Shown here: one piece after another, positions 1-64,000 of the stretch
Layout of the letters: the number at the start of each line of letters is the position of its first letter
How positions within the stretch are numbered: position 1 is the first letter of the stretch
Assembly: GCF_005885635.1 (NCBI RefSeq)
Contig: NZ_VATY01000001.1
Span: forward strand, 868,001 to 932,000
From: Maribacter algarum (ex Zhang et al. 2020)
GTDB lineage: Bacteria; Bacteroidota; Bacteroidia; Flavobacteriales; Flavobacteriaceae
Length of the DNA stretch: 64,000 nucleotides
Reading direction: 5' to 3'
Program-made: the position numbers and the translations under genes
The notes under the pieces: model-generated
Told to the model about the DNA's origin: nothing
Seen by the model: the letters and a program-made list of their open reading frames with translations, nothing else
Database searches by the model: none

Positions 1-2
1 AT

Positions 3-2180
3 ACGCAAAATGAGAATATCGTTTATGTCTTGAATGCTCCCGTGACAAAGTCCATTGATGGTGGTAAAAGTTTTAAACCTCTTCCAACTCCACACGGAGA
101 CAATCACCACTTGTGGATTGATCCACACAACAATCAACGCATGATAAATTCCAACGATGGAGGTTCAAATGTTTCGAATAATGGTGGACAAAGTTGGAGT
201 ACACAACAAAATCAAAACACCGCACAGTTCTATCGAGTAATTACCGATAATTTGGTTCCCTATAATGTTTATGGCGGGCAGCAAGATAATTCTACGGTTG
301 CGATTGCAAGTCGCACCAATGATGCGGGTATAGATTGGAAAGATTGGTACCGAGTAGCAGGTGGCGAAAGCGCTTTCTTGGCATTTGACCCAGACAATCC
401 AGAAATCATTTATGGTGGAACGTATCAAGGAAACCTAGATAAATGGGATGCTAAATCCCGAGAATCAAAACCTATTAAGGAATATCCTGAATTGGGACTG
501 AGTATCGCTCCAAAAGACTCCAAATACAGGTATAATTGGAACGCTCCGGTCATTACATCTCCACACGACAGAAATACAATTTACCATGCGGGCAATGTGG
601 TTTTTAAATCTATGGACGAAGGACAAAGCTGGGAAGTTGTGAGTCCTGATTTGACCAAAAACGAAACCGAGAAACATGGCCCCGGTGGCGGACCTTATAC
701 GAACGAAGCGGCTGGAGGCGAAAATTACAATACCATAACCTACATGGTGGAATCGCAACATGAAAAAGGGGTGCTTTGGGTCGGAAGTGATGACGGACTT
801 TTACATGTAACAAAAGATGGGGGTCAAAACTGGGCAAATGTAACACCACCAAATGTCCCTGACGGAATTATAAATAGTATTGACGTTTCCCCACATGACC
901 CAGCTACGGCTTATGTCGTTGTGATGCGATACAAGTCCATGGATTTAAGGTCACATATTTTCAAAACCAACGACTACGGCCAAACTTGGACACGAATCGT
1001 AAACGGAATAACTGGCGAGCATACGTTTACCAGAGTTGTTAGAGCCGACCCAAAGAAGAAGGGGCTATTGTATGCTGGTACCGAAACAGGTTTATTTATC
1101 TCATGGAACGATGGACTAAATTGGCAACCATTTCAATTGAATCTCCCCGTTGTTCCCATCAATGATTTGATAATTCAAGACAATGATTTAGTAGCCGCCA
1201 CTGCAGGACGTTCCTTTTGGATTTTAGATGATTTGGGAGCCATTCAAAATCTAGAGACTACGAAAGAAATGGTTCAAATATTTCGACCTAAGGATACCTA
1301 TTTAATTTTTGGAGGAAGTAGTGATAAACCTCGACCAGGTTTGGGGTCAAACCCTAAAAGTGGAGTAACATTGGATTACTACATAGCTCAAAATGCAGAT
1401 AGTCTAGACTTAAAATTAGAAGTTTTTCAAGGGGATAAATTACTGAGAAGCTACACTAACAAAAAACCAAAAGGATTTAAAACTTGGCCTGGCGGTCCGT
1501 CTAAACCACAAGTCCTTCCATCGAAGCAAGGATACAATCGTTTTACATGGAATTTTCGTAGAGAGAGTCTTCCTTCCATAAATAAGGTTTTCGTTTTTGG
1601 TGGGCATGCGGGCTCCAATGTCGGACCAGGAACTTATAAATTAAAACTTTCCATGGATGGAACTTCTTCGGAAACCGAGGTCACGGTTTTGGCAAATCCA
1701 AAAGTGGATGCCGAACCAGCAGATTATGTGGCGCAACAAAAACTTCTAGAGGAAATTGAAAGTGCTCTTAAAACCATACACGAATCGGTCAATGATATGC
1801 GTTCGGCTAAATCGCAATTGGATACTTATGCCGAACTCCTGAATGACAACGAGGATGCTAAAGCACTTTTAGAAAAAGGAGAAGCCTTGGTAAAACGTAT
1901 TGTTTCTTGGGAGGAGAACCTAATACAATCCAAACAAAAAACCTTTCAAGATGTCATCAACTACAACAACAAGTTAAATGCACAAATGATTCATCTAAAA
2001 GGATATATTGATGCTGCAGAACCAAAAGTTACGAAGGGCGCGAATGAGCGTTGGGCCGACTTACAGAAAGATTGGAAAGTATATGAAAATGAGCAAAAAG
2101 CTATTATAAATGAGGAGATGAACGCTTACAATAAAAAGTTTAAGGAACTAGATTTGCCAGCGATTATAATGTCTAACTAA
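3..2180 (+). CDS. BNR/VPS10-type beta-propeller secreted protein, 5'-truncated
   Basis: The reading frame is open to the left edge of the window without an upstream stop, so the N-terminus lies outside; the TTG at 30 is not the real start. The visible part carries repeated Asp-box motifs of the S-x-D-x-G-x-x-W type (for example SIDGGKSF, SNNGGQSW, SMDEGQSW, TKDGGQNW, TNDYGQTW, SWNDGLNW), which mark BNR/sortilin-type beta-propellers. About 170 residues of beta-rich sequence and a helical, charged C-terminal tail follow from about residue 575. Flavobacterial relatives are usually annotated as glycosyl hydrolases or VPS10 proteins, but no catalytic residues can be assigned and no enzymatic role should be assumed. 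It overlaps the next gene by one base, suggesting translational coupling. Propeller fold confident, function unknown. Confidence 0.85.
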   Translation, partial: TQNENIVYVLNAPVTKSIDGGKSFKPLPTPHGDNHHLWIDPHNNQRMINSNDGGSNVSNNGGQSWSTQQNQNTAQFYRVITDNLVPYNVYGGQQDNSTVAIASRTNDAGIDWKDWYRVAGGESAFLAFDPDNPEIIYGGTYQGNLDKWDAKSRESKPIKEYPELGLSIAPKDSKYRYNWNAPVITSPHDRNTIYHAGNVVFKSMDEGQSWEVVSPDLTKNETEKHGPGGGPYTNEAAGGENYNTITYMVESQHEKGVLWVGSDDGLLHVTKDGGQNWANVTPPNVPDGIINSIDVSPHDPATAYVVVMRYKSMDLRSHIFKTNDYGQTWTRIVNGITGEHTFTRVVRADPKKKGLLYAGTETGLFISWNDGLNWQPFQLNLPVVPINDLIIQDNDLVAATAGRSFWILDDLGAIQNLETTKEMVQIFRPKDTYLIFGGSSDKPRPGLGSNPKSGVTLDYYIAQNADSLDLKLEVFQGDKLLRSYTNKKPKGFKTWPGGPSKPQVLPSKQGYNRFTWNFRRESLPSINKVFVFGGHAGSNVGPGTYKLKLSMDGTSSETEVTVLANPKVDAEPADYVAQQKLLEEIESALKTIHESVNDMRSAKSQLDTYAELLNDNEDAKALLEKGEALVKRIVSWEENLIQSKQKTFQDVINYNNKLNAQMIHLKGYIDAAEPKVTKGANERWADLQKDWKVYENEQKAIINEEMNAYNKKFKELDLPAIIMSN

Positions 2181-2740
2181 TGATTTTAGACCAAACATTT
2201 AAAAACCAAAATTATACCCAATCAAGACTCCCAAAAGGTGAATATGAAAACTGCATTTTCGAGGGATGTAATTTTGAAAATGGATATTTAGATAATCAAA
2301 ATTTTATGGAGTGCGAGTTTATCGATTGCAACTTAAGCAATGTAAATCTCGCACATACCATTTTCAAAGAAGTTACTTTTTCCCACTGTAAAATGATGGG
2401 ACTCAAATTTGAGGATTGCAATGATTTTTTAATGGATTTCAGATTTGAGAATTGCACTTTAAACTTTTCCTCTTTTTATGGATTGACGCTAAAAAACCAA
2501 TCGTTTATAAAATCTAAATTGATAGAAGTTGACTTTACCGAGACCGATTTAACTAATGTCTATTTTGACTCCAGCGATTTGGATAGAGCTATTTTCAGTC
2601 AAACCCATTTGCAAAAAGCAGATTTCACAAAAGCCCAAAACTTCAATATAGACCCAGAAAAAAATCTATTGAAAAACGCAAAATTTTCCAAAGATGGACT
2701 CCCTGGCCTTTTAAGTAAATATGAAATTAAAATAGAGTGA
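2180..2740 (+). CDS. Pentapeptide-repeat protein (McbG/Qnr-like)
   Basis: The 186-residue protein is built almost entirely of A(D/N)LxF-type pentapeptide repeats (CNFENG, CNLSNVNLAHTIF, VDFTETDLTNVYF, ADFTKA), which fold as a right-handed quadrilateral beta-helix. The length and the short non-repeat end (about residues 158-186, with GLLSKYEI) resemble the McbG/Qnr group. Members of that group imitate DNA and protect gyrase from quinolones or microcins. It has no signal peptide, so it should be cytosolic. The start codon overlaps the stop of the upstream propeller gene by one base. Gyrase protection is an inference from family resemblance only; many such proteins in flavobacteria have no known function. 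Confidence 0.85.
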   Translation: MILDQTFKNQNYTQSRLPKGEYENCIFEGCNFENGYLDNQNFMECEFIDCNLSNVNLAHTIFKEVTFSHCKMMGLKFEDCNDFLMDFRFENCTLNFSSFYGLTLKNQSFIKSKLIEVDFTETDLTNVYFDSSDLDRAIFSQTHLQKADFTKAQNFNIDPEKNLLKNAKFSKDGLPGLLSKYEIKIE

Positions 2741-2792
2741 GTGTCCGTTTTGCATACTTGAGCAACGTCAATAATATGTAGAATCACCTCAC

Positions 2793-2806
2793 CCGTTTGA
2801 AAACGG
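2793..2806. repeat. Short perfect inverted repeat before DUF6265 gene
   Basis: CCGTTT and AAACGG are separated by two bases, about 40 bases upstream of the ATG at 2844. There is no T-tract, so it is not a standard terminator. It could be an operator or chance. Confidence 0.3.
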
Positions 2807-2843
2807 ATATTTCGTATATTGTTCAACTGGTAAATCATTTAAA

Positions 2844-3329
2844 ATGAAAGCTTTTCTATTTTTAGTACTCCTCACAATTTCCTGCAGCGCACAAAACACC
2901 ATGTCACTTAATGAAGGGGAATCTTCACCTAATGCTTCCATAGAAGAAATTTTGTGGATGGAAGGTCATTGGAAAGGAGAAGCTTTCGGTGGAATCACAG
3001 AAGAAATATGGAGCCCCCCACTTGGTGGCTCCATGATGTTTTCTTTTAAACATGTTGCAGATGGAAAAGTCACTTTTTACGAATTAGGTCATATTCGCGA
3101 AGTAAACGAATCTTTGGTTTTCGAATTGAAACATTTTGGCGGCGATTTAAAGGGATGGGAGGAAAAAGATGAAGTACAACGATTTAAATTAATAAAAGTA
3201 GATGGCAATCGATTTTACTTTGAAGGTTTCACTTTCGAAAAGCTAAGTGATAAAGAAATCAATATCTACGGACTAATCGAACAAGACGACAAAGCAGAAG
3301 AGGTAAAGTTCAACTATAAAAAGCAATGA
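2844..3329 (+). CDS. Exported DUF6265-like protein
   Basis: The 161-residue protein starts with a hydrophobic signal sequence ending around SCSAQ (residues 14-18). This could be cleaved by signal peptidase I or used as a weak lipobox. The mature part begins with a W-M-x-G-H-W motif and has a lipocalin-like pattern of alternating strands, including the EEIWSPPLGGSM segment typical of DUF6265. Members of this family have no established biochemical role. The stop overlaps the next start in an ATGA arrangement, so it is probably co-transcribed with the zinc-ribbon gene that follows. Confidence 0.75.
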   Translation: MKAFLFLVLLTISCSAQNTMSLNEGESSPNASIEEILWMEGHWKGEAFGGITEEIWSPPLGGSMMFSFKHVADGKVTFYELGHIREVNESLVFELKHFGGDLKGWEEKDEVQRFKLIKVDGNRFYFEGFTFEKLSDKEINIYGLIEQDDKAEEVKFNYKKQ

Positions 3330-3682
3330 GCGAAAAGAAAAAGTGTTTAGAGTGTGGTAGAAAACTCATGGGCCGGAGTGACAAAAAATTCTGCTCAGAT
3401 GGTTGCAGAAATGCACATCACAATAAAGTAAATCCTGCTGCTAAAAATCTAATAAGGAATATCAACAATCGACTAAGAAAGAACTACCGGGTTCTAGATA
3501 GTTTTACCCTTAAAGATGGAAAAACAAGAACCACAAAAACGCGTTTGCTTGATAAAAACTTTGATTTCGACTTTATTACAAACCTTTATACCACTAAAAA
3601 AGGTACAACGTATTACTTTGTGTACGATTTAGGTTATTTACCTTTGGACAATGATTATTATATGATTGTAAAACGCGAATAG
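3326..3682 (+). CDS. Small zinc-ribbon protein (DUF2116-like)
   Basis: The 118-residue protein has an N-terminal treble-clef/zinc-ribbon made of CLEC (residues 8-11) and FCSDGCRNAHH (residues 22-32), followed by a basic stretch and a beta-rich C-terminal half. The CxxC...CxxxC cysteines suggest one zinc ion. The family is common and uncharacterised in Flavobacteriaceae; nucleic-acid binding is possible from the basic residues but unproven. It is translationally coupled to the preceding gene by a four-base ATGA overlap and is followed eight bases later by another exported protein. Confidence 0.75.
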   Translation: MSEKKKCLECGRKLMGRSDKKFCSDGCRNAHHNKVNPAAKNLIRNINNRLRKNYRVLDSFTLKDGKTRTTKTRLLDKNFDFDFITNLYTTKKGTTYYFVYDLGYLPLDNDYYMIVKRE

Positions 3683-3689
3683 TCTTTCT

Positions 3690-4724
3690 ATGAAAAACCT
3701 ACTACTTCTATTCTTCTTTTTATTTATCGCCCAACTATTTGCCCAACATAATTCAATTACTACTGAAGATTTCAATAGTGATGGTATTGAAGACATTTTA
3801 ATGTGTTCTTATGAAATAGGTAGTAATTTTGGTGGAGCCGATTGTGAACTGACTGACGGAAAAACAAAAAAAAAATTCACACTTACCAATTACGGTTGTT
3901 TTTGCGCAATTAAAAAGCGTGTTTCCGTGCTCCCCGAACTACGAAAGAAAGAGAATGAGTACTTCTTCTACAACTTGAAAAAAGAAGTATTGCCAAAATT
4001 CAGACCTACTCCCGACCAATCTTTGTTTTGGATTATTAATAGTTCGCTCAACACCCAAAAGCAAGAGGAAAATCAATATTTCAACTTAACTTTTAATCCA
4101 AAAACGGTTTGGCGGCAAGAGGAACCTGAACTTCCGTCGACGTATTATATTGAAATGGGAGCTCGAACACTTTCGAAAATAATTCGTCAAGAAAAAATAA
4201 CATACGCTAAATCTGAATCCTCAGATCAAAAAGATTTTTTAATCTATTATGGTGATACCCATTTTTCATCAGAAGGAGGAAAAACAAAGGCATTTATTCC
4301 AGTGGAAAAAAATGAGTCCTACGAAATTCTAAAGACAGATCATGGTGTAATCGCTAAAAAAGGAAACAAGTACAAGTGGGTATTCGTGACAGATATGGAT
4401 ATTAATGCCTCCCCTCAAAAACTTAGGTGGGCTTCTATTGAAGAAGTTGTTTTGCATGACAATCATGTAATTATCAAACAAGCCTTAGCACCTGACCCAA
4501 AGTACAACATTTATGTGATTGAAATAGAAACCGGGTTGGGAGGCAGGCTAAAAATAGATTTTGATTTTTTACTGGAGAGGGGTATTGAAATTCCAGATTT
4601 GAAACCTGAAGAGCGTTTTTCAATTACAGATGATATGATTGTTATAGGAAAGAAAAGAAATAAAATGAAATTTCCCCTAACTGAAATCAAACAAGAGCTT
4701 GAAATTCTCATTAAGGGAAATTAA
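3690..4724 (+). CDS. Secreted protein of unknown function with N-terminal calcium-loop-like motif
   Basis: I do not recognise a family for this 344-residue protein. Residues 1-18 form a clear signal peptide ending AQLFAQ. The mature N-terminus contains DFNSDGIEDILM, which matches the aspartate-rich calcium loop seen in FG-GAP/VCBS repeats, and a cluster of four cysteines lies within residues 36-75. The remainder is mixed alpha/beta. It closes a short plus-strand series starting at 2844 and is convergent with the CBS gene. Confidence 0.65.
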   Translation: MKNLLLLFFFLFIAQLFAQHNSITTEDFNSDGIEDILMCSYEIGSNFGGADCELTDGKTKKKFTLTNYGCFCAIKKRVSVLPELRKKENEYFFYNLKKEVLPKFRPTPDQSLFWIINSSLNTQKQEENQYFNLTFNPKTVWRQEEPELPSTYYIEMGARTLSKIIRQEKITYAKSESSDQKDFLIYYGDTHFSSEGGKTKAFIPVEKNESYEILKTDHGVIAKKGNKYKWVFVTDMDINASPQKLRWASIEEVVLHDNHVIIKQALAPDPKYNIYVIEIETGLGGRLKIDFDFLLERGIEIPDLKPEERFSITDDMIVIGKKRNKMKFPLTEIKQELEILIKGN

Positions 4725-4731
4725 ATTCATA

Positions 4732-4755
4732 ATAAAGGGGAACAATCTCCTTTAT
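4732..4755. terminator. Possible hairpin between convergent genes
   Basis: ATAAAGG (4732-4738) and CCTTTAT (4749-4755) can form a seven-pair stem with a ten-base loop. The hairpin lies between the convergent stops at 4724 and 4772. A run of seven A on the plus strand (4762-4768) gives a T-run on the minus strand, but on the wrong side of this stem for the minus gene. It is therefore a weak candidate. Confidence 0.3.
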
Positions 4756-4771
4756 AGGGGCAAAAAAAGTA

Positions 4772-5242
4772 CTATTTCCAGTTGGCGCCACTTAATTTAA
4801 GCGCCGCAACTACAATATCTTTTCGGCTAATTTGACCAATTAATAGTCCATTTTCCATAACCGGCAGTCTTCTCCGGTTATTTTTATGAAAAGCACCAGC
4901 TGCATCAAAAATAGTCATATCATGTGGAATAGTCTCCACACCTTTCGTCATAAATTTCTCCACACTTTTATCTAGAATCGGTTGGTTGAAATACCGACTT
5001 TCAGAAATTTGCTTCATACAATCAGCTTCCGAGATGATGCCGACTAAGAATCCGTTGCCATCTAACACAGGGCCACCGGAAATATTGTATTTGGTAAACT
5101 GCTCCATCACTTCCAAGATGGATTGTTCGGGGGTAAATGTGACCAGTTTTTTGGTCATATAGTCAGTTACCAATATGGGCGCATTGTACTCCTTCTTCGA
5201 AACTGTTTTGGCTCTAGGGCCTTGAAAACTCTTGATTCCCAT
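4772..5242 (-). CDS. CBS-domain pair protein
   Basis: The 156-residue protein consists of two CBS domains. The first spans about residues 25-85 (VTDYMTKKLVTF through GIISEADC) and the second about residues 95-152 (VEKFMTKGVETI through GQISRKDIV). Tandem CBS domains form a Bateman module that binds adenosine nucleotides or other ligands and regulates partner proteins. No catalytic or transporter domain is attached, so it is a stand-alone sensor. There is no signal peptide. It is transcribed alone, convergent with the upstream secreted protein and divergent from the M28 peptidase. Ligand and partner are unknown. Confidence 0.9.
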   Translation of the reverse strand: MGIKSFQGPRAKTVSKKEYNAPILVTDYMTKKLVTFTPEQSILEVMEQFTKYNISGGPVLDGNGFLVGIISEADCMKQISESRYFNQPILDKSVEKFMTKGVETIPHDMTIFDAAGAFHKNNRRRLPVMENGLLIGQISRKDIVVAALKLSGANWK

Positions 5243-5445
5243 ATCGTTAAGGTTTTAGGCTGTCGGGGCAGACAGACGAGGTTAATTAATAAATATAGCG
5301 AAAAATTTAATGCCTTTTACAATTATTCGACGTACTGCGTCAAGGGTTTTGGACCTTTGAAATACTGATTACTCCTAGTAATACCGCTCTTTTACTCTAA
5401 AATACGATTGGAATTTTATACTTTTAGATTTCCAACATTAGCATT

Positions 5446-7728
5446 ATGAAAAGGTCTTCCGCGATATTTACCCTTCTATTGATTGTCTTTGCCATTTATT
5501 GGAGCTTTCGCTCCCTAACGCCTGTATATTCAAGTGACTCCTCTGCAGAAAAAACTTCTTTTTCCACTGATAGGGCTCTTGAACATGTTAAACAAATTGC
5601 TCGAAAACCGCACGGAGTAGGCTTTCCTGCTCATAAGGAGGTCCGGGAATATATCGTTTCTGAGCTCGAAAAAATGGGACTGGAAACTTCTATCCAAGAA
5701 GGATATACATCCGGTGATTGGGGAAATCTCAGTAAAGCCATCAACATTCTGGCAAGAATTAAAGGTTCAGACTCAGGAAAAGCCTTAATGCTTTTGTCTC
5801 ATTATGATAGCAGTACACATTCTTCCTTTGGAGCAAGTGATGCAGGTAGCGGCGTTGCTACCATTTTAGAGGGAATTCGTGCGTATTTAGCCAACAACCC
5901 AAATCCAAAGAACGATATTATTATTCTTATTTCAGACTCGGAGGAATTGGGACTAAATGGCGCTGACCTCTTTGTAAAGGAGCATCCATGGAAAAAAGAC
6001 ATTGGGCTAGTACTCAATTTCGAGGCGCGGGGCAGTGGTGGACCAAGCTATATGCTTATTGAAACCAATCGCGGTAATGCCAACTTAATCAAGGAATTTA
6101 CGGAAGCGAATCCAAAGTACCCCGTCGCAAATTCATTAGCCTATAGCATCTACAAGATGTTACCAAATGATACTGATTTAACAGTGTTTCGGGAGGATGG
6201 TGATATCGAAGGCTTCAATTTTGCCTTTATCGATGACCATTTTGATTATCATACCGCAAAAGATACTTATGAAAGATTAGACAAAAAAACCATGGCACAT
6301 CAGGGCAGCTATTTGATGCCGCTACTGGACCATTTTAGTCAAGCTGATTTGACAAATCTGAAAAGTTTGAATGATTCTATTTATTTCAATGTCCCCTTTT
6401 TCAAACTGATCTCATATCCTTTTGAATGGATATGGCCTATGTTTGGTTTGGCCGTACTTTGTTTCATCCTCCTATTACTTTATGGATTTCGAAGAAAAGC
6501 CTTGAATCCAACTGAAGTTGGCAAAGGATTTTTACCCATGCTATTGGCCATAGCGATAAATGGAGCTGTCGGTTATTTCTGTTGGACTGTTTTGAAATGG
6601 ATGTATCCCGCTTACAAAGACATACTTCATGGTTTCACCTATAATGGACATACCTATATTTTGGCATTTGTGCTTTTCTCAATTGCAGTATGTTTTTGGG
6701 TGTATAATCGATTTAAAAAGGTAGAAACTGCAAATCTACTAGTCGCTCCCATCCTACTTTGGTTGGTAATCTGTGGATTGGTGAGTCACTATTTATCAGG
6801 GGCGAGCTTTTTTATAATTCCCGTATTTGCAGTATTATCGGCATTTATGGTACTACTCAATCAGAAAATGCCAAACCCGTATCTCTTGACCTTTTTGGCC
6901 TTACCTGCATTGTTCATTTATGCGCCTTTTGTAAAAATGTTTCCAGTAGGTCTTGGGCTTAAAATGATGGTAGCCGCTACACTCTTCACTACGCTCACTT
7001 TTCTGTTATTGTTGCCTATTTTTGGTTTTTATAAAAAGAAAAGGCGATTGGCTTATTTAGGCCTTATTTTGTTTTTCGGATGTATGATTTCAGCACATTT
7101 TAATTCCCGTTTCGACAAAGACAGCCCTAAACCTACGAGCCTTCTATATGTGTTGGATGCAGATTCTAATAAAGCAAAATGGGCAACCTATGAAAACACT
7201 CTTTCCGATTGGACCGCACAGTACATAGGAACCGAAAAAAAATCCCCAGAAAAACTATCAAAAAAGACTATAAGTAGTAAATACAGCTCGGGATTTACCT
7301 ATGTATCGGAAGCTCCTACCAAGGAAATACCGCAAATGCTAGTAGAAAAGACTCGTGATACGGTCATAGGAAATAGTAGGTTGCTAGATATTTGCATTAC
7401 GCCAAATCGGAATGTAAATCGACTTGAGGTCTTCACCGAAACTCCTCTTGAATCTGCGATTGTGAATACAATTAAACTTTCAGACTACTACATTGAAAAC
7501 AGACGAAGAGGTAAACTGGTGACCCATTATATAAGCAATAATGAATATACCGACTTACAACTAAGTATACCAAAGGATTCAATTTTAGAGCTCACTATTT
7601 ATGAAGCCTCTAATGATTTATTGAGCAATTCTCAGTTTAGCATTCCGGTCAGACCAGAAGACAATATTCCTATGCCTTTTATACTAAACGATGCCATTTT
7701 AGTTACCAAAACTGTTCGCTTTGAATAG
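5446..7728 (+). CDS. M28-family zinc peptidase with C-terminal multi-pass membrane domain
   Basis: The 760-residue protein has one N-terminal membrane anchor (residues 7-25), an extracytoplasmic M28 aminopeptidase domain (about 40-300), then about eight hydrophobic segments (about 325-560) and a soluble C-terminal beta domain. The dinuclear zinc ligands of M28 are visible: H119 in SHYDS, D132 in ASDAG, the E166-E167 pair in DSEELG, E193 in FEARG and a histidine in the DYHTAKDT motif. This architecture matches the Fxna/ERMP1-like group found in Bacteroidota. It probably removes N-terminal residues from peptides in the periplasm; the substrate is unknown. It overlaps the next gene by eight bases. 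Confidence 0.9.
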   Translation: MKRSSAIFTLLLIVFAIYWSFRSLTPVYSSDSSAEKTSFSTDRALEHVKQIARKPHGVGFPAHKEVREYIVSELEKMGLETSIQEGYTSGDWGNLSKAINILARIKGSDSGKALMLLSHYDSSTHSSFGASDAGSGVATILEGIRAYLANNPNPKNDIIILISDSEELGLNGADLFVKEHPWKKDIGLVLNFEARGSGGPSYMLIETNRGNANLIKEFTEANPKYPVANSLAYSIYKMLPNDTDLTVFREDGDIEGFNFAFIDDHFDYHTAKDTYERLDKKTMAHQGSYLMPLLDHFSQADLTNLKSLNDSIYFNVPFFKLISYPFEWIWPMFGLAVLCFILLLLYGFRRKALNPTEVGKGFLPMLLAIAINGAVGYFCWTVLKWMYPAYKDILHGFTYNGHTYILAFVLFSIAVCFWVYNRFKKVETANLLVAPILLWLVICGLVSHYLSGASFFIIPVFAVLSAFMVLLNQKMPNPYLLTFLALPALFIYAPFVKMFPVGLGLKMMVAATLFTTLTFLLLLPIFGFYKKKRRLAYLGLILFFGCMISAHFNSRFDKDSPKPTSLLYVLDADSNKAKWATYENTLSDWTAQYIGTEKKSPEKLSKKTISSKYSSGFTYVSEAPTKEIPQMLVEKTRDTVIGNSRLLDICITPNRNVNRLEVFTETPLESAIVNTIKLSDYYIENRRRGKLVTHYISNNEYTDLQLSIPKDSILELTIYEASNDLLSNSQFSIPVRPEDNIPMPFILNDAILVTKTVRFE

Positions 7729-8524
7729 GAGAGTCGGCGTATTGGGTTGCGGTTGGCTAGGGTTTCCACTTGCGATTTCTTTAGTTCAAGACGGATATGA
7801 AGCACATGGTAGCACAACATCAGAAGAAAAGTTAGCACAGCTCAAAAAAGAAGGCATAGCGCCTTTTATAATTTCTCTAAGACAGAAGAAAATAAATGGA
7901 GATGTTTCAGGATTTCTTCAGGATGTTGGTGTACTAATTGTTAACGTTCCACCTAAACTAAGAGGTCAAAACAAAGAAAACTATGTTAAAAAAATGCAAT
8001 TGCTCCATACGGAAGTCAAAAAGTCTTCTATACAAAAGATAGTATTTGTGAGTAGTACATCCGTTTATGGTGATGTGGATGGCGACGTAACTGAAGAAAC
8101 CATTCCCCAACCCTCTTCAGAATCGGGGAAACAACTTTTAGCTGCTGAAAATATCTTTCGAAATGATAAAGATATAGATACAACAATCGTTCGTTTTGGG
8201 GGATTAATTGGCCCAAATCGGCACCCTATTACCAAGCTTTCCGGAAGACAAAATTTATCCAATGGGAATCATCCCATAAATCTGATACATTTAAACGACT
8301 GTATTCGAATTATCAAGTCTGTACTAACCAATTCTTGGTGGAATGAAGTCTTGAATGGCGTCTATCCTGAGCATCTTTCCAAACAAAGGTACTATAGTTC
8401 AGAAGCTAAAAAGAAAGGACTGCAAGTCCCTGATTATAAAGTCAATAATACCAAAAAAGGCAAAAAAGTGCACTCAAAAGTGCTAATAAATGTTAAAAAA
8501 TTCGATTTTACTACAACGTTATAG
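7721..8524 (+). CDS. NAD(P)-binding SDR-type epimerase-like protein (YeeZ-like)
   Basis: The 267-residue protein begins with a Rossmann glycine motif, GVLGCGWLG. It contains FVSSTSVYGD, the serine and tyrosine region of extended SDR proteins, though the lysine normally four residues after the tyrosine is not in place, as in other YeeZ-like proteins. The start chosen is the TTG at 7721 because the glycine motif begins almost at once and no ATG is available. This start overlaps the stop of the peptidase gene by eight bases, implying coupled translation. The substrate is unknown; family members are annotated as NAD-dependent epimerase/dehydratase. No signal peptide. Confidence 0.75.
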   Translation: MNRRVGVLGCGWLGFPLAISLVQDGYEAHGSTTSEEKLAQLKKEGIAPFIISLRQKKINGDVSGFLQDVGVLIVNVPPKLRGQNKENYVKKMQLLHTEVKKSSIQKIVFVSSTSVYGDVDGDVTEETIPQPSSESGKQLLAAENIFRNDKDIDTTIVRFGGLIGPNRHPITKLSGRQNLSNGNHPINLIHLNDCIRIIKSVLTNSWWNEVLNGVYPEHLSKQRYYSSEAKKKGLQVPDYKVNNTKKGKKVHSKVLINVKKFDFTTTL

Positions 8525-8640
8525 TCTTCGTACACATCAGAAATTTAACATTTCACAACAAAGTCTCCGTTTTCCTGTTAATACAACGTCCTTTTCATCG
8601 ATTAACGCGTAACTTTATTGTATAATTAAAACGTTTTGCC

Positions 8641-9015
8641 ATGGAAAATTCAAATTTAAAAGGGCGAATTCTAATGGAAATGGAAGATTTGATTGCCCAA
8701 AGTTGTCCCCAGCAAAAAGTTGCTTCAGACTACGAAACTTTGCATGTTGCAATTTTAAAAAAGCATTACAACGCAGCGGATGTTTCGATTGATTACCACC
8801 GCAGAAGGGTGGAAATGGAACTTGTAATGGATGATAAAGATTATGACCCCAAAAAGGTCAATCTTTATATGCCAACCTTACATGTTAATCTATGGTTCAG
8901 AAATCTACGTGATTTCTTAAAGTCATGCATAGATTATGATAACAAAAGTCTTGCGTTTTATGCAAGTTTATTAAATTCTTACACCAATAAGAACCGGCCA
9001 CTAATGACGGCTTAG
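8641..9015 (+). CDS. Hypothetical small cytosolic protein
   Basis: This 124-residue acidic/basic mixed protein is not recognised. It has no signal peptide, membrane segment or known motif. It is a single gene with its own upstream spacer of about 115 bases and a strong intrinsic terminator directly downstream. This supports it as a real, independently transcribed gene. A TAACTTTA element about 30 bases upstream of the ATG is one base from the Bacteroidota -7 consensus TAnnTTTG. Confidence 0.6.
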   Translation: MENSNLKGRILMEMEDLIAQSCPQQKVASDYETLHVAILKKHYNAADVSIDYHRRRVEMELVMDDKDYDPKKVNLYMPTLHVNLWFRNLRDFLKSCIDYDNKSLAFYASLLNSYTNKNRPLMTA

Positions 9016-9046
9016 GAAATAAAAACCCCAAACCAATATAAAAGAG

Positions 9047-9070
9047 ATGCCCATTAAGGGCATTTTTTTT
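9047..9070 (+). terminator. Intrinsic terminator
   Basis: ATGCCC and GGGCAT form a six-pair stem with an ATTAA loop, followed by a run of seven T. It sits about 30 bases after the stop at 9015. Confidence 0.85.
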
Positions 9071-9170
9071 GCTTTATACCGAGATCCTAATTCTTTAAAG
9101 GTTTTATTAACAGCTTGCTACGAATAAATTTTATAGTTTAGCGCACCAAAATTAATAAAACCAGAATACG

Positions 9171-9869
9171 ATGAAGAGAGTTATTTTAGTGTTGGTCACG
9201 GCCATTGGGTTTTTAGGTACGGCGCAAACCAAAACCGAATTACAAAAGCATTATGAAGCATTTTACAAAGAAATGCGCTTGCAGGGAGATGTAAGTGGGG
9301 TAATCAATGCCATGACCCATTTAAATGTAATAGCACCTTCACAAGAACGAAGAGATACTTTGGCCTATGTATATGCGAACAACAATCAGCACATACAGGC
9401 CTTGAATACCATTGGAATTGAAAAAAATGAAGGTGATTCAGACCTTTCTGTTCAGGTTAAAGCCATTTCATTAAAAGCTTTGAATCAGCCTAAAAGGGCC
9501 CTTGAGCACTTTGAAGTTTTGTTCACCAGAAATCAAAATCCGTATTTGGCCTATGAATTGGCAGATTTAAAAATTCAGACCGGGGATATTTCCGGAGCAG
9601 CAACTAATATCGAATATGGATTGGCCAATTCAAAGGATGATATGAAACATGCTTTTTACGAAAGACAGCAACCCTATGAAGCATCGTTAAAAGCAGCGTT
9701 CCTTCACTTAAAAGGACTCATGCAATTCAATAAGGACAAAGATATTGATGCAGCGATAGCGCTTATTGACGAAGCCCTAAAAGTTGACCCTAATTTCAAT
9801 TTGGCCAGCTTAAGCAAGCAAGCACTTACCACAAAAAAGGAGCAACCAGCTGCTGAAACGAAGAACTAA
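9171..9869 (+). CDS. Exported TPR-repeat protein
   Basis: The 232-residue protein has an N-terminal signal peptide (residues 1-18, ending GTAQT). The rest is helical, with tetratricopeptide-like spacing such as NPYLAYELADLKIQTGDISGA and a final repeat DAAIALIDEALKVDPNFNLA around residues 190-215. TPR arrays mediate protein-protein contacts; the periplasmic partner is unknown. The gene stands alone between two intrinsic terminators. The last 13 residues are a low-complexity tail rich in K, E, P and A. Confidence 0.75.
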   Translation: MKRVILVLVTAIGFLGTAQTKTELQKHYEAFYKEMRLQGDVSGVINAMTHLNVIAPSQERRDTLAYVYANNNQHIQALNTIGIEKNEGDSDLSVQVKAISLKALNQPKRALEHFEVLFTRNQNPYLAYELADLKIQTGDISGAATNIEYGLANSKDDMKHAFYERQQPYEASLKAAFLHLKGLMQFNKDKDIDAAIALIDEALKVDPNFNLASLSKQALTTKKEQPAAETKN

Positions 9870-9885
9870 CGCCATGTATAATAAC

Positions 9886-9918
9886 AAAAAAAGCCGGCTC
9901 GATGGGTCGGCTTTTTTT
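9886..9918 (+). terminator. Intrinsic terminator
   Basis: A-run plus AAGCCG (9891-9896) pairs with CGGCTT plus T-run (9908-9918) around an eleven-base loop. It ends the TPR gene at 9869. Confidence 0.85.
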
Positions 9919-9963
9919 GTTTAAAAGCCTATAATAATATAACAAGTAAAAGCAACCAAAATG

Positions 9964-10012
9964 TTGCGTATATAATTTTATTGTTTATATTTGCAACCAT
10001 GTAGTTGCGTAT
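9964..10012 (+). promoter_or_regulatory. Promoter with overlapping ArsR-type operator
   Basis: A TTG at 9964-9966 and TATATTTG at 9986-9993 match the Bacteroidota -33/-7 promoter (TTG, 19-base spacer, TAnnTTTG). Directly overlapping the -7 element is a perfect inverted repeat, GCAAC-N6-GTTGC (9993-10008). The nine bases GTTGCGTAT occur twice, at 9963-9971 and 10004-10012. The downstream operon encodes an ArsR repressor, so autoregulation at this site is the natural reading. Confidence 0.7.
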
Positions 10013-10032
10013 TAATCATAAAATTTACAATC

Positions 10033-10458
10033 ATGAAAGATGTTATTATTAAAGAGCACATTTTCAATCACTCCATTGACAAAGTCTGGGATGCTATCTC
10101 GAAAGAAGTTGAAATATCAAATTGGTTTATAAAGGCTGATTTTAAGGCTGAAAAGGGTTATTCCTACTCATTTAAAAGCGAAGGGGAAAACTGTACTGAA
10201 ATTAACGGAGTAGTAAAAGAGGCGAACCCCTATACTCTGATATATACCTGGGTTGTTCAAAATACCAATGTAGAAACTTTGGTAAAATGGATGTTGAAAG
10301 AAACTGCCGAGGGCACCTCACTTTACCTAGAGCATTCTGGTATATCAAATTATTCCGGAGATACAGCGGTTCAAATGTTTACCGGTTTTAATGGAGGATG
10401 GGACAATTGTGTTTCCGAGCTTTCCAAATATCTAATGGAAGAAGTACATGCAGGATAA
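10033..10458 (+). CDS. SRPBCC / AHSA1-like protein
   Basis: The ATG at 10033 is chosen; it gives a 141-residue protein starting MKDVIIKEHIFNHSIDKVWDAI, the usual N-terminus of AHSA1-like START-fold proteins. A TTG-initiated extension to 9991 would run through the -7 element and operator and is rejected. The sequence shows the family's W-x-A-I-S, W-F and GWDNC-x-x-x-L features. AHSA1-like proteins have a hydrophobic ligand cavity; bacterial members paired with ArsR regulators are common and mostly uncharacterised. It overlaps the ArsR gene by eleven bases. Confidence 0.85.
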   Translation: MKDVIIKEHIFNHSIDKVWDAISKEVEISNWFIKADFKAEKGYSYSFKSEGENCTEINGVVKEANPYTLIYTWVVQNTNVETLVKWMLKETAEGTSLYLEHSGISNYSGDTAVQMFTGFNGGWDNCVSELSKYLMEEVHAG

Positions 10459-10771
10459 AATCACCAGAATATTAAAAGCTATAGCCGACCCTACCAGACG
10501 TGAAATTTTTCATGCGCTGGTAGTGGCGTCAACGGCATTGCCTATCACTCAAATTTCCAATCTGTTTGATATAAGCCGCCAAGGGGTTACCAAACATATA
10601 AAGACTTTGGAAGAAGCAGGCTTGATTCATATTAGCAACAAAGGGCGAGAACGTTTTTGTTATGCAAATGCTGAACCTCTAATGGAAGTTAATAAATGGC
10701 TCAAATTTTATGAGAAATTCTGGGATAATGCAATCGGCAATTTAGAATCCTATCTAGACGATAAAGCTTAG
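10448..10771 (+). CDS. ArsR-family winged-helix repressor
   Basis: The 107-residue protein has the ArsR core: ADPTRREIFHAL at the N-terminus, the recognition helix region SNLFDISRQGVTKHIKTLEEAGLI (about residues 36-59) and the wing strand around RFCYANAEPL. The CxC metal motif of ArsR/SmtB metal sensors is absent, so it belongs to the non-metal group often paired with SRPBCC proteins. It probably represses its own operon through the GCAAC-N6-GTTGC site at 9993-10008. It ends two bases before the convergent gene with no visible terminator. Confidence 0.9.
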   Translation: MQDKITRILKAIADPTRREIFHALVVASTALPITQISNLFDISRQGVTKHIKTLEEAGLIHISNKGRERFCYANAEPLMEVNKWLKFYEKFWDNAIGNLESYLDDKA

Positions 10772-10773
10772 GG

Positions 10774-11859
10774 CTAGGCAGATAATTGCTCTGCAGTAAA
10801 TTGAGCCAGATTATTTAGGGCACTTTGGGTGTTTTTTCTAAATATCTTTTTTATCAATAGCGTCATTGCAAGTTTTTTCAAAGGGGACTTAGCCTCCCAA
10901 TAGGTTTCTAGTTTTAATTTACAGGAAGCTTCTGAAGTAGGGGTCACAATATAAAACTGATACAATTTATCAACAGGGGGTGGACTTGAAGTCATCTCAC
11001 CGTAAACAAACTGACCTTTACATACATCTTTGGTAACTGCAATAAAATTCAAATGTTTGCCATTTATCACGCACACGTGCTCCGAGCCAACTCTGGTTAC
11101 CTCATTCTCGTTATATTCGAATTTATCAACCCCTTTAGCCCAATGATGTCGATAAGTATAATTTGTGATATACTCCATTAGACTTCGTGCGGAAATAGGA
11201 AATTCTTTTTCAAAGACAAATTGAGGTGGTTTATCAAAGCTTACCTTTTTCCCTTGTAAAAAAGTATTTAGCTTTAGTTTGCCCTGGTCGATTACCGAAT
11301 AAATATATTCTACTTCTTTTTCATCGTAGATATCCTTTCCTTCTTTAAACCTATAAAGTTTACTCCAGTAGTATATGGGCAGTTCTATTGTACTAGCCAA
11401 TTCTTTGCTTATCAAGGCATAATTTTCACTATCTACGGAATTTTTAAGCAATCTATGTGCCTCAATAACATGTTTTCCAAAGGGTTTACGATTTCCTTGT
11501 ACCTCTATGAATTGTAAATCTCCGCAGTGTGCCACAATTTTCAGTTGTAAATTGGGTGCTGAGGCACAAGCATTACAAGGGCATATTCGGTTCGTTTCTA
11601 AAAGTTTCAAGTGACTATAAAAAGCTGTAAACATAGTCTCAATCTGGGCCAACAATCTTTCCTGCGATGGTATCTCACCTTCCTTATAGAAGAAGAGGGC
11701 GTCACCCTCAATCTCGGCAAGTTCTAAATCTTGGGTGTTGGCCGCTATTAATACTTCCAATAACTCAGCTATAACGTGTTGGCTGTGTTCTACTTCGGTA
11801 GTTTGAATGAACTTCGTAAAACCAGAAATATCAGGAATAAACAAAAATGACTTCGACAT
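10774..11859 (-). CDS. DUF2652 cyclase-like domain fused to SRPBCC domain
   Basis: The first domain (about residues 1-190) is DUF2652, related to class III nucleotidyl cyclases. It retains the two metal-type aspartates in IPDISGFTKF and EGDALFF but no recognisable purine-specifying residues. The second part (about 205-360) looks like an SRPBCC ligand-binding fold. The start used is the ATG at 11859 (MSKSFLFIPDISG), because cyclase-like domains begin there; an in-frame ATG at 11901 would add 14 residues. A CPCNAC cysteine cluster lies in the middle of the cyclase-like part. Enzymatic activity is unproven. It is convergent with ArsR. Confidence 0.8.
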   Translation of the reverse strand: MSKSFLFIPDISGFTKFIQTTEVEHSQHVIAELLEVLIAANTQDLELAEIEGDALFFYKEGEIPSQERLLAQIETMFTAFYSHLKLLETNRICPCNACASAPNLQLKIVAHCGDLQFIEVQGNRKPFGKHVIEAHRLLKNSVDSENYALISKELASTIELPIYYWSKLYRFKEGKDIYDEKEVEYIYSVIDQGKLKLNTFLQGKKVSFDKPPQFVFEKEFPISARSLMEYITNYTYRHHWAKGVDKFEYNENEVTRVGSEHVCVINGKHLNFIAVTKDVCKGQFVYGEMTSSPPPVDKLYQFYIVTPTSEASCKLKLETYWEAKSPLKKLAMTLLIKKIFRKNTQSALNNLAQFTAEQLSA

Positions 11860-11915
11860 AACTAGAAATTTAGTCGCTCGTTTGAGAGGAACTATCAACA
11901 TAAATCTATAAACTT

Positions 11916-12413
11916 CTATTCTTCTTCCAAAAGAGTCTTTAAGTCCAAAGTATTATTTGTAATAGAATTCATTTGATTAAGCATTGCATTGTGTGCTTCA
12001 ATCATTTCTAAAACTGATATTTTCGAGTCAATTCTATAAATCAAATCTCCTTTTGTCTTTAAAATGAAGGTATGAAAGACTTTTTGTCTACTCTTTATTT
12101 GCGGTTTATCAAAAGCTTCTGGATACGTTGATTCTTCAAGTGCCTTTTGTTTTTCAATTAGGTCCTCCAAAACCAAACTCAAATCTTCTGTATTGCCAAC
12201 TTTGTATATGGCATCTAATCCAATTTGAAGCGCATTGAATTCTTCCCAGTCTTTTATTATTTCAGCCGTTTTAGAGTTAGGACTAGTTTTCTTTGGCCAA
12301 TCTTCGGTAAGGATTTCATAAGACGAAGTATCCTCTGCTATCGATTTGTCCTTATCGCCCTTGCAGGAAACTAAAAGCAGTAAAAAAATACCAAAGACGA
12401 ATGTTTTACTCAT
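11916..12413 (-). CDS. Putative lipoprotein of unknown function
   Basis: The start at 12413 gives MSKTFVFGIFLLLLVSCKGDK, a signal sequence with a good lipobox (LVSC), so the mature protein is lipid-anchored. The in-frame ATG at 12428 would add five residues ahead of the signal. The mature part is about 145 residues, helical, acidic and unrecognised. It lies 56 bases upstream of the DUF2652 gene on the same strand and is divergent from the threonine dehydrogenase gene. Confidence 0.7.
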   Translation of the reverse strand: MSKTFVFGIFLLLLVSCKGDKDKSIAEDTSSYEILTEDWPKKTSPNSKTAEIIKDWEEFNALQIGLDAIYKVGNTEDLSLVLEDLIEKQKALEESTYPEAFDKPQIKSRQKVFHTFILKTKGDLIYRIDSKISVLEMIEAHNAMLNQMNSITNNTLDLKTLLEEE

Positions 12414-12477
12414 TCGGCGAATGTACAAATTTTAATAAACGGTATCTTTATACGCGAATTCATTTAACTCGAATTTA

Positions 12478-13419
12478 ATGCAAAAAAATATTCTTATAAT
12501 TGGCGCCTGCGGACAAATTGGAACCGAGCTTACCTTTACCCTACGTGAAAAACATGGAAGGGATATTGTAATAGCCAGTGATATTAGGGAGGGCCATGAC
12601 AACCTTATGGATTCAGGCCCTTTCGAACTTTTGGATGCCACTGATTATGACGCACTTGAAGAAGTAGTCGCCTACTATGAAATAGATGAAGTTTATCTTA
12701 TGGCCGCCATGCTAAGTGCAACCGCAGAAAAGTTTCCAATGCGTGCCTGGAACCTCAATATGAATTCGCTTTTTAACGTGTTGAATCTAGCAAAGGAAAA
12801 GAAGATTTCCAAAATCTTTTGGCCTTCTAGTATCGCCGTTTTTGGTCCGAAAACTCCCAAAGAAAACACTCCGCAAAACACTATTATGGCACCTAGTACG
12901 GTTTACGGTATTAGCAAACAATCTGGTGAACGATGGTGCGAATACTATCATAATAAATTTGGAGTCGATGTGCGGAGTATTCGTTACCCCGGATTAATTA
13001 GTTGGAAAACGATGCCCGGTGGTGGAACAACCGATTATGCTGTAGAAATCTACCATAAAGCACTTGCAGAGAAGACCTATACCTGTTTTTTAAGCGAAGA
13101 TACTTCTCTACCCATGATGTTTATGGATGATGCTATCCGCGCTACCCTGGAATTGATGGAAAGCGATTCTGGTAAAATAAAAGTGCGCTCTGCCTATAAT
13201 GTAGCAGCAATGAGTTTTACTCCTTCGGAGGTTGCTCAAAGCATAGCAACCCAAATTCCAGAATTCAAGATGACCTACGAACCAGACTCTCGTCAAGCCA
13301 TCGCCGATTCATGGCCTAGTAGTATTGATGATTCAGAGGCACGAAAAGATTGGGGGTGGAAGTCTGTATTTAATCTGGAGAAAACTACTCAAGACATGTT
13401 AAAAAATCTTTCCAAATAA
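12478..13419 (+). CDS. L-threonine 3-dehydrogenase, SDR type
   Basis: The 313-residue extended SDR has the NAD motif GACGQIG (residues 9-15), the serine region WPSSIAVFG (about 115-123) and the catalytic tyrosine and lysine Y143 and K147 in TVYGISK. The substrate-side segments YPGLISWKTMPGGGTTDYAV and LPMMFMDDAIRAT match the short-chain threonine dehydrogenases of Bacteroidota such as the Flavobacterium frigidimaris enzyme. The reaction oxidises L-threonine to 2-amino-3-ketobutyrate with NAD. The next enzyme, 2-amino-3-ketobutyrate CoA ligase, is not adjacent. It is cytosolic and appears monocistronic. Confidence 0.9.
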   Translation: MQKNILIIGACGQIGTELTFTLREKHGRDIVIASDIREGHDNLMDSGPFELLDATDYDALEEVVAYYEIDEVYLMAAMLSATAEKFPMRAWNLNMNSLFNVLNLAKEKKISKIFWPSSIAVFGPKTPKENTPQNTIMAPSTVYGISKQSGERWCEYYHNKFGVDVRSIRYPGLISWKTMPGGGTTDYAVEIYHKALAEKTYTCFLSEDTSLPMMFMDDAIRATLELMESDSGKIKVRSAYNVAAMSFTPSEVAQSIATQIPEFKMTYEPDSRQAIADSWPSSIDDSEARKDWGWKSVFNLEKTTQDMLKNLSK

Positions 13420-13488
13420 CAAATTCTACCGTTTAAGGGCTTTTTAATATCCTGTTATTCAGTATATTTAGTTTTAAATATCACTATT

Positions 13489-14199
13489 ATGAAACGTCCA
13501 AGAATTTTTAAATGTATTCTGCTATTAGTTCTTTTCATCACAAGCACAAGTCTTTTTGCGCAGATGAATCAAGGCGTATATCTTTTTGAAAATGGGAATG
13601 TGCACCACGAATTGAAAGTTGCCGAAAACTACCTGATTCATTCAGTCTATGAAAAATCCCCAGCAAAATTCATAAAAACCCTAGGTGGGTTTTATTCTAC
13701 TGAAGAAAACATGCTAAAACTCAAGTTAGAGTTCAATTCGGACTACCAAAAAGATTCTTTGAGGACTTTGGATATTCCAATGCAACTTGATGGTAATAAT
13801 TTAGTTTTGGAAGGAGCCTCAAAAATGGTATTTGTACCGCAAGAATCAAATACTCAAGATTTGGATGGAGCTTGGTTATTTGCTACTCGTGGACCAGATG
13901 AAGGTCAAGAAAGACGCGGAGAATCTCGGGCAAGGAAAACATTGAAATTTTTAATGAATGGACGCTTTCAATGGATTGCCTATCAGACAGAAACTTTTAA
14001 ATTTTCAGGAACGGGAGGTGGAAGCTACTCATCTAAAGATGGCGTTTACACCGAAATTATAGAGTATTTCTCAAGAGATAATTCTCGTGTTGGTGCAAGC
14101 CTAAAGTTTGATTATGAAATCACAGGAGACGACTGGCATCATACCGGAAAGAATAGCAAAGGAGAGCCCATGTATGAAATTTGGGCAAAACGAAAGTAG
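13489..14199 (+). CDS. Secreted protein, function unknown
   Basis: The 236-residue protein has a signal peptide ending TSLFAQ (residue 25). Two repeats of lipocalin-like beta structure seem to follow, one around residues 28-115 and one (DLDGAWLFATRG onward) around 124-236. The second half has the G-x-W start and the E-I-W end seen in DUF4488-like proteins of Bacteroidota, but I cannot assign the family with certainty. It ends three bases before the convergent inositol-dehydrogenase-like gene. Confidence 0.65.
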   Translation: MKRPRIFKCILLLVLFITSTSLFAQMNQGVYLFENGNVHHELKVAENYLIHSVYEKSPAKFIKTLGGFYSTEENMLKLKLEFNSDYQKDSLRTLDIPMQLDGNNLVLEGASKMVFVPQESNTQDLDGAWLFATRGPDEGQERRGESRARKTLKFLMNGRFQWIAYQTETFKFSGTGGGSYSSKDGVYTEIIEYFSRDNSRVGASLKFDYEITGDDWHHTGKNSKGEPMYEIWAKRK

Positions 14200-14202
14200 G
14201 CA

Positions 14203-15204
14203 TCACTCCAATTTGATAGGTCGATTTTCTCGCATAGAAGTATACGCGGCATCTGCTAAAACGATGGATTTAATACCGTCTTCACCACTTATAGGCACGG
14301 GATATTCGTTAATTAAGGCCTTTACGAAACTTTGCATCTCGTTTAAATAAGATACTTTATATCTATCAACGAAGAAGTTCAGATTCACATCTGAATGAGA
14401 TCCCTGGGCATCGGATTTGGTTACGTTTGTCATCAATGGGTTCTTGACCTGTAACATTCCTTTCGAACCGAACACCTCCAACCGTTGATCGTAACCATAA
14501 ACTGATTTTCTGCTATTCTCAATTACCGCTGTAGCCCCATTTTCAAAACGTAAAAGCACGGTTGCGGTATCAATATCACCGGTCTCTCCTATTGCTGAGT
14601 CGACCATACAACTTCCGGTAGCAAAAATTTCAGTTACTTCGCAACCCATGATAAATCGAGCCATATCTAGGTCATGAATAGTCATGTCTTTAAACAATCC
14701 TCCAGATTGTCTAATATAGTCGATTGTTGGCGGTGCGGGGTCTCGACTTATTATATGTAGATTTTGGATATTTCCAATCTTTCCATTGCCCACTTCCCTT
14801 TTGATCTTGGCGAAATCAGGGTCGAATCTTCTGTTGAATGCAACCATCATTGACACATTCTTTTCTTTGACCTTGGCTACAACCTCCTTTGCCTTTTTTA
14901 GGGACAAGTCAATCGGCTTTTCGCAGAAAATTGCTTTCCCGGCCCCAGCTAACCGAATAGCGTATTCAGCATGTGTATCACTTGGGGAGCAAATTAGAAC
15001 TGCATCGATTTCAGAATTTTCCAAAATGACATTGATATCGTCAGACATAATTTTTACACCAAACTTTAATGCATAATCTTGGCCTTTTTTCGAGGGATTT
15101 ACCACTGCAACAACCTCGACCCAATCGATTCTTGTACTTAAGTTTTCCAAGTGAATCTTGCCAATCCTGCCCATTCCGATAATGCCTATTTTGATACTAT
15201 CCAT
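14203..15204 (-). CDS. iolG: Gfo/Idh/MocA oxidoreductase, inositol 2-dehydrogenase type
   Basis: The 333-residue protein has the dinucleotide motif GIIGMGRIG (7-15), the conserved CEKP (94-97) carrying the catalytic lysine, and TIHDLDMARF with the aspartate and histidine typical of inositol dehydrogenases. The NRRFDPDF segment and the overall length also fit IolG. The expected reaction is myo-inositol to 2-keto-myo-inositol with NAD. No other inositol genes are nearby, so the substrate could be another polyol or sugar. It is transcribed alone, in the direction opposite to the MBOAT operon. Confidence 0.8.
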   Translation of the reverse strand: MDSIKIGIIGMGRIGKIHLENLSTRIDWVEVVAVVNPSKKGQDYALKFGVKIMSDDINVILENSEIDAVLICSPSDTHAEYAIRLAGAGKAIFCEKPIDLSLKKAKEVVAKVKEKNVSMMVAFNRRFDPDFAKIKREVGNGKIGNIQNLHIISRDPAPPTIDYIRQSGGLFKDMTIHDLDMARFIMGCEVTEIFATGSCMVDSAIGETGDIDTATVLLRFENGATAVIENSRKSVYGYDQRLEVFGSKGMLQVKNPLMTNVTKSDAQGSHSDVNLNFFVDRYKVSYLNEMQSFVKALINEYPVPISGEDGIKSIVLADAAYTSMRENRPIKLE

Positions 15205-15569
15205 GAACTAAATGTAGGTATCGTCATTGAGTATTCCAAAATCACTAAGAACATTGAAAATACTTTTCACTCAAGGAGGTTTTATATTGATGACCAATGA
15301 ACTATTTAATAATTTTTCTTACCATAGTGTAAATACAAAAGAGTAATTTTATTTTTTATCTAATCTCTATAGGTTGATTTTGGGGTTTATACAATTCACA
15401 AATGCTTAAAATCAATTGAATTAAAAGTGATATGATAATTGGACCAAACAGATTTATTACACTTCCAAAAAAATTAGTCAAAATGGAATCTATATTTATA
15501 ATTCGTCCGAAGACTTAAATAGATAGCATATGATTATTTTGTATTTAGACCTTCCCATAACTTGATTAA
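15205..15569. other. 365-base AT-rich intergenic region
   Basis: This gap separates the divergent inositol-dehydrogenase-like and MBOAT genes. I see no repeat, RNA gene or exact promoter match. It contains an 18-codon open frame (15290-15346) preceded by a perfect AGGAGG at 15274-15279. That is unusual for Bacteroidota, which rarely use Shine-Dalgarno sequences, but it is too short to call a gene. Confidence 0.5.
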
Positions 15570-17027
15570 ATGATTTTTTCAACTACAATATTTTTATTCT
15601 TTGTTGTCATAATTTTTTCGGTTTACTGGGGATTATTGGGATTAGTAAAGGACGAGAGTAAAAGGCTTAAAGCAAGAATATTGTTTTTGCTTTTGGCATC
15701 ATACTACTTTTACATGTCCTGGAATCCAACTTTCATTGTATTAATCCTCTTTTCTACCCTTGTAGATTTTTATGCAGGAAAAGAAATCCATGCGACAAAA
15801 TCACAACGGAAAAAGAGGTTTCTATTAATTATAAGTTTAGTCGTAAATCTTGGTTTTTTAGCTTATTTCAAATACACCAACTTCTTCTTGGATTCCATAA
15901 ACCAAATTTCAGGAATTGTTTCTGAAAATGGTGGAACCAACTTCTTTCTAGACATTGTTTTACCAGTTGGGATTTCGTTTTACACTTTTCAGTCTTTATG
16001 TTATACAATAGACATCTTTTATGGCAAAATGAAACCCTCCAAGAACATTTTTGAGTTTTCATTGTATATTTCATTTTTCCCTCAATTAGTTGCTGGCCCT
16101 ATTGTCAGAGCTAGGGACTTCATTCCACAATTAAAAAAGAATACATTTTTTACAGATATTAATTTTCAATTAGCTGCAAACTATTTTATAATGGGCCTTG
16201 TCAAAAAGGTCCTAATCGCTGATAATATTGCTCCAATTTCAGATGCTCTTTTTTCAGACCCATCTCAATATGGTACTTTGTCTACATGGGTAGGAGTCAT
16301 GGCATACTCTATTCAGATTTACTGTGATTTCTCGGGCTATTCTGATATGGCGATTGGCGTTGCTGCTTTATTTGGATTCAAGTTAATGGAGAACTTCAAT
16401 ATGCCATATACAGCCTCAAACGTTACCGATTTTTGGAGAAAATGGCACATTAGTTTATCTACTTGGCTTCGAGATTACTTATTTATTCCTTTGGGAGGTA
16501 GCAGGGGCAAGGAACAGACGTATTATAGAAATCTAATGATAACAATGTTGTTAGGTGGTCTTTGGCATGGTGCCAGTTGGAATTTTGTAGTATGGGGTGG
16601 GTTACATGGTCTCGCGTTGATCGCACATAAATTGTATAAAACCCATGTTTCAGCCAAATTTCAGTTTGGAAATTTAGCCTCATCAGTTTACCGACTTGCA
16701 TCTTGGGCTGTTACAATGGTTTTTGTATCTGCAACCTGGGTATTTTTTAGGGCTCAAACCTTTAGCGACTCTTGGAGCATTATCAAAAATATGTTCCTTT
16801 TCAAGAAATCTATTGACTATCAAATCCCCATCGAGTTTTTGTTACTTCTGCTAATAATGGTTATTGCTCATTACTTCGGCGTTAGATTCTTTAATAAAAT
16901 TGAACAGAATAAAAATCACGTTTTTAGTAATCCATATATACAAGCGGCTATTTGGGGTTTAGCAATGTTTATTGTATTACTATTTGGTCAAGATGACAAT
17001 CAGGCCTTTATCTATTTTCAATTCTAA
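15570..17027 (+). CDS. AlgI-type MBOAT O-acyltransferase
   Basis: The 485-residue polytopic membrane protein has about twelve hydrophobic segments and the MBOAT signature. The signature includes the catalytic histidine H333 in GGLWHGASWNF, the motif DFWRKWHISLSTWLRDY and the late WVFFRAQTF motif. AlgI-type proteins pass acetyl groups across the membrane so that an extracytoplasmic partner can O-acetylate a polysaccharide. The partner here is the SGNH protein starting five bases downstream. No polysaccharide synthase is adjacent, so the acceptor glycan is unknown. Confidence 0.92.
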   Translation: MIFSTTIFLFFVVIIFSVYWGLLGLVKDESKRLKARILFLLLASYYFYMSWNPTFIVLILFSTLVDFYAGKEIHATKSQRKKRFLLIISLVVNLGFLAYFKYTNFFLDSINQISGIVSENGGTNFFLDIVLPVGISFYTFQSLCYTIDIFYGKMKPSKNIFEFSLYISFFPQLVAGPIVRARDFIPQLKKNTFFTDINFQLAANYFIMGLVKKVLIADNIAPISDALFSDPSQYGTLSTWVGVMAYSIQIYCDFSGYSDMAIGVAALFGFKLMENFNMPYTASNVTDFWRKWHISLSTWLRDYLFIPLGGSRGKEQTYYRNLMITMLLGGLWHGASWNFVVWGGLHGLALIAHKLYKTHVSAKFQFGNLASSVYRLASWAVTMVFVSATWVFFRAQTFSDSWSIIKNMFLFKKSIDYQIPIEFLLLLLIMVIAHYFGVRFFNKIEQNKNHVFSNPYIQAAIWGLAMFIVLLFGQDDNQAFIYFQF

Positions 17028-17032
17028 CAACC

Positions 17033-18673
17033 ATGAAGAAGGCACACAAATTATTCTTAATTCAAATTTCGGTGGCTGTAGTCCTATTTGTTGTCCTAGC
17101 ATCTCTAACAAAAACCTTCTTTTATAAAGACGAGAATATCAAAGGCTATTTAGCCATTAATGACGGAGTAAAAGAAATGGCAGGTACTTCTAGTGATTTT
17201 TTAGATACTTTAATTGTAAGAAATGATGTTACTTTCGATCCAACTAGCGGTAAGGAATTAGAAAGGGTTTTTAAGCATCTTAAGTATTCGAATAAAGAAA
17301 AATTCTTGTTCGTTGGATCTTCACAACTTCGTGTTATTCAAGGTGAGAACACTTCAGTTTCGTATGAAAGTTTAGTTACCAAAAAGTTCGAAAAATTTTC
17401 CAATGGTCGATTTCAAGTTTATAATTTGTCCTTAGGAGGAATGAGCAACCCCGAAAAGTTAATTGTATCTAAGAAAGCATCCGAGGTGTTGAAACCTGAA
17501 AATGTTTTGATATCCGTTACGCCATGGGATTGCCTCTTAGATAAAATCAGACTAGGTGTTACTACTATCGAAAATCAGAAATTTACCAATCGTCCGAACC
17601 TTGTTGAAGATTTAGAATATGCCGAAAATGATTTACTTTTTCCTTTAAATGTAAATCAGAAAATTACTGAGAGAATTGAAAATACCATTGATAAAAGCTT
17701 GACGATTTACTCCAAAAGAACAGGAATTAAACAATGGCTAAATGATGAATTCGAAAAGGCTATAAACCCAACCAATGATTCATTAGATAACACAAATGAA
17801 GTTCCAACCTCTTCAATAGCAGACTATTGGTTGACCCTACACCAAGATTTGGACAATAGATTTGGCTGGGACAATAAGGTCTACAAAACAGGGAAACGCT
17901 CGCTAAAAATAGTCAATGCGGAAGGTAAAAGGGCCAGATGGTTGGGCACCCCAATCTCTTTAGAAATACCAACAGAAACTTTTGAATTCGAGGGATGGAG
18001 TAAATCAGATAGTGTTACTGTTAGTAAAACAGGACTATACGCAATAGATTATCAAATAACATTTATAGATGATACCAAGCAGTGGTATCTCGATAATTTA
18101 ATATTCGAAAATGGAACGCATGATTGGGAGCAAGTAAAGACCACGGTGACTTTTGATAAAAAGGTTAAAACCATAAAACCTGTTTTAATGTTTTTTGAGG
18201 GGAAAGGAACCGTTTGGTTTGATGATATAAAAGCTTTTCCAATTATTGATGGTATAAAAAGTGAAAATATTATACCCAACCCTAGTGCAGAAATTGAACT
18301 AACAGAAAGACAAGATACCTCGTATACATATAGCGAGGAAGAATGGGTTAAAATACGAGAAAATATCTTTTCCGTAATCGATTATTTATCGTCTAATCAG
18401 GCCGAAAATAAGTATTTGTTGCTCACCCCATTCTGGCACACTGATAAAAAATCAGCCTACCCTCAAAAAGCAGAATATGAAAATCTTGTAAATGCAGTTA
18501 AGCAGTACTGTGAGCAAAAAAATGTGAAATGTATTGATGCCTCATATATTTTAAACGAAGATGACTTTGGAATCTACGCGGCTGGATCTGTGCGAGATAA
18601 AATAGATGTTTTGCACTTTGGTGTTCGAGCTCATGAAGAGCTGGCAAAATTTATAATTGAAAAATTAAATTAA
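17033..18673 (+). CDS. Membrane-anchored SGNH acyltransferase/hydrolase with inserted CBM-like module
   Basis: The 546-residue protein has an N-terminal membrane anchor (about 8-28) and an extracytoplasmic SGNH-type domain. The nucleophile block is FVGSSQLR (residues 93-100) and the D-x-x-H pair is D525/H528 in DVLHFG at the C-terminus. Between them, about residues 262-415, lies a beta-rich stretch resembling CBM4_9-like jelly rolls. Its marks are GKRSLKI near the start, WFDDIKAFPI near the end and NPSAEIE. The adjacent MBOAT gene suggests this is the periplasmic half of a polysaccharide O-acetylation system, analogous to AlgJ/AlgX. The inserted module could hold the glycan acceptor. Confidence 0.75.
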   Translation: MKKAHKLFLIQISVAVVLFVVLASLTKTFFYKDENIKGYLAINDGVKEMAGTSSDFLDTLIVRNDVTFDPTSGKELERVFKHLKYSNKEKFLFVGSSQLRVIQGENTSVSYESLVTKKFEKFSNGRFQVYNLSLGGMSNPEKLIVSKKASEVLKPENVLISVTPWDCLLDKIRLGVTTIENQKFTNRPNLVEDLEYAENDLLFPLNVNQKITERIENTIDKSLTIYSKRTGIKQWLNDEFEKAINPTNDSLDNTNEVPTSSIADYWLTLHQDLDNRFGWDNKVYKTGKRSLKIVNAEGKRARWLGTPISLEIPTETFEFEGWSKSDSVTVSKTGLYAIDYQITFIDDTKQWYLDNLIFENGTHDWEQVKTTVTFDKKVKTIKPVLMFFEGKGTVWFDDIKAFPIIDGIKSENIIPNPSAEIELTERQDTSYTYSEEEWVKIRENIFSVIDYLSSNQAENKYLLLTPFWHTDKKSAYPQKAEYENLVNAVKQYCEQKNVKCIDASYILNEDDFGIYAAGSVRDKIDVLHFGVRAHEELAKFIIEKLN

Positions 18674-18769
18674 GAATAGTCATTGCAAAGAAGAAAAGGT
18701 CTTCAACACTTAAAGCGCCACAGATAACCTAGTCGGTATTTCCAGCAATTTCTTAGAAAAAATGAAGAG

Positions 18770-18841
18770 TAGCCCCGGCAAGAATCGAACTTGCATCTAA
18801 AGTTTAGGAAACTTCTATTCTATCCATTGAACTACGGGGCC
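18770..18841 (-). tRNA. tRNA-Arg (anticodon CCT)
   Basis: Read on the minus strand, the 72 bases fold as a complete cloverleaf. The acceptor stem is GGCCCCG with CGGGGCT, the D stem GTTC with GAAT, and the anticodon stem GAAGT with ACTTT around loop TTCCTAA. The T arm is GCAAG-TTCGATT-CTTGC. Anticodon CCT reads AGG. CCA is not encoded. Confidence 0.95.
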
Positions 18842-18970
18842 AAAAAATGATGGAAAAGCTAAAATAGAATTTTTTAGTTATTGGTAAAAATTAGTCCCAA
18901 CTAATTCAACTTGTACTTTATCATTGTGCAAATCTTAACTATCTTAAGGTTCTAAATCCAAGAGAACCAA

Positions 18971-20803
18971 ATGACCCTCTCCCCTTGGGATATCGGAATT
19001 GTAATTGCCTATGTCGTCGGTGTACTTGCCCTCGGTTTTTACCTTTCCAAAAAGTCATCGAAAAATCTAGAGTCCTATTTCCTTGGAGGCAATGAATTAC
19101 CATGGTACTATCTCGGCCTAAGTAATGCTTCCGGAATGTTCGATATTTCGGGAACGATGTGGAGTGTTGGTATTCTTTTTGTCTATGGGTTGAAAAGTGC
19201 TTGGCTTCCGTGGCTTTGGCCTGTATGGAATCAGGTTTTTGTCTTCGTCTATCTCGCCATTTGGATGCGGCGTTCCAATGTCATGACGGGTGCAGAATGG
19301 ATAACCTTCCGTTTCGGGGATGGAAAAGGGGCCAAACTCTCTCATATTATCATCGTTATTTTTGCCGTAATCAGTGTTCTAGGATTTATAGCTTACTTCT
19401 TCGAAGGAATCGGAAAATACTGCACCGCTATTCTCCCTTGGGATATGGCTTTTGAATTCCTAGGTTATAAAGTTTCATCGGCCCGAAGCTATGCTTTGAT
19501 TGTTTGTGGACTGACTTCTTTGTATACCGTCAAAGGAGGAATGCATAGTGTGGTGGCTACAGAAGTAATGCAGTTCGTTATTATGACCATTGCCTGTATT
19601 GGAGTGGGAATTGTGGCGTATACCATGGTCACTCCGGAACAGATTGCCACGGTGGTTCCTGAAACATGGGATAAACTTTCGTTCAGTTGGAATCTTGATT
19701 TGGATTGGAGCAATTCGGCCTTTCCCCAAGTAAACGAAAAAATAGCCTCTGACGGATTTGACCTATTCGGTTTACTATTTATTATGATGGTTCTCAAAGG
19801 TGTTTTTGCTTCGATTGCAGGGCCCGTACCCAGCTATGACATGCAACGGGTTCTAGCCACACGAACTCCTGCTGAGGCAGCAAAAATGAGTTTTTTAACT
19901 GTTTGTGTCTTATACCTTCCCCGTTATTTTATGATTATCGGTTTTGCCCTTTTAGCACTGGTCTTCCTTGGCCCCGAATTAACCGCAATGGGTGATGCCA
20001 TCGACTTTGAGCAGGTACTACCGATGGCTATCAACAAGTTTCTTCCGGTAGGATTAAAAGGTCTAATGTTGGCAGGTTTTCTTGCCGCCTTTATGGGTAC
20101 ATTCGCTGCTTTTGTCAATTCCGCTCCAGCCTATATCGTTAATGATATTTATAAGAAATATATCAATCCCGGTGCTCCCGATAAAAAGTTGGTAAAATTG
20201 AGTATTATCTATTCTTTGGTTTTGGTGATGGTTGGTATCATCTTCGGGTTCAATGCAGGTTCCTTGAATACATTGATTCTCTGGTTGAGTTCCTCACTTT
20301 ATGGCGGATATGTTGCAGCCAATGTTTTAAAATGGATATGGTGGCGCTTTTCAGGAAATGGTTATTTCTGGGGGATGCTCTTCGGATTAATAGGTTCTAC
20401 AGTAAAGTTTATCTTCTTCCCGAACTACGTCGACATTTTTGTATTCCCATTGATTTTTGCCTTCGCTTTCTTAGGATGCATTATTGGAACTTTCTTGGAA
20501 CCGTTGCCCAACAAAGAACAGGTGAAACGGTTCTATAAACAAACCAACCCTTGGGGGTTCTGGGGGCCGATAAAAAAGGAGGTTATGGCAGAAGATTCCA
20601 GCTTTGTTCCTAACTTAGATTTCAAACGCGATACATTCAACATCATCGTCGGAATTGTCTGGCAGATGGCACAAGTGGTTATACCTATGTATTTTATGCT
20701 ACGACAGAATACCGAAATGGTTATCTGGAGCGGTATTTTGATTCTTACGAGTGTACTGTTGAAAAAATATTGGTGGGATAATTTGAAAGAAATTGAGAAC
20801 TAA
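18971..20803 (+). CDS. Sodium/solute symporter (SSS family)
   Basis: The 610-residue polytopic protein has about 13-14 membrane segments. It shows the SSS signatures near the N-terminus (KNLESYFLGGNELPWYYLGLS) and in the core (AGFLAAFMGTFAAFVNSAPAYIVNDIY). The C-terminal extension after residue 500 includes two more hydrophobic segments. SSS transporters import sugars, sialic acid, vitamins or amino acids with sodium. It is the first gene of a four-gene operon; the DUF4434 gene starts on the base after its stop. The AGE epimerase in the operon suggests a sugar substrate, by inference. Confidence 0.9.
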   Translation: MTLSPWDIGIVIAYVVGVLALGFYLSKKSSKNLESYFLGGNELPWYYLGLSNASGMFDISGTMWSVGILFVYGLKSAWLPWLWPVWNQVFVFVYLAIWMRRSNVMTGAEWITFRFGDGKGAKLSHIIIVIFAVISVLGFIAYFFEGIGKYCTAILPWDMAFEFLGYKVSSARSYALIVCGLTSLYTVKGGMHSVVATEVMQFVIMTIACIGVGIVAYTMVTPEQIATVVPETWDKLSFSWNLDLDWSNSAFPQVNEKIASDGFDLFGLLFIMMVLKGVFASIAGPVPSYDMQRVLATRTPAEAAKMSFLTVCVLYLPRYFMIIGFALLALVFLGPELTAMGDAIDFEQVLPMAINKFLPVGLKGLMLAGFLAAFMGTFAAFVNSAPAYIVNDIYKKYINPGAPDKKLVKLSIIYSLVLVMVGIIFGFNAGSLNTLILWLSSSLYGGYVAANVLKWIWWRFSGNGYFWGMLFGLIGSTVKFIFFPNYVDIFVFPLIFAFAFLGCIIGTFLEPLPNKEQVKRFYKQTNPWGFWGPIKKEVMAEDSSFVPNLDFKRDTFNIIVGIVWQMAQVVIPMYFMLRQNTEMVIWSGILILTSVLLKKYWWDNLKEIEN

Positions 20804-21733
20804 ATGCAAATAACAGGAACCTTTCTAGACGAAATCAGCCACGATATACCACATCAAAATTGGGGTGCCAAAGAGTGGGATGCCGATTTTGCCCACATGA
20901 AAAAGATGGGTATCGATACCGTAATTTTGATTCGTTCCGGATATCAAAGGTTTCTGACGTACCCCTCGTTGTATTTGTTAAATCAACAAGGTTGTTTTGA
21001 ACCTCCTGTTGACTTGGTGAAGCTCTATCTAGAATTGTCAAACAAATATGGTATGACATTCTATTTCGGCACATATGATAGTGGTAAATATTGGGAGACA
21101 GGAGATATGCGGCATGAAATCGATGTCAATCTTCATGTTATTGAAGAGGTTTACAAAATCTATGGTCATTACAAGAGTTTTGGCGGATGGTATTTAAGCT
21201 TGGAGTTAAGTAGAAAGACCAAATGGGCAATAGATTCCATCACCAAATTAGGGAATCAGTGCAAAGCTGTCAGTGATGGCTTGCCCGTTCTAATTTCCCC
21301 ATGGATAGATGGGAAAAAAGCCGTTTTGGCTTCTACAAATCAAGTCACAAAAGATGCATCGGTCTCGCTAAATGAACACGAAAAAGAATGGAATGAGATT
21401 TTTGATGGCATCAAAGAAAGCGTAGATATGGTCGCCTTTCAAGATGGTCATGTGGCTTATGGAGATTTAGAAGATTATCTGAGATTGAACAAAGCCTTAG
21501 CAGATACACATGGACTCATATCTTGGACAAATTCCGAATCGTTTGACCGCGACATGCCGATAAAATTTCTTCCCATTAAATGGGAAAAACTATTGTTCAA
21601 ACTTGAGGCTGCTAAACGTGCAGGTTGTGAAAAGGCGATTACGTTTGAATTTTCACATTTTATGAGTCCACTGTCGGCTTATCCGCAGGCAGGACATTTG
21701 TACAATAGATATATGGAGCACTTTTCAAAATGA
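20804..21733 (+). CDS. DUF4434 TIM-barrel protein
   Basis: The 309-residue protein matches DUF4434, a glycoside-hydrolase-like TIM barrel of Bacteroidota: the ITGTFLDEI start, the W-D-x-D-F-A-H-M-K-K-M-G-I-D-T-V strand and helix, and GWYLSLELSRK. Candidate acidic residues sit at barrel-strand ends, but no catalytic pair is established for this family. There is no signal peptide, so it acts in the cytosol, on whatever the upstream symporter brings in. Its start directly follows the symporter stop, and its end overlaps the epimerase start by four bases (ATGA). Confidence 0.75.
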   Translation: MQITGTFLDEISHDIPHQNWGAKEWDADFAHMKKMGIDTVILIRSGYQRFLTYPSLYLLNQQGCFEPPVDLVKLYLELSNKYGMTFYFGTYDSGKYWETGDMRHEIDVNLHVIEEVYKIYGHYKSFGGWYLSLELSRKTKWAIDSITKLGNQCKAVSDGLPVLISPWIDGKKAVLASTNQVTKDASVSLNEHEKEWNEIFDGIKESVDMVAFQDGHVAYGDLEDYLRLNKALADTHGLISWTNSESFDRDMPIKFLPIKWEKLLFKLEAAKRAGCEKAITFEFSHFMSPLSAYPQAGHLYNRYMEHFSK

Positions 21734-22893
21734 AAAAATACGCTGAAATATACGGAAACGAATTGCTCAATGAGGTCATTCCCTTTTGGGAAAAATATTC
21801 CCTAGACAAAGAATATGGTGGCTATTTTACATGTCTTACTGAAAAGGGTGAAATTTATGATACCGATAAGTTTATTTGGTTGCAAGCACGACAAACATGG
21901 CTCTTCTCATTGCTATACCAATTGGTACAAAAAAAAGAAAGTTGGAAAAAAATAGCTTTATTGGGCGCAGATTTTTTAAAAAAGTATGGCCGAGATACAA
22001 ATGGAGACTGGTACTTTTCTTTAAACCAACAAGGACAACCTTTAGTACAACCGTATAACATTTTTTCGGACTGTTTTGCAGCCATGGCCTTTGGGAAACT
22101 AAATGAAATTGATCCGAAAAGTGAGTATGCAGAAATTGCAAAATCCACTTTTGAAAATATTCTGAGAAGGCAGAACAATCCGAAAGGGAAGTACAACAAA
22201 GTGTATCCCAAAAGTCGAAATCTTCAAAACTTCGCACTACCCATGATTCTTTGTAATCTTTCTTTGGAATTGGAACCCTTATTAGGTTCTGAAAGGGTTT
22301 CCGAGGTAACCGACTCCGTTATAGATTTGGTCATGAATACCTTTTACGATAAGAAAAGTGGACTCGTTTTAGAAAATGTTTCTGCCCAAGGGGAATTCGT
22401 TGATAATTTTGAAGGTCGTTTGTTAAATCCGGGTCATGCTATCGAAGCCATGTGGTTTATTATGAATCTGGGTATTCGAAAAAATGATTCTGAATTAGTT
22501 GAAAAAGCAGAAAAAATCATGTTTCAACAATTGGATCACGGTTGGGACGAAAAATACGGAGGTATCTTCTATTTCATGGATATCAAGGGTCATCCCCCAC
22601 AACAACTAGAACATGACCAGAAACTCTGGTGGGTGCATTTGGAAACTCTTGTAGCTCTGGCTAAGATTTACGCATACAACCAAAATCCCAAAGCAGCAGA
22701 GTGGTTTAAAATAGTACACGACTACTCGTGGAATCACTTTCGAGACAAAGCAAACGGTGGCGAATGGTACGGATATCTCAATCGGCAAGGAGAGGTCAGT
22801 TTGAACCTCAAAGGAGGTAAATGGAAAGGTTGTTTTCATGTTCCAAGAGCATTGTTGGAAGTTTGGAAAACACTCGAAAAAACAGAAAGATGA
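21730..22893 (+). CDS. AGE-family sugar 2-epimerase
   Basis: The 387-residue cytosolic protein has the alpha/alpha-barrel features of N-acylglucosamine 2-epimerase (AGE/RenBP). The two catalytic-type histidines are visible: H236 in NPGHAIEAMWF and H370 in KGCFHVPRALLEVW. The conserved HDQKLWWVHLE block lies between them. AGE enzymes interconvert GlcNAc and ManNAc; relatives epimerise mannose, cellobiose or mannobiose, and the sequence does not settle which. It overlaps both neighbours by four bases, a tightly coupled operon with SSS, DUF4434 and the FAD oxidoreductase. Confidence 0.88.
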   Translation: MKKYAEIYGNELLNEVIPFWEKYSLDKEYGGYFTCLTEKGEIYDTDKFIWLQARQTWLFSLLYQLVQKKESWKKIALLGADFLKKYGRDTNGDWYFSLNQQGQPLVQPYNIFSDCFAAMAFGKLNEIDPKSEYAEIAKSTFENILRRQNNPKGKYNKVYPKSRNLQNFALPMILCNLSLELEPLLGSERVSEVTDSVIDLVMNTFYDKKSGLVLENVSAQGEFVDNFEGRLLNPGHAIEAMWFIMNLGIRKNDSELVEKAEKIMFQQLDHGWDEKYGGIFYFMDIKGHPPQQLEHDQKLWWVHLETLVALAKIYAYNQNPKAAEWFKIVHDYSWNHFRDKANGGEWYGYLNRQGEVSLNLKGGKWKGCFHVPRALLEVWKTLEKTER

Positions 22894-24746
22894 AAAAGCT
22901 ATATTTCTCTTTTCTCACTCTTTTGATAATCTATACTGTTTCGGCTCAGAAGGAAGTAGACATTTTGATTATTGGAGGTGGTGCTGGCGGAACCTCAGCT
23001 GGCATTCAATCAGCGCGAATGGGCGCCAAGGTTCAAATCATAGAGGCTACGCCATGGCTCGGTGGAATGTTGACTTCAGCCGGAGTATCAGCAATAGATG
23101 GCAACCATGAAATGCCATCTGGAATTTGGGGAGAGTTTCGCCAAAAACTGCGAGACCATTATGGCGATGCAGAAGCTTTGGCCACAGGTTGGGTGAGTCA
23201 TACGCTGTTTGAACCTTCTGTAGGCAATCAAATACTTCAGGAAATGGCTACCATTCCCAATCTGGACATTGCTTTTAATGCCATGTATACAAATATAGAT
23301 AACGACGGAGACGGTTGGTCCGTTACCTACAAACAAAAGGGAAAGACCTATACTACCAGAGCAAAACTTCTAATGGATGCAACGGAAATCGGAGAATTGC
23401 TTCCCCTTGTTGGAGCTGATTTTCGTCTCGGGATGGATTCCCAATCAGATACTGGCGAAAAAGAAGCTCCGGAGACTGGGAATTCCATAGTTCAAGACTT
23501 GACTTATGTACTAATCCTAAAAGATGTTTCAGGAGATTCCCGCCTTCGCGGGAATGACAAAAAGGGTTTGGTGAAAAAACCTAAGAATTACGACCCTAAA
23601 GCTTATGAATGTGCTTGTAAAAGAGAAAACGGGGAAATGTTTAATGCAGTTTCCAATTGTCAGCAAATGCTGAATTATGGTAAACTACCCAACAACAAGT
23701 ACATGATGAATTGGCCCAATTGCGGCAATGATTTTTATCTGAATTGGCCTGAACTGAATGCAAGCAAAAGAAAAGAAAAATTAAAAGAGGCCAAAGCCTT
23801 TACACAAGGATTCGTCTATTATATTCAAAACGAACTCGGGTTCAAAAACCTAAGGGTAGCCGAGGAGTTTCCGACCAAAGATAATTTTCCGATGATTCCC
23901 TATGACCGTGAAGCACGAAGAATTAAGGGCAAAACATTTTTGACCGTAGACCATCTCGAAAAACCTTATGATTTCGACCTCTATAAAACAGGAGTCGCAG
24001 TAGGAGATTATCCCATCGACCACCACCACGATAAAAATCCTGATGCGCCTGAAATCGAATTTATAAATATCAAGGTACCAAGTTACAATATACCTCTCGG
24101 GAGTTTGATTCCGGAAAAAGTAGAAAATTTCATAGTTGCTGAAAAAAATATCAGTGTATCGAATATCGTAAACGGAGCCACCAGACTTCAGCCAGTAGTA
24201 TTAGGTATTGGTCAAGCTGCAGGCACTTTGGCAGCAATGTCCGTAAAAGAAGATAAAAAACCCTCTGAAGTTTCTGTTCGTAAAGTTCAAAACGCGTTGC
24301 TTGAAAGCAATGCGTATTTGATGCCCTTTATCGATGTTAAAAAAGAGGATGACGGTTTTGCAGAAATGCAGCGTATCGGGGCGGCTGGAGTGTTAAAAGG
24401 TTTTGGGGTTCCCTATAAATGGGCCAATCAAACTTGGTTTTATCCAGAACGAATCGTTTCGGAATATGAATGGAAATCAGGGATGTTACCCTATTATCCT
24501 GAACTTGAAAAAATTCCTGCCTCAGGTAAGGCGATTACGCTTGAATTTCTTCATGCCGTAATGAACGAATTAGACGGGTTTGCTTCCTATTCAGGACTTG
24601 TTAAAGATTGGTTTGATTTTTACAAAACAAAACCCTTTGATGTAAAAGCTCCACTAAATCGGAGAAAGGTGAGTATTATCACGGATCAAATCTTTAATCC
24701 GTTTTCTATGGAAATTGATTTTGAAGGAAACCTCAAGACAGACTAA
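22890..24746 (+). CDS. Exported FAD-dependent oxidoreductase (PF12831 type)
   Basis: The ATG at 22890 is chosen (four-base overlap with the epimerase stop). It gives 618 residues with a signal peptide ending TVSAQ; an ATG at 22821 lies inside the epimerase and is rejected. The FAD motif GGGAGGTSAGIQSARMG follows immediately, then the GGMLTSAGVSAIDG block and the FIVAEKNISVS...GATRLQP block typical of FAD_oxidored proteins. Residues 213-225 (SGDSRLRGND) derive from a palindromic repeat inserted in frame. It probably oxidises a sugar or glycoside outside the cytoplasm. Relatives are often misnamed xanthan lyase. Its stop overlaps that of the convergent TRAP gene. Confidence 0.85.
   Translation: MKKLYFSFLTLLIIYTVSAQKEVDILIIGGGAGGTSAGIQSARMGAKVQIIEATPWLGGMLTSAGVSAIDGNHEMPSGIWGEFRQKLRDHYGDAEALATGWVSHTLFEPSVGNQILQEMATIPNLDIAFNAMYTNIDNDGDGWSVTYKQKGKTYTTRAKLLMDATEIGELLPLVGADFRLGMDSQSDTGEKEAPETGNSIVQDLTYVLILKDVSGDSRLRGNDKKGLVKKPKNYDPKAYECACKRENGEMFNAVSNCQQMLNYGKLPNNKYMMNWPNCGNDFYLNWPELNASKRKEKLKEAKAFTQGFVYYIQNELGFKNLRVAEEFPTKDNFPMIPYDREARRIKGKTFLTVDHLEKPYDFDLYKTGVAVGDYPIDHHHDKNPDAPEIEFINIKVPSYNIPLGSLIPEKVENFIVAEKNISVSNIVNGATRLQPVVLGIGQAAGTLAAMSVKEDKKPSEVSVRKVQNALLESNAYLMPFIDVKKEDDGFAEMQRIGAAGVLKGFGVPYKWANQTWFYPERIVSEYEWKSGMLPYYPELEKIPASGKAITLEFLHAVMNELDGFASYSGLVKDWFDFYKTKPFDVKAPLNRRKVSIITDQIFNPFSMEIDFEGNLKTD
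23536..23555 (+). repeat. dRS3-like palindromic repeat, copy 1 (intragenic)
   Basis: ATTCCCGC and GCGGGAAT form a perfect eight-pair stem around CTTC, with G before and GACA after. It lies in frame inside the FAD oxidoreductase gene and encodes the SGDSRLRGND peptide. Confidence 0.85.
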
Positions 24747-26017
24747 TCCGTGAACAAACCAGGAAGCCAAAGCGATATTTCAGGAATTAAAGTAACTAAA
24801 ACCAATACTCCCAAACTCACCAATAAAAATGGAAAGCCAGCTTTACTAACCTTTCCAATGGAAACTTTTCCGATACTTGATGCCACGAAAAGGCAAACTC
24901 CAACTGGTGGTGTTGTTAGACCTATAATCAAGTTCAATACAGCAATTACAGCGAAATGAATAGGGTCAACATCTACAGCAATTGCAACTTTCAATAAAAT
25001 TGGAAACAGAATTAGTAATGCAGCAATGGTTTCCATAAAAGTGCCGACAGCTATTAGTAACAGATTAATCAACAAAAGAACGACATACTTGTTAGAGCTA
25101 AAACCCAGTATCTCACTGGATATCGTTTGTGGAATATGTTCTGTAATTAAAATATATCCAAATAAATTCGCGAAGCCGACCAAAACCATTAATGATGCGG
25201 AAGTCTTCATCGAATCGAGAATCACAACCTGCACATTCTTAAAGTTCAACTTTTTATAAACGAAACGACCCACTACCAAAGCATACAAAACTGCCACAAT
25301 CGAAGCTTCCGTTGGGGTAAAGATGCCCCCAATAATTCCGAAGAGAATGATAAAGGTCATTAATAATGACCAGAATGTATCTACAAAACCGCGAGCAACC
25401 TGGCCAAAACTGCTTTTGGGATGCTTGGGATAATTCTTTTTTCGAGCAATGAAATAGGCCACGACCATCAAGCCAACTCCCAATAACAATCCTGGAATGG
25501 CTCCCGCCAAGAATAACTTCCCAACGGAAAGTCCGCTTAAAGTAGCCGCAATAATCATGGGCACACTAGGTGGAATAATTGGCCCAACCGTTGAGGATGC
25601 CGCGGTTACGGCACATGAAAAATCTGCATCGTAGCCTTCCTTTTTCATTGCCGGAATCATCACCGAACCCATACTTGCCGTATCGGAAATTGCGGTGCCC
25701 GAAATACCTGCGAACAACATTGAGGCTCCAATATTCACTAGCGAAAGTCCACCTCGAATATGACCCATCAAATGATTGCAGAACGAGATTATCTTTTCAG
25801 TCAACCCACCCTGATTCATAAGATTTCCGGCGATTATAAATCCCGGTATACTCAATAGTACAAAAACATCAATGCCCGAATACATTTTCATAGGCATCAA
25901 AATTAACGGAATTCCAGCACCGATTAAATAAACCAAGCATGCCAGCCCTAAAGCAAAAGCTATGGGATACCGAAGTACGAGGGCAACTACGAATACAATT
26001 ACGAGAATCCAAATCAT
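24743..26017 (-). CDS. dctM: TRAP transporter large permease (DctM)
   Basis: The 424-residue protein has about twelve hydrophobic segments and the DctM family hallmarks: the GGLTEKIISFCNHLMGHIRGGLSLVNI-type helical block, SGTAISDTASMGSVMIPAMK, and TVGPIIPPSVPMIIAA. It is the sodium-coupled membrane subunit of a tripartite ATP-independent transporter for small organic acids. It overlaps the small permease gene by four bases. It is the last gene of the minus-strand operon, and its stop overlaps the convergent FAD oxidoreductase stop. The neighbouring enzymes suggest a sugar-acid-derived substrate. Confidence 0.95.
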   Translation of the reverse strand: MIWILVIVFVVALVLRYPIAFALGLACLVYLIGAGIPLILMPMKMYSGIDVFVLLSIPGFIIAGNLMNQGGLTEKIISFCNHLMGHIRGGLSLVNIGASMLFAGISGTAISDTASMGSVMIPAMKKEGYDADFSCAVTAASSTVGPIIPPSVPMIIAATLSGLSVGKLFLAGAIPGLLLGVGLMVVAYFIARKKNYPKHPKSSFGQVARGFVDTFWSLLMTFIILFGIIGGIFTPTEASIVAVLYALVVGRFVYKKLNFKNVQVVILDSMKTSASLMVLVGFANLFGYILITEHIPQTISSEILGFSSNKYVVLLLINLLLIAVGTFMETIAALLILFPILLKVAIAVDVDPIHFAVIAVLNLIIGLTTPPVGVCLFVASSIGKVSIGKVSKAGFPFLLVSLGVLVLVTLIPEISLWLPGLFTD

Positions 26018-26478
26018 GTGCTTTTCCTTTTAAAAGCTTTTACAATTTTATGCCAGGCATAGTAACACAAGGTTGACCCAATGATGAACATACTAAAAAA
26101 TGACACACCCATATTGAATCCCATACTTGGTGATTTTTCTATCATTCCTAAGCTTACGAATTGTATTGAATAGAAAGCGAAAACAGCAAATAATAGGAAT
26201 ATAACTATAGGAATAGATTTATCTAGGAAAGTCTTGAGTTTTGGACTAAACCTATTGTAGAAGGCATCAAGGGCTACATAATAGTTTGATGACTTTAGGG
26301 CGAGTCCGGAAGCAAAGGAAATGGCATAAATAAAAAGTATACGCGATGCTTCCTCCGTCCACGAAGGCGTTTCAAACCAAGAAAAGCGACAGATAATCTG
26401 AAGCAAAACCATGGCAATCAAGCCCCAAGTACTGACAAGGGTACCAACCTTAAGAATTTTACCTATTGCTTTTCGCAT
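26014..26478 (-). CDS. dctQ: TRAP transporter small permease (DctQ)
   Basis: The 154-residue protein has four hydrophobic segments and the DctQ-typical motif W-T-E-E-A-S-R-I-L-F-I-Y after the second segment. It forms the membrane complex with DctM. Its start lies 20 bases inside the end of the binding-protein gene, and its stop overlaps the DctM start, so the three subunits are translationally coupled. Confidence 0.93.
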   Translation of the reverse strand: MRKAIGKILKVGTLVSTWGLIAMVLLQIICRFSWFETPSWTEEASRILFIYAISFASGLALKSSNYYVALDAFYNRFSPKLKTFLDKSIPIVIFLLFAVFAFYSIQFVSLGMIEKSPSMGFNMGVSFFSMFIIGSTLCYYAWHKIVKAFKRKST

Positions 26479-27496
26479 GTGCTTCTTGTTCGCGTTTCAA
26501 TTCGTGATATATTTCTTGCATCTCGGGGGATAAACTATCATATATGGCTTGCTCGCACTTCTTGGCAAATGCTTCGGTATCCACTTCTATCAATTCCATG
26601 CCTTTGTCCTTCAAGACTTGCTGTATTTTTTTTTCGTTTTCCAAAAAAAGGTCATGCTCATACTTCTGCATTTCCCTACCAGCTTGAATAACAAGTTCTT
26701 GAAGGTCAGGAGGTAATTTCTGAAACTGCTTTTCACCAATTACAGCATAGACCCAACTTATCACATGCCCTGTGAGATTTACATATTTCTGTACCTCAGC
26801 AAAACCCCCATTATTAATCATGGCAAAGGGATTTTCCTGTCCTTGAATAGTTCCCTGCTGTAAAGAGGTGAAAACTTCGGAAAATGCCATAGGCGTTGGT
26901 TTTGCACCCAGCGCACTCCATGTAGTAACAAAGGAGGGAACATTGGGAACCCGCAAAATCATTCCATTTAGGTCATCAGGATGTCGAATTGGTCTATTGG
27001 AAGTCAAATGCCTCGGTCCACGTTCAAAATGACACAAGGCCCGGACTCCTGCTTTCTCAATCATTTCCGTCTCCATCAATTTACCCACGCGACCATTGAT
27101 ATATAGGTTCATATCGGTGGAATCTTTCATCAAATAGGGAAGCTCACAAAAGGTGGCTACCTCAAACCAATTTGTCAAGGTGGAACCGGTGGTGGTTATA
27201 TCAATAACCTCAGCTTGAATCAAGCGAATCGCTTCAATCTCCTTCGCCAACTGTTCCGAAGGGTACAATTGAACTTCGATACGTCCCTTGGAGCGTTCTT
27301 CTAAAATTTGTTTGAAATAGTCAAAGGCTTTATACCAAGTATGGTCTTCCTTGACAATAATTGCTGTTCGAAATAAGAATTCAGGTTGGTTGGCCTCAGG
27401 TTTACAACCTATAAAAAGTAGTAGCACAAAAGCCGTACTGCAAAAAGTAAGCAGTAGACTCCTTCGATTCTTTTTTATTGGGACTTTTCCATCCAT
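26459..27496 (-). CDS. dctP: TRAP transporter substrate-binding protein (DctP), probable lipoprotein
   Basis: The start at 27496 (MDGKVPIKK) is chosen because it lies just after the stop of the upstream RidA gene; an ATG at 27517 would overlap that gene. The 345-residue protein has a signal sequence ending LFIGC, likely a lipid-anchored form. Family features include the YPSEQLAKEIEAIRLIQAEVID segment, LRVPNVPSF with the carboxylate-binding arginine, and the QGQENPFAMINN block. The arginine implies a carboxylate ligand, so an acid such as a keto-acid or sugar acid is expected. Confidence 0.93.
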   Translation of the reverse strand: MDGKVPIKKNRRSLLLTFCSTAFVLLLFIGCKPEANQPEFLFRTAIIVKEDHTWYKAFDYFKQILEERSKGRIEVQLYPSEQLAKEIEAIRLIQAEVIDITTTGSTLTNWFEVATFCELPYLMKDSTDMNLYINGRVGKLMETEMIEKAGVRALCHFERGPRHLTSNRPIRHPDDLNGMILRVPNVPSFVTTWSALGAKPTPMAFSEVFTSLQQGTIQGQENPFAMINNGGFAEVQKYVNLTGHVISWVYAVIGEKQFQKLPPDLQELVIQAGREMQKYEHDLFLENEKKIQQVLKDKGMELIEVDTEAFAKKCEQAIYDSLSPEMQEIYHELKREQEAHAKSNR

Positions 27497-27497
27497 C

Positions 27498-28073
27498 CTA
27501 TTCGTAAACCTCAACAATCATTTCGACTTCAATAGCAATGTTGCTTGGAAGTGCCCCCATTCCAACGGCGGCTCTGGCATGTTTTCCCTTATCCCCAAAA
27601 ACGGCCACCATCAAATCGGAATACCCATTAACCACTTTGGGTTGGTCTGTGAAATCGGGCATGGAATTCACCATTCCTTTTACCTTGACAATACGTTTCA
27701 CCTTATTTAGATTGCCCAACTCGGCCTTCAAGACAGAAAGTTGATTGATTCCCGTAATGCGAGCTGCTTCATATCCCTCTTCAATGGTCAGGTCGGCACC
27801 TAACTTGCCCGTAATATTTTCGCCATCTGCTTTTCGGGGTCCTTTACCAGCTAGAAAAATCAAATTCCCTGTTCGGACCGCATTTACATAATTAGCGACA
27901 GGAGCCGAAGGAGTACTTAATTCAATACCTAGTTCTTGAAGTTTAGCCTCCGGATTGTAATTTGGGTCAATGGCTTCTTGAACTTCTTCGGTTACTTTTT
28001 CTTCTTTAACTTCCTTGACTTGATTACATGAAAAAGCAAGTAAAAGAGCAAGGCATAAATAGATTTTATTCAT
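27498..28073 (-). CDS. Lipid-anchored RidA-family protein
   Basis: The 191-residue protein has a signal peptide with lipobox AFSC (cysteine 16), a glutamate/lysine-rich linker of about 30 residues, and a full RidA (YjgF) domain from about residue 45. The domain keeps the active-site arginine in ARAAVGMGALP and the N-V-E-type end strand IAIEVEMIVEVYE. RidA proteins hydrolyse reactive enamine/imine intermediates released by PLP-dependent lyases. Export of a RidA protein is unusual. It lies in an operon with an exported PLP lyase-like protein, which gives it an obvious possible job. Confidence 0.88.
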   Translation of the reverse strand: MNKIYLCLALLLAFSCNQVKEVKEEKVTEEVQEAIDPNYNPEAKLQELGIELSTPSAPVANYVNAVRTGNLIFLAGKGPRKADGENITGKLGADLTIEEGYEAARITGINQLSVLKAELGNLNKVKRIVKVKGMVNSMPDFTDQPKVVNGYSDLMVAVFGDKGKHARAAVGMGALPSNIAIEVEMIVEVYE

Positions 28074-28099
28074 AATATTTGCGTTTGGTTATTGACAAT

Positions 28100-29317
28100 T
28101 TAGACGTTTTCAAGAACTTCCTTTACACGTTGCGCAACAATTCGTTCTTGACCGAGTTCCATCATCCAAGTGGTAATCCCTACTTGTTCTTTGTTTCCGA
28201 CCGTTTCTATGGATGGATGTCCATCCCGTAATCGTTTACGCATTTCGTCTGTGGATATACCCACTTCCTTTTCATCCCATCTAATATACAAACTAGGAAC
28301 ATGATTCGCATGTGGAGGCACATGAATTTCGGTTTTAACTCCTTTTACAGAAAGTGCGCTGTCGCTGATTAATTTGATTTGACTTTCCCAAAGTTCCCAT
28401 TCCTTTTGGTGATCTCTAGAAAGATAAAGCTCCAAGGCTACCATCATGCCCAGGACTTCTTCCTTATTTACTTTCATCCCACGTGCAATAGTGGTTCCCC
28501 TTGGTGGAGTGTGTAATCTTGCGGCTTCAATGTATTCTCTTTTTCCTAATAGCAAACCGGCACTCTGGGGACCTCGAATTCCTTTTCCTCCTGAAAAACA
28601 AACCAAATCAAAGCCTAACTTCGTAAACTTAAAAAGGTTTTCTACCGGAGGGACGTCAGCAGCACAATCGATAAATGTCGGAACATTAAGTTTTTTTCCC
28701 AAGGCAACGAATTCCTCCCATTTGATTTCACCATTATCCGTATTGGCATTTAAAAACCAAAGCATGGCTGTTTTATCATTTACGGCCTTTTCCAGTTCTT
28801 TTGCAGTTTCGATTTCCACAATATTCGCCCCCGTATTTATAAGTGCATGGGTATACCCGATGGAATGTCCTTTTTGAACAATGACCTCATCTTTTAATCC
28901 AGTAGTATCAGGAAGCTGAGCGACCTTTTTTTCATCCATTCCACACATAATCCCTGCGAGACCAATAGTCATTGCTCCAAAAGCACCTGATGTTACGGTG
29001 GCATATTCGCAATCCAGCAACTCTGCAATTCGCTCACCTACCTTGTCATGAAGCTCATCTAAATTGACATATTCGGTTGCACCGTAGCTAATGGCATCGG
29101 TTACTTCTTTGTGCATGAGAGAACCCGTCATTGAAGTGTAAGTCCCCGCTGCATTGATAAAAGTGCGCAGACCCAATTCTTTGAAAAAATCCCGGCCAGC
29201 CTGTTCTAGGAATACTTCCTCAGATGCCTTTGCGGTCAATAGACTTGGCCCGAACATTCCCCCAACAAGGGGAAGCGTCGATACTATTTTTAATGCTTTT
29301 CTTCTACTAGTGCCCAT
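28100..29317 (-). CDS. Exported SelA-like PLP enzyme (D-glucosaminate ammonia-lyase type)
   Basis: The start at 29317 gives a 405-residue protein beginning MGTSRRKALKIV, a Tat-like twin-arginine signal. An ATG at 29338 lies inside a palindromic repeat and is rejected. The fold is aminotransferase-class V/SelA-like, with PLP-binding D218 in FIDCAADVPP and the Schiff-base lysine K245 in FSGGKGIRGPQSAG. Closest recognisable families are the DgaE/EF_0838-type enzymes that eliminate ammonia from D-glucosaminate derivatives, not tRNA-dependent SelA. Tat export would allow the folded, cofactor-loaded enzyme to reach the periplasm. Neighbours are two exported RidA proteins and an RraA-like aldolase. 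Confidence 0.82.
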   Translation of the reverse strand: MGTSRRKALKIVSTLPLVGGMFGPSLLTAKASEEVFLEQAGRDFFKELGLRTFINAAGTYTSMTGSLMHKEVTDAISYGATEYVNLDELHDKVGERIAELLDCEYATVTSGAFGAMTIGLAGIMCGMDEKKVAQLPDTTGLKDEVIVQKGHSIGYTHALINTGANIVEIETAKELEKAVNDKTAMLWFLNANTDNGEIKWEEFVALGKKLNVPTFIDCAADVPPVENLFKFTKLGFDLVCFSGGKGIRGPQSAGLLLGKREYIEAARLHTPPRGTTIARGMKVNKEEVLGMMVALELYLSRDHQKEWELWESQIKLISDSALSVKGVKTEIHVPPHANHVPSLYIRWDEKEVGISTDEMRKRLRDGHPSIETVGNKEQVGITTWMMELGQERIVAQRVKEVLENV

Positions 29318-29336
29318 AATTAAATGTTTTATTGTC

Positions 29337-29356
29337 ATTCCCGTGAAGACGGGAAT
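29337..29356 (-). repeat. dRS3-like palindromic repeat, copy 2
   Basis: Read on the minus strand, ATTCCCGT and ACGGGAAT flank CTTC, with G before and GACA after. It lies between the SelA-like gene and the second RidA gene. The stem differs from copy 1 by a compensated base pair. Confidence 0.85.
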
Positions 29357-29371
29357 CTGTTTACCGTTATA

Positions 29372-29857
29372 TTAATCAACCGCTGCAATACAGTCCATTT
29401 CTACCAGTGATTTCCCTGGAACTCCACCATAGGTAGCCACTGTTGTTCGTACTGGCGGATTTTTTCCAAAACGTCCACGAAATACTTCGTTCATTCCTTT
29501 GTAATCGGCAAGGTCAGCTAGGTATACATTTACCTTCAGAACCTGTTCCATAGAAGAACCGTTTGCTTCCAATCCTTTTTGAAGTTCCTGTAAAACAATT
29601 TCAGTGTGTGCTTTGATTTCGTAGGGTTCTACATGTGCTCCTTTTCCAGCAATGTAAAGTGTATTACCATGTTTTACTGCTCCTGAGAAAAGAGGAATAT
29701 CTTGATCCATTACGATATCGCTAGCTTCTTTTATTGGGGTTTTTGATTTATTCTTAGTCATCGCATTGGCCGAACCAATTCCGAACAATGCCGCTATACC
29801 CATTCCTATTTTTTTGAAGGATGCCCTTCTTGTTGTTTTGTTTTCCATATTGTTCAT
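29372..29857 (-). CDS. Exported RidA-family protein, Tat-like signal
   Basis: The 161-residue protein starts with MENKTTRRASFKKIGMGIAA (from the fourth residue), a twin-arginine-type signal ending near ANAM. The mature part is a RidA domain with GNTLYIAGKGAH, the long helix VLQELQKGLEANGSSMEQVLKV and the C-terminal RTTVATYGGVPGKSLVEMDCIA. The active-site arginine sits in VRTTV. It is a second, divergent RidA paralogue in the same operon, on the other side of the SelA-like gene. Either ATG (29857 or 29848) is possible. Confidence 0.87.
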   Translation of the reverse strand: MNNMENKTTRRASFKKIGMGIAALFGIGSANAMTKNKSKTPIKEASDIVMDQDIPLFSGAVKHGNTLYIAGKGAHVEPYEIKAHTEIVLQELQKGLEANGSSMEQVLKVNVYLADLADYKGMNEVFRGRFGKNPPVRTTVATYGGVPGKSLVEMDCIAAVD

Positions 29858-29870
29858 TTTCTAAGTTGTT

Positions 29871-30788
29871 TTACCACATTCGTTTTTTAAGAAGTTCTTG
29901 TATTTGTGCTTTCGGAACAGGAAGATCATCGATATGGTCATTCAGCCATTTTGAAAAATCTTTTTCGATTTCCTCTGACCATTTATTATCAATTTGCCCT
30001 GGAGTATATTTTCCCTCCTTTAAGCGAGTTATACCAAATAAATCACGTAAACGGACAACCTCTGAGGTCACCACCACTTTTTCCGCCAAATGAGCGGGGA
30101 TGAACATAACGCCTTCTTTCTTCCCTAAAATAATATCCCCAGGCAGAACGGTCGCGGCTCCAATACGAATAGGCGAATTAATACTTAACAACATCACTTC
30201 CGTCAAAAATGATGGATGCCATTCCCTTACGAATACATTGAAACCTTCAATTTCCGAAAGCCCCTCTTGATCCCTACTAGAGGCATTAAAAACCACGCCT
30301 GTTTTTGATTTGGCATAAATTGCATTTCCTAAATTGTCACCTATCAAAGTGCCGTCTACAATTTTCCCAAAGCCGTCAGCTACATATACATCTCCCATTT
30401 GAAGCATGTCGATTGGCCAGGAGTTTGTATTTCCAATTTGGCCATCGGCCTTACCCTTCTTTTTAATTTGGTCTGATACATCGGGGCGATTAGGCATATA
30501 TTGAACGGTAAGTGCACGACCAACTACGGGAACGTCATCATGTAAGGGTTCCCAACCCCCTTCAAATTGATTGTGATATCCTTCGTTTCTTAAAACGCCC
30601 CAAGCTTCCTCAATGGCAACTTCTTTCATTCGTTCCAAAATATCGTCAGCTACTTTGGGCCTTCCATCTTCAAAACGTTCTCCCTCCCATTGGGGTGTTA
30701 AAAAAATAATTTGTTCTTTGGATGCGGTTTGAGAGGCTGCAAAATTGCATCCAACAAAAAACAATACCATCAAATTAATAAATCGCAT
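29871..30788 (-). CDS. Exported RraA-like protein (HMG/CHA-aldolase superfamily)
   Basis: The 305-residue protein has a signal sequence (residues 1-20) and a RraA-like fold. The metal/substrate motif is reduced to GDNLGNAIYAKSK followed by NASSRD, where the arginine-aspartate pair of 4-hydroxy-4-methyl-2-oxoglutarate aldolases is kept. The strand-turn GDIILGKKEGVMFIP is also typical. Cytosolic relatives cleave or decarboxylate 2-keto acids, giving pyruvate; true RraA inhibitors of RNase E lack the R-D pair. Export is unusual. In this operon it could cleave a keto-deoxy sugar acid. The reaction is inferred. Confidence 0.8.
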   Translation of the reverse strand: MRFINLMVLFFVGCNFAASQTASKEQIIFLTPQWEGERFEDGRPKVADDILERMKEVAIEEAWGVLRNEGYHNQFEGGWEPLHDDVPVVGRALTVQYMPNRPDVSDQIKKKGKADGQIGNTNSWPIDMLQMGDVYVADGFGKIVDGTLIGDNLGNAIYAKSKTGVVFNASSRDQEGLSEIEGFNVFVREWHPSFLTEVMLLSINSPIRIGAATVLPGDIILGKKEGVMFIPAHLAEKVVVTSEVVRLRDLFGITRLKEGKYTPGQIDNKWSEEIEKDFSKWLNDHIDDLPVPKAQIQELLKKRMW

Positions 30789-30811
30789 AGGTTCTCTTTT
30801 TTTATTTTATT

Positions 30812-32062
30812 CTATTTATCCCATGATTCGGAGGCCAATCCATTTAAATCATAGACCACTTTTCCATCTCGAATGGTGAGTTCGCATTCCAGTTTTTTAT
30901 TCCCTTTCATTCGTTTTCCCTTTGTATCGATAAAGCCAAAATCACCCGCTCTTTGATTCAAGATAGTTATGTCGGCAACAGCCCCTACTGACAAATGCCC
31001 TAAATCTTCCCGTTTGATAATCTTTGCAGAATTCCATGTTGTGGCAGCAAGTACTTCGTTAAGCGGCATATTCAGATTTAGAAATTTTGACATCACATTG
31101 ATAATATCTTTCATGCCGCCATTCATACTTCCTGTATGAAGGTCGGTACTTATTGAATTCGGTTTGAACCCTTGTTTCATTGCAGGAACAACTTGTTCAA
31201 AAAGAAAGCTTCCCCCACCGTGACCTACGTCGAAAATAATTCCTCTTTTTTGGGCGGCCCATGCAAAATCCTCTACTTTACCTTGCTCATTTACAATAGG
31301 GGTTCGTCCATTTACATGTGCATATGCGTGTGTAAAAATATCACCAGGACGAAGCTTTTCCATAAATAATGTTTGAAGGGATAGTTCAGGCTCACTCCCT
31401 CCAAAGTCAACCATGATAGGTATATCCGCCAATTTACCGGCCTCAACGGCCCTTTCGGTCGGAGTCCAATCAAAACCACTAAAGTGCGCCAATTTGACCC
31501 CAACTATATGTTCGGGAAATTGCTTGGCCACCATCGCAGTGAGTTTAGGGTCCATGTCGGCAATATTCTGTTCAATCGCGCCTCCTTTCATTCCAGAACC
31601 GATAATATTCAAAAAAGAAAGTACTCTGGTTTTGGACCGATCAATGACATTTTCTTTGAATGTTCTAAAATTGCGCCAACCGGCACCCCCAACATCGACA
31701 ATTGTTGTTACTCCACTTCGAAAACTGAATCCATCAGGTGGAAGGGCCGTAAAACTATTGCTCAAGTACGCATTCGGTTCAGTCCCAAAAAAGTTATGGC
31801 TATGAATATCCAATAACCCAGGTGATACAAACAAGCCCTTTGCATCAATCACTTTAGAGGCCTTCGAAGCAGGTATAGCTGTTTCTACTTGTGCAATTTT
31901 TCCATCCTTTATCGCAACATCGATGACTTTGTCGATTCCATTCTTGGCATCTATGACATGTCCGTTCTTGATGAGAATATCAAACTCCTGCGCATTCAAA
32001 AAACAGGAAAAAAGCAATGCTATCATTAAAAACCAACTGGTAAATCTATTTTTGTTTTCCAT
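30812..32062 (-). CDS. Exported amidohydrolase/deacetylase (EF_0837-like)
   Basis: The 416-residue metalloenzyme has a signal peptide ending CFLNAQ (about residue 24). The amidohydrolase motifs are complete. HxH is in LLDIHSHNFFG, the carboxylated-type lysine in GVKLAHFSGF, histidines in HAYAHVNG and DVGHGGGSF, and the late aspartate in STDLHTGSMNGG. This group, annotated as amidohydrolase/deacetylase, is often found beside SelA-like ammonia-lyases, exactly as here. It probably removes an N-acyl group from an amino sugar or amino acid in the periplasm. Substrate inferred. Confidence 0.87.
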   Translation of the reverse strand: MENKNRFTSWFLMIALLFSCFLNAQEFDILIKNGHVIDAKNGIDKVIDVAIKDGKIAQVETAIPASKASKVIDAKGLFVSPGLLDIHSHNFFGTEPNAYLSNSFTALPPDGFSFRSGVTTIVDVGGAGWRNFRTFKENVIDRSKTRVLSFLNIIGSGMKGGAIEQNIADMDPKLTAMVAKQFPEHIVGVKLAHFSGFDWTPTERAVEAGKLADIPIMVDFGGSEPELSLQTLFMEKLRPGDIFTHAYAHVNGRTPIVNEQGKVEDFAWAAQKRGIIFDVGHGGGSFLFEQVVPAMKQGFKPNSISTDLHTGSMNGGMKDIINVMSKFLNLNMPLNEVLAATTWNSAKIIKREDLGHLSVGAVADITILNQRAGDFGFIDTKGKRMKGNKKLECELTIRDGKVVYDLNGLASESWDK

Positions 32063-32083
32063 ATTTTATCCCATTAAATACAA

Positions 32084-33838
32084 TTATTCTCCTACCGTCA
32101 CGGGGATTTCGGTATTCTTTTCTTCTAGGTCACTTCTTCGACTGGCAACCTCATCGCTTTTGATGGCACTCGCATCATTTCCAAAATTAGCGCGTATAAA
32201 AGTCAACACATCCGCGATTTCAGTATCGCTTAAAAAACTATGCTGTGGCATTACTCCGTTGTAGGTCTCTTCATTGATTTGCATTTCACCTTCCATACCT
32301 TCTAAAATAATGTCAATCAATCGTTCTTTATCACCACTAACCCAATCGGTATTTGTCAAAGGCGGGAATCTTCCTGTAGCTCCCCCTCCATCTTTTTGAT
32401 GACAGTTCGCGCAATATGTATTGTAAACAACTTCGCCTGGTGAATTTGCTTCTTGTGCTAAATCATCTTTTACTTTATCAGGAGTACGCACGTGAGTTTC
32501 CAATTTCCGCTGCTCCATTTGTGCAAGTTGTGCTTCCCCAAAATTATTTTTATCTCCATCAAAGGTGATTTTCCAAATTCTACCCTTAACAGAATCCGAA
32601 ATGTACATAGCTCCATCTTTGTCGAAAGCGATTCCCATCGGTCTTAACTTGGCGTCTTTTACACTTTCAATGGGGTCAACTCCCGCGAAACCATCGGCAA
32701 AAACTTCCCAATCACCGCTGGGGTTTCCATCTTTAAAAGGAACAAAGGCAACAATATAACCTGACTGCGGATATGGCGCACGATTCGTAGACCCATGAAA
32801 GGCGATAAAAGCACCATGCTTATAGCGTTCGGGAAACTGGTCTCCCTCATAAAATACCAAATCATTTGGTGCCCAATGCCCTGGAAAACCAATTAGCGGG
32901 TCATCAAATTCAGCGCATCGACCAATTATATCGCCATCGCCCCCATATTCGGGAGCCAAGACTTTTTTGCCCTTGATTTGATCATAGTAACAATAGGGCC
33001 ATCCAAAGTCAGAACCTTCGGTTACTCGTATAAATTCCTCAGAAGGCAAAAGAGCACTTTCCCAAGGACTGAATCTATCAGGAAACAATCGCAATAAATC
33101 ATCGCGACCGTGCATTGCGATATACAGGTTTTCATCAACAGGGTTCCAATCCATGGCCACTACTGAACGGATTCCTGTGGCATATTTATACCCATCCTTT
33201 TGGGTCTGTCCTAGGGTATTCGCATCGAAGCGCCAAACGCCACCATGATGTTCAAGTTGAGGGCAAGGGTCCATACCAGGGGCCCCTGGAGTTCTTTTCG
33301 GGTCTTGACAAGCATTTGACGGAGCACCAAAAGGCACATATAAGTTTCCTTTATTATCAAAGGCGATAGGCTTACCGATATGCTCATGCTTACCATGTTC
33401 ATGGTCGTCGGTTACAACAACTTCCATCTCGCCATCTGGGACCATACTTCCAGGTTTTAGCTTGTAACGATAGACTACGAGTTCTGAACTAAAGTACATA
33501 TAGCCATTGTAGATTCGCATGGCCGTGGCATAGCTCCATTTTTGTTTTGACCTATAGGCTCCGAATTTTTCAATATCATCTGCCCTGCCATCACCATCGT
33601 TGTCCTTGAGTGCTATAATTCCAGCTTTATCATGTGACTCCCTCAACTTTCCATAGAGCACTCCGTCATCTGATATAGCCATATGACGTACACGCTCTTT
33701 TACCTCATCAACCATAATGACTGCATTGAAATTATCAGGAAGCAAAAGACCGCCATTCGGAAGTTCTGGAGAACACCCAAAAAGTAAAAAGATAACGAAG
33801 AGTATAGGGAATCTTCGCAGATAGGTTTTGGTCATCAT
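32084..33838 (-). CDS. PQQ/sorbosone-type sugar dehydrogenase fused to cytochrome c
   Basis: The 584-residue protein has a signal sequence with lipobox-like LFGC (cysteine about 22) and a six-bladed propeller of the soluble aldose/sorbosone dehydrogenase type. Propeller marks include DNDGDGRADD, YATGIRSVVAMDWNP, TEGSDFGWPYCYYDQIKG and MGIAFDKDGAMYISDS. A C-terminal cytochrome c follows, with CANCH at 476-480 and a distal methionine region (GVMPQHSFL). Such proteins oxidise the C1 hydroxyl of aldoses and pass electrons to haem. It is the first gene of the nine-gene operon; its promoter region holds a LacI-like operator. Substrate and PQQ dependence are inferred. Confidence 0.88.
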   Translation of the reverse strand: MMTKTYLRRFPILFVIFLLFGCSPELPNGGLLLPDNFNAVIMVDEVKERVRHMAISDDGVLYGKLRESHDKAGIIALKDNDGDGRADDIEKFGAYRSKQKWSYATAMRIYNGYMYFSSELVVYRYKLKPGSMVPDGEMEVVVTDDHEHGKHEHIGKPIAFDNKGNLYVPFGAPSNACQDPKRTPGAPGMDPCPQLEHHGGVWRFDANTLGQTQKDGYKYATGIRSVVAMDWNPVDENLYIAMHGRDDLLRLFPDRFSPWESALLPSEEFIRVTEGSDFGWPYCYYDQIKGKKVLAPEYGGDGDIIGRCAEFDDPLIGFPGHWAPNDLVFYEGDQFPERYKHGAFIAFHGSTNRAPYPQSGYIVAFVPFKDGNPSGDWEVFADGFAGVDPIESVKDAKLRPMGIAFDKDGAMYISDSVKGRIWKITFDGDKNNFGEAQLAQMEQRKLETHVRTPDKVKDDLAQEANSPGEVVYNTYCANCHQKDGGGATGRFPPLTNTDWVSGDKERLIDIILEGMEGEMQINEETYNGVMPQHSFLSDTEIADVLTFIRANFGNDASAIKSDEVASRRSDLEEKNTEIPVTVGE

Positions 33839-33989
33839 GCTATCTCAATCTTAGAGTTAGTCTTTGTCTTTAATCAAATACAGACATTGTTGTAGGGGCA
33901 TTAAATGACTGCCATTTGAAGGTCGTTGGGGGGAATAAACTAATGCTTTAAGGTAATCCACTTTTGTTGAAAAAACAAGATTTAATTTC

Positions 33990-34011
33990 AAAATGTGTAC
34001 GAACACATTTT
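33990..34011 (-). promoter_or_regulatory. LacI-type operator upstream of the TRAP/amino-sugar operon
   Basis: The arms AAAATGTGTAC and GAACACATTTT form a 22-base palindrome with ten of eleven positions matching and a central CG, the layout of LacI-family operators. It lies about 150 bases upstream of the first gene of the minus-strand operon. A related site occurs at 53293-53310. Confidence 0.6.
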
Positions 34012-34059
34012 TCAAAGCACCTAATTATCAATGGAATAAATTTACAGGAAGCTAATTCG

Positions 34060-34788
34060 TTATTCGAAGACAAGTGAACCGAAATATTCAGGGCGGTGAA
34101 AATCGGGCGTTTCAGTACCAACGGCATTCCAACTTAGGTAGTGACGTTCTGAAGTCCGGTCGCCACATTTGTAAAAATTAGCTCTGGTTTTGAGTCCTTT
34201 TAGCTGAATTCCTTCATCGGCATTCAAAATGGAAGCGGGAATAATTATAGTCATCTCCCAGGAATGGCCACCCGTTCTTTCCGCAAAGGGTTCATTCCCT
34301 AATGAGGAAGTAATTTCAATATGCTCTTTTATCTTTTCCTCATCCACAAATTGGCGCGCTCTCCTTCCAGGGCCATAGGCCAAATGAGGCATTCCAATAC
34401 AGCTGAATTCAAAATTGTAATAATTGCCATCAGCTTTTGGGTCAAAAAAGAACTCAACACAACTATCACCAGCGACACCACCATTTATGGTATCGACTTG
34501 AGCGAGTATATTCTCTTCGGTTACATAATATTTTAACCAAATCTGGTTATTGGCATGTGCGATTCTGAAATCAGCCTTTGGGGTATAGGAAAAGGTATCC
34601 CAGTTGATAATATTGATGGAATGGAGTTCCGTCTGCTCCTCAAGTAGTTCAGAAACCTGAGATAGTGTTACGTTTTTATCCGTTATGATTTCCTTTACCT
34701 TCAATTCTTTCGGTGCTTCGTTTTGTGCATTGCAACTTGCAAATATTAGGAATAAGAAGAATAGCAATGACCTCCTTTTTTTCAACAT
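34060..34788 (-). CDS. CBM9-like carbohydrate-binding lipoprotein
   Basis: The 242-residue protein has a signal sequence ending FASCNAQ and a CBM9-like jelly roll. Signs of the family are W-L-K-Y-Y-V at the first strand, SCVEFFFDPKADGNYYNFEF, and the late block WEMTIIIPASIL and RANFYKCGD. Family-9 modules bind sugar chain ends, and stand-alone versions occur in Bacteroidota carbohydrate clusters. It is transcribed separately, divergent from the PSCyt gene, with the operator-containing spacer on its 3' side. Confidence 0.82.
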   Translation of the reverse strand: MLKKRRSLLFFLFLIFASCNAQNEAPKELKVKEIITDKNVTLSQVSELLEEQTELHSINIINWDTFSYTPKADFRIAHANNQIWLKYYVTEENILAQVDTINGGVAGDSCVEFFFDPKADGNYYNFEFSCIGMPHLAYGPGRRARQFVDEEKIKEHIEITSSLGNEPFAERTGGHSWEMTIIIPASILNADEGIQLKGLKTRANFYKCGDRTSERHYLSWNAVGTETPDFHRPEYFGSLVFE

Positions 34789-34917
34789 ATCAGTTAAATT
34801 GGTTACTCCTACTGAGAATATGGCCTCCCTACTAATTTACGTATTCTTTCGTTTGCGTTGGTTTTTTTCCGTCCCAATTAAATTCGTAAATTAATTCGGG
34901 CTTAGAAATAACAACGG

Positions 34918-37452
34918 ATGACTTCCAGAGTATTTTTTCTTTTAGGTTTTAGTATGCTGCTAAGTTGTGGCCCAACTATGCCTGAAGAAGTAGAAATCGC
35001 TTATGAAGACCTTCCTGAAACCATAGACTTTAATTTTCATATACGCCCTATTCTTTCGGATCGTTGTTTCGCTTGTCACGGACCTGATGAAAAGGCACGA
35101 AAGGCAAATCTCAGACTGGATATTGAATCCAATGTTTTTTCAAAACTTGAGGACAAAGAACTGTTTCCTGTGGTAGCTGGAAAACCTGACCGAAGTGAAA
35201 TCATCAAACGTATTCTTCACGAAGACCCTGAGATGGTAATGCCTACCCCTGAATCCAAAATGAGCTTGACGAATACTGAAAAGGCCATTTTGATAAAATG
35301 GGTGGAACAAGGAGCCAAATGGAAGAACCACTGGGCTTTTGAAGCTCCTAAAAAATCAGAACTCCCCACAGTATCAAATGCAAAATGGACAAAAAGCGAG
35401 ATTGACCATTTTGTCATGAACAAACTAGATTATCTGGGATTACAACCATCCGAAGAAGCTACAAAAGAGACCTTGATAAGGCGCTTATCTCGCGACCTAA
35501 CGGGATTGCCCCCTACACCAGAACAAGTTGCTGATTTTAAAAATGATAGATCTGAAAAAGCCTACGAATTGTTAGTTGACCGTTTGCTAGCATCAAAAAG
35601 TTATGGTGAACGATGGGCCTGGGAATGGCTGGATGTGGCTCGTTATTCGGACACCAACGGATATCAGGGTGATTTTACACGTGATATGTGGCCCTGGCGC
35701 GATTGGGTCGTTCAAGCATTCAACGCCAATATGTCCTATGACGAATTTAGTATTAAACAACTTGCCGGTGATTTACTTCCAGAAGCTACCACTGAGGATA
35801 TTTTAGCAACGGCTTTTAACAGAAACCATATTTATAACACGGAAGGAGGCACCATTCCCGAAGAAACCCGTGTGGCAAATGTTTTTGACCGTACAGAAAC
35901 AACGGGAACAGTTTGGCTTGGACTTACGCTGAACTGCGTTCGATGTCATGATCATAAGTTTGACAATATCTCTCAAAAGGAATACTATCAACTTTTCGAT
36001 TATTTCAATCAAACTTCGGAAGAAGGTGGTGGTTGGGGAGGAAAAATTAAACCTTTGCTCACACTGGCTCCTGAACAAGACCAAAAAGAAATCAAGGAGC
36101 TAGAGTCCTATATAGCTACACTTTACGAAAAAGTAGAAACCTTGGAGTTGGAAAAATTTCCTCGGGCAAAAGGATTGCCTCCCTCGGAATCAGAAGTAGC
36201 AAAAAATACGGCGAACCTAGATCCCCGTATTCTTTTAAAACCACCTAAACTCCGCGGAGCAGGAGGTTTCAATCAGTTGATAAAGTACTTCAAAACGAAG
36301 GACGCCTACGGAAAAACCATCAAAAAGTTACACAAGACGTTGTCCAATTACAATGAAATCACCTCTAAACATACTCAGGTTCTGGTTATGGACGAGTTGG
36401 ACGAACCAAGAACAACTTTTGTGCTGGACAGAGGTGGCTATCAAACGCCAATCCTAACGGATACCATTCGACCTGATGTACCAAAATTGCTTCCACCTTT
36501 AAAGGATGTTTCAGAGAATAATCGCTTAGCCTTGGCAAAATGGTTATTTGCTAAAGAGCAACCACTTACTGCGCGAGTTACAGTAAATCGATATTGGCAG
36601 GCTTTCTTCGGAAATGGTATCGTTAAAACTGCGGAGGATTTTGGGGTGCAGGGTTCGCTTCCTACACACCCTGATCTATTGGATTGGTTAGCTACCGATT
36701 TTCAAGAAAATGGATGGGACCTAAAACGTCTTTTCAAACAAATTGTAATGAGTGCAACATATAGACAGTCATCGAAGGTTTCTGAAGAACTTCTGGAAAT
36801 TGATCCTGAAAACGTCTATTTGGCAAGGGCTACAAGAATGCGCCTACCATCTTGGATGCTTCGTGACCAAGCACTATTCGTGAGCGGAATGTTAAAGGAT
36901 TCGATTGGAGGAGTTCCTGTTAAACCCTACCAACCCGAAGGCATTTGGGATGAAGCTACCTTTGGTTTCGTAAAGTACGAACAAGATACAGGCGATAATT
37001 TATATCGAAGAAGCTTGTATACGTTTTGGCGGAGAATTGTTGGACCCACCTTTTTGTTTGACAATGCCTCAAGACAAGTCTGTACCGTACGTACTCTAAA
37101 AACAAATTCTCCCTTACATGCTTTGACCACTTTAAATGACATCACCTTTACCGAGGCGAGTCGTGTCATTGCAGAACGCATTTTGAGCCATTCCGTTGAT
37201 GATAAAAAACGATTGCAATACGGATTCAAACTGCTCACTTCTAGAAATGCAAGCTCAGATGAAATCGACATACTTCTTAACCGACTTGCTTCACTCCGAA
37301 ATACATATTCGAAAGATAGATCCGCAGCAAAAGAGATTACCAGTATTGGGGAGTATCGAACCAATAGTGACTTAGATTTAACCGATTATGCTTCTTACGC
37401 GGTACTGAGTTCACTACTTTTAAATTTGGATGAAACCATAACGCGGCAGTAG
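34918..37452 (+). CDS. PSCyt1-DUF1549-DUF1553 (PSD1) lipoprotein with c-type haem site
   Basis: The 844-residue protein has a lipobox (MLLSC, cysteine 17) and a planctomycete-type cytochrome c domain with CFACHG at 50-55. DUF1549 follows (about 145-350, including ERWAWEWLDVARYSDTNGYQ and LGLTLNCVRCHDHKFD, a second CxxCH), then DUF1553 (about 520-790, including ARVTVNRYWQAFFGNGIV and the C-terminal SPLHALTTLNDITF). Genes of this type are numerous in Planctomycetes and Verrucomicrobia and form an obligate pair with DUF1501, as here. They are thought to act in extracytoplasmic carbohydrate oxidation, without a proven reaction. Confidence 0.92.
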   Translation: MTSRVFFLLGFSMLLSCGPTMPEEVEIAYEDLPETIDFNFHIRPILSDRCFACHGPDEKARKANLRLDIESNVFSKLEDKELFPVVAGKPDRSEIIKRILHEDPEMVMPTPESKMSLTNTEKAILIKWVEQGAKWKNHWAFEAPKKSELPTVSNAKWTKSEIDHFVMNKLDYLGLQPSEEATKETLIRRLSRDLTGLPPTPEQVADFKNDRSEKAYELLVDRLLASKSYGERWAWEWLDVARYSDTNGYQGDFTRDMWPWRDWVVQAFNANMSYDEFSIKQLAGDLLPEATTEDILATAFNRNHIYNTEGGTIPEETRVANVFDRTETTGTVWLGLTLNCVRCHDHKFDNISQKEYYQLFDYFNQTSEEGGGWGGKIKPLLTLAPEQDQKEIKELESYIATLYEKVETLELEKFPRAKGLPPSESEVAKNTANLDPRILLKPPKLRGAGGFNQLIKYFKTKDAYGKTIKKLHKTLSNYNEITSKHTQVLVMDELDEPRTTFVLDRGGYQTPILTDTIRPDVPKLLPPLKDVSENNRLALAKWLFAKEQPLTARVTVNRYWQAFFGNGIVKTAEDFGVQGSLPTHPDLLDWLATDFQENGWDLKRLFKQIVMSATYRQSSKVSEELLEIDPENVYLARATRMRLPSWMLRDQALFVSGMLKDSIGGVPVKPYQPEGIWDEATFGFVKYEQDTGDNLYRRSLYTFWRRIVGPTFLFDNASRQVCTVRTLKTNSPLHALTTLNDITFTEASRVIAERILSHSVDDKKRLQYGFKLLTSRNASSDEIDILLNRLASLRNTYSKDRSAAKEITSIGEYRTNSDLDLTDYASYAVLSSLLLNLDETITRQ

Positions 37453-38937
37453 ATGGATAAAAAAATTCGACATCCTTTTGAGGAATTCCAAGCAGCTATG
37501 ACCCGAAGAAGTTTTTTCGGAAAAACTGCCATGGGAATCGGCGGGATGGCTCTTGGAAATCTATTGAACCCGCTGTCAGCATTTGGGATGGATTCCGTTC
37601 AGAGAAAAACTCTTAAAAATGGACTTGGGCTTCCCCATTTTGCGCCAAAGGCAAAACGTGTTATCTATCTTTTTCAAAATGGCGCTCCGTCACATGTAGA
37701 CCTTTTTGACTACAAACCGATGCTCCGTAAATGGCATGGCACCCAGATTCCGGATTCGCTCACCGAAGGAAAACGATTTTCCACAATGACAGGCGAGCAA
37801 GCCGCTCGACCCATAATTGGTGAAATAAGCAATTTCGAGCAACATGGTCAAAGTGGTGCGTGGGTCTCTGATTTTATGCCCGAAACGGCCAAGGTTGTCG
37901 ACGACCTTTGTTTTATAAAATCGATGTACACTGAATCGGTAAACCATGCACCAGCAATCACTTTCTTCTTAACAGGTTCAGAACAACCTGGAAGACCAAG
38001 TATGGGTTCTTGGTTGACCTACGGATTAGGAACAACCGCAAAAGATCTTCCTGATTTTGTTGCAATGACCTCGAGAGACAAAGAGGCAAGTTGCGGACAA
38101 ATTTTCTATGATTATTATTGGGGAAGTGGATTTCTCCCAACCAAATTCCAAGGCGTAAAATTTCGAGGTGGTGGTGACCCGGTTTTGTATTTGAAAAACC
38201 CCGAAGGAGTCAGTCGTGAAATGCGTCGCAAGATTTTAGACGACATGCAAGCGCTAAATGAAATCAACCACAATCAATACGGAGACCCAGAAATCAATAC
38301 CCGGATTGCCCAGTACGAAATGGCATACAAAATGCAAATGAGCGTACCCGAACTCACCGACTTCTCCGATGAACCTCAGCATATTTTAGAAATGTATGGC
38401 CCTGATGTGCATCGTAAGGGAAGCTTCGCTTACAATTGTCTCATGGCACGTAGATTGGCCGAACGTGATGTGCGTTTCATACAATGTATGCACGCAGGGT
38501 GGGATCAACATACCAACCTCAATCATCAATTAAAGATACAATGTCAAGATACCGACCAGCCAAGTGCCGCCCTGGTAAAGGACTTAAAACAAAGGGGGAT
38601 GTTGGAAGATACCTTGGTCATTTGGGGTGGTGAATTTGGACGTACGCCATTCCTTCAAGGGAATATTAAAGATGTTAAAAACTGGGGACGTGACCATCAT
38701 CCCTATGTATTTACGGTTTGGATGGCTGGCGCCGGTGTAAAACCCGGTTTCACTTACGGGGCATCCGATGATTTCGGATTTAATCCCGTAGAGGGCAATG
38801 TGCATGTGCATGATTTTCAAGCCACCGTTATGCATCTATTGGGTATCGATCACGAACAGTTTACGTTTAAGCATCAAGGAAGACGTTACCGATTGACCGA
38901 TGTTCATGGTAATGTAGTCAAAGATATTTTAAGCTAA
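37453..38937 (+). CDS. Tat-exported DUF1501 protein
   Basis: The 494-residue protein begins one base after the PSD1 stop. It carries a textbook Tat signal, TRRSFFGKTAMG (residues 17-28), followed by a hydrophobic stretch. DUF1501 has an alkaline-phosphatase/sulfatase-like fold; conserved metal-site segments are visible as FQNGAPSHVDLFDYKP, MHAGWDQHTNL, WGGEFGRTPF and GRDHHPYVFTVW. No substrate is known. The strict pairing with PSD1 suggests both act on the same extracytoplasmic compound. Confidence 0.93.
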   Translation: MDKKIRHPFEEFQAAMTRRSFFGKTAMGIGGMALGNLLNPLSAFGMDSVQRKTLKNGLGLPHFAPKAKRVIYLFQNGAPSHVDLFDYKPMLRKWHGTQIPDSLTEGKRFSTMTGEQAARPIIGEISNFEQHGQSGAWVSDFMPETAKVVDDLCFIKSMYTESVNHAPAITFFLTGSEQPGRPSMGSWLTYGLGTTAKDLPDFVAMTSRDKEASCGQIFYDYYWGSGFLPTKFQGVKFRGGGDPVLYLKNPEGVSREMRRKILDDMQALNEINHNQYGDPEINTRIAQYEMAYKMQMSVPELTDFSDEPQHILEMYGPDVHRKGSFAYNCLMARRLAERDVRFIQCMHAGWDQHTNLNHQLKIQCQDTDQPSAALVKDLKQRGMLEDTLVIWGGEFGRTPFLQGNIKDVKNWGRDHHPYVFTVWMAGAGVKPGFTYGASDDFGFNPVEGNVHVHDFQATVMHLLGIDHEQFTFKHQGRRYRLTDVHGNVVKDILS

Positions 38938-38961
38938 ATTAGAACCTATAAAACCGAACAA

Positions 38962-39297
38962 ATGAATAGACAATGCCTAGCCTTAGATTTAAAAGATGAC
39001 CCAACTCTAATTGCCAAATACGAAGAATACCATAGAAATGTATGGCCTGAAATTTTAGATAGTCTCCGTGATTCAGGAATAACTCATATGGAAATCTATC
39101 GTGTTTCAAATCGACTCTTTATGATTATCGAAACGACTGACGATTTTTCATTTGAAAAGAAAGCCCAAATGGATGCCGATAATGCAAGGGTACAAGATTG
39201 GGAAGTTCTAATGTGGGATTATCAGCAAGCCCTACCTATTGCCAAACCTGGGGAAAAATGGCAGCCTATGGAAAAGATATTTGATTTTAGTACTTGA
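38962..39297 (+). CDS. L-rhamnose mutarotase-like protein (DUF718)
   Basis: The 111-residue protein fits the RhaM/DUF718 family in length and motifs: Y-E-x-Y-H-R-N-V-W-P-E-I, GITHMEIYRVSNRLFMIIE and the C-terminal W-Q-P-M-E-K-I-F. These include the histidine and tyrosine implicated in anomer interconversion. It catalyses exchange between alpha and beta anomers of L-rhamnose or, in some members, L-fucose. It lacks a signal peptide and starts 25 bases after DUF1501. It suggests that a 6-deoxyhexose is released nearby, but no rhamnose isomerase or kinase is in the window. Confidence 0.85.
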   Translation: MNRQCLALDLKDDPTLIAKYEEYHRNVWPEILDSLRDSGITHMEIYRVSNRLFMIIETTDDFSFEKKAQMDADNARVQDWEVLMWDYQQALPIAKPGEKWQPMEKIFDFST

Positions 39298-39402
39298 GCC
39301 CAATTTTGAATGAGGGCACTAATCCCTCTTATTTTTCATATATTTAAAGGAATCGTTTTATCCTTAAAAACGTATTGATTTACATACGTCAACCAACCAC
39401 AT

Positions 39403-40788
39403 ATGAACTTAAATTCTCAGCTCAAACCAGAGCATCTAATCAACAAAATTGACAACTTATGGTCTTTGTCAGGGGGTAAGCTCAAAAGCATGACTTCCTC
39501 TTTGAAAGGGGCTGAAGGTTCGCCAGTGGTTACCGTCAATGGAACCTATAAACCGAGAAGCTGGACCGATTGGACACAAGGTTTTCAATTTGGCTCCGAA
39601 TTGTTCCAATACAATGCGACGGGCGATTCATATTTTCTTGACTTGGCAATAGACAACATTAAAAGCAAAATGACCTCTCATGTGAGCCATTTTGGCGTTC
39701 ATGACCACGGTTTCAATAATTTAAGCACCTATGGGAATCTGCTTAGACTAATGAACGAAGGAAAAATCCCTAAAGATTCATGGCTGGAGAATTACTGTGT
39801 TTTAGCATTGCAACTTTCCGCATCTGTTCAAGCCCAACGCTGGACTTCCATACCTGAAGGAGGGTTTATTTATTCCTTTAACGGTCCACATTCTTTATTC
39901 GTAGATACAGTTCGCACAATTCGAATTATGGTTGCGGGTCACTTACTAGGTCATCATTCTTCCGGAGAAAATGATATCAAAATAAGTTTGTTGAAACGTG
40001 CTTATCAGCATGCCTTGGCAACCGCAAAGTATTCAGTGTATTATGGGGAAGGCCGCGATAGTTATGATATTTGGGGACGTACCGCCCACGAGGCTATTTT
40101 TAATACCAACGATGGGAATTTCCGCTCCCCTTCCACCCAACAAGGCTACAGCGGTTTCTCAACTTGGACTCGTGGATTAGCATGGGCCATGCTTGGGTTT
40201 ACGGAGCAACTTGAGTTTTTACAAAGCCAAGACAGTTTGCCCGAATTTGAAGAATTGGGAGGCAAGGCGCATTTAGAAAAAGTCTTTCTTAAGGCTGCAA
40301 AAGCTACATGTGATTTTTATATAGATCATACCACTGTTGACGGAATTCCCTATTGGGACACCGGTGCCCCAGGCTTAGTTCATTTACCGAATTGGCAAAA
40401 AGAAAAGTCAGACCCATTCAACGACTTCGAACCTATTGATAGTTCGGCAGCAGCAATTGGAGCGCAAGGCTTATTACGTTTGGGCAACTATCTCAAAAAA
40501 GATAGTTCTGCCGAAGCCGATAAATATTGGGCTGCAGGACTTACCGTAGCAAATACATTGTTCGATGAACCCTATTTAAGCTCTGATACGAAACATCAAG
40601 GCTTAATTCTACATAGCATCTATCATCGCCCCAACGGCTGGGACCATATCCCAGAAAATAGCAAGATTCCAAACGGAGAAGCTTGCATGTGGGGTGATTA
40701 TCACGCTAGGGAATTGGCGCATTATTTAAATGAAGTCATCAAAGAGGAATCTTATTATACTTTTTTTAAAGGCATAGCATCTAAGTAA
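39403..40788 (+). CDS. Cytoplasmic GH88-like unsaturated glucuronyl hydrolase
   Basis: The 461-residue alpha/alpha-barrel protein has no signal peptide. GH88 hallmarks are present: the two catalytic-type aspartates D101 in HDHGF and D168 in FVDTVRT, the GYSGFSTWTRGLAWAMLGF block, DSSAAAIGAQGLL and GDYHARELAHYL. GH88 enzymes hydrate the 4,5-unsaturated uronic acid left by polysaccharide lyases. At 461 residues it is longer than the usual 370-400 and looks divergent. It begins the operon with the Old Yellow Enzyme, SDR and symporter genes, pointing to import of an unsaturated disaccharide. Its one-base overlap with the next gene shows tight coupling. Confidence 0.8.
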   Translation: MNLNSQLKPEHLINKIDNLWSLSGGKLKSMTSSLKGAEGSPVVTVNGTYKPRSWTDWTQGFQFGSELFQYNATGDSYFLDLAIDNIKSKMTSHVSHFGVHDHGFNNLSTYGNLLRLMNEGKIPKDSWLENYCVLALQLSASVQAQRWTSIPEGGFIYSFNGPHSLFVDTVRTIRIMVAGHLLGHHSSGENDIKISLLKRAYQHALATAKYSVYYGEGRDSYDIWGRTAHEAIFNTNDGNFRSPSTQQGYSGFSTWTRGLAWAMLGFTEQLEFLQSQDSLPEFEELGGKAHLEKVFLKAAKATCDFYIDHTTVDGIPYWDTGAPGLVHLPNWQKEKSDPFNDFEPIDSSAAAIGAQGLLRLGNYLKKDSSAEADKYWAAGLTVANTLFDEPYLSSDTKHQGLILHSIYHRPNGWDHIPENSKIPNGEACMWGDYHARELAHYLNEVIKEESYYTFFKGIASK

Positions 40789-42230
40789 TGGCCAAACAAA
40801 AAATCACTCGTGTTGCTCAATTGAAATCTGCCACGGATTTTACAGAACATCTATCAGCCATTGGAACCGATTTGCCATTTAAAGAACATTTAAGTGCACC
40901 TGGGAAATCTAGTTTGGGACAATCTTTTCAACTAAAATCTGGTCAGATTATTGGAAATCGATTTTGTATTCTTCCTATGGAAGGCTGGGATGGCACAACC
41001 GATGGTCTCCCAACCGAAAACACAAAAAGAAGATGGCATAATTTCGCCATTAGTGGAGCCAAGTTATTATGGGGCTGTGAAGCGGTTGCTGTTTGCCCTG
41101 ATGGAAGGGCCAATCCGAATCAACTCATGATTAATGAGCAAAATCTGCAGGCTTTTAAGGATTTGTATGCTGATTTGGTCTCTGATCATGAAAAGAAGTT
41201 CGGGGCAACTTCTGACTTATTAATAGGATTACAATTGACTCATTCGGGAAGATTCGCAATTCCAGATCGTGACCGGATTCGAAAACCAAAAACCCTATAT
41301 CGTCACTCTTTACTTGACAAAAAATTCAATCTCCCTGAAGACCATAAGCTGATGACCGATGCAGAAATCGACCAGTTAGTCGATGATTTCGTGAAAGCAG
41401 CAAGTCTTGCAAAAGAAGCAGGATTCCAATTTGTAGATGTCAAGCATTGCCATGGCTATTTAGGGCACGAATTTCTAAGTGCCAAGACAAGGGAAGGCAA
41501 GTATGGTGGTTCGCTTAAAAATAGAATGCGTTTTTTAACTTCAGTTGTTGAAGGTATTCGAGCTACCAGTAATATTCCTGTGGCAGTGCGATTGAGTGCA
41601 TTCGATTTTATTCCCTACAAGAAAAATGAATCTAATATTGGAATTCCCGAAGAAGTAAACCATGCGTATACTGAAGCATTTGGAGGAGATACCAAAGGAA
41701 CAGGTATAGATATCTCCGAAGTCTTTGAAATGCTAGGTTATTTTGAGGACTTAGGTATTGAATTGGTATGCATCACAGCAGGAAGCCCTTACTATGTGCC
41801 ACATATACAGCGCCCTGCCATTTTTCCACCATCTGATGGTTATCTTCCTCCTGAAGATCCATTGGTAGGTGTTGCCAGACAGATTCAAATTACGGATAAA
41901 GTCAAAAAGAAGTTTCCAAAACTTGTGATAGTTGGTTCTGCTTATTCCTATCTTCAAGAGTGGCTTCCGAATGTTGCCGAGGCGGTTATTGATGAAAATG
42001 GAGCGGACTTCATTGGTTTAGGACGTATGGTATTGAGTTACCCTGAAATGCCTGATGATATATTGAAAGGTAATCAGTTGGTTCGAGGAAGTATTTGTAG
42101 AACATTTTCTGACTGTACCACAGCTCCTAGAATAGGAATGATTTCAGGTTGTTTTCCATTGGATTCCTATTACAAAAAAATGCCTGAGGCCGCAGAATTG
42201 AAAGCATATAAAAAAGAGGCACGACTATGA
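40788..42230 (+). CDS. Old Yellow Enzyme-family NADH:flavin oxidoreductase
   Basis: The 480-residue protein is an FMN-dependent TIM barrel. Recognisable motifs are LQLTHSGRFAIPD, the catalytic segment VKHCHGYLGHEFLS, the FMN-binding GGSLKNRMRFL and the phosphate-binding segment IGLGRMVLSYPEMP. It lacks the second FAD/NADH domain of larger dienoyl-CoA reductases but has about 70 residues before the barrel. OYE enzymes reduce activated alkenes; an unsaturated or keto sugar from the GH88 enzyme is a possible substrate, by context. A cysteine-rich C-terminal segment (RGSICRTFSDCTTAPR) could hold a metal cluster only partly. Confidence 0.83.
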   Translation: MAKQKITRVAQLKSATDFTEHLSAIGTDLPFKEHLSAPGKSSLGQSFQLKSGQIIGNRFCILPMEGWDGTTDGLPTENTKRRWHNFAISGAKLLWGCEAVAVCPDGRANPNQLMINEQNLQAFKDLYADLVSDHEKKFGATSDLLIGLQLTHSGRFAIPDRDRIRKPKTLYRHSLLDKKFNLPEDHKLMTDAEIDQLVDDFVKAASLAKEAGFQFVDVKHCHGYLGHEFLSAKTREGKYGGSLKNRMRFLTSVVEGIRATSNIPVAVRLSAFDFIPYKKNESNIGIPEEVNHAYTEAFGGDTKGTGIDISEVFEMLGYFEDLGIELVCITAGSPYYVPHIQRPAIFPPSDGYLPPEDPLVGVARQIQITDKVKKKFPKLVIVGSAYSYLQEWLPNVAEAVIDENGADFIGLGRMVLSYPEMPDDILKGNQLVRGSICRTFSDCTTAPRIGMISGCFPLDSYYKKMPEAAELKAYKKEARL

Positions 42231-42997
42231 AAAAAAATGTCTTGATTACCGGAGGGTCTCGCGGAATAGGCCTAGGCATCGCAAAAGAATTGGCTGCCTT
42301 AGGTTGCAATTTGGCCATTAACGGGGTTCGGCCCGAAGACGAAGTAAAGGAAACACTAGATATGCTCAGGCAATCAGGAACTAAGGCAATTTATTGTCAG
42401 GGTGATGTTTCTTCTGCAGGTGATAGAAGTAAGATTATCCAAGGAGTTCTGGATGAATTCAAGTCCATCAATGTGCTCGTAAATAATGCTGGGGTCGCTC
42501 CTAAAAATAGAGCAGACCTGCTTGATGTTTCAGAAGAGAGTTATGACCGCTTGATGAATATAAATCTCAGAGGGCCATTTTTCCTGACCCAAATGGTAGC
42601 AAAGCATATGGCTTCACAAAAGGCAAACGATTCGGATTTTCAAGGGAGTATCATCAATATTTCTTCGGTAAGTGCAATTATGGCCTCGCCAAATCGGGGA
42701 GAATACTGTATTTCCAAAGCGGGTATGAGTATGATGACCAAATTGTTCGCCGTAAAACTAGGGGAGCACGACATTCCTGTATATGAAGTACAGCCTGGAG
42801 TTATTAAGACAGATATGACCACGGCAGTTCAGGAAAAATATGAAAAACAAGTTACTCAAGGGCTCACAATAGAGCCACGTTTGGGATTTCCCGAAGATGT
42901 GGGCAAAGTGGTAGGCGCAATTGTTGAAAATAAAATTCCCTACGCAACGGGGCAGGTTTTTACCATTGACGGTGGTCTATCACTTCTTAGATTTTAA
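42227..42997 (+). CDS. Short-chain dehydrogenase/reductase
   Basis: The 256-residue classical SDR has TGGSRGIG (residues 7-14), NNAGVAP, the serine in NISSVSA and YCISK with the catalytic tyrosine and lysine. It resembles 3-oxoacyl-ACP reductase-like enzymes used on sugars and polyols in catabolic operons. The start overlaps the OYE stop by four bases (ATGA). It probably interconverts a keto group and hydroxyl on a sugar acid in the same cytosolic route; cofactor preference cannot be read with confidence. Confidence 0.88.
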   Translation: MKKNVLITGGSRGIGLGIAKELAALGCNLAINGVRPEDEVKETLDMLRQSGTKAIYCQGDVSSAGDRSKIIQGVLDEFKSINVLVNNAGVAPKNRADLLDVSEESYDRLMNINLRGPFFLTQMVAKHMASQKANDSDFQGSIINISSVSAIMASPNRGEYCISKAGMSMMTKLFAVKLGEHDIPVYEVQPGVIKTDMTTAVQEKYEKQVTQGLTIEPRLGFPEDVGKVVGAIVENKIPYATGQVFTIDGGLSLLRF

Positions 42998-43000
42998 AAT

Positions 43001-43225
43001 ATGAAAAGTTCAAAACGCACACGACTTTTACTCATTTTGGATTTAATAGCCATTGGCTTGGTCATCGCGACATTCAGCCCTCTGGTCATTCCTGTGAATG
43101 AATCAAATCCAAGTTGGTATGGTATTCCATTTACGCTTTGGTCGAGTTTTTTGATAAGTGTACTTTTTGTTGTTTTGGCATATTTGGTATCCCTCGTAAA
43201 TAAAGAAAAGAAGCATGCTGACTAA
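43001..43225 (+). CDS. Small two-helix membrane protein (DUF3311-like symporter partner)
   Basis: The 74-residue protein has two hydrophobic helices (about 10-30 and 44-66) joined by a loop with NESNPSWYGIPFTLW, matching the N-x-x-x-P-x-x-x-G-I-P-F pattern of DUF3311 subunits that accompany SSS symporters. It overlaps the symporter gene by eleven bases. It is probably a small subunit needed for assembly or function of the adjacent transporter. Confidence 0.7.
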   Translation: MKSSKRTRLLLILDLIAIGLVIATFSPLVIPVNESNPSWYGIPFTLWSSFLISVLFVVLAYLVSLVNKEKKHAD

Positions 43226-44618
43226 ATTTATCATTGCGGCTGTCATTTACCTAGCGATACTAGTTTTCTTGCTACGACTTACTCGTGTCAAGGAAAAAAC
43301 AACTTCAAACTATTTATTGGGTGGTGGTAATATAGGAGCGGTCATTGGACTTTTTACAACCGCAGCTACTTTGTTTAGTGCTTTTACCGTGGTAGGAATG
43401 CCTGATTTTTTTAGAACGCATGGTATTGGAGCTTGGATTTTTTTGGCCGTTTCAGATGCTTTTATGGTCTACGGATTAATCCGAGTAGGTGAATTATTGA
43501 GAAAAAAAGCCAGACGTCTAGATTTTAAAGGGATGTCGGGACTCATGAAAAGCACCTATGGTAGTAAAATGGCCGGATATGTTGCTTTTGGTGGGGCAGT
43601 GGTTTTTTTGATACCGTATATCGCAGTTCAGATTAGTGGTATTTCTATTTTTTTGAATGCGGCTTTTCCAGATACGATTCCCGTTTGGATATGGAGTTCC
43701 ATCATCGTACTTATCATGGTTATTTATAGCGAAACAGGTGGGTTGCGAGCTATTATGTACAACGATACCCTTCAAGGAATTCTTCTTTTCATAATGATTT
43801 GGATTATCGGTTATAATTGCATTGACCATTTCGGCGGTATAGAATCGATGTTCGCTAAAGTAAAATCCGTAAATGCAGAATTGCTTTCTGTGCCGGGACC
43901 TAAAGGACTTTTTACGCCCCAATTTCTTATTATTTCCGCTATTGCCATTATTTGTTTGCCATTTACCCAACCGCAAATTTCAACACGGGTTGTCATTATG
44001 AAAAGTAGTGCCTCGTTGCGACGAATGGCCATTGGTTTAGGATTGGTCGCTATTTTCATCATACTACCCACTTTATTTATGGGAATGTATGGCGCCGTTT
44101 TATACCCTGAGGCCACTACCCAAGATTTCATAGGTCATGTTTTACTCTATGACCAAGGCTCGAGCATTGCCGCTTTAGGGTTAGTTGGTTTAATAGCCGC
44201 AGCAATCTCTACTTCAGATTCCCAGATATTCGCTTTGGGTTCAGAGTTGCGCTCCCTATTATCTTTGGATGACAAAAAAGCGGTTTCAATCACTCGTATT
44301 TTTATCTTGGTTTTTGCTGTACTAGCCCTGATTTTTTCCATAGTCAGCACAGAGCATTTAGTCCTATTGGCTAGAACAAGTTTTACCGGAACTGCGATGA
44401 TGGCCCCAATGATTCTTGTGGGTATTTTAAGTTCGAAGAAACTTTCTCGTTTAATGCCAATAGTCACCTTAGTGGCTTTACTCTCTTTTATCCTAGCCAA
44501 AATTGGAATCATCCCGGTTAGCATTGGTAGCCTTCAAATGGAAATGTTATTATTTATTGGTTTGGCGATTTCGGTCCTAATTGAAGTCTTAGTCATGTCT
44601 AAACAGAAAACGGAATAA
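43215..44618 (+). CDS. Sodium/solute symporter (SSS family), second
   Basis: The 467-residue protein has about 13 membrane segments and SSS features: KTTSNYLLGGGNIGAVIGLFTTAATLFSAF near the N-terminus, TGGLRAIMYNDTLQGILLF, and LVGLIAAAISTSDSQIFALGSELR, the sodium-site region. It is much shorter than the symporter at 18971 and lacks its C-terminal extension, so it belongs to a different subgroup. As the last gene of the GH88-OYE-SDR set, it probably imports their substrate, an unsaturated uronate-containing oligosaccharide or derivative. It ends eight bases from the convergent gene. Confidence 0.9.
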   Translation: MLTKFIIAAVIYLAILVFLLRLTRVKEKTTSNYLLGGGNIGAVIGLFTTAATLFSAFTVVGMPDFFRTHGIGAWIFLAVSDAFMVYGLIRVGELLRKKARRLDFKGMSGLMKSTYGSKMAGYVAFGGAVVFLIPYIAVQISGISIFLNAAFPDTIPVWIWSSIIVLIMVIYSETGGLRAIMYNDTLQGILLFIMIWIIGYNCIDHFGGIESMFAKVKSVNAELLSVPGPKGLFTPQFLIISAIAIICLPFTQPQISTRVVIMKSSASLRRMAIGLGLVAIFIILPTLFMGMYGAVLYPEATTQDFIGHVLLYDQGSSIAALGLVGLIAAAISTSDSQIFALGSELRSLLSLDDKKAVSITRIFILVFAVLALIFSIVSTEHLVLLARTSFTGTAMMAPMILVGILSSKKLSRLMPIVTLVALLSFILAKIGIIPVSIGSLQMEMLLFIGLAISVLIEVLVMSKQKTE

Positions 44619-44626
44619 TAACATTA

Positions 44627-47600
44627 CTACATAGGATGTGTTTCCAGTAATTCTGCAGGCGTATAGAAACCTTCTTTGTCTTTTGTTGCCTCTCTCACCT
44701 CTTTGACCTTTTCAGGTGAAATTGGATTTGCCTTATTACCATGCGCATTCCTCACAAAAGTCAAGACAGCAGCTATTTCTTTGTCATTCAGCATACCACC
44801 ATAAGGAGTCATTGGCACCTGACCTGGATAGGTTTTGCCCATCAGTTCCAATGGACCCATTAGTCCGTGTAACGTTAATTTTATTAAGCGTTCTTCACTT
44901 CCAGTAACCCATGGTGATTTTGCCAAGGGAGGAAATTGAGAGGCACTTAAACCTTTGCCATCAGGTTGATGACAAGTGATGCAAAAGCCTTCGCGATTGT
45001 AAATTTCCTCGCCCATTACAAAGAGTTCTTTTTCGGCACCCTCTAAATCGGTCTTGGTTCCTTTGGTTTCCGGATCCTGATTGATATTCACATCTTGAAT
45101 ATGTGCCAATGCAGCTTCCATCGGTTTTTCCATCCATTTATCCAGAGGCATTTCACTAGCGGTTTCTAGTATGGGCAAGCCTACCTCTTTATCTAACCAT
45201 GAAGCAGCAACAAATGCTTCAAGCCGAACTCTTGGGTTTTCATCCTTGACAGCGGCCATCAACAACTCCGCCTGATTGGCAATCTGATGTCCTGAATAGC
45301 GGAGAACTTTTACAGCGGAGGCTCTTGCTCTAAAATCTTTAGCGGCCAACATTTGATTTAACAATTCCGCATCGACTTTGTTTAATCCCCAACTTACCCA
45401 TAGAGCCTCTAAAACATGATGCTCATATCTAGAATCATTTTTATCCAAAGCCCTAACCCAAACTTTCAACTTAGCTAATACCCCTTCTGAATCCCTGGCC
45501 CGTAACTCTCTTTTAGTACGATAGCGTGACCTATATTCGGGAAGTTTCAAATTATCCAATAGTTCGTCGATACTGGCATCAACAATTTTGGCCGGCTCTA
45601 CCAAAGGCCTAGATGGATACGTAATTCGATAAATTCTTCCATGCTCATGATCACGCAAAGGGTCACGGGCATTATGCTGCATATGACCTACGAGTACATT
45701 ATGCCAATCAACAAAATACAGCGATCCATCGGGAGCAAATTCCATATCAACAGGACGGAATTTTGTATCACTCGACACCACTAAATCTTGACGATGTTTA
45801 CTGACATATCCAGAACTATTCGGATCATCGACCATTGTATGTTGTTTGGTTCCCAAGAAACCTATCGTGTTGTGAATAATTAAATCACCTTGAACCTCAT
45901 CAGGAAAGTGGCGGCTTGAAACGAATTCCAAGCCAGAAGTTGGCCGAACTCTATGTGCATCCTCGATTAAATTTTTGGGCAATGGGGATGATTGTCCATA
46001 GCGAGGCTTAATAGACCCCGGCATCATCCAGGTCATATCAGGACCTGAGGTATGTGCAAAGAAATTTTGCCCCCATTCGTCAAAAGCGATTCCCCAAGGA
46101 TTTGGAATTGGTAATTGTGCCGTTCGTTCCAAATGATGTCTTTGCGGACTGTAACGATAAAAACCTCCGTTGGTTGCACGAACGGGACCGTACGCTGTTT
46201 CCACATTGGTATGAAGAAAAACACCTTCTCCCATATAAATTGCTCCGGATGGATCCGCTACAAATGCACCCGCGGTGTGATGTGTGTCATGATCATCAAA
46301 ACCACTTAGAATGATTTCAGTTTCGTCTGCTTTATCATCTCCGTCGGTATCTTTTAATAAGACCAAGTTCGTTCCCTGGGATACATAAACTCCCTCAGGT
46401 GCAAATTCAAAACCGATAGTCAAATGCAGGTCATCTACAAAGGTTGTTTGCTTGTCAGCTTTGCCATCATTATCGGTATCCTCAAGGATGATTAATTTAT
46501 CATTGGGCTTACTATCTCCGGGTAAATAATGTGGATAGGTGGGCATAACCCCTACCCAAAGTCTTCCTTTGTTATCAAACGACATTTGAACAGGATTCGC
46601 CAAATCAGGGAACTCCTTTTCCGAAGCAAACAATTCCAACTTATAACCCTCAGGAACCTTTATTCTATTCAAAGCTTCATCACCATATAAATACCCTTCC
46701 GACGCATCGCCTTGGCCTTTGTTGTAATTGGTTTTTACGGGAGGAAGTTCCCTGGTTTTTGCATCGGCGGCAGCCAAATCCAAGGTTTTTCCTTGAGTAG
46801 CTTCCCATATGGCCGCATCACGAATTTCAGTCATTTGGCGAATCTTCTCTTTTTCAAAAGGATAGTTGTCAGGACCAAAAGGGTCATATCTTCTACCCCA
46901 AGCATGCACACCGTTAGGCAATTTTATCTCATTATGCCAGAACCAGTTTTTCTCCATGACGGCTTCATGAACCAATTTTCGATTTTCGGCAGCTTCTTCA
47001 TCAGTTTCACCGAAAACTGCATCCGCCAAAAACTTGCCGAATTTCTGGTAGCCTAAATCGTTCAATTGAAAACCATCCGCAGTTAAATCCTCAGATTCAG
47101 AAGCAAACCATTTTGTAGTGGTATCAAAGGCGTCAACAAATAGCACACTATCCTTTGCAGCGACTTCTTTCATCGCTTGCGTATACAACCCCAAGTTTTT
47201 ATTTTCTTTTTTCCCGTCTGGCAAGTCCATTTTCACGGATAAATCTTCGAAAGCAATGGGTGAAACCAAGGCAAGTTGAGGGGCTTCAACACTGTTATAT
47301 TTTTGACTCTTTGTATGCTCAATAAAGGCATGTAACTCATTCTTGTAATTCTGTAAACCCGCTTCTCCTTCAAAGGATTCGCTATAGCCAAAAAAAGCAA
47401 TAATCACGTCTGCTTTTAAATCGGTTAGCCATTCATCCTCCGTTGGAAAATGACCTATGCTTCCTGATTTATTGGCAAGTTCAGTTTGAAACTTTTCAGC
47501 TCCCGGAAATGCCCAAGGGGAATTCCTAGAAGAATGCGGTCGAAAACCAGGTGTGTTTGCGGGATCAGCCATATTCCGAATGAACAAGGTACTATCCGGA

Positions 47601-47797
47601 TATCTCAAATGCATTTCAGTTTCAAAATGACCAAAATTCAGCATCCGTGATGCTAAATTGTTTCCAATCAAAACAATATGGGAATCCTTTTGAATCGGTA
47701 GTTTATTTGAATCCTTTTCACCACAACTTGCAACCAGTATCAGGATGCCAATAGTAAGAAACCATTTTGTTGCAATTCGATTTATATTAATTCCCAT
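44627..47797 (-). CDS. PVC-type haem-binding dehydrogenase with N-terminal SGNH-like domain
   Basis: The 1056-residue lipoprotein (lipobox VASC) has an N-terminal SGNH/GDSL-like region with HIVLIGNNLASRM and DLKADVIIAFFGYSE (about 35-265). A PVC-type membrane-bound dehydrogenase propeller follows (about 370-760, with DTDNDGKADKQT and PNPWGIAFDEWGQNFFAHTSG), then HEAT-like helices (about 770-910) and a cytochrome c with CITCHQPDGKG at 939-949. It likely oxidises a carbohydrate outside the cytoplasm and passes electrons to haem. The SGNH part lacks an obvious GDS nucleophile. It is the distal gene of the minus-strand operon starting at 53262. Confidence 0.88.
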   Translation of the reverse strand: MGININRIATKWFLTIGILILVASCGEKDSNKLPIQKDSHIVLIGNNLASRMLNFGHFETEMHLRYPDSTLFIRNMADPANTPGFRPHSSRNSPWAFPGAEKFQTELANKSGSIGHFPTEDEWLTDLKADVIIAFFGYSESFEGEAGLQNYKNELHAFIEHTKSQKYNSVEAPQLALVSPIAFEDLSVKMDLPDGKKENKNLGLYTQAMKEVAAKDSVLFVDAFDTTTKWFASESEDLTADGFQLNDLGYQKFGKFLADAVFGETDEEAAENRKLVHEAVMEKNWFWHNEIKLPNGVHAWGRRYDPFGPDNYPFEKEKIRQMTEIRDAAIWEATQGKTLDLAAADAKTRELPPVKTNYNKGQGDASEGYLYGDEALNRIKVPEGYKLELFASEKEFPDLANPVQMSFDNKGRLWVGVMPTYPHYLPGDSKPNDKLIILEDTDNDGKADKQTTFVDDLHLTIGFEFAPEGVYVSQGTNLVLLKDTDGDDKADETEIILSGFDDHDTHHTAGAFVADPSGAIYMGEGVFLHTNVETAYGPVRATNGGFYRYSPQRHHLERTAQLPIPNPWGIAFDEWGQNFFAHTSGPDMTWMMPGSIKPRYGQSSPLPKNLIEDAHRVRPTSGLEFVSSRHFPDEVQGDLIIHNTIGFLGTKQHTMVDDPNSSGYVSKHRQDLVVSSDTKFRPVDMEFAPDGSLYFVDWHNVLVGHMQHNARDPLRDHEHGRIYRITYPSRPLVEPAKIVDASIDELLDNLKLPEYRSRYRTKRELRARDSEGVLAKLKVWVRALDKNDSRYEHHVLEALWVSWGLNKVDAELLNQMLAAKDFRARASAVKVLRYSGHQIANQAELLMAAVKDENPRVRLEAFVAASWLDKEVGLPILETASEMPLDKWMEKPMEAALAHIQDVNINQDPETKGTKTDLEGAEKELFVMGEEIYNREGFCITCHQPDGKGLSASQFPPLAKSPWVTGSEERLIKLTLHGLMGPLELMGKTYPGQVPMTPYGGMLNDKEIAAVLTFVRNAHGNKANPISPEKVKEVREATKDKEGFYTPAELLETHPM

Positions 47798-47819
47798 TCT
47801 TTCCAGTATAAAAGATTTT

Positions 47820-48794
47820 CTAAGTATTCAATTGAACATGAACACCTTCCTTAACCGACTTTTCACAAGCTTCGATTATTTCCTGACAAGTAATTGCGTC
47901 CTGCAAACTTGATAGTGGTTCTTCGCCGACTCTTACTACCCGATTTATAAAATGAGTAGCCGTATTTTTTATTGACTCAGGGTAATTCTGATAGGTTTGC
48001 GAATGTGCCCCATTTCTATCGTTGATTACAAAATCACGATAACTGTAACGGGTACTTCCCTTTGTTCCGATTACTTTAATGATACAGGTCCAAGGGTCGC
48101 CAGCATGGTCGTCATTAGCAAAACTGGCACAGAGATGACTTAGGGTTCCATTCTGCATTTGAATATTTGCCATGGCAATATTTTCTTGGGGAGCAATCGT
48201 ATCATCCACCGTATTCATCAAACAGGAAACCGTTTTTGGTTCACCGGCTAAATACAACATCGTATAACTGTGGTGCGTCAAAATCTGCCGAATTACACCA
48301 GGATACCTTGCCCGAATCTCATCGGCATGATGAATATTGTACATCATGTAAAACTGGACAATATCCCCAAGCTTTCCATCTTGAATCATAACTTTAGAAC
48401 GCTCAATACCTGGCTCATAAATATAGTTGTGCACTGGCATACATTTCACGCCTGCTTTTTGAACCGCATCGTTCATTTTTTCCAACTCAGCAATGCTAGA
48501 AGCAGCTGGTTTTTCAACTAAAATATGTTTTCCTGCTTGTGCCGCTCTGACCGTGTATTCGCAATGTGTTTCCATATTGGTAAGCACAAAAACCGCATCT
48601 ACTTTTGGGTCATTTAACAATTCGTCGACCGATGTATAACTTGAGCACCTATATTGTTTTGCCTTGGCAACTCCCTTTTCAGGAGTACGATTCCATAAAC
48701 CGATTAATTCAGCACCAGGCAAGTCATTGATTGCCTCTGCGTGTAAATTGGCAATGTCACCTGCTCCAATAAATGCTATTCCCAAGGTCTTCAT
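47820..48794 (-). CDS. Gfo/Idh/MocA oxidoreductase
   Basis: The 324-residue protein has GIAFIGAGDIANLHAEAI at the N-terminus and the catalytic-lysine motif VEKPAAS. The second domain contains HHADEIRARYPGVIRQILTHHSYTML, replacing the usual G-G-x-x-x-D-x-x-x-H block. The family uses NAD(P) to oxidise or reduce a ring hydroxyl of a sugar or cyclitol. There is no signal peptide. It overlaps the epimerase gene start-stop by four bases, so they are coupled. One of three such enzymes in this region. Confidence 0.88.
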   Translation of the reverse strand: MKTLGIAFIGAGDIANLHAEAINDLPGAELIGLWNRTPEKGVAKAKQYRCSSYTSVDELLNDPKVDAVFVLTNMETHCEYTVRAAQAGKHILVEKPAASSIAELEKMNDAVQKAGVKCMPVHNYIYEPGIERSKVMIQDGKLGDIVQFYMMYNIHHADEIRARYPGVIRQILTHHSYTMLYLAGEPKTVSCLMNTVDDTIAPQENIAMANIQMQNGTLSHLCASFANDDHAGDPWTCIIKVIGTKGSTRYSYRDFVINDRNGAHSQTYQNYPESIKNTATHFINRVVRVGEEPLSSLQDAITCQEIIEACEKSVKEGVHVQLNT

Positions 48795-49810
48795 GAGGCT
48801 GGCGTTGAGTATTCCAATGTTCCTTTTTCGGCCATTTTTTTAAATTCTAAAAGTGATTTGCGAATACCTTCCGAAATTTCAGTAAGCCGAAGATTGTTGA
48901 AAGTACTTGCTATTTTTCTATGGTCCAAATCACAGATAAAAAGATTCGGCGGTGCATTGTTTACAATGGACAAGGAAGCAAAATCACCCATACCCAATTC
49001 TTTAGCTTGATACGCTGCTAGTTCTAAAAATGATTTTATCGGAATTGTTTCCCCTTGAATATTAAAAGCACCGAACCCTTCATACGACTGTAAAGTAACA
49101 GCCGCAAATTGAGCTCCTACATCTTCCACAAAATGGTAGTTCTCTCTGCCTTGATAAGGCATTTCAAAAGGCAATAGCTCCCCGGAAACAGTTCCCATAG
49201 CAATCGCTTTTAAGGCATTTGTGGGAGCAGATGTTTTTCCTTTGTCCCTTCCTTTGCCATAGGTAGTATTGATTCGCAAACAAACGGTTGGGACTTTGGT
49301 ATTATCGTAAAAGAAACGTGCTAGATGTTCTCCGGCCAGTTTCCAAATTCCGTAATGATTGGGAGGTGCCAAGGGTACATCCTCGGGAATAATTTCTTGC
49401 GGATACATCGACCGCATTCCATATACCGCCCCGGAACTTGCAAATACGAATCGCTGTAAATTCTGAAGTTTCTCGGCTGCATCGAATAAGGCCATAGTGC
49501 CTCCGGTATTGATTTCCATGCCGCCGATATGATTGCGAGAACAATCAGGACTTTGATAGGCCCCTAAGTGAATAATATGGGTTGGGTTTACTTCAAGCAA
49601 TACCCGTTTGATTTCAGAATAGTTGGAAACATCAAGAGTTATAAATTCCAAACGAGGATCTAAGTCTTCCCCAAGCCATAGTTTTAAAGGCTCTGCATTG
49701 TTGGAGCGTGTGGCAATAACTATTTTGCCAACTTCTGCAGATTGTAATAATTTATAAATAGTTACCGAGCCTATGCAACCTGTGCCTCCGGTGATGAAAA
49801 TTTTATGCAT
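48791..49810 (-). CDS. NAD-dependent sugar epimerase/dehydratase (extended SDR)
   Basis: The ATG at 49810 (MHKIFITGGTGCIGSV) is chosen because the glycine motif follows directly; an upstream ATG at 49852 would add 14 unrelated residues. The 339-residue extended SDR has GGTGCIG, the serine in FASSGAVYG and YGIWK with the catalytic tyrosine and lysine. It resembles UDP-glucose 4-epimerase-like enzymes acting on sugars. It sits in the operon between the zinc alcohol dehydrogenase and a Gfo/Idh/MocA protein, a context more catabolic than biosynthetic. Confidence 0.85.
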   Translation of the reverse strand: MHKIFITGGTGCIGSVTIYKLLQSAEVGKIVIATRSNNAEPLKLWLGEDLDPRLEFITLDVSNYSEIKRVLLEVNPTHIIHLGAYQSPDCSRNHIGGMEINTGGTMALFDAAEKLQNLQRFVFASSGAVYGMRSMYPQEIIPEDVPLAPPNHYGIWKLAGEHLARFFYDNTKVPTVCLRINTTYGKGRDKGKTSAPTNALKAIAMGTVSGELLPFEMPYQGRENYHFVEDVGAQFAAVTLQSYEGFGAFNIQGETIPIKSFLELAAYQAKELGMGDFASLSIVNNAPPNLFICDLDHRKIASTFNNLRLTEISEGIRKSLLEFKKMAEKGTLEYSTPAS

Positions 49811-49840
49811 TAAATTTCTATTTAGAGTAAGGAAAAGCAT

Positions 49841-49864
49841 CCCCCTGCCCACTTCAAAAGGGGG
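49841..49864 (-). terminator. GC-rich hairpin after the alcohol dehydrogenase gene
   Basis: CCCCC (49841-49845) and GGGGG (49860-49864) flank a loop and lie just past the stop at 49871. A run of four T follows on the minus strand. The CCCCCTGCC half resembles that in the terminator at 54772. It could attenuate the operon or be a dispersed repeat. Confidence 0.4.
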
Positions 49865-49870
49865 AATATT

Positions 49871-50983
49871 TTAGTTCATTTTTACTACCGCCTTCATATT
49901 TTGTGCTTTGATAGAATCCTCAAAGGCTCGGGTTACATCTTCAAAATCATAAAGATTGGTATAGTGTTCGGCGGGGAATACACCCGTAACCATCAATTTC
50001 ATTGCCGACATATAATCATCACGACAAGACCCCATAGAACCTCTCATGTTCATGGAAGTCCGGGTCAAATGTGTTGCATTTATTGAAACATCTTGTCCAT
50101 AAGTCGCAATCACACAAATATCACCTTCGGGTCGAACCACATCAATTGCCTCTGTAAGTACCGCAGGGACGCCTGAACATTCAATTAGCAAATCCACTTT
50201 ACCGTTACTTCCGAAAGGTACTCCATTTACATCCGTAACTCCTTTTTGCAATTGGGAAGTCATAGTATTCTCTGGAGAGACTTCCAAGGTTATAAAACCT
50301 CTTTCTTTTGCCTTTTTCAGTCGAATATCCCGGTCGTGGGCAATTCCTGTAACGGCAACTCTGGCTCCGGATGCTCGAGCAACTTCTGCGGACATCAAGC
50401 CTATAATTCCGCATCCTGTTACAATCACATCCTGTCCTGGTTTGATATCACATTTGTTATAAAGTGCATTTGTAATAATAGATAGTGGTTCTACCAAAGC
50501 TCCTTGCGCCGGAGTTAAACCTTCCATTAAGGGGACAACCCGGTCCGATTCGAGAACTACGCGTTGGCCAAACCCTCCATTTCTATGAAACCCTATGATT
50601 TGTTTTTGCGGACAAAGGTTCCATTTGGCAACACTGCAGGCCGGACATTCTTCGTTTTGACATCCTAACATAGCCAAAGGGGTAAATACATCCCCGACCT
50701 TAACATCACCGTGGTCTCCTGGGCCCAATTCTAAAACTTCTGCACTAAATTCATGGCCGATTACCCTAGGTCTTTGTACCCAGTCAAAATTTGCCTTTCC
50801 TATGGACGCGCTATTGTCGGAACCACATATTCCGGTATATAAAGTTTTGGCAAGAATTTCTCCCTCTTTTAATTCGGGAATTTCCATATCGATGACGGCT
50901 GTATTGCTCGTTACCGATACCCCTGAATTTGGATATATTTTTTCTTTGCCTTGAAGGCAAAAGCCTTTTATTTTTTCACTCAT
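49871..50983 (-). CDS. Zinc-dependent alcohol/polyol dehydrogenase (MDR)
   Basis: The 370-residue medium-chain dehydrogenase has the catalytic-zinc residues in GICGSDNS (cysteine) and IGHEFSAEV (histidine, glutamate). The four-cysteine structural-zinc lobe is in CQNEECPACSVAKWNLC, with slightly enlarged first spacing, and the Rossmann motif is VTGCGIIGLMSA. It resembles threonine/sorbitol/galactitol-type dehydrogenases and probably oxidises a sugar or sugar-alcohol hydroxyl with NAD. It is part of the operon 53262-44627 with two Gfo/Idh/MocA enzymes and a TIM-barrel isomerase. Confidence 0.9.
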   Translation of the reverse strand: MSEKIKGFCLQGKEKIYPNSGVSVTSNTAVIDMEIPELKEGEILAKTLYTGICGSDNSASIGKANFDWVQRPRVIGHEFSAEVLELGPGDHGDVKVGDVFTPLAMLGCQNEECPACSVAKWNLCPQKQIIGFHRNGGFGQRVVLESDRVVPLMEGLTPAQGALVEPLSIITNALYNKCDIKPGQDVIVTGCGIIGLMSAEVARASGARVAVTGIAHDRDIRLKKAKERGFITLEVSPENTMTSQLQKGVTDVNGVPFGSNGKVDLLIECSGVPAVLTEAIDVVRPEGDICVIATYGQDVSINATHLTRTSMNMRGSMGSCRDDYMSAMKLMVTGVFPAEHYTNLYDFEDVTRAFEDSIKAQNMKAVVKMN

Positions 50984-51030
50984 TTAATTTCGTTGATAGT
51001 TGTTCGTTGTCGGTTGATAGTCAATACTGC

Positions 51031-52188
51031 TTACTGCCAACTCACTCCGGTATCTTTCCAACTTTTTGATTTGGCAGATTCTAGCACTGCCTCGCAGACT
51101 TTCTGGGTTTCTTGTGCTTCTCGGAAAGTTGGAGAACATGGCTTGCCTTCTCCTAAATTCTTTAAGAAATCTGCTATTTGATGCACAAAACTGTGCTCAT
51201 AACCTATAGATAATCCAGGTACCCACCATTTATCCATATAAGGCTGGTCGCCGTCTGTTACATGAATGGAGCGCCATCCTCGTTCTATGGATTCGTCTCT
51301 ATGGTCGAAATATTCTAAGCGAGTTAAATCGTGTAAATTCCATTTGATAGAAGCATGCTCACCATTGATTTCAAAAGTAAATAGGGCTTTATGGCCTCGT
51401 GCATATCGAGTCGATTCAAACAATCCTAAAGAACCGTTATCAAAATGACAATGGAAGATACAGGCATCATCGATTCCCACTTTTTGTTTCTCTCCTGTTC
51501 CGGTATGAACTCTTTCTTTTATAAAAGTTTCAGTCATCGCGGAAACATTTTTGATACCTCCGTTCAACCACATGGCCGTATCGATACAGTGCGCCAATAA
51601 ATCTCCTGTTACTCCAGAACCTGCTGCATCATTGTCCAATCGCCAAAGTCCTTCGCCACCTTGGGGAAGTTCTGGACTAATCGTCCAATCTTGTAAAAAA
51701 TTCGAACGGAAGTGAAATATCTTACCCAACTTTCCAGCATCTATAAGTTGTTTTGCCAAAGTCACGGCTGGAATTCGTCTATAATTAAAGTAAACCGTAT
51801 TTGGCACCCCAGCTTTTTCAATGGCATCTACCATCGGTTGTGCTTCAGCGACAGTTCTCGCCAAAGGCTTCTCACAAAGCACCATTTTCCCTGCTTCTGC
51901 GGCTGCAATTGCAATCTCAGCATGCATATTATTCGGGGTACAAATATCAATGGCATCAATATCATCACGCTCAACTAGTTTTTTCCAATCTGTTTCGATG
52001 GACTCATATCCCCATTGCTCCGCAAATGCTTTGACGCGTTCCTCATTTCTCGCACAAACTGCTTTTAAAACAGGTTTGTACTTTAATTCGGGGAAAAAGT
52101 CTCCAACTCTTTTGTAGGCATTGGAATGCGTTCGACCCATAAATCCGTAGCCTACCAAACCAATTCTTAATTCTTTTTTGTTACTCAT
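51031..52188 (-). CDS. Gfo/Idh/MocA oxidoreductase
   Basis: The 385-residue protein has [16 protein letters not shown] near the N-terminus, CEKPLART with the catalytic lysine, [16 protein letters not shown], and [18 protein letters not shown] with the aspartate and histidine. This set is typical of sugar-oxidising members, and the C-terminal region matches those paired with xylose-isomerase-like TIM-barrel genes. The enzyme next to it is such a protein, 24 bases upstream. A keto-sugar intermediate handed between the two is a reasonable inference. No signal peptide. Confidence 0.9.
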
Positions 52189-52212
52189 AATAGTGTCTGG
52201 TTATTCAAAAAT

Positions 52213-53262
52213 TTATTCAGCCTCATACCATCCGTGTAGTTCACGAACTTTTATCATTGCGCCTAGAACATCATTCCAAGTTTTGGATTCCATCATTACA
52301 TCGTTAGGAAACATGCAACCATCCCAACAGATATGTTTGAACTTTTTAGTCAAAATTCCATTTTCATCGCGAAGCCAATGACCTGCATCTATCGCAATAT
52401 CCAATTTACCATTAGGGTCGGTGGCTTGACAGTGTCTTCCTGTTTTATCATGGTCGCCGGAACCGAAGACTGTTCCGTCATTTTGTGCCACGTGAAAATC
52501 GATGGTCCATGGTCGTAGAGAAGCCGTCAAGGTTTTTAGGCCTTCAGTTAAAGTAGCTCTATCTTTCCAATCGAAATCTTGAGGCAAAATGCGCTCATCC
52601 TCTTTATTGTACCCTAATAGATACAATAATGTATGTGCCATGTCGGCTTGAAATCCGATATTTGGTCGGTCTACTGCCTCCAGCGTATTGAGCATTGATT
52701 TCCAACCGTGCATGCCCCCCCAACAAATTTCACCTTCGGCAGCTAAGGATTCTCCATAATCAGCGGCAACATCACAAGCTTCGCGAAAGGTTTGTGCAAT
52801 CAATTTTGTGTTTCCAACTTCGTCTTTCGCCCAACTTTCAGGGTCTACGGAGGAATCTATTCGAACAACTCCATTGGGTCTGATGCCCATTTCCCTCAAT
52901 TTTTTTCCTATGGCACAAGCCTTTCGCACCTGAGTAACAAAATTTTGTCGGTCTTCAGAAGAACCCATGGCAGAACCACCACCAGTACCTGCCCAAACAG
53001 GGGCTACAAAACTTCCAATTTCCAAATTATAGGAGCTAAACTTATCTGCCAAACGTTTTAAATCATCATCAGAGGAATCAATACTGACATGGGGATCAGC
53101 TAAAAACAAATCGATACCATCGAACTTTTGACCATTAACCTCAGCTTTTGAGGTTAAATCCAACATAGTGTCCAAATCAATTGGCGGTTCGGAATCTGGG
53201 CCTTTTCCTACTACTCCCGGCCATGAAGCGTTATGCAGTTTAGGATAGTTGTTATTTTGCAT
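52213..53262 (-). CDS. Xylose-isomerase-like TIM-barrel protein (sugar isomerase/epimerase)
   Basis: The 349-residue protein has the AP_endonuc_2/xylose-isomerase-like barrel with metal-ligand-type residues in [10 protein letters not shown] (glutamate), [12 protein letters not shown] (aspartate, histidine) and [13 protein letters not shown] (histidine), plus GHDxxG-like segments. It has no signal peptide. It is the promoter-proximal gene of the minus-strand operon and shares a regulatory region, with a LacI-like operator, with the divergent MFS gene. Family members isomerise sugars or cleave 3-keto-glycosides; the reaction here cannot be chosen from sequence alone. Confidence 0.88.
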
Positions 53263-53310
53263 TTTGCATATATTTTAGATGTTCCAATTACTTTTGTGTA
53301 CGTGCACAAA
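53263..53310 (+). promoter_or_regulatory. Divergent promoter region with LacI-type operator over a -7 element
   Basis: TACTTTTG at 53289-53296 exactly matches the Bacteroidota -7 consensus, with TTTG at 53263-53266 as a possible -33. Overlapping it is the palindrome TTTGTGTAC / GTGCACAAA (53293-53310), eight of nine positions matching around a central CG. It shares TGTGTACG and CACA with the site at 33990. Binding there should block transcription of the MFS gene and may affect the divergent operon. Confidence 0.6.
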
Positions 53311-53508
53311 GTGAACTAATTTAATTAAAATTCGATTATTATCACCGATAAAAACTGTTGGTTTTATAAAACAGATGGTTATTTTGTGACAAACCAACAA
53401 GACTTGGGCAAATTAATTATGATAATAGCAAAAAAGTAAGTAAACTTATAGACTCAAATAACACTACAACCACAAATTCTAATCAATACAAACTAACATT
53501 TTCAAATT

Positions 53509-54753
53509 ATGGAAACAAACACTTCTTCGAATGCTAATAGACTCTTTTACGGTAGTTGTTTTGCATTGATTACTACGGCTTTATCATTCAGTATTCGTGC
53601 AGGAATCCTTCCTCAATTGGGAGAGGAATTAAGTCTATCTGGTGAGCAACTTGGTTTTATCAACTCGATGTGGTTTTTAGGTTTTCCTATTTCAATGGTA
53701 ATTGGGGGACTGATTTATCACAAAGTAGGTGGAAAAGCCATTATGCAATTTGCATTTTTTGCCCATGCCATTGGAATTATCATGACCATCTATGCTGGAA
53801 GTTATACAGGTTTATTAATATCTACGCTTCTCATTGGACTAGGAAATGGATGTACCGAAGCAGCTTGTAATCCAATGATTGCAGACGCCTATGAGGGTAA
53901 TAGAATGAGTAAAATGATGAATCGTTTTCATATGTGGTTTCCTGGTGGTATTGTTATTGGAAGTTTAGTATCTAAATTCATGACCGATGCAGGAATGAGT
54001 TGGCAATCGCAAATTTGGGTGATTATGATCCCTACTTTGATTTATGCCTATTTGTTCTTTGGACAAAAATGGCCAAAGGCCAAGGTTCAGGAAGCTGCTA
54101 CTCTTACTGGAAATATAAAAGCAATGTTTTCTCCTTTATTCTTATTCATGATGGCCTGTATGGCCCTGACGGCAATTTCAGAATTTGGTCCACAGCAATG
54201 GGTAGGCTTGATATTATCAAAAAGTGGTGCATCTCCTATGATAATCCTTGCCCTTGTTACCGGTATAATGGCTGTTGCCAGATATTTCGGTGGCGAGATG
54301 GTTCACAAATTCGACCAAACTGGAGTACTTTTGGGTTCCGCGGTTTTAGCAACAATTGGAGTTTATCTTTTCAGCACCCAAACAGGTGGCATGGCTTACG
54401 TTGCAGCAATTTTCTTTGCACTTGGCGTAGCTTATTTTTGGCCTAATATGATTGGATTTATAGCAGACAAAATTCCTAAGAGTGGAGCCTTAGGAATGTC
54501 CATTATAGGAGCCGTAGGAATGTTTTCAACATCAATTTTCCAACCGATTATTGGTGGATGGATTGATAGCGATAAGGCCGCTGCTGCTGCTAACGGATTA
54601 ACAGGTGATGAATTAGAATTAGTTTCTGGCCAGGCAACATTAGGCACGATGGTTACCTTCCCAGCCATATTGATTGTGCTATTTGCTATTCTTTATTTTT
54701 GGGTTAAAAACAAAAAAACCAATGATGCGGAACCGGCAACAGCTGCACATTAA
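53509..54753 (+). CDS. MFS transporter (sugar/nucleoside type)
   Basis: The 414-residue protein has twelve hydrophobic segments in two halves and the MFS loop motif GGLIYHKVGGKAIM after segment two. A conserved MIADAYEGNR-M-S-K-MMNRFHMWFPGG block follows in the middle of the first half, as seen in the FHS/nucleoside-permease-like sugar transporters of Bacteroidota. It probably imports a mono- or disaccharide for the cytosolic oxidoreductases in the divergent operon. A strong terminator follows its stop. Confidence 0.9.
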   Translation: METNTSSNANRLFYGSCFALITTALSFSIRAGILPQLGEELSLSGEQLGFINSMWFLGFPISMVIGGLIYHKVGGKAIMQFAFFAHAIGIIMTIYAGSYTGLLISTLLIGLGNGCTEAACNPMIADAYEGNRMSKMMNRFHMWFPGGIVIGSLVSKFMTDAGMSWQSQIWVIMIPTLIYAYLFFGQKWPKAKVQEAATLTGNIKAMFSPLFLFMMACMALTAISEFGPQQWVGLILSKSGASPMIILALVTGIMAVARYFGGEMVHKFDQTGVLLGSAVLATIGVYLFSTQTGGMAYVAAIFFALGVAYFWPNMIGFIADKIPKSGALGMSIIGAVGMFSTSIFQPIIGGWIDSDKAAAAANGLTGDELELVSGQATLGTMVTFPAILIVLFAILYFWVKNKKTNDAEPATAAH

Positions 54754-54771
54754 TTGAAAATATATTTGTAG

Positions 54772-54813
54772 AACAACCCCCTGCCTGTTACAGGAGGGGG
54801 TTGTTTGGTTTAA
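54772..54813 (+). terminator. Intrinsic terminator
   Basis: AACAACCCCCT pairs perfectly with AGGGGGTTGTT over eleven positions, with an inner CCTG/CAGG stem, followed by a T-rich tail. It lies just downstream of the MFS gene. Confidence 0.85.
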
Positions 54814-54868
54814 ATGAAACGAATTAGTGAAAATCTTTCTCATTGGAATGATAACTTGATTTAAAGAG

Positions 54869-54888
54869 ATTCCGGTCTTCACCGGAAT
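54869..54888 (+). repeat. dRS3-like palindromic repeat, copy 3
   Basis: ATTCCGGT and ACCGGAAT flank CTTC, with G before and GACA after. It is intergenic, 20 bases before the TIM-barrel gene. The middle base pair is inverted relative to copy 2, yet pairing is kept. Confidence 0.85.
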
Positions 54889-54908
54889 GACAATAAAAAG
54901 TACTATTA

Positions 54909-55748
54909 ATGAAAATAGGAATGAACATGCTTCTTTGGACCAATCACGTTACAGAGGAACACTATCCCATAGTTGACCAACTAAAAGAAACTGGATATGA
55001 CGGTATAGAGCTCTATATGGGAGATGGTGATGTGGAGCATTACACCAAACTAGGGAATCATTTTGCTGATTTAGGATTAGGTGTTACGACCGTTACCGGA
55101 CTTGCCCCAGAAGAGAATATTTCAAGTGAGGATCAAAACATTCGTCAAGCGGGACTTGACCGTCTCAAATGGGCCATTGACAATGCTGAGGCGCTAGGAG
55201 CCGATAATATCTGCGGCCCTATACATTCCAGCTTTGCTTATTTTACAAGGCAACCTCCTACTCAGGATGAAAGAAAACGAAGTGCTGAAATGCTTAGAAA
55301 GGCGGCAGAATATGCGGCAGAAGCAAATGTTATGCTTTGTCCAGAAGCACTTAATCGCTTCGAGTGCTACCTCTACAATACCATGGCCGATTTGAAAACT
55401 TTAGTAGAAGCCGTGGACCATCCGAATTTAGGGGCAATGTATGATACGCATCATAGTAATATTGAAGAGAAAAGTCAATCCGAAGCGCTTAAGACCATAG
55501 CCCCTGTTTTAAAACACATCCATATCAGTGAGAATGACCGGGGTACTCCCGGAAGTGGCCAGGTGCAATGGAATGATGTTTTTCCTACTATTAAGGAAAT
55601 CGGCTATGATGGTTGGTTGACCATTGAGGCTTTTAGTACAATCATTCCTGAATTTGCCAATGCGATAAACGTATGGCGTGATTATTCGCCATCTAAAGAA
55701 ATTTATACAAAGGGGTTGCAATTCATAAAGAACGGAATGGGAATTTGA
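54909..55748 (+). CDS. Xylose-isomerase-like TIM-barrel protein (hydroxypyruvate-isomerase-like)
   Basis: The 279-residue protein starts MKIGMNMLLWTNHVTEEHYP and has the metal-ligand layout of AP_endonuc_2 barrels: PEALNRFECYLYNT (glutamate), GAMYDTHHSN (aspartate, histidine), HIHISENDRGTPGSG (histidine) and WLTIEAFS (glutamate). Relatives include hydroxypyruvate isomerase, D-psicose/tagatose 3-epimerase and 3-keto-sugar-acting enzymes. It lacks a signal peptide. It stands between two palindromic repeats and is followed by the ThuA lipoprotein gene 62 bases downstream. Its substrate is probably linked to the MFS-imported sugar. Confidence 0.88.
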   Translation: MKIGMNMLLWTNHVTEEHYPIVDQLKETGYDGIELYMGDGDVEHYTKLGNHFADLGLGVTTVTGLAPEENISSEDQNIRQAGLDRLKWAIDNAEALGADNICGPIHSSFAYFTRQPPTQDERKRSAEMLRKAAEYAAEANVMLCPEALNRFECYLYNTMADLKTLVEAVDHPNLGAMYDTHHSNIEEKSQSEALKTIAPVLKHIHISENDRGTPGSGQVQWNDVFPTIKEIGYDGWLTIEAFSTIIPEFANAINVWRDYSPSKEIYTKGLQFIKNGMGI

Positions 55749-55770
55749 AATTAAAATGTTTGTAAAAGAG

Positions 55771-55790
55771 ATTCCCGCCTACGCGGGAAT
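55771..55790 (+). repeat. dRS3-like palindromic repeat, copy 4
   Basis: ATTCCCGC and GCGGGAAT flank CTAC, with G before and GACA after. It lies between the TIM-barrel gene and the ThuA gene. Confidence 0.85.
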
Positions 55791-55810
55791 GACAATAAAC
55801 GAAGTATACA

Positions 55811-56935
55811 ATGAAAAAGTTAATATATCTATTCGCTCTTATCGCATTCGCCGCCTGTAAAGAAAATAAATCGGAGAAGGTGGCTGCAACTCCTGAAGTA
55901 GAAGTCCCAACGGATTGGGTAGTTTTTGAAGGAAATGATTCGAACGCCAAACACATCGTTTTGGTCTCAGGAGATGAGGAGTATCGTTCTGAGGAAGCAT
56001 TACCTCAGCTCGCCAAAATACTATCAAAACATCACGGATTTAAATGTACCGTGCTCTTTGCTCAAAATCCTGATAAACCAGGAATCGTAGATGCGAATTA
56101 CGTTAAGAACATTCCAGGACTTGAGGCCCTTGACACCGCCGATATGATGGTGCTCTTTACACGATTTCGTGCATTGCCAGACGAACAAATGCAGCATTTT
56201 GAAGATTATTTAGCAGCGGGGAAACCTTTGGTAGCTTTGCGCACCGCTACTCACGCTTTTAACTTCAAAGAAACTGACACCACCAATTTTGCTCATTACA
56301 GCAACGGCTATTCAGGAGATAAAACGGAATGGACCGACGGCTTTGGCCGATTGATTCTGGGTGAAAAATGGGATTCACATCACGGTCATCATAAACATCA
56401 AAGTACACGTGGGGTTATTGCGGAAACTGCAACGGCACATCCTATCACAAATGGAATAGAAAGTGGCAGTATCTGGGGCGCCACTGATGTTTACGGAGTA
56501 CGCTTACCTCTTCCAGGAGATAGTAATCCTATTATTTTGGGACAGGTCATAAATAGAGCAGGAGAGTATGATGAAAATGATTTGTTCTTTGGCATGAAAG
56601 CTACTGATACAGAACTTGCCACTGAGAACGACAAAGGCTTAAAAGTGAATGATGTTTTGATGCCCATAGCATGGACAAAAAGTTACCAGATACCAGGAGG
56701 CAAGAAAGGAAAAGCCTTTACTTCAACGATTGGCGCTGCCTCGGATATGCTCAATGAAAGTGTGCGAAGATTGTTGGTAAACGGAGTTTTTTGGTCTATG
56801 GATTTACCAGTTCCCGAAAAAGCCAACGTTTCTGTGGTTGGAACTTATAATCCCTCAGCATACGGTTTTAAAGATGATGCCTATTGGATTGAAAAACAAT
56901 TGTCCATTTCAAGTTTGGGAACAATTGAAGAATAG
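55811..56935 (+). CDS. ThuA-like lipoprotein
   Basis: The 374-residue protein has a lipobox (FAAC, cysteine 16) and a ThuA domain (about 45-250), a glutamine-amidotransferase-like fold without its catalytic cysteine. Signature segments are LVSGDEEYRSEEALPQLAKIL, TADMMVLFTRFRALP and the histidine-rich WDSHHGHHKHQ, which probably binds a metal. ThuA proteins participate in trehalose/sucrose utilisation via 3-keto sugars in rhizobia; extracytoplasmic versions are common near PVC-type dehydrogenases, as here. It ends three bases from the convergent DUF6797 gene. Confidence 0.88.
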   Translation: MKKLIYLFALIAFAACKENKSEKVAATPEVEVPTDWVVFEGNDSNAKHIVLVSGDEEYRSEEALPQLAKILSKHHGFKCTVLFAQNPDKPGIVDANYVKNIPGLEALDTADMMVLFTRFRALPDEQMQHFEDYLAAGKPLVALRTATHAFNFKETDTTNFAHYSNGYSGDKTEWTDGFGRLILGEKWDSHHGHHKHQSTRGVIAETATAHPITNGIESGSIWGATDVYGVRLPLPGDSNPIILGQVINRAGEYDENDLFFGMKATDTELATENDKGLKVNDVLMPIAWTKSYQIPGGKKGKAFTSTIGAASDMLNESVRRLLVNGVFWSMDLPVPEKANVSVVGTYNPSAYGFKDDAYWIEKQLSISSLGTIEE

Positions 56936-56938
56936 GTT

Positions 56939-59900
56939 TTATAAGGAATTGTCTTCTCTTAGATTATGAATTGTACTCTGCAACGTCCCTTTTAGTGACA
57001 TGTCATTAATACTGGAAATATCATAGGAAATCGACATCACATCAACAGGTTTAATATCTTTTAAAAACAACTTTACTGATTTACCCCCTTCTTGTAATTC
57101 TACTTGACTTATCGCTAAAACCTGTTTGTTATAGCGATCTGAACCATATTTGCTACTTCTTTTTAAATCCCATGTTTTCACAATATAGTTCTTGATATCC
57201 ATTGCATTTGTGGGGTCTAACTTAGAATCAAATTTTAGTGTAATCCCAGAAGTTGTGGTTTTTAAATCTATTGGAGTTGTTAAAGGTTTTCCAGTATAGC
57301 GTATGCGGTATAACCCTCCACCACGAAGCATTTGGTTGGTACCCCATGCGGACATACCACAGGCATATAATTGTCCGTCATCTGGGTTGAACCTTCCGCG
57401 CATGACTCCCGTTAAGAATTTGATTCCTGGTAGATCAATTACACCACCTTGCATCTGCCCTTTTACCTTCTCATTCAAAACCAATTGAATCTTTCCGAAG
57501 CCATATGAAAAACTCAAAAGGCTCCCGTTAAGAGGGCCCCATTGCTCACTATCGACCCACAATAATTCTGAAGGCGATCTATCGAATTCCATATCCAACC
57601 AAACCATGGGTTCTTCCATAGCAACTCTAGTACTATCTTTTGGCGGGTCGTAACCCCACATATTTCCGTAGAATTTTCCTTTACCATCAACCCAATTGAT
57701 TCGGTTCATCGGGTTCCAAAACCCTTGCTGATCCGTGACCAAAAAACTTCCATCGGGATTTATACAAACACCATTCGCAGCTCTAAATCCCTTAGCAATA
57801 ATCTCGGTTTTAGAACCATCTTTGCTAACCTTCAACAACGTACCATGTTGAGGCACCAAGGCTTCCCGAGCGTGACGTCCACTCTTAGCATAATATAAAT
57901 TTCCTTCATTGTCGGCCTGAAGTCCCATTGCAAATTCATGAAAGTGGTCCGTAACTTGATGGTCATGGTTGAAACTCTCATAAAAATCGGTTTCATTATC
58001 TCCATTAAAATCGCGTAACACCACCAATTGATCACGGCAAATAACATAGATTTCATCGTTTAATACCTTAATGCCGAGGGGTTGAAAAAGACCAGAACCT
58101 ATGCGTTGCCATGTAAGTTCATTAGAATCATCAGTTAGTCCTGTAATGAGCCAAATATCCCCATCCGTAGTACATGCCAGGGCTTTATTTGCATCTTTCA
58201 TAAAGTCGATTCCGCTCAACTTCATTCGACTAGCCCAAGGATTGTCAAACGGAGGGGTTAGCAAATCAACTGCGAATGCACCTTTATCAGGTCCTTTTGT
58301 AATTGTGCTTTTTAGAATTTCTGGATAATGCCGTGAACCCGTTTCTGTGATATATTTCTGTAGCTTTTCCGGAGTCACTTTGGACGTTGCAAGGTTTGCA
58401 AAATCGTCTACATCTGCATCAGCTATATAGAGCTTTACATTTGCGGGTTTTTTCTTTTCAACATTTAGCATCACAAAACCATCTTCATTCGATAAACTGC
58501 CTCCTTGACCTATTATAGCGACCTTCAAGTCTATAGGAGCCACTCTCATCTTCAACATGGATGTTGACGGAGAAATATCGAGTGTTCTGATAAAAACAGT
58601 GTCTTTGCCATGATATTCTAGGTCAAACTTTTCTAAAACATTCGCGTTTCCCACGGAATAGGAAATAACAACGGCATCGTCATGATGATACAATCCTTTA
58701 TAGTTAGCCCAGCTCTTTGGAAGGGGACCAAAAGCACGACCGTCTCTAGCTCGAAATCTTGGATCCTCAAAAGAGCCTGTTTTGGGGTTAGCCCAACCAG
58801 GGCCAACAGGAGTTTCAAAATGGAGTTTGCCAATAGTTCGTGGATAGGTCTCGTGTTTGTCATCTAAAAGAATACCATTCCAATCTATAAAGCCTTTCCC
58901 AGTCCACCCACCAGCGACGCGCATGAGGTCATGGTCGAATATCATCCAGGCTCTCCCTTTTGAAATTCCTCCGTCTCCTTCGTCTAAACGTACGGCGATA
59001 CCTTTGTAGGCAAAGTTGTTTTTAAGATAATCTTCATCAGGATAAGGCACGGGACGAGGTGAATGGAATCTTTCAATGCCCGTTTTTTCGTCTACCAATT
59101 CATAGGTGTTGATGAAAAAGTTTCCATAATTCATATCTGCCCAAGGCTGATAAGGTTTCGTTTCAGGTCCACGGGAAGTTCCTTTTGGTAAACCTGCCAG
59201 ATAACCTGGGGTACTTGTTATGAATGCCTCTCCTTCTTTTTCCTTTAAATACTTCTGACGGATATATGAAATGACATCATACTTTTCTTTTGGAGTCAAA
59301 ATTGGTTGTGGAGGCATTGTAGCAAAACCCCGACTAATGGTTTGGTACATGGAATAGGCATCACTGCCAGCTTTCAATTCTTGCTCCCAGAATTTGGTTG
59401 AAAGCGGAATGGAACCTTCCACCTCTTCATTGCCATGGCAATTAATACAGTTTGAACTATAGATACGTTCTCCTCGCTCATAACCCTCCCTATCAGCATT
59501 TGCAATCAGTCCAGTATGGTCTATATTGCTTTCCAGTTCCGCCAAATCATCTTCTGAAAGAATATACTTTATTTGTGAGCGATCAATTAAAACGAGTTCG
59601 GAAGACTGTTTCGTAGCGGTAAAGGGAAATAGCTCATCTTCAATCTTGACATTTCCAGAAAAATTATTCTTCTCAAAAGAACCTTCTAAGCTAGCTTCTT
59701 TTCCGTAGAGCGAAAAATCACCTGATAGTTCGGCACCATCAATCTCCAAATTTTCGAGAATAAAAGTTCCCTCATCAAAAGATACTAGAGAAAGTTGAGT
59801 GGTATCATTTGATTTTTTTAACCTCATAATTCCTTGAGATTGGTCATCACCAAAATCAATTTCATAGTCCCAATAAGTATCCTGGTTACTTCTTTGACAA

Positions 59901-59962
59901 CCACATAGGAAAACAAAAGAAAACCCAAGGCTCCATATGATTTTTCGAATACCTTTCATCAT
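56939..59962 (-). CDS. DUF6797 / PVC-type cytochrome c lipoprotein
   Basis: The 1007-residue protein has a lipobox (LCGC, cysteine 22), an N-terminal beta domain (about 28-115), a cytochrome c with CINCH at 172-176 and GFATMPPQP as likely methionine ligand segment, and a long region matching DUF6797. A propeller (GSGLFQPLGIKVLNDEIYVICRDQLVVLRDFNGDNETDF) and a C-terminal beta domain follow. Homologues occur mainly in Planctomycetes and Verrucomicrobia and in marine Bacteroidota carbohydrate loci. It probably takes electrons from an oxidised sugar; no reaction is proven. It follows the sulfatase gene by twelve bases on the same strand. Confidence 0.88.
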   Translation of the reverse strand: MMKGIRKIIWSLGFSFVFLCGCQRSNQDTYWDYEIDFGDDQSQGIMRLKKSNDTTQLSLVSFDEGTFILENLEIDGAELSGDFSLYGKEASLEGSFEKNNFSGNVKIEDELFPFTATKQSSELVLIDRSQIKYILSEDDLAELESNIDHTGLIANADREGYERGERIYSSNCINCHGNEEVEGSIPLSTKFWEQELKAGSDAYSMYQTISRGFATMPPQPILTPKEKYDVISYIRQKYLKEKEGEAFITSTPGYLAGLPKGTSRGPETKPYQPWADMNYGNFFINTYELVDEKTGIERFHSPRPVPYPDEDYLKNNFAYKGIAVRLDEGDGGISKGRAWMIFDHDLMRVAGGWTGKGFIDWNGILLDDKHETYPRTIGKLHFETPVGPGWANPKTGSFEDPRFRARDGRAFGPLPKSWANYKGLYHHDDAVVISYSVGNANVLEKFDLEYHGKDTVFIRTLDISPSTSMLKMRVAPIDLKVAIIGQGGSLSNEDGFVMLNVEKKKPANVKLYIADADVDDFANLATSKVTPEKLQKYITETGSRHYPEILKSTITKGPDKGAFAVDLLTPPFDNPWASRMKLSGIDFMKDANKALACTTDGDIWLITGLTDDSNELTWQRIGSGLFQPLGIKVLNDEIYVICRDQLVVLRDFNGDNETDFYESFNHDHQVTDHFHEFAMGLQADNEGNLYYAKSGRHAREALVPQHGTLLKVSKDGSKTEIIAKGFRAANGVCINPDGSFLVTDQQGFWNPMNRINWVDGKGKFYGNMWGYDPPKDSTRVAMEEPMVWLDMEFDRSPSELLWVDSEQWGPLNGSLLSFSYGFGKIQLVLNEKVKGQMQGGVIDLPGIKFLTGVMRGRFNPDDGQLYACGMSAWGTNQMLRGGGLYRIRYTGKPLTTPIDLKTTTSGITLKFDSKLDPTNAMDIKNYIVKTWDLKRSSKYGSDRYNKQVLAISQVELQEGGKSVKLFLKDIKPVDVMSISYDISSINDMSLKGTLQSTIHNLREDNSL

Positions 59963-59974
59963 GGTATATGTCTT

Positions 59975-61591
59975 CTAGTCTTTCTTAATAACCTTAGCAC
60001 CCACTTCAACCTTTTCAAGGGTATTCCCTTCACCATCTATGTAATTCGCTTCAAAATCGCTATCGTTTACCCAACCAGATGAAGTTTCTTCACCTGACAT
60101 AAATCGACCGTAAAAATCATTATTTCTTGTAAACGGATGTGCTTCGTAAAGATGTCCGAAACCTTTCATCCGTAGGTCATTCTGCTCTAATAGCTTCGCT
60201 TCCATTTCCGATTTCAGTTGCGCCTTCAATGGTTCAAGTGAACTATTATTAGCAAGATTATTTATACAGTAAGGGTCATTCTTAATATCGTACAATTCTT
60301 CTGAAACGCGTTTGCCAAAGTTTAATTTCCAGAAATGTTTATTTGTTCCTTTTCTTCGCAAATTCAAGATTTCCGTTTTTGTCGGACTACCGTCTGTATT
60401 CAAATAGCCCGTTTCAGGATTGCCCGAGGGCCATCGGTCGATTTCATAATTTTTCAAATACAGTAAACTGTCTTTGTATATTCCCCTAATGGGATAGCCC
60501 ACATCATTTGGTCTACCGGTGTCATGCCTTTCTTTACCCACTAAGACATAATCCCGCTCAGTTTCAATTTGACCCGATTTTTCGGAAGTAATGATATTCA
60601 TCAAACTCTTTCCAGTTGCCGGATGCATTCCAGAAGACGCCCAATCTACTCCAGCAGCTTCTAAAAACGTTGGCGCTAAATCAATAAAACTGATATAATC
60701 ATCAACGACCTTTCCCTTCGATTTTCCTTTCCATAGCATAGCCATTGGCACATGGTTTGCATTTTCATATTGGTTGCCCTTAACCCTTGGAAATGGCATA
60801 CCATGGTCAGAGGTTACTACAATCAAAGTATTCTCCAATAAATTTCGTTCTTCAAGGGTTTTTAAAACCTTCTGTATATGCTTATCCGTATCTTCTATTT
60901 CATAGGCATAATCAAGTAGATCATTTCGGGTAATTTCGTTATCAGGCCAATAGAGTGGAAATTCCTTTATCATGTCAGTCGTCTTGCCCGCTAGTTTTGC
61001 CCCACTTCCATATTCATAGCCACGATGTGGCTCAATGGTTCCTATCCAAAAACTCCATGGCTGATCCGCCGGAGCTTTGTCTAAAAAATCCTTAAAATTG
61101 GCACTGTAATCGTTTGAACCGATTCCGATTGTTGGAGGGGTCAAGGTTTTTTCATTAAATGCTGGACCCATAACCTGTCTTTCACTTCCATCGGCGGCAA
61201 AAGTCAAAGCGGGACCATACCCTTTGCCTGTATGACCCGTGGTATACCCATTTTCCAAAAGTGCTTCTTGATAGGTTTTGAATTTCGACGGAAAGTAAAT
61301 AACATGATTTGCAGCAGCATCCAATTGCCACGAATTTCTCCCCGTTATCACCGATGCTCTGGAAGGGGCACATTTGGCGTTTGGTGTATATGCTCGGTTG
61401 AATAAAACTCCATCTTTGGCAATAGCATCAAAACCAGGAGTATTTACATAGGTGCTACCGTAGGCGCTCATGTCCAATCCTGCATCGTCAAACATAATCA
61501 CTAAGATATTAGGACGGTTGTCGATTTCTTGAGCCCTTGCAAACGAAAAGACTATAAAAAAAACTAGAACAATATAAAGTCTTAAACACAT
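59975..61591 (-). CDS. Exported sulfatase (S1 family, S1_8-like)
   Basis: The 538-residue protein has a signal peptide ending FARAQ. The formylglycine motif C-x-P-S-R-x-x-x-x-T-G is present as [12 protein letters not shown] with the cysteine at residue 74. Calcium-site aspartates are D35 and D36 in MFDDAGLD and the pair in TSDHGMPF. The [12 protein letters not shown] block after the motif resembles S1_8, the heparan N-sulfatase-like subfamily, but assignment to a substrate is uncertain. It removes sulfate from a sulfated glycan in the periplasm or at the surface. The maturation enzyme is not in the window. Confidence 0.92.
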
Positions 61592-61691
61592 TGGGTTAAG
61601 GTTTCTATGAATTTAAGGACAATTTTATAAAACGATAAATTCATTTCTTCTTTTGAATACATTGATGTCGTTTAACTTTTATATTACTATT

Positions 61692-62822
61692 CTAATTCTC
61701 CTTTATAGTAAACTCTGGCAATCTGATGATTTCTCCTCCTTTCATAGCCGAATCGTGGGCCAAAATACCAACACAAGTGATATTCGCAGATTGTACCGCA
61801 TTTGGGTACGGTTGATGGTTACCTACTAGCGCCATCAAAAACTCATGCACCAAGTGTGGATGTGAACCACCATGACCTGCGCCCTGTGTAAATGAAAGGT
61901 GTGTATTGTCATCGGTATCATAGACCCCATGAGTCGTGAAGGGCTGTATTTCCTCGGGCAACAACTTCGCAAAATCCGGACTTTCCACTTCTTCGGGAAT
62001 TTCCGGTTCTGGTTTTTTGGCCGTATGTACGACTAAAGGTTTACCTTCTATCAAGGGCCATTCTACCGATTTCTTAGATCCATATACTTCAAAACTTTCT
62101 CGGTACTGACGGGCAACATCAAATAGCGAACGATGGACTTGTGCGCTTAAATCAGAATTACGGAATTTAATATGTGCCGTTTCCACCGCGAAAGGTGAGT
62201 CATATTCTTTTATCAGTTCTTCTCTAATCCTTCCTGAACCAAAGCAGGAAACATATTCCGCTTCATCCCTAGTAAGGGCTAAAATAGGCCCTACACAATG
62301 TGTTGCATAATGCATTGGCGGAAGTCCTGGCCAATAATTTGGCCAACCATCCATATCTTGTTGGTGGCTCGCTTTTAGAAATTGAATTTTTCCCAGTTCG
62401 CCATTTTCATAAAGCTCTTTCATATATAAAAACTCCCGAGCATAGACTACGGTTTCCATCATCATATAGGTCAATCCAGTTTCCTTTACTAATTCTACAA
62501 TTTGGCGGCATTCCTCAACTGTGGTTGCCATGGGCACTGTACAGGCAACATGTTTTCCTGCTTTCAATGCAGCAATTGATTGTTCTGCATGATTGGGAAT
62601 TGGAGTATTGATATGAACTGCATCAATGTTAGGGTCTTTTAGCAATTCACTATAGACGGTATACCTTTTTTCTATTCCGTAAGTATCTCCTATTTCATCC
62701 ATTTTAGATTTGTTCCGCTGACATATCGCATACATTTCAGCATTAGGATGCTTCAGGTAAATCGGTATAAACTCTGCCCCGAATCCGAGGCCCACGATGG
62801 CAATTCTTATTTTCTTATTCAT
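61692..62822 (-). CDS. Gfo/Idh/MocA oxidoreductase
   Basis: The 376-residue protein has the dinucleotide motif GLGFGAEF near residues 11-18. Further segments are INTPIPNHAEQSI, TVPMATT in place of the usual EKP motif (so the catalytic lysine is missing), and MMMETVVYAREFLYMKELYENGELG. The second-domain histidines are in MHYATHCVGPIL and GAGHGGSHPHLVHEFL, typical of a subgroup common in marine Bacteroidota and Planctomycetes. Loss of EKP lysine suggests altered chemistry or a non-redox role. It lies between the sulfatase and the truncated haem protein on the same strand. Confidence 0.85.
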   Translation of the reverse strand: MNKKIRIAIVGLGFGAEFIPIYLKHPNAEMYAICQRNKSKMDEIGDTYGIEKRYTVYSELLKDPNIDAVHINTPIPNHAEQSIAALKAGKHVACTVPMATTVEECRQIVELVKETGLTYMMMETVVYAREFLYMKELYENGELGKIQFLKASHQQDMDGWPNYWPGLPPMHYATHCVGPILALTRDEAEYVSCFGSGRIREELIKEYDSPFAVETAHIKFRNSDLSAQVHRSLFDVARQYRESFEVYGSKKSVEWPLIEGKPLVVHTAKKPEPEIPEEVESPDFAKLLPEEIQPFTTHGVYDTDDNTHLSFTQGAGHGGSHPHLVHEFLMALVGNHQPYPNAVQSANITCVGILAHDSAMKGGEIIRLPEFTIKEN

Positions 62823-62849
62823 TAGTCTAGAATTTGGTTCGGGAATGAA

Positions 62850-64000
62850 TTAGAGCGACACATTCAATTTTTCTGGAGGATTCAATTCTTTTAAATACGC
62901 AACCAAATTTATAACCTCTTCATCAGTAAGATTGTTCAAAAGTCCATCTGGCATCATTGACTTTGTTGTTACTTCTCGATTTTGGATTTTTGAGGTGCTT
63001 ATGGAAATAGGATCCTGACCAACAACTCTCAAGGTTACATTCCTATCGTTTTCAGAAATGATATTTCCACTATACGTTCGTCCATCATTTGTGGTGATAA
63101 CAACGGTCTTATAATCGTTTTGAATGTCACCGTTAGGATTTAAAATATTACTTAAAAGATAAGCTGTATTGGTTCTGTTGGAGCCAGTCAAATCTGGTCC
63201 AATAACACCCCCTTCGCCGTGCATCATATGACAGGCTGAGCAAGTGCGCTGATAAATGGCTTCACCTTCAGTAAGATTTGCTTTTGAAATCGCAGCATCA
63301 CTAAGTAATCTTTGGTACTTACTGAAATGCCCCTGTTTATCGCCTGAAATCTCATCTATTGGCCCCCAGATTTCGACAAATCCATTCCCGACCACCCTTT
63401 TTAATTGCAGGGCTACATAGGCTGGAATATCTTTTTTAGGCATAGACCCATCCTTTATGGCAAGCGCCAAAGGCCAACCATAAACAGGTCTTGAAGCCAA
63501 GGTTTGAATCACTTCTTGCTTTTCTAAAACTGAGTAGTTGGGATATTCTTTCAATATAAGTTTACCCAAATCTTCATTGTTATAGGCAGCAATCGCTCTA
63601 ATAGCATCTAATCTTAATTTTGGATTTTGGAGCAATTTGGGTAAAATAGTTTCCAATTCTTTTCGCTGCTGCACGGCTAAGTTTTTGATGGCATTTTGCT
63701 GCTGTTCAACTTCTGCATTCGGGTTGTTTACAATCGCCATCATTTTTATGGCTGCCTCAACACTACCAAAACGTTGGGCAATTTCATCAGAGATTACTGC
63801 CAAATTTGAGTCGGATTGTAATTTCTTATAGGTCGCCGACCAATTCGATGGTTCTTTCAAATCAGCTCTACTCTCTAAGCCTGACAACATGCCATTCAAA
63901 AGATGTATTTGTTCTTTGGATTTTTCTGCTACTCCGGCAACTAGTTGTTCCAACTTTTCTCCATCGACAAGTCTTCGACCTATTTTTTCTATAATTGAGG
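62850..64000 (-). CDS. PVC-type haem-binding protein, 5' end beyond the window
   Basis: The frame stays open to the right edge, so the N-terminus is outside and the TTG at 63953 is not a true start. The visible 383 residues are HEAT-like helices followed by a C-terminal cytochrome c domain with CSACH (at 63228-63242) and the motif ACHMMHGEGGVIGPDLTG. The latter is characteristic of the putative haem-binding domain TIGR02603 at the end of PVC dehydrogenases. DGRTYSGNIISEN and MMPDGLLNNLTDEEVINLVAYL complete that domain. It is the 3' part of a large extracytoplasmic electron-transfer protein, 27 bases upstream of the Gfo/Idh/MocA gene. Confidence 0.9.
   Translation of the reverse strand, partial: SIIEKIGRRLVDGEKLEQLVAGVAEKSKEQIHLLNGMLSGLESRADLKEPSNWSATYKKLQSDSNLAVISDEIAQRFGSVEAAIKMMAIVNNPNAEVEQQQNAIKNLAVQQRKELETILPKLLQNPKLRLDAIRAIAAYNNEDLGKLILKEYPNYSVLEKQEVIQTLASRPVYGWPLALAIKDGSMPKKDIPAYVALQLKRVVGNGFVEIWGPIDEISGDKQGHFSKYQRLLSDAAISKANLTEGEAIYQRTCSACHMMHGEGGVIGPDLTGSNRTNTAYLLSNILNPNGDIQNDYKTVVITTNDGRTYSGNIISENDRNVTLRVVGQDPISISTSKIQNREVTTKSMMPDGLLNNLTDEEVINLVAYLKELNPPEKLNVSL

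Follow-up and report, generated by a model that had tools for sequence, protein, structure and literature searches.

A conserved flavobacterial gene cluster that may dismantle N-acetylated aldoses outside the cytoplasm

Pseudomonads and acetic acid bacteria carry out cytochrome-linked oxidation of sugars at the cell surface and import the resulting acid, a route that ends at aldonic or keto-aldonic acids. PLP lyases and RidA proteins have been studied mostly as cytosolic proteins, and the Salmonella DgaABCDEF system acts on a PTS-phosphorylated substrate and carries no export signal. The ong genes of Pseudoalteromonas prydzensis form an oxidative chitin utilisation cluster in which, according to the accessible part of the report, deletion of the RidA gene prevents growth on GlcNAc1A (PMC9537276); a structure of OngB has also been described (PMC12017989, accessible part). 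The GlcNAc route of the haloarchaeon Natrarchaeobius is, in the available text, a predicted pathway (PMC12343721). We found no report of an exported version of such a pathway, or of RidA outside the cytoplasmic membrane, in the accessible portions of the open-licence literature, which is a weak negative.

The window, by which we mean the whole 64,000-nucleotide stretch of the Maribacter algarum contig that was analysed, contains a minus-strand run at 24743-33838 whose ORF list comprises six enzyme genes and then TRAP DctP-DctQ-DctM, nine ORFs in total. What the sequence shows directly is which genes are present, that their export signals and catalytic residues are conserved, and that the parts recur. 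We lean, by a little, towards a conserved extracytoplasmic cluster in which an N-acetylated aldose would be oxidised, deacetylated and deaminated, and the acid or its cleavage product imported. The genes are as follows.

34060-34788, minus strand: CBM9_2 (PF16011) lipoprotein-like sugar-binding protein, 212 bits; probable first gene of the cluster
32084-33838, minus strand: GSDH-type (glucose/sorbosone dehydrogenase) domain fused to cytochrome c, by family profiles; lipobox Cys22
30812-32062, minus strand: amidohydrolase/deacetylase NF006689, cog3964-like, 448.5 bits against a cut-off of 371
29871-30788, minus strand: RraA-like protein with export signal, by family profile; proposed aldolase
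29372-29857, minus strand: RidA family protein 1, by family profile; Tat signal
28100-29338, minus strand: SelA/DgaE-like fold-type I PLP enzyme (PF03841); Tat signal, PLP lysine K252
27498-28073, minus strand: RidA family protein 2 (PF14588), by family profile; lipoprotein, Cys16
26459-27517, minus strand: TRAP DctP solute-binding protein, by family profiles; lipobox Cys38
26014-26478, minus strand: TRAP DctQ small membrane subunit, by family profile; no NCBIfam model reached
24743-26017, minus strand: TRAP DctM large membrane subunit, by family profiles

The gaps within the nine-gene run are 21, 23, 13, 33, 26, -20, -20 and -4 bp (maximum 33 bp), the two 20-bp overlaps hinging on the start codons chosen. 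A first-pass annotation had described nine tightly spaced same-strand genes, six enzymes plus TRAP, and was right, coordinates included. The CBM9-like gene, 221 bp upstream of the dehydrogenase gene, makes a tenth.

This gene cluster is conserved and common to marine flavobacteria. The loci compared were the best 80 of at least 439 relatives, chosen by similarity, so near kin are over-represented; in 35 of the 80 the run was not cut by a contig end. Within these best 80 of at least 439 loci, the amidohydrolase gene was present in 70, the dehydrogenase gene in 61 (and in 31 of the 35 uncut runs), the RraA-like gene in 48, the CBM9-like gene in 41, the first RidA gene in 66 and the second in 54; 78 had a RidA gene of either kind, none being found in L078 or L087. 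An adjoining gluconolactonase gene was seen in 17 and a PIG-L deacetylase gene in five of the same best 80 of at least 439. The RraA, SBF and TRAP genes are each absent from many loci, and many cluster parts recur in other Bacteroidota in changed order (L124-L128). The first-pass annotation had suggested looking for the same gene order in other marine Bacteroidota; the set is conserved in the best 80 of at least 439 loci, with the TRAP genes present in eight of them. That frequency rules out TRAP as an essential part, and the earlier claim that the operon feeds a TRAP transporter gives way to TRAP as a local addition rather than part of the core. A gene for an SBF symporter occurs in 44 of the best 80 of at least 439 loci, and SBF, TRAP or both in 30 of the 35 uncut runs.

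Export signals were called with a heuristic devised for this analysis, not with SignalP. In the window it assigns a Tat signal to the SelA-like protein and the first RidA, and a lipoprotein signal to the second RidA, the dehydrogenase, the amidohydrolase and the RraA-like protein. By this heuristic all six enzymes bear out the earlier statement that each has a signal peptide, lipobox or Tat-like signal. The amidohydrolase and RraA signals are lipobox-like in the window but called Sec in most relatives, and their class may be either. Among the best 80 of at least 439 loci the heuristic called 75 Tat and one Sec among 81 SelA-like proteins, 56 Tat and seven Sec among 64 first RidA proteins, and 49 lipoprotein and four Sec among 54 second RidA proteins; a signal of any class was called in 45/48 RraA, 68/74 amidohydrolase and 55/66 dehydrogenase relatives. 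Alignments from the same best 80 of at least 439 loci place the twin arginines R12-R13 in at least 97% of 81 SelA-like proteins, R10-R11 in at least 97% of 64 first RidA proteins, and the lipobox C16 in at least 97% of 53 second RidA proteins. An RR pair precedes the SelA-like domain in 93/93 sequences of the Bacteroidota set, versus 0/8 rhizobial/burkholderial and 0/4 DgaE-type sequences, one of the latter four having been typed from a stretch lacking its first residues. TatC is encoded in the genome.

The heuristic scores membrane helices as Sec (43/44 SBF and 7/7 DctQ proteins) and labels RR-bearing lipoproteins, such as the window DctP and CBM9 proteins, as Tat. For 18 cytosolic relatives it called Sec in 2/18 and Tat or lipoprotein in 0/18; two neighbour families presumed cytosolic gave Sec in 1/9 and 1/4 sequences, and shuffled SelA-like N-termini gave 24% Sec and 1.2% Tat. 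The names given to several neighbour families that served as cytosolic controls (GAPDH, SDR, PhyH, luciferase-like) are our own reading of the sequences. With export signals on its enzymes, the PLP deaminase among them, the cluster probably breaks down an acetylated amino sugar outside the cytoplasm and then imports the acid formed, whereas the known related pathways are intracellular.

A CxxCH motif is present in 55 of the 56 dehydrogenase relatives longer than 500 aa and scoring above 600 bits, with C22 in at least 97% of the 56, and we propose that the GSDH-cytochrome c lipoprotein is an aldose C1 oxidase. PqqE did not score over the cut-off in this genome or in any of 14 control genomes, a search therefore without a positive control; on that result, a PQQ-type enzyme would have to rely on PQQ taken up from outside or on some different cofactor. 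The solved structures nearest the amidohydrolase are 2ogj, 8je0 and 2ics, and its similarity to D-aminoacylases is confined to the N-terminus (1rjp, E 2.5e-6). We take cog3964 to be the family name of its nearest proteins, and 2ogj to be Atu3266, an esterase of O-acetyl-(R)-mandelate that is weakly active on N-acetyl-D-serine; the proposed role here is N-acetyl-aldonate deacetylase. In the RraA-like protein, D151, R172 and D173 align with 3noj and are kept in at least 97% of 47 relatives (from the best 80 of at least 439 loci); this Asp...Arg-Asp set presumably corresponds to the metal/pyruvate-binding residues of HMG/CHA-type RraA-like aldolases. The protein scores 52.2 and 47.1 against NCBIfam aldolase models, far below cut-off, and is a proposed aldolase. 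Both RidA proteins exceed the PF01042 cut-off and fall under that of TIGR00004 (60.4 and 41.1 versus 106.25 bits). Their R137 and R167 align with the arginine of 2dyy and 3d01, which we take to be the substrate-binding R105 of deaminase-type RidA, and are kept in at least 97% of 64 first and 53 second RidA proteins, respectively, from the best 80 of at least 439 loci.

The SelA-like protein passes the PF03841 gathering cut-off (43.9 versus 22.8 bits), and its K252 aligns with K213, the PLP lysine, of the DGL structure chain. It falls under both DgaE model cut-offs (166.7 versus 600 and 196.9 versus 385.3 bits), and the position of the DGL proton donor His163 is taken by N199-T200. Column 163 has no histidine in 81/81 SelA-like sequences from the best 80 of at least 439 loci, nine of which have one at column 162; among 11 further sequences one (L010) has His at column 163, in a gapped loop. 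These counts exclude sequences below 340 aa, including L012 (226 aa). Two DGL phosphate arginines are replaced in the alignment (R301 by S349, R332 by V380) and R346 is unaligned. With His163 and Arg301/Arg332 missing, the substrate and reaction are not readable from DGL, and together with the model scores these losses rule out DgaE itself, so that the DgaE-type lyase of the first-pass annotation was not borne out. A rule that loss of His163 tracks a RidA neighbour failed: eight rhizobial/burkholderial loci retain both histidines and encode RidA no more than 1,027 bp away. DgaE-type L101, L104 and L111 have His163, with RidA not detected in the stretch examined, and the histidine and RidA are both missing from haloarchaeal L117 and L118. 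A tree was built from 59 SelA-like sequences after the signal region had been trimmed off; in it, support for the clade that joins SelA-like proteins with Granulicella reaches only 95/70, and the long SelA-like paralogues form a separate clade. We propose that the window protein is an aminohexonate ammonia-lyase.

We infer each reaction, the substrate and the transported molecule. In the proposed route, the GSDH-cytochrome c lipoprotein would oxidise a free N-acetylated aldose at C1 and feed the electrons into the respiratory chain. A gluconolactonase in some relatives, or spontaneous opening elsewhere, would deal with the lactone, and the amidohydrolase would remove acetate. The Tat-exported SelA-like enzyme would then eliminate the 3-hydroxyl as water to give the enamine of a 2-keto-3-deoxy acid, which the two exported RidA proteins would convert to the keto acid and ammonia. 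The acid may enter through TRAP in this genome or an SBF/BASS symporter in many relatives, or be cleaved beforehand by RraA. The oxidation-deacetylation-deamination logic was already part of the first-pass annotation, and it is supported by the lactonase and PIG-L genes (17 and five of the best 80 of at least 439 loci) and by three of six haloarchaeal SelA-like clusters that have RidA, glucose 1-dehydrogenase and PIG-L, without export signals.

The Entner-Doudoroff-like route outside the cytoplasm, also suggested there, is not supported in that form: it would require the RraA-like protein to cleave 2-keto-3-deoxy acids as an aldolase, and the kin of DctP suggest a six-carbon acid. DctP has C38 invariant in nine aligned sequences, and its nearest solved relatives are 4pc9/4pcd (E 5.9e-78), the ligands of which we take to be D-mannonate and L-galactonate; a literature search found no paper confirming these as the ligands. 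A DctP structure model built from nine similar sequences reached a pLDDT of 42.8 and was set aside, so the ligand class is based on likeness to 4pc9/4pcd, which points to import of a six-carbon acid. Conversion of free N-acetylhexosamine to pyruvate wholly outside the cytoplasm, with an exported RraA-type aldolase and only the acid imported by SBF/BASS or TRAP, is a tentative extension that we consider possible and, on balance, doubtful. There, after cytochrome-linked oxidation and deacetylation, a Tat-exported lyase without the DGL-type proton donor would pass its enamine in free form to the pair of exported RidA proteins; if true, an Entner-Doudoroff-like pathway would operate in exported form, with RidA active beyond the cytoplasmic membrane.

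A rather unlikely alternative, which we nevertheless take seriously, retains the compartment and the deamination and makes the substrate, in place of an oxidised amino sugar, another N- or O-acyl D-beta-hydroxy-alpha-amino acid, such as a derivative of D-serine/D-threonine or one that comes from peptidoglycan, leaving the dehydrogenase some different substrate. The acetyl-(R)-mandelate and weak N-acetyl-D-serine activities of the nearest cog3964-type protein would fit, as would the failure to find the amidohydrolase in 10 and the dehydrogenase in 19 of the best 80 of at least 439 loci, many on cut contigs; OngC, too, deaminates D-serine and D-threonine (PMC9537276, accessible part). Against this, the dehydrogenase is in 31/35 uncut runs, a glucose 1-dehydrogenase is in 3/6 haloarchaeal loci, and a lactonase, found in 17 of the best 80 of at least 439, would be needless for simple beta-hydroxy amino acids. 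Much less probable is a Cap15-like PLP enzyme that uses O2 to convert a beta-hydroxy-alpha-amino acid to an amide or a keto compound, RidA then acting on side products. Cap15 (8t7j) ranks second in the fold comparison, at TM 0.76/0.85 slightly above DGL, and the DGL proton-donor histidine is missing; however, by sequence DGL (7lc0) comes first among solved structures and Cap15 second (E 5.7e-37 versus 1.5e-25), and two RidA proteins plus an RraA-like protein suit an enamine/keto-acid product.

There is similarly little to recommend a role for the exported proteins in detoxifying or scavenging oxidised amino-sugar waste, or in remodelling the cell envelope, as opposed to supporting growth on a substrate from outside. 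Within the window operon itself, a family search turned up neither SusC/SusD nor glycoside hydrolase genes, and a profile search for LPMO10 (PF03067) gave 0 matches in the genome, which agrees with such a role and rules out LPMO10 as a source of pre-oxidised substrate. With LPMO10 absent and a single GH20 in the genome, there is no obvious chitin feed, which counts against the favoured route. Against a detoxifying or remodelling role, SBF in 44 and TRAP in eight of the best 80 of at least 439 loci, and a CBM9-like binding protein, suit uptake.

If, as we favour, both the lyase and RidA are exported, an intermediate usually deemed a cytosolic hazard would be handled outside, and acetate and ammonia would be released there. 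Related sets exist elsewhere. A plasmid of the acidobacterium Granulicella has much of the set, reordered; the heuristic calls its RidA, long SelA-like protein and lactonase Tat, while its short SelA-like protein, which has an RR, and its RraA receive no call. The Natrarchaeobius route (PMC12343721, accessible part) and plasmid relatives L096, L103 and L119 combine a SelA-like enzyme, RidA/RutC, glucose dehydrogenase and a deacetylase. The haloarchaeal SelA-like proteins receive no signal call from their annotated starts, and no cytochrome-linked oxidase was seen with them; two of six haloarchaeal loci carry heparinase II/III or PL8 lyases.

With DgaE/DGL (7lc0) the window enzyme has in common the SelA-like fold, the PLP lysine and a putative beta-elimination in which an amino acid of D configuration loses water, as far as the available text goes (PMC9529869), but it lacks His163 and the phosphate arginines 301/332, and the cluster lacks a KDPG-type aldolase. 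The proposed route has in common with peripheral periplasmic oxidation a cytochrome-linked step at the cell surface and import of the acid; it would in addition move deacetylation, PLP deamination and hydrolysis of the imine out of the cytoplasm. The ong pathway, which the first-pass annotation had not named, appears to be the closest precedent, parallel in chemistry and built from different enzyme families. On the accessible part of its description (PMC9537276), both would deacetylate an N-acetylated aldonic acid and deaminate it by PLP to a 2-keto-3-deoxy acid without prior phosphorylation, and both have a RidA gene in the cluster (two here). In contrast, in that same text OngB and OngC are predicted to be cytoplasmic, whereas the window enzymes have, on sequence evidence, conserved export signals; the deacetylase is D-aminoacylase-like OngB rather than NF006689, the deaminase is fold-type III OngC rather than SelA-like fold-type I, and ong has KdgK, an SSS transporter and an associated LPMO, none of which is in the window cluster (PMC9537276). 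If our preferred reading is true, this would be a second, independently assembled oxidised-amino-sugar route beside the gammaproteobacterial ong pathway.

All nine genes described in the first-pass annotation were recovered as minus-strand ORFs at the stated coordinates, and their tight spacing was borne out: the enzyme genes lie 13-33 bp apart, and the second RidA gene and the TRAP genes after it overlap slightly, each with the next. The region is laid out as follows.

24743-33838, minus strand: the cluster; by Pfam and NCBIfam, GSDH with cytochrome c, amidohydrolase/deacetylase (NF006689), RraA-like, RidA, SelA/DgaE-like, second RidA, DctP, DctQ and DctM
34060-34788: CBM9-like gene, 221 bp upstream of the cluster
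34918-38937, divergent from the cluster: planctomycete-type pair of a PSD1/PSCyt1-PSCyt2 protein and what we take to be a DUF1501-type protein (such genes are present at 10 and 8 of the 80 related loci, respectively)
18971-24746, convergent with the TRAP genes: SSS symporter, DUF4434, GlcNAc 2-epimerase-like (AGE) and FAD oxidoreductase genes; AGE, DUF4434 and FAD genes likewise adjoin the cluster at L027-L029
15570-18673: MBOAT acyltransferase, then a 546-aa protein without a Pfam match

Ten aligned SelA-like proteins, used as the query against the GTDB species genomes, gave at least 439 relatives. The best 80 loci were kept, and the titles of 78 place them somewhere in the Bacteroidota, chiefly in the Flavobacteriaceae. 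Within at most 10 kb on each side of the SelA-like gene, many stretches being shorter, the neighbours were amidohydrolase (70 loci), first RidA (66), dehydrogenase (61), second RidA (54), RraA (48), CBM9 (41), and DctP, DctQ and DctM (8 each). At the 35 loci whose gene run is not interrupted by a contig end, the first six were found at 34, 32, 31, 29, 27 and 27 loci, respectively. Clustering of neighbours at the 80 loci yielded 90 families with at least two members, 14 of them in at least 10 loci, and the eight top families are the core cluster genes plus one extra gene. This gene, present at 44 loci after the amidohydrolase and before RraA where RraA is present, is represented by an SBF symporter (PF01758); among the 35 uncut loci SBF occurs at 26, TRAP at 5, and one or both at 30. 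Gluconolactonase (PF08450 in the representative) occurs at 17 of the 80 loci, always directly adjoining CBM9, dehydrogenase or amidohydrolase, PIG-L deacetylase at 5, and sulfatase (PF00884) at 16, adjoining a core gene in only 4. The SelA-like genes of L032 (titled Gammaproteobacteria) and L092 (titled Verrucomicrobia) are 78% and 62% identical to that of the window; the L032 contig is possibly flavobacterial and misbinned.

Of 296 drawn Bacteroidota genomes, 7, the Maribacter genome included, carry a SelA-like gene with an E-value of at most 1e-30, and 20 kb around it was examined in the six others. L129 follows the common arrangement but lacks the dehydrogenase; L124-L128 carry many of the parts in other orders, some duplicated. 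Amidohydrolase, dehydrogenase, first RidA and lactonase are present at all five of these reordered loci, second RidA at four, and RraA and SBF at two. A Granulicella plasmid (Acidobacteriota) holds, in one run, RraA, SelA-like, RidA, a second, longer SelA-like gene, amidohydrolase and lactonase. Persistence of the gene set through such reordering is evidence that its members function jointly.

Export signals had been proposed for all six enzymes, and our own heuristic for Sec, Tat and lipoprotein signals likewise predicts one on 6 of 6. Among relatives at the 80 loci, calls were made for SelA-like (76/81, 75 Tat), first RidA (63/64, 56 Tat), second RidA (53/54, 49 lipoprotein), RraA (45/48), amidohydrolase (68/74) and dehydrogenase (55/66). 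Of 18 cytosolic control proteins (SelA-like, RidA and amidohydrolase proteins of rhizobia, haloarchaea, Bartonella and others), 16 received no call and two SelA-like proteins a false Sec. Because the heuristic also calls Sec on roughly 10-24% of shuffled N-termini, in five of six families, and labels membrane proteins Sec, we put more weight on conserved residues. SelA-like R12-R13 (81 proteins), first RidA R10-R11 (64), the second RidA lipobox C16 (53) and dehydrogenase C22 (56) are each kept in at least 97% of proteins. RR stands at least 25 residues ahead of the conserved SelA-like domain start in 93 of 93 rows of the Bacteroidota set (L032 and L092 included), in 0 of 8 rhizobial/burkholderial and 0 of 4 DgaE-type rows, and in 1 of 6 haloarchaeal rows, L121, whose ORF was taken upstream of the annotated start; from that start the protein is without a signal. 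In Granulicella, Tat calls fall on the RidA, the lactonase and the long SelA-like protein and a lipoprotein call on the amidohydrolase; the short SelA-like protein, which has RR, and RraA receive no call. TatC has one match over cut-off in the Maribacter genome. Of 56 dehydrogenase relatives, 55 have the c-type haem motif, which requires maturation outside the cytoplasm. The gene set is real, conserved and export-tagged.

The AlphaFold2 model of the lyase (46 aligned sequences, pLDDT 86.0, pTM 0.80; residues 1-10 and 20-46 below pLDDT 50) matches the Salmonella lyase DgaE (DGL, 7lc0) at TM 0.74/0.82 and the O2- and PLP-dependent Cap15 at 0.76/0.85. The PLP lysine, at chain position 213 of 7lc0 (217 in PMC9529869), has K252 as its counterpart. 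According to that paper, DGL His163 protonates C3, H163A releases the enamine with activity retained, and Arg301, 332 and 346 lie near a docked phosphate. In the alignment, His163 has no counterpart in the window lyase or in 81 of 81 rows from the 80 loci, and it is missing from 10 of 11 rows of the 296-genome search, L010 having a His at that column within a gapped loop; S349 and V380 stand at the positions of R301 and R332. With His163 absent and both arginines replaced, a substrate without phosphate and release of a free enamine are plausible. The two putatively exported RidA proteins, with conserved arginines (R137 and R167 in the first and second, respectively), would be consistent with such release. 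However, rhizobial relatives keep His163 and have a RidA neighbour nonetheless, so the presence of RidA is no proof of a free enamine.

Longer SelA-like paralogues (532-573 aa, twin-arginine N-terminus) were seen at L095:8701-10299, L013, L014 and L124:11734-13455; they form a separate clade in the tree and possibly serve another epimer. They adjoin the cluster in Granulicella and Bacteroidota genome G126 and lie apart from it in G249. A 226-aa SelA-like ORF with a twin-arginine N-terminus (L012:1420-2100, also L125:6558-7238), with amidohydrolase and dehydrogenase genes either side, is a decaying duplicate or frameshift. SelA-like enzymes of about 540-560 aa on rhizobial plasmids (L099, L102) have biosynthetic-looking neighbours: phosphoenolpyruvate mutase and cytidylyltransferase; methyltransferases and asparagine synthase.

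Dehydrogenase and lactonase genes for oxidation, amidohydrolase and PIG-L genes for deacetylation, and genes for deamination repeatedly occur together, and we infer the substrate to be an N-acetylhexosamine, gluco or galacto. The window amidohydrolase exceeds the NF006689 cut-off, its nearest solved structures being 2ogj, 8je0 and 2ics. Signal-less haloarchaeal SelA-like relatives occur with RidA, glucose 1-dehydrogenase and PIG-L at L096, L103 and L119. At L117 and L118 heparinase II/III and PL8 lyases, enzyme types whose substrates are polymers containing amino sugars, adjoin signal-less SelA-like genes, with no RidA within the stretch examined; these loci are candidates for glycosaminoglycan amino-sugar catabolism. 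The L121 locus has neither set. PMC12343721 predicts a haloarchaeal route from GlcNAc through glucosaminate to KDPG. In the Maribacter genome we found one GH20, no LPMO10 match, and no PqqE over cut-off in a search run without a positive control.

As to the product, RraA falls below every NCBIfam cut-off and keeps D151, R172 and D173 in alignment with aldolase 3noj. The nearest solved relatives of DctP are 4pc9/4pcd (E 5.9e-78), which presumably bind the hexonates D-mannonate and L-galactonate, and this suggests that TRAP here imports a six-carbon acid. RraA co-occurs at 42 of 44 SBF loci but at only 4 of 8 TRAP loci, and SBF may take up the cleavage product instead. With five KDPG-type aldolase matches over cut-off in the genome, both routes have a possible way into central metabolism.

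No exported version of such a pathway was found in the open-access literature, among the matches listed. The closest comparison is the oxidative chitin (ong) pathway of Pseudoalteromonas, for which PMC9537276 reports, by assay and deletion, conversion of GlcNAc1A to GlcN1A and then KDG; a RidA gene is required for growth there, its role left unassigned. In contrast to the window enzymes, the deacetylase OngB and deaminase OngC are predicted to be cytoplasmic, and they are of other families. The gene set works like the ong pathway, with chemistry that we infer, and is not a member of it.
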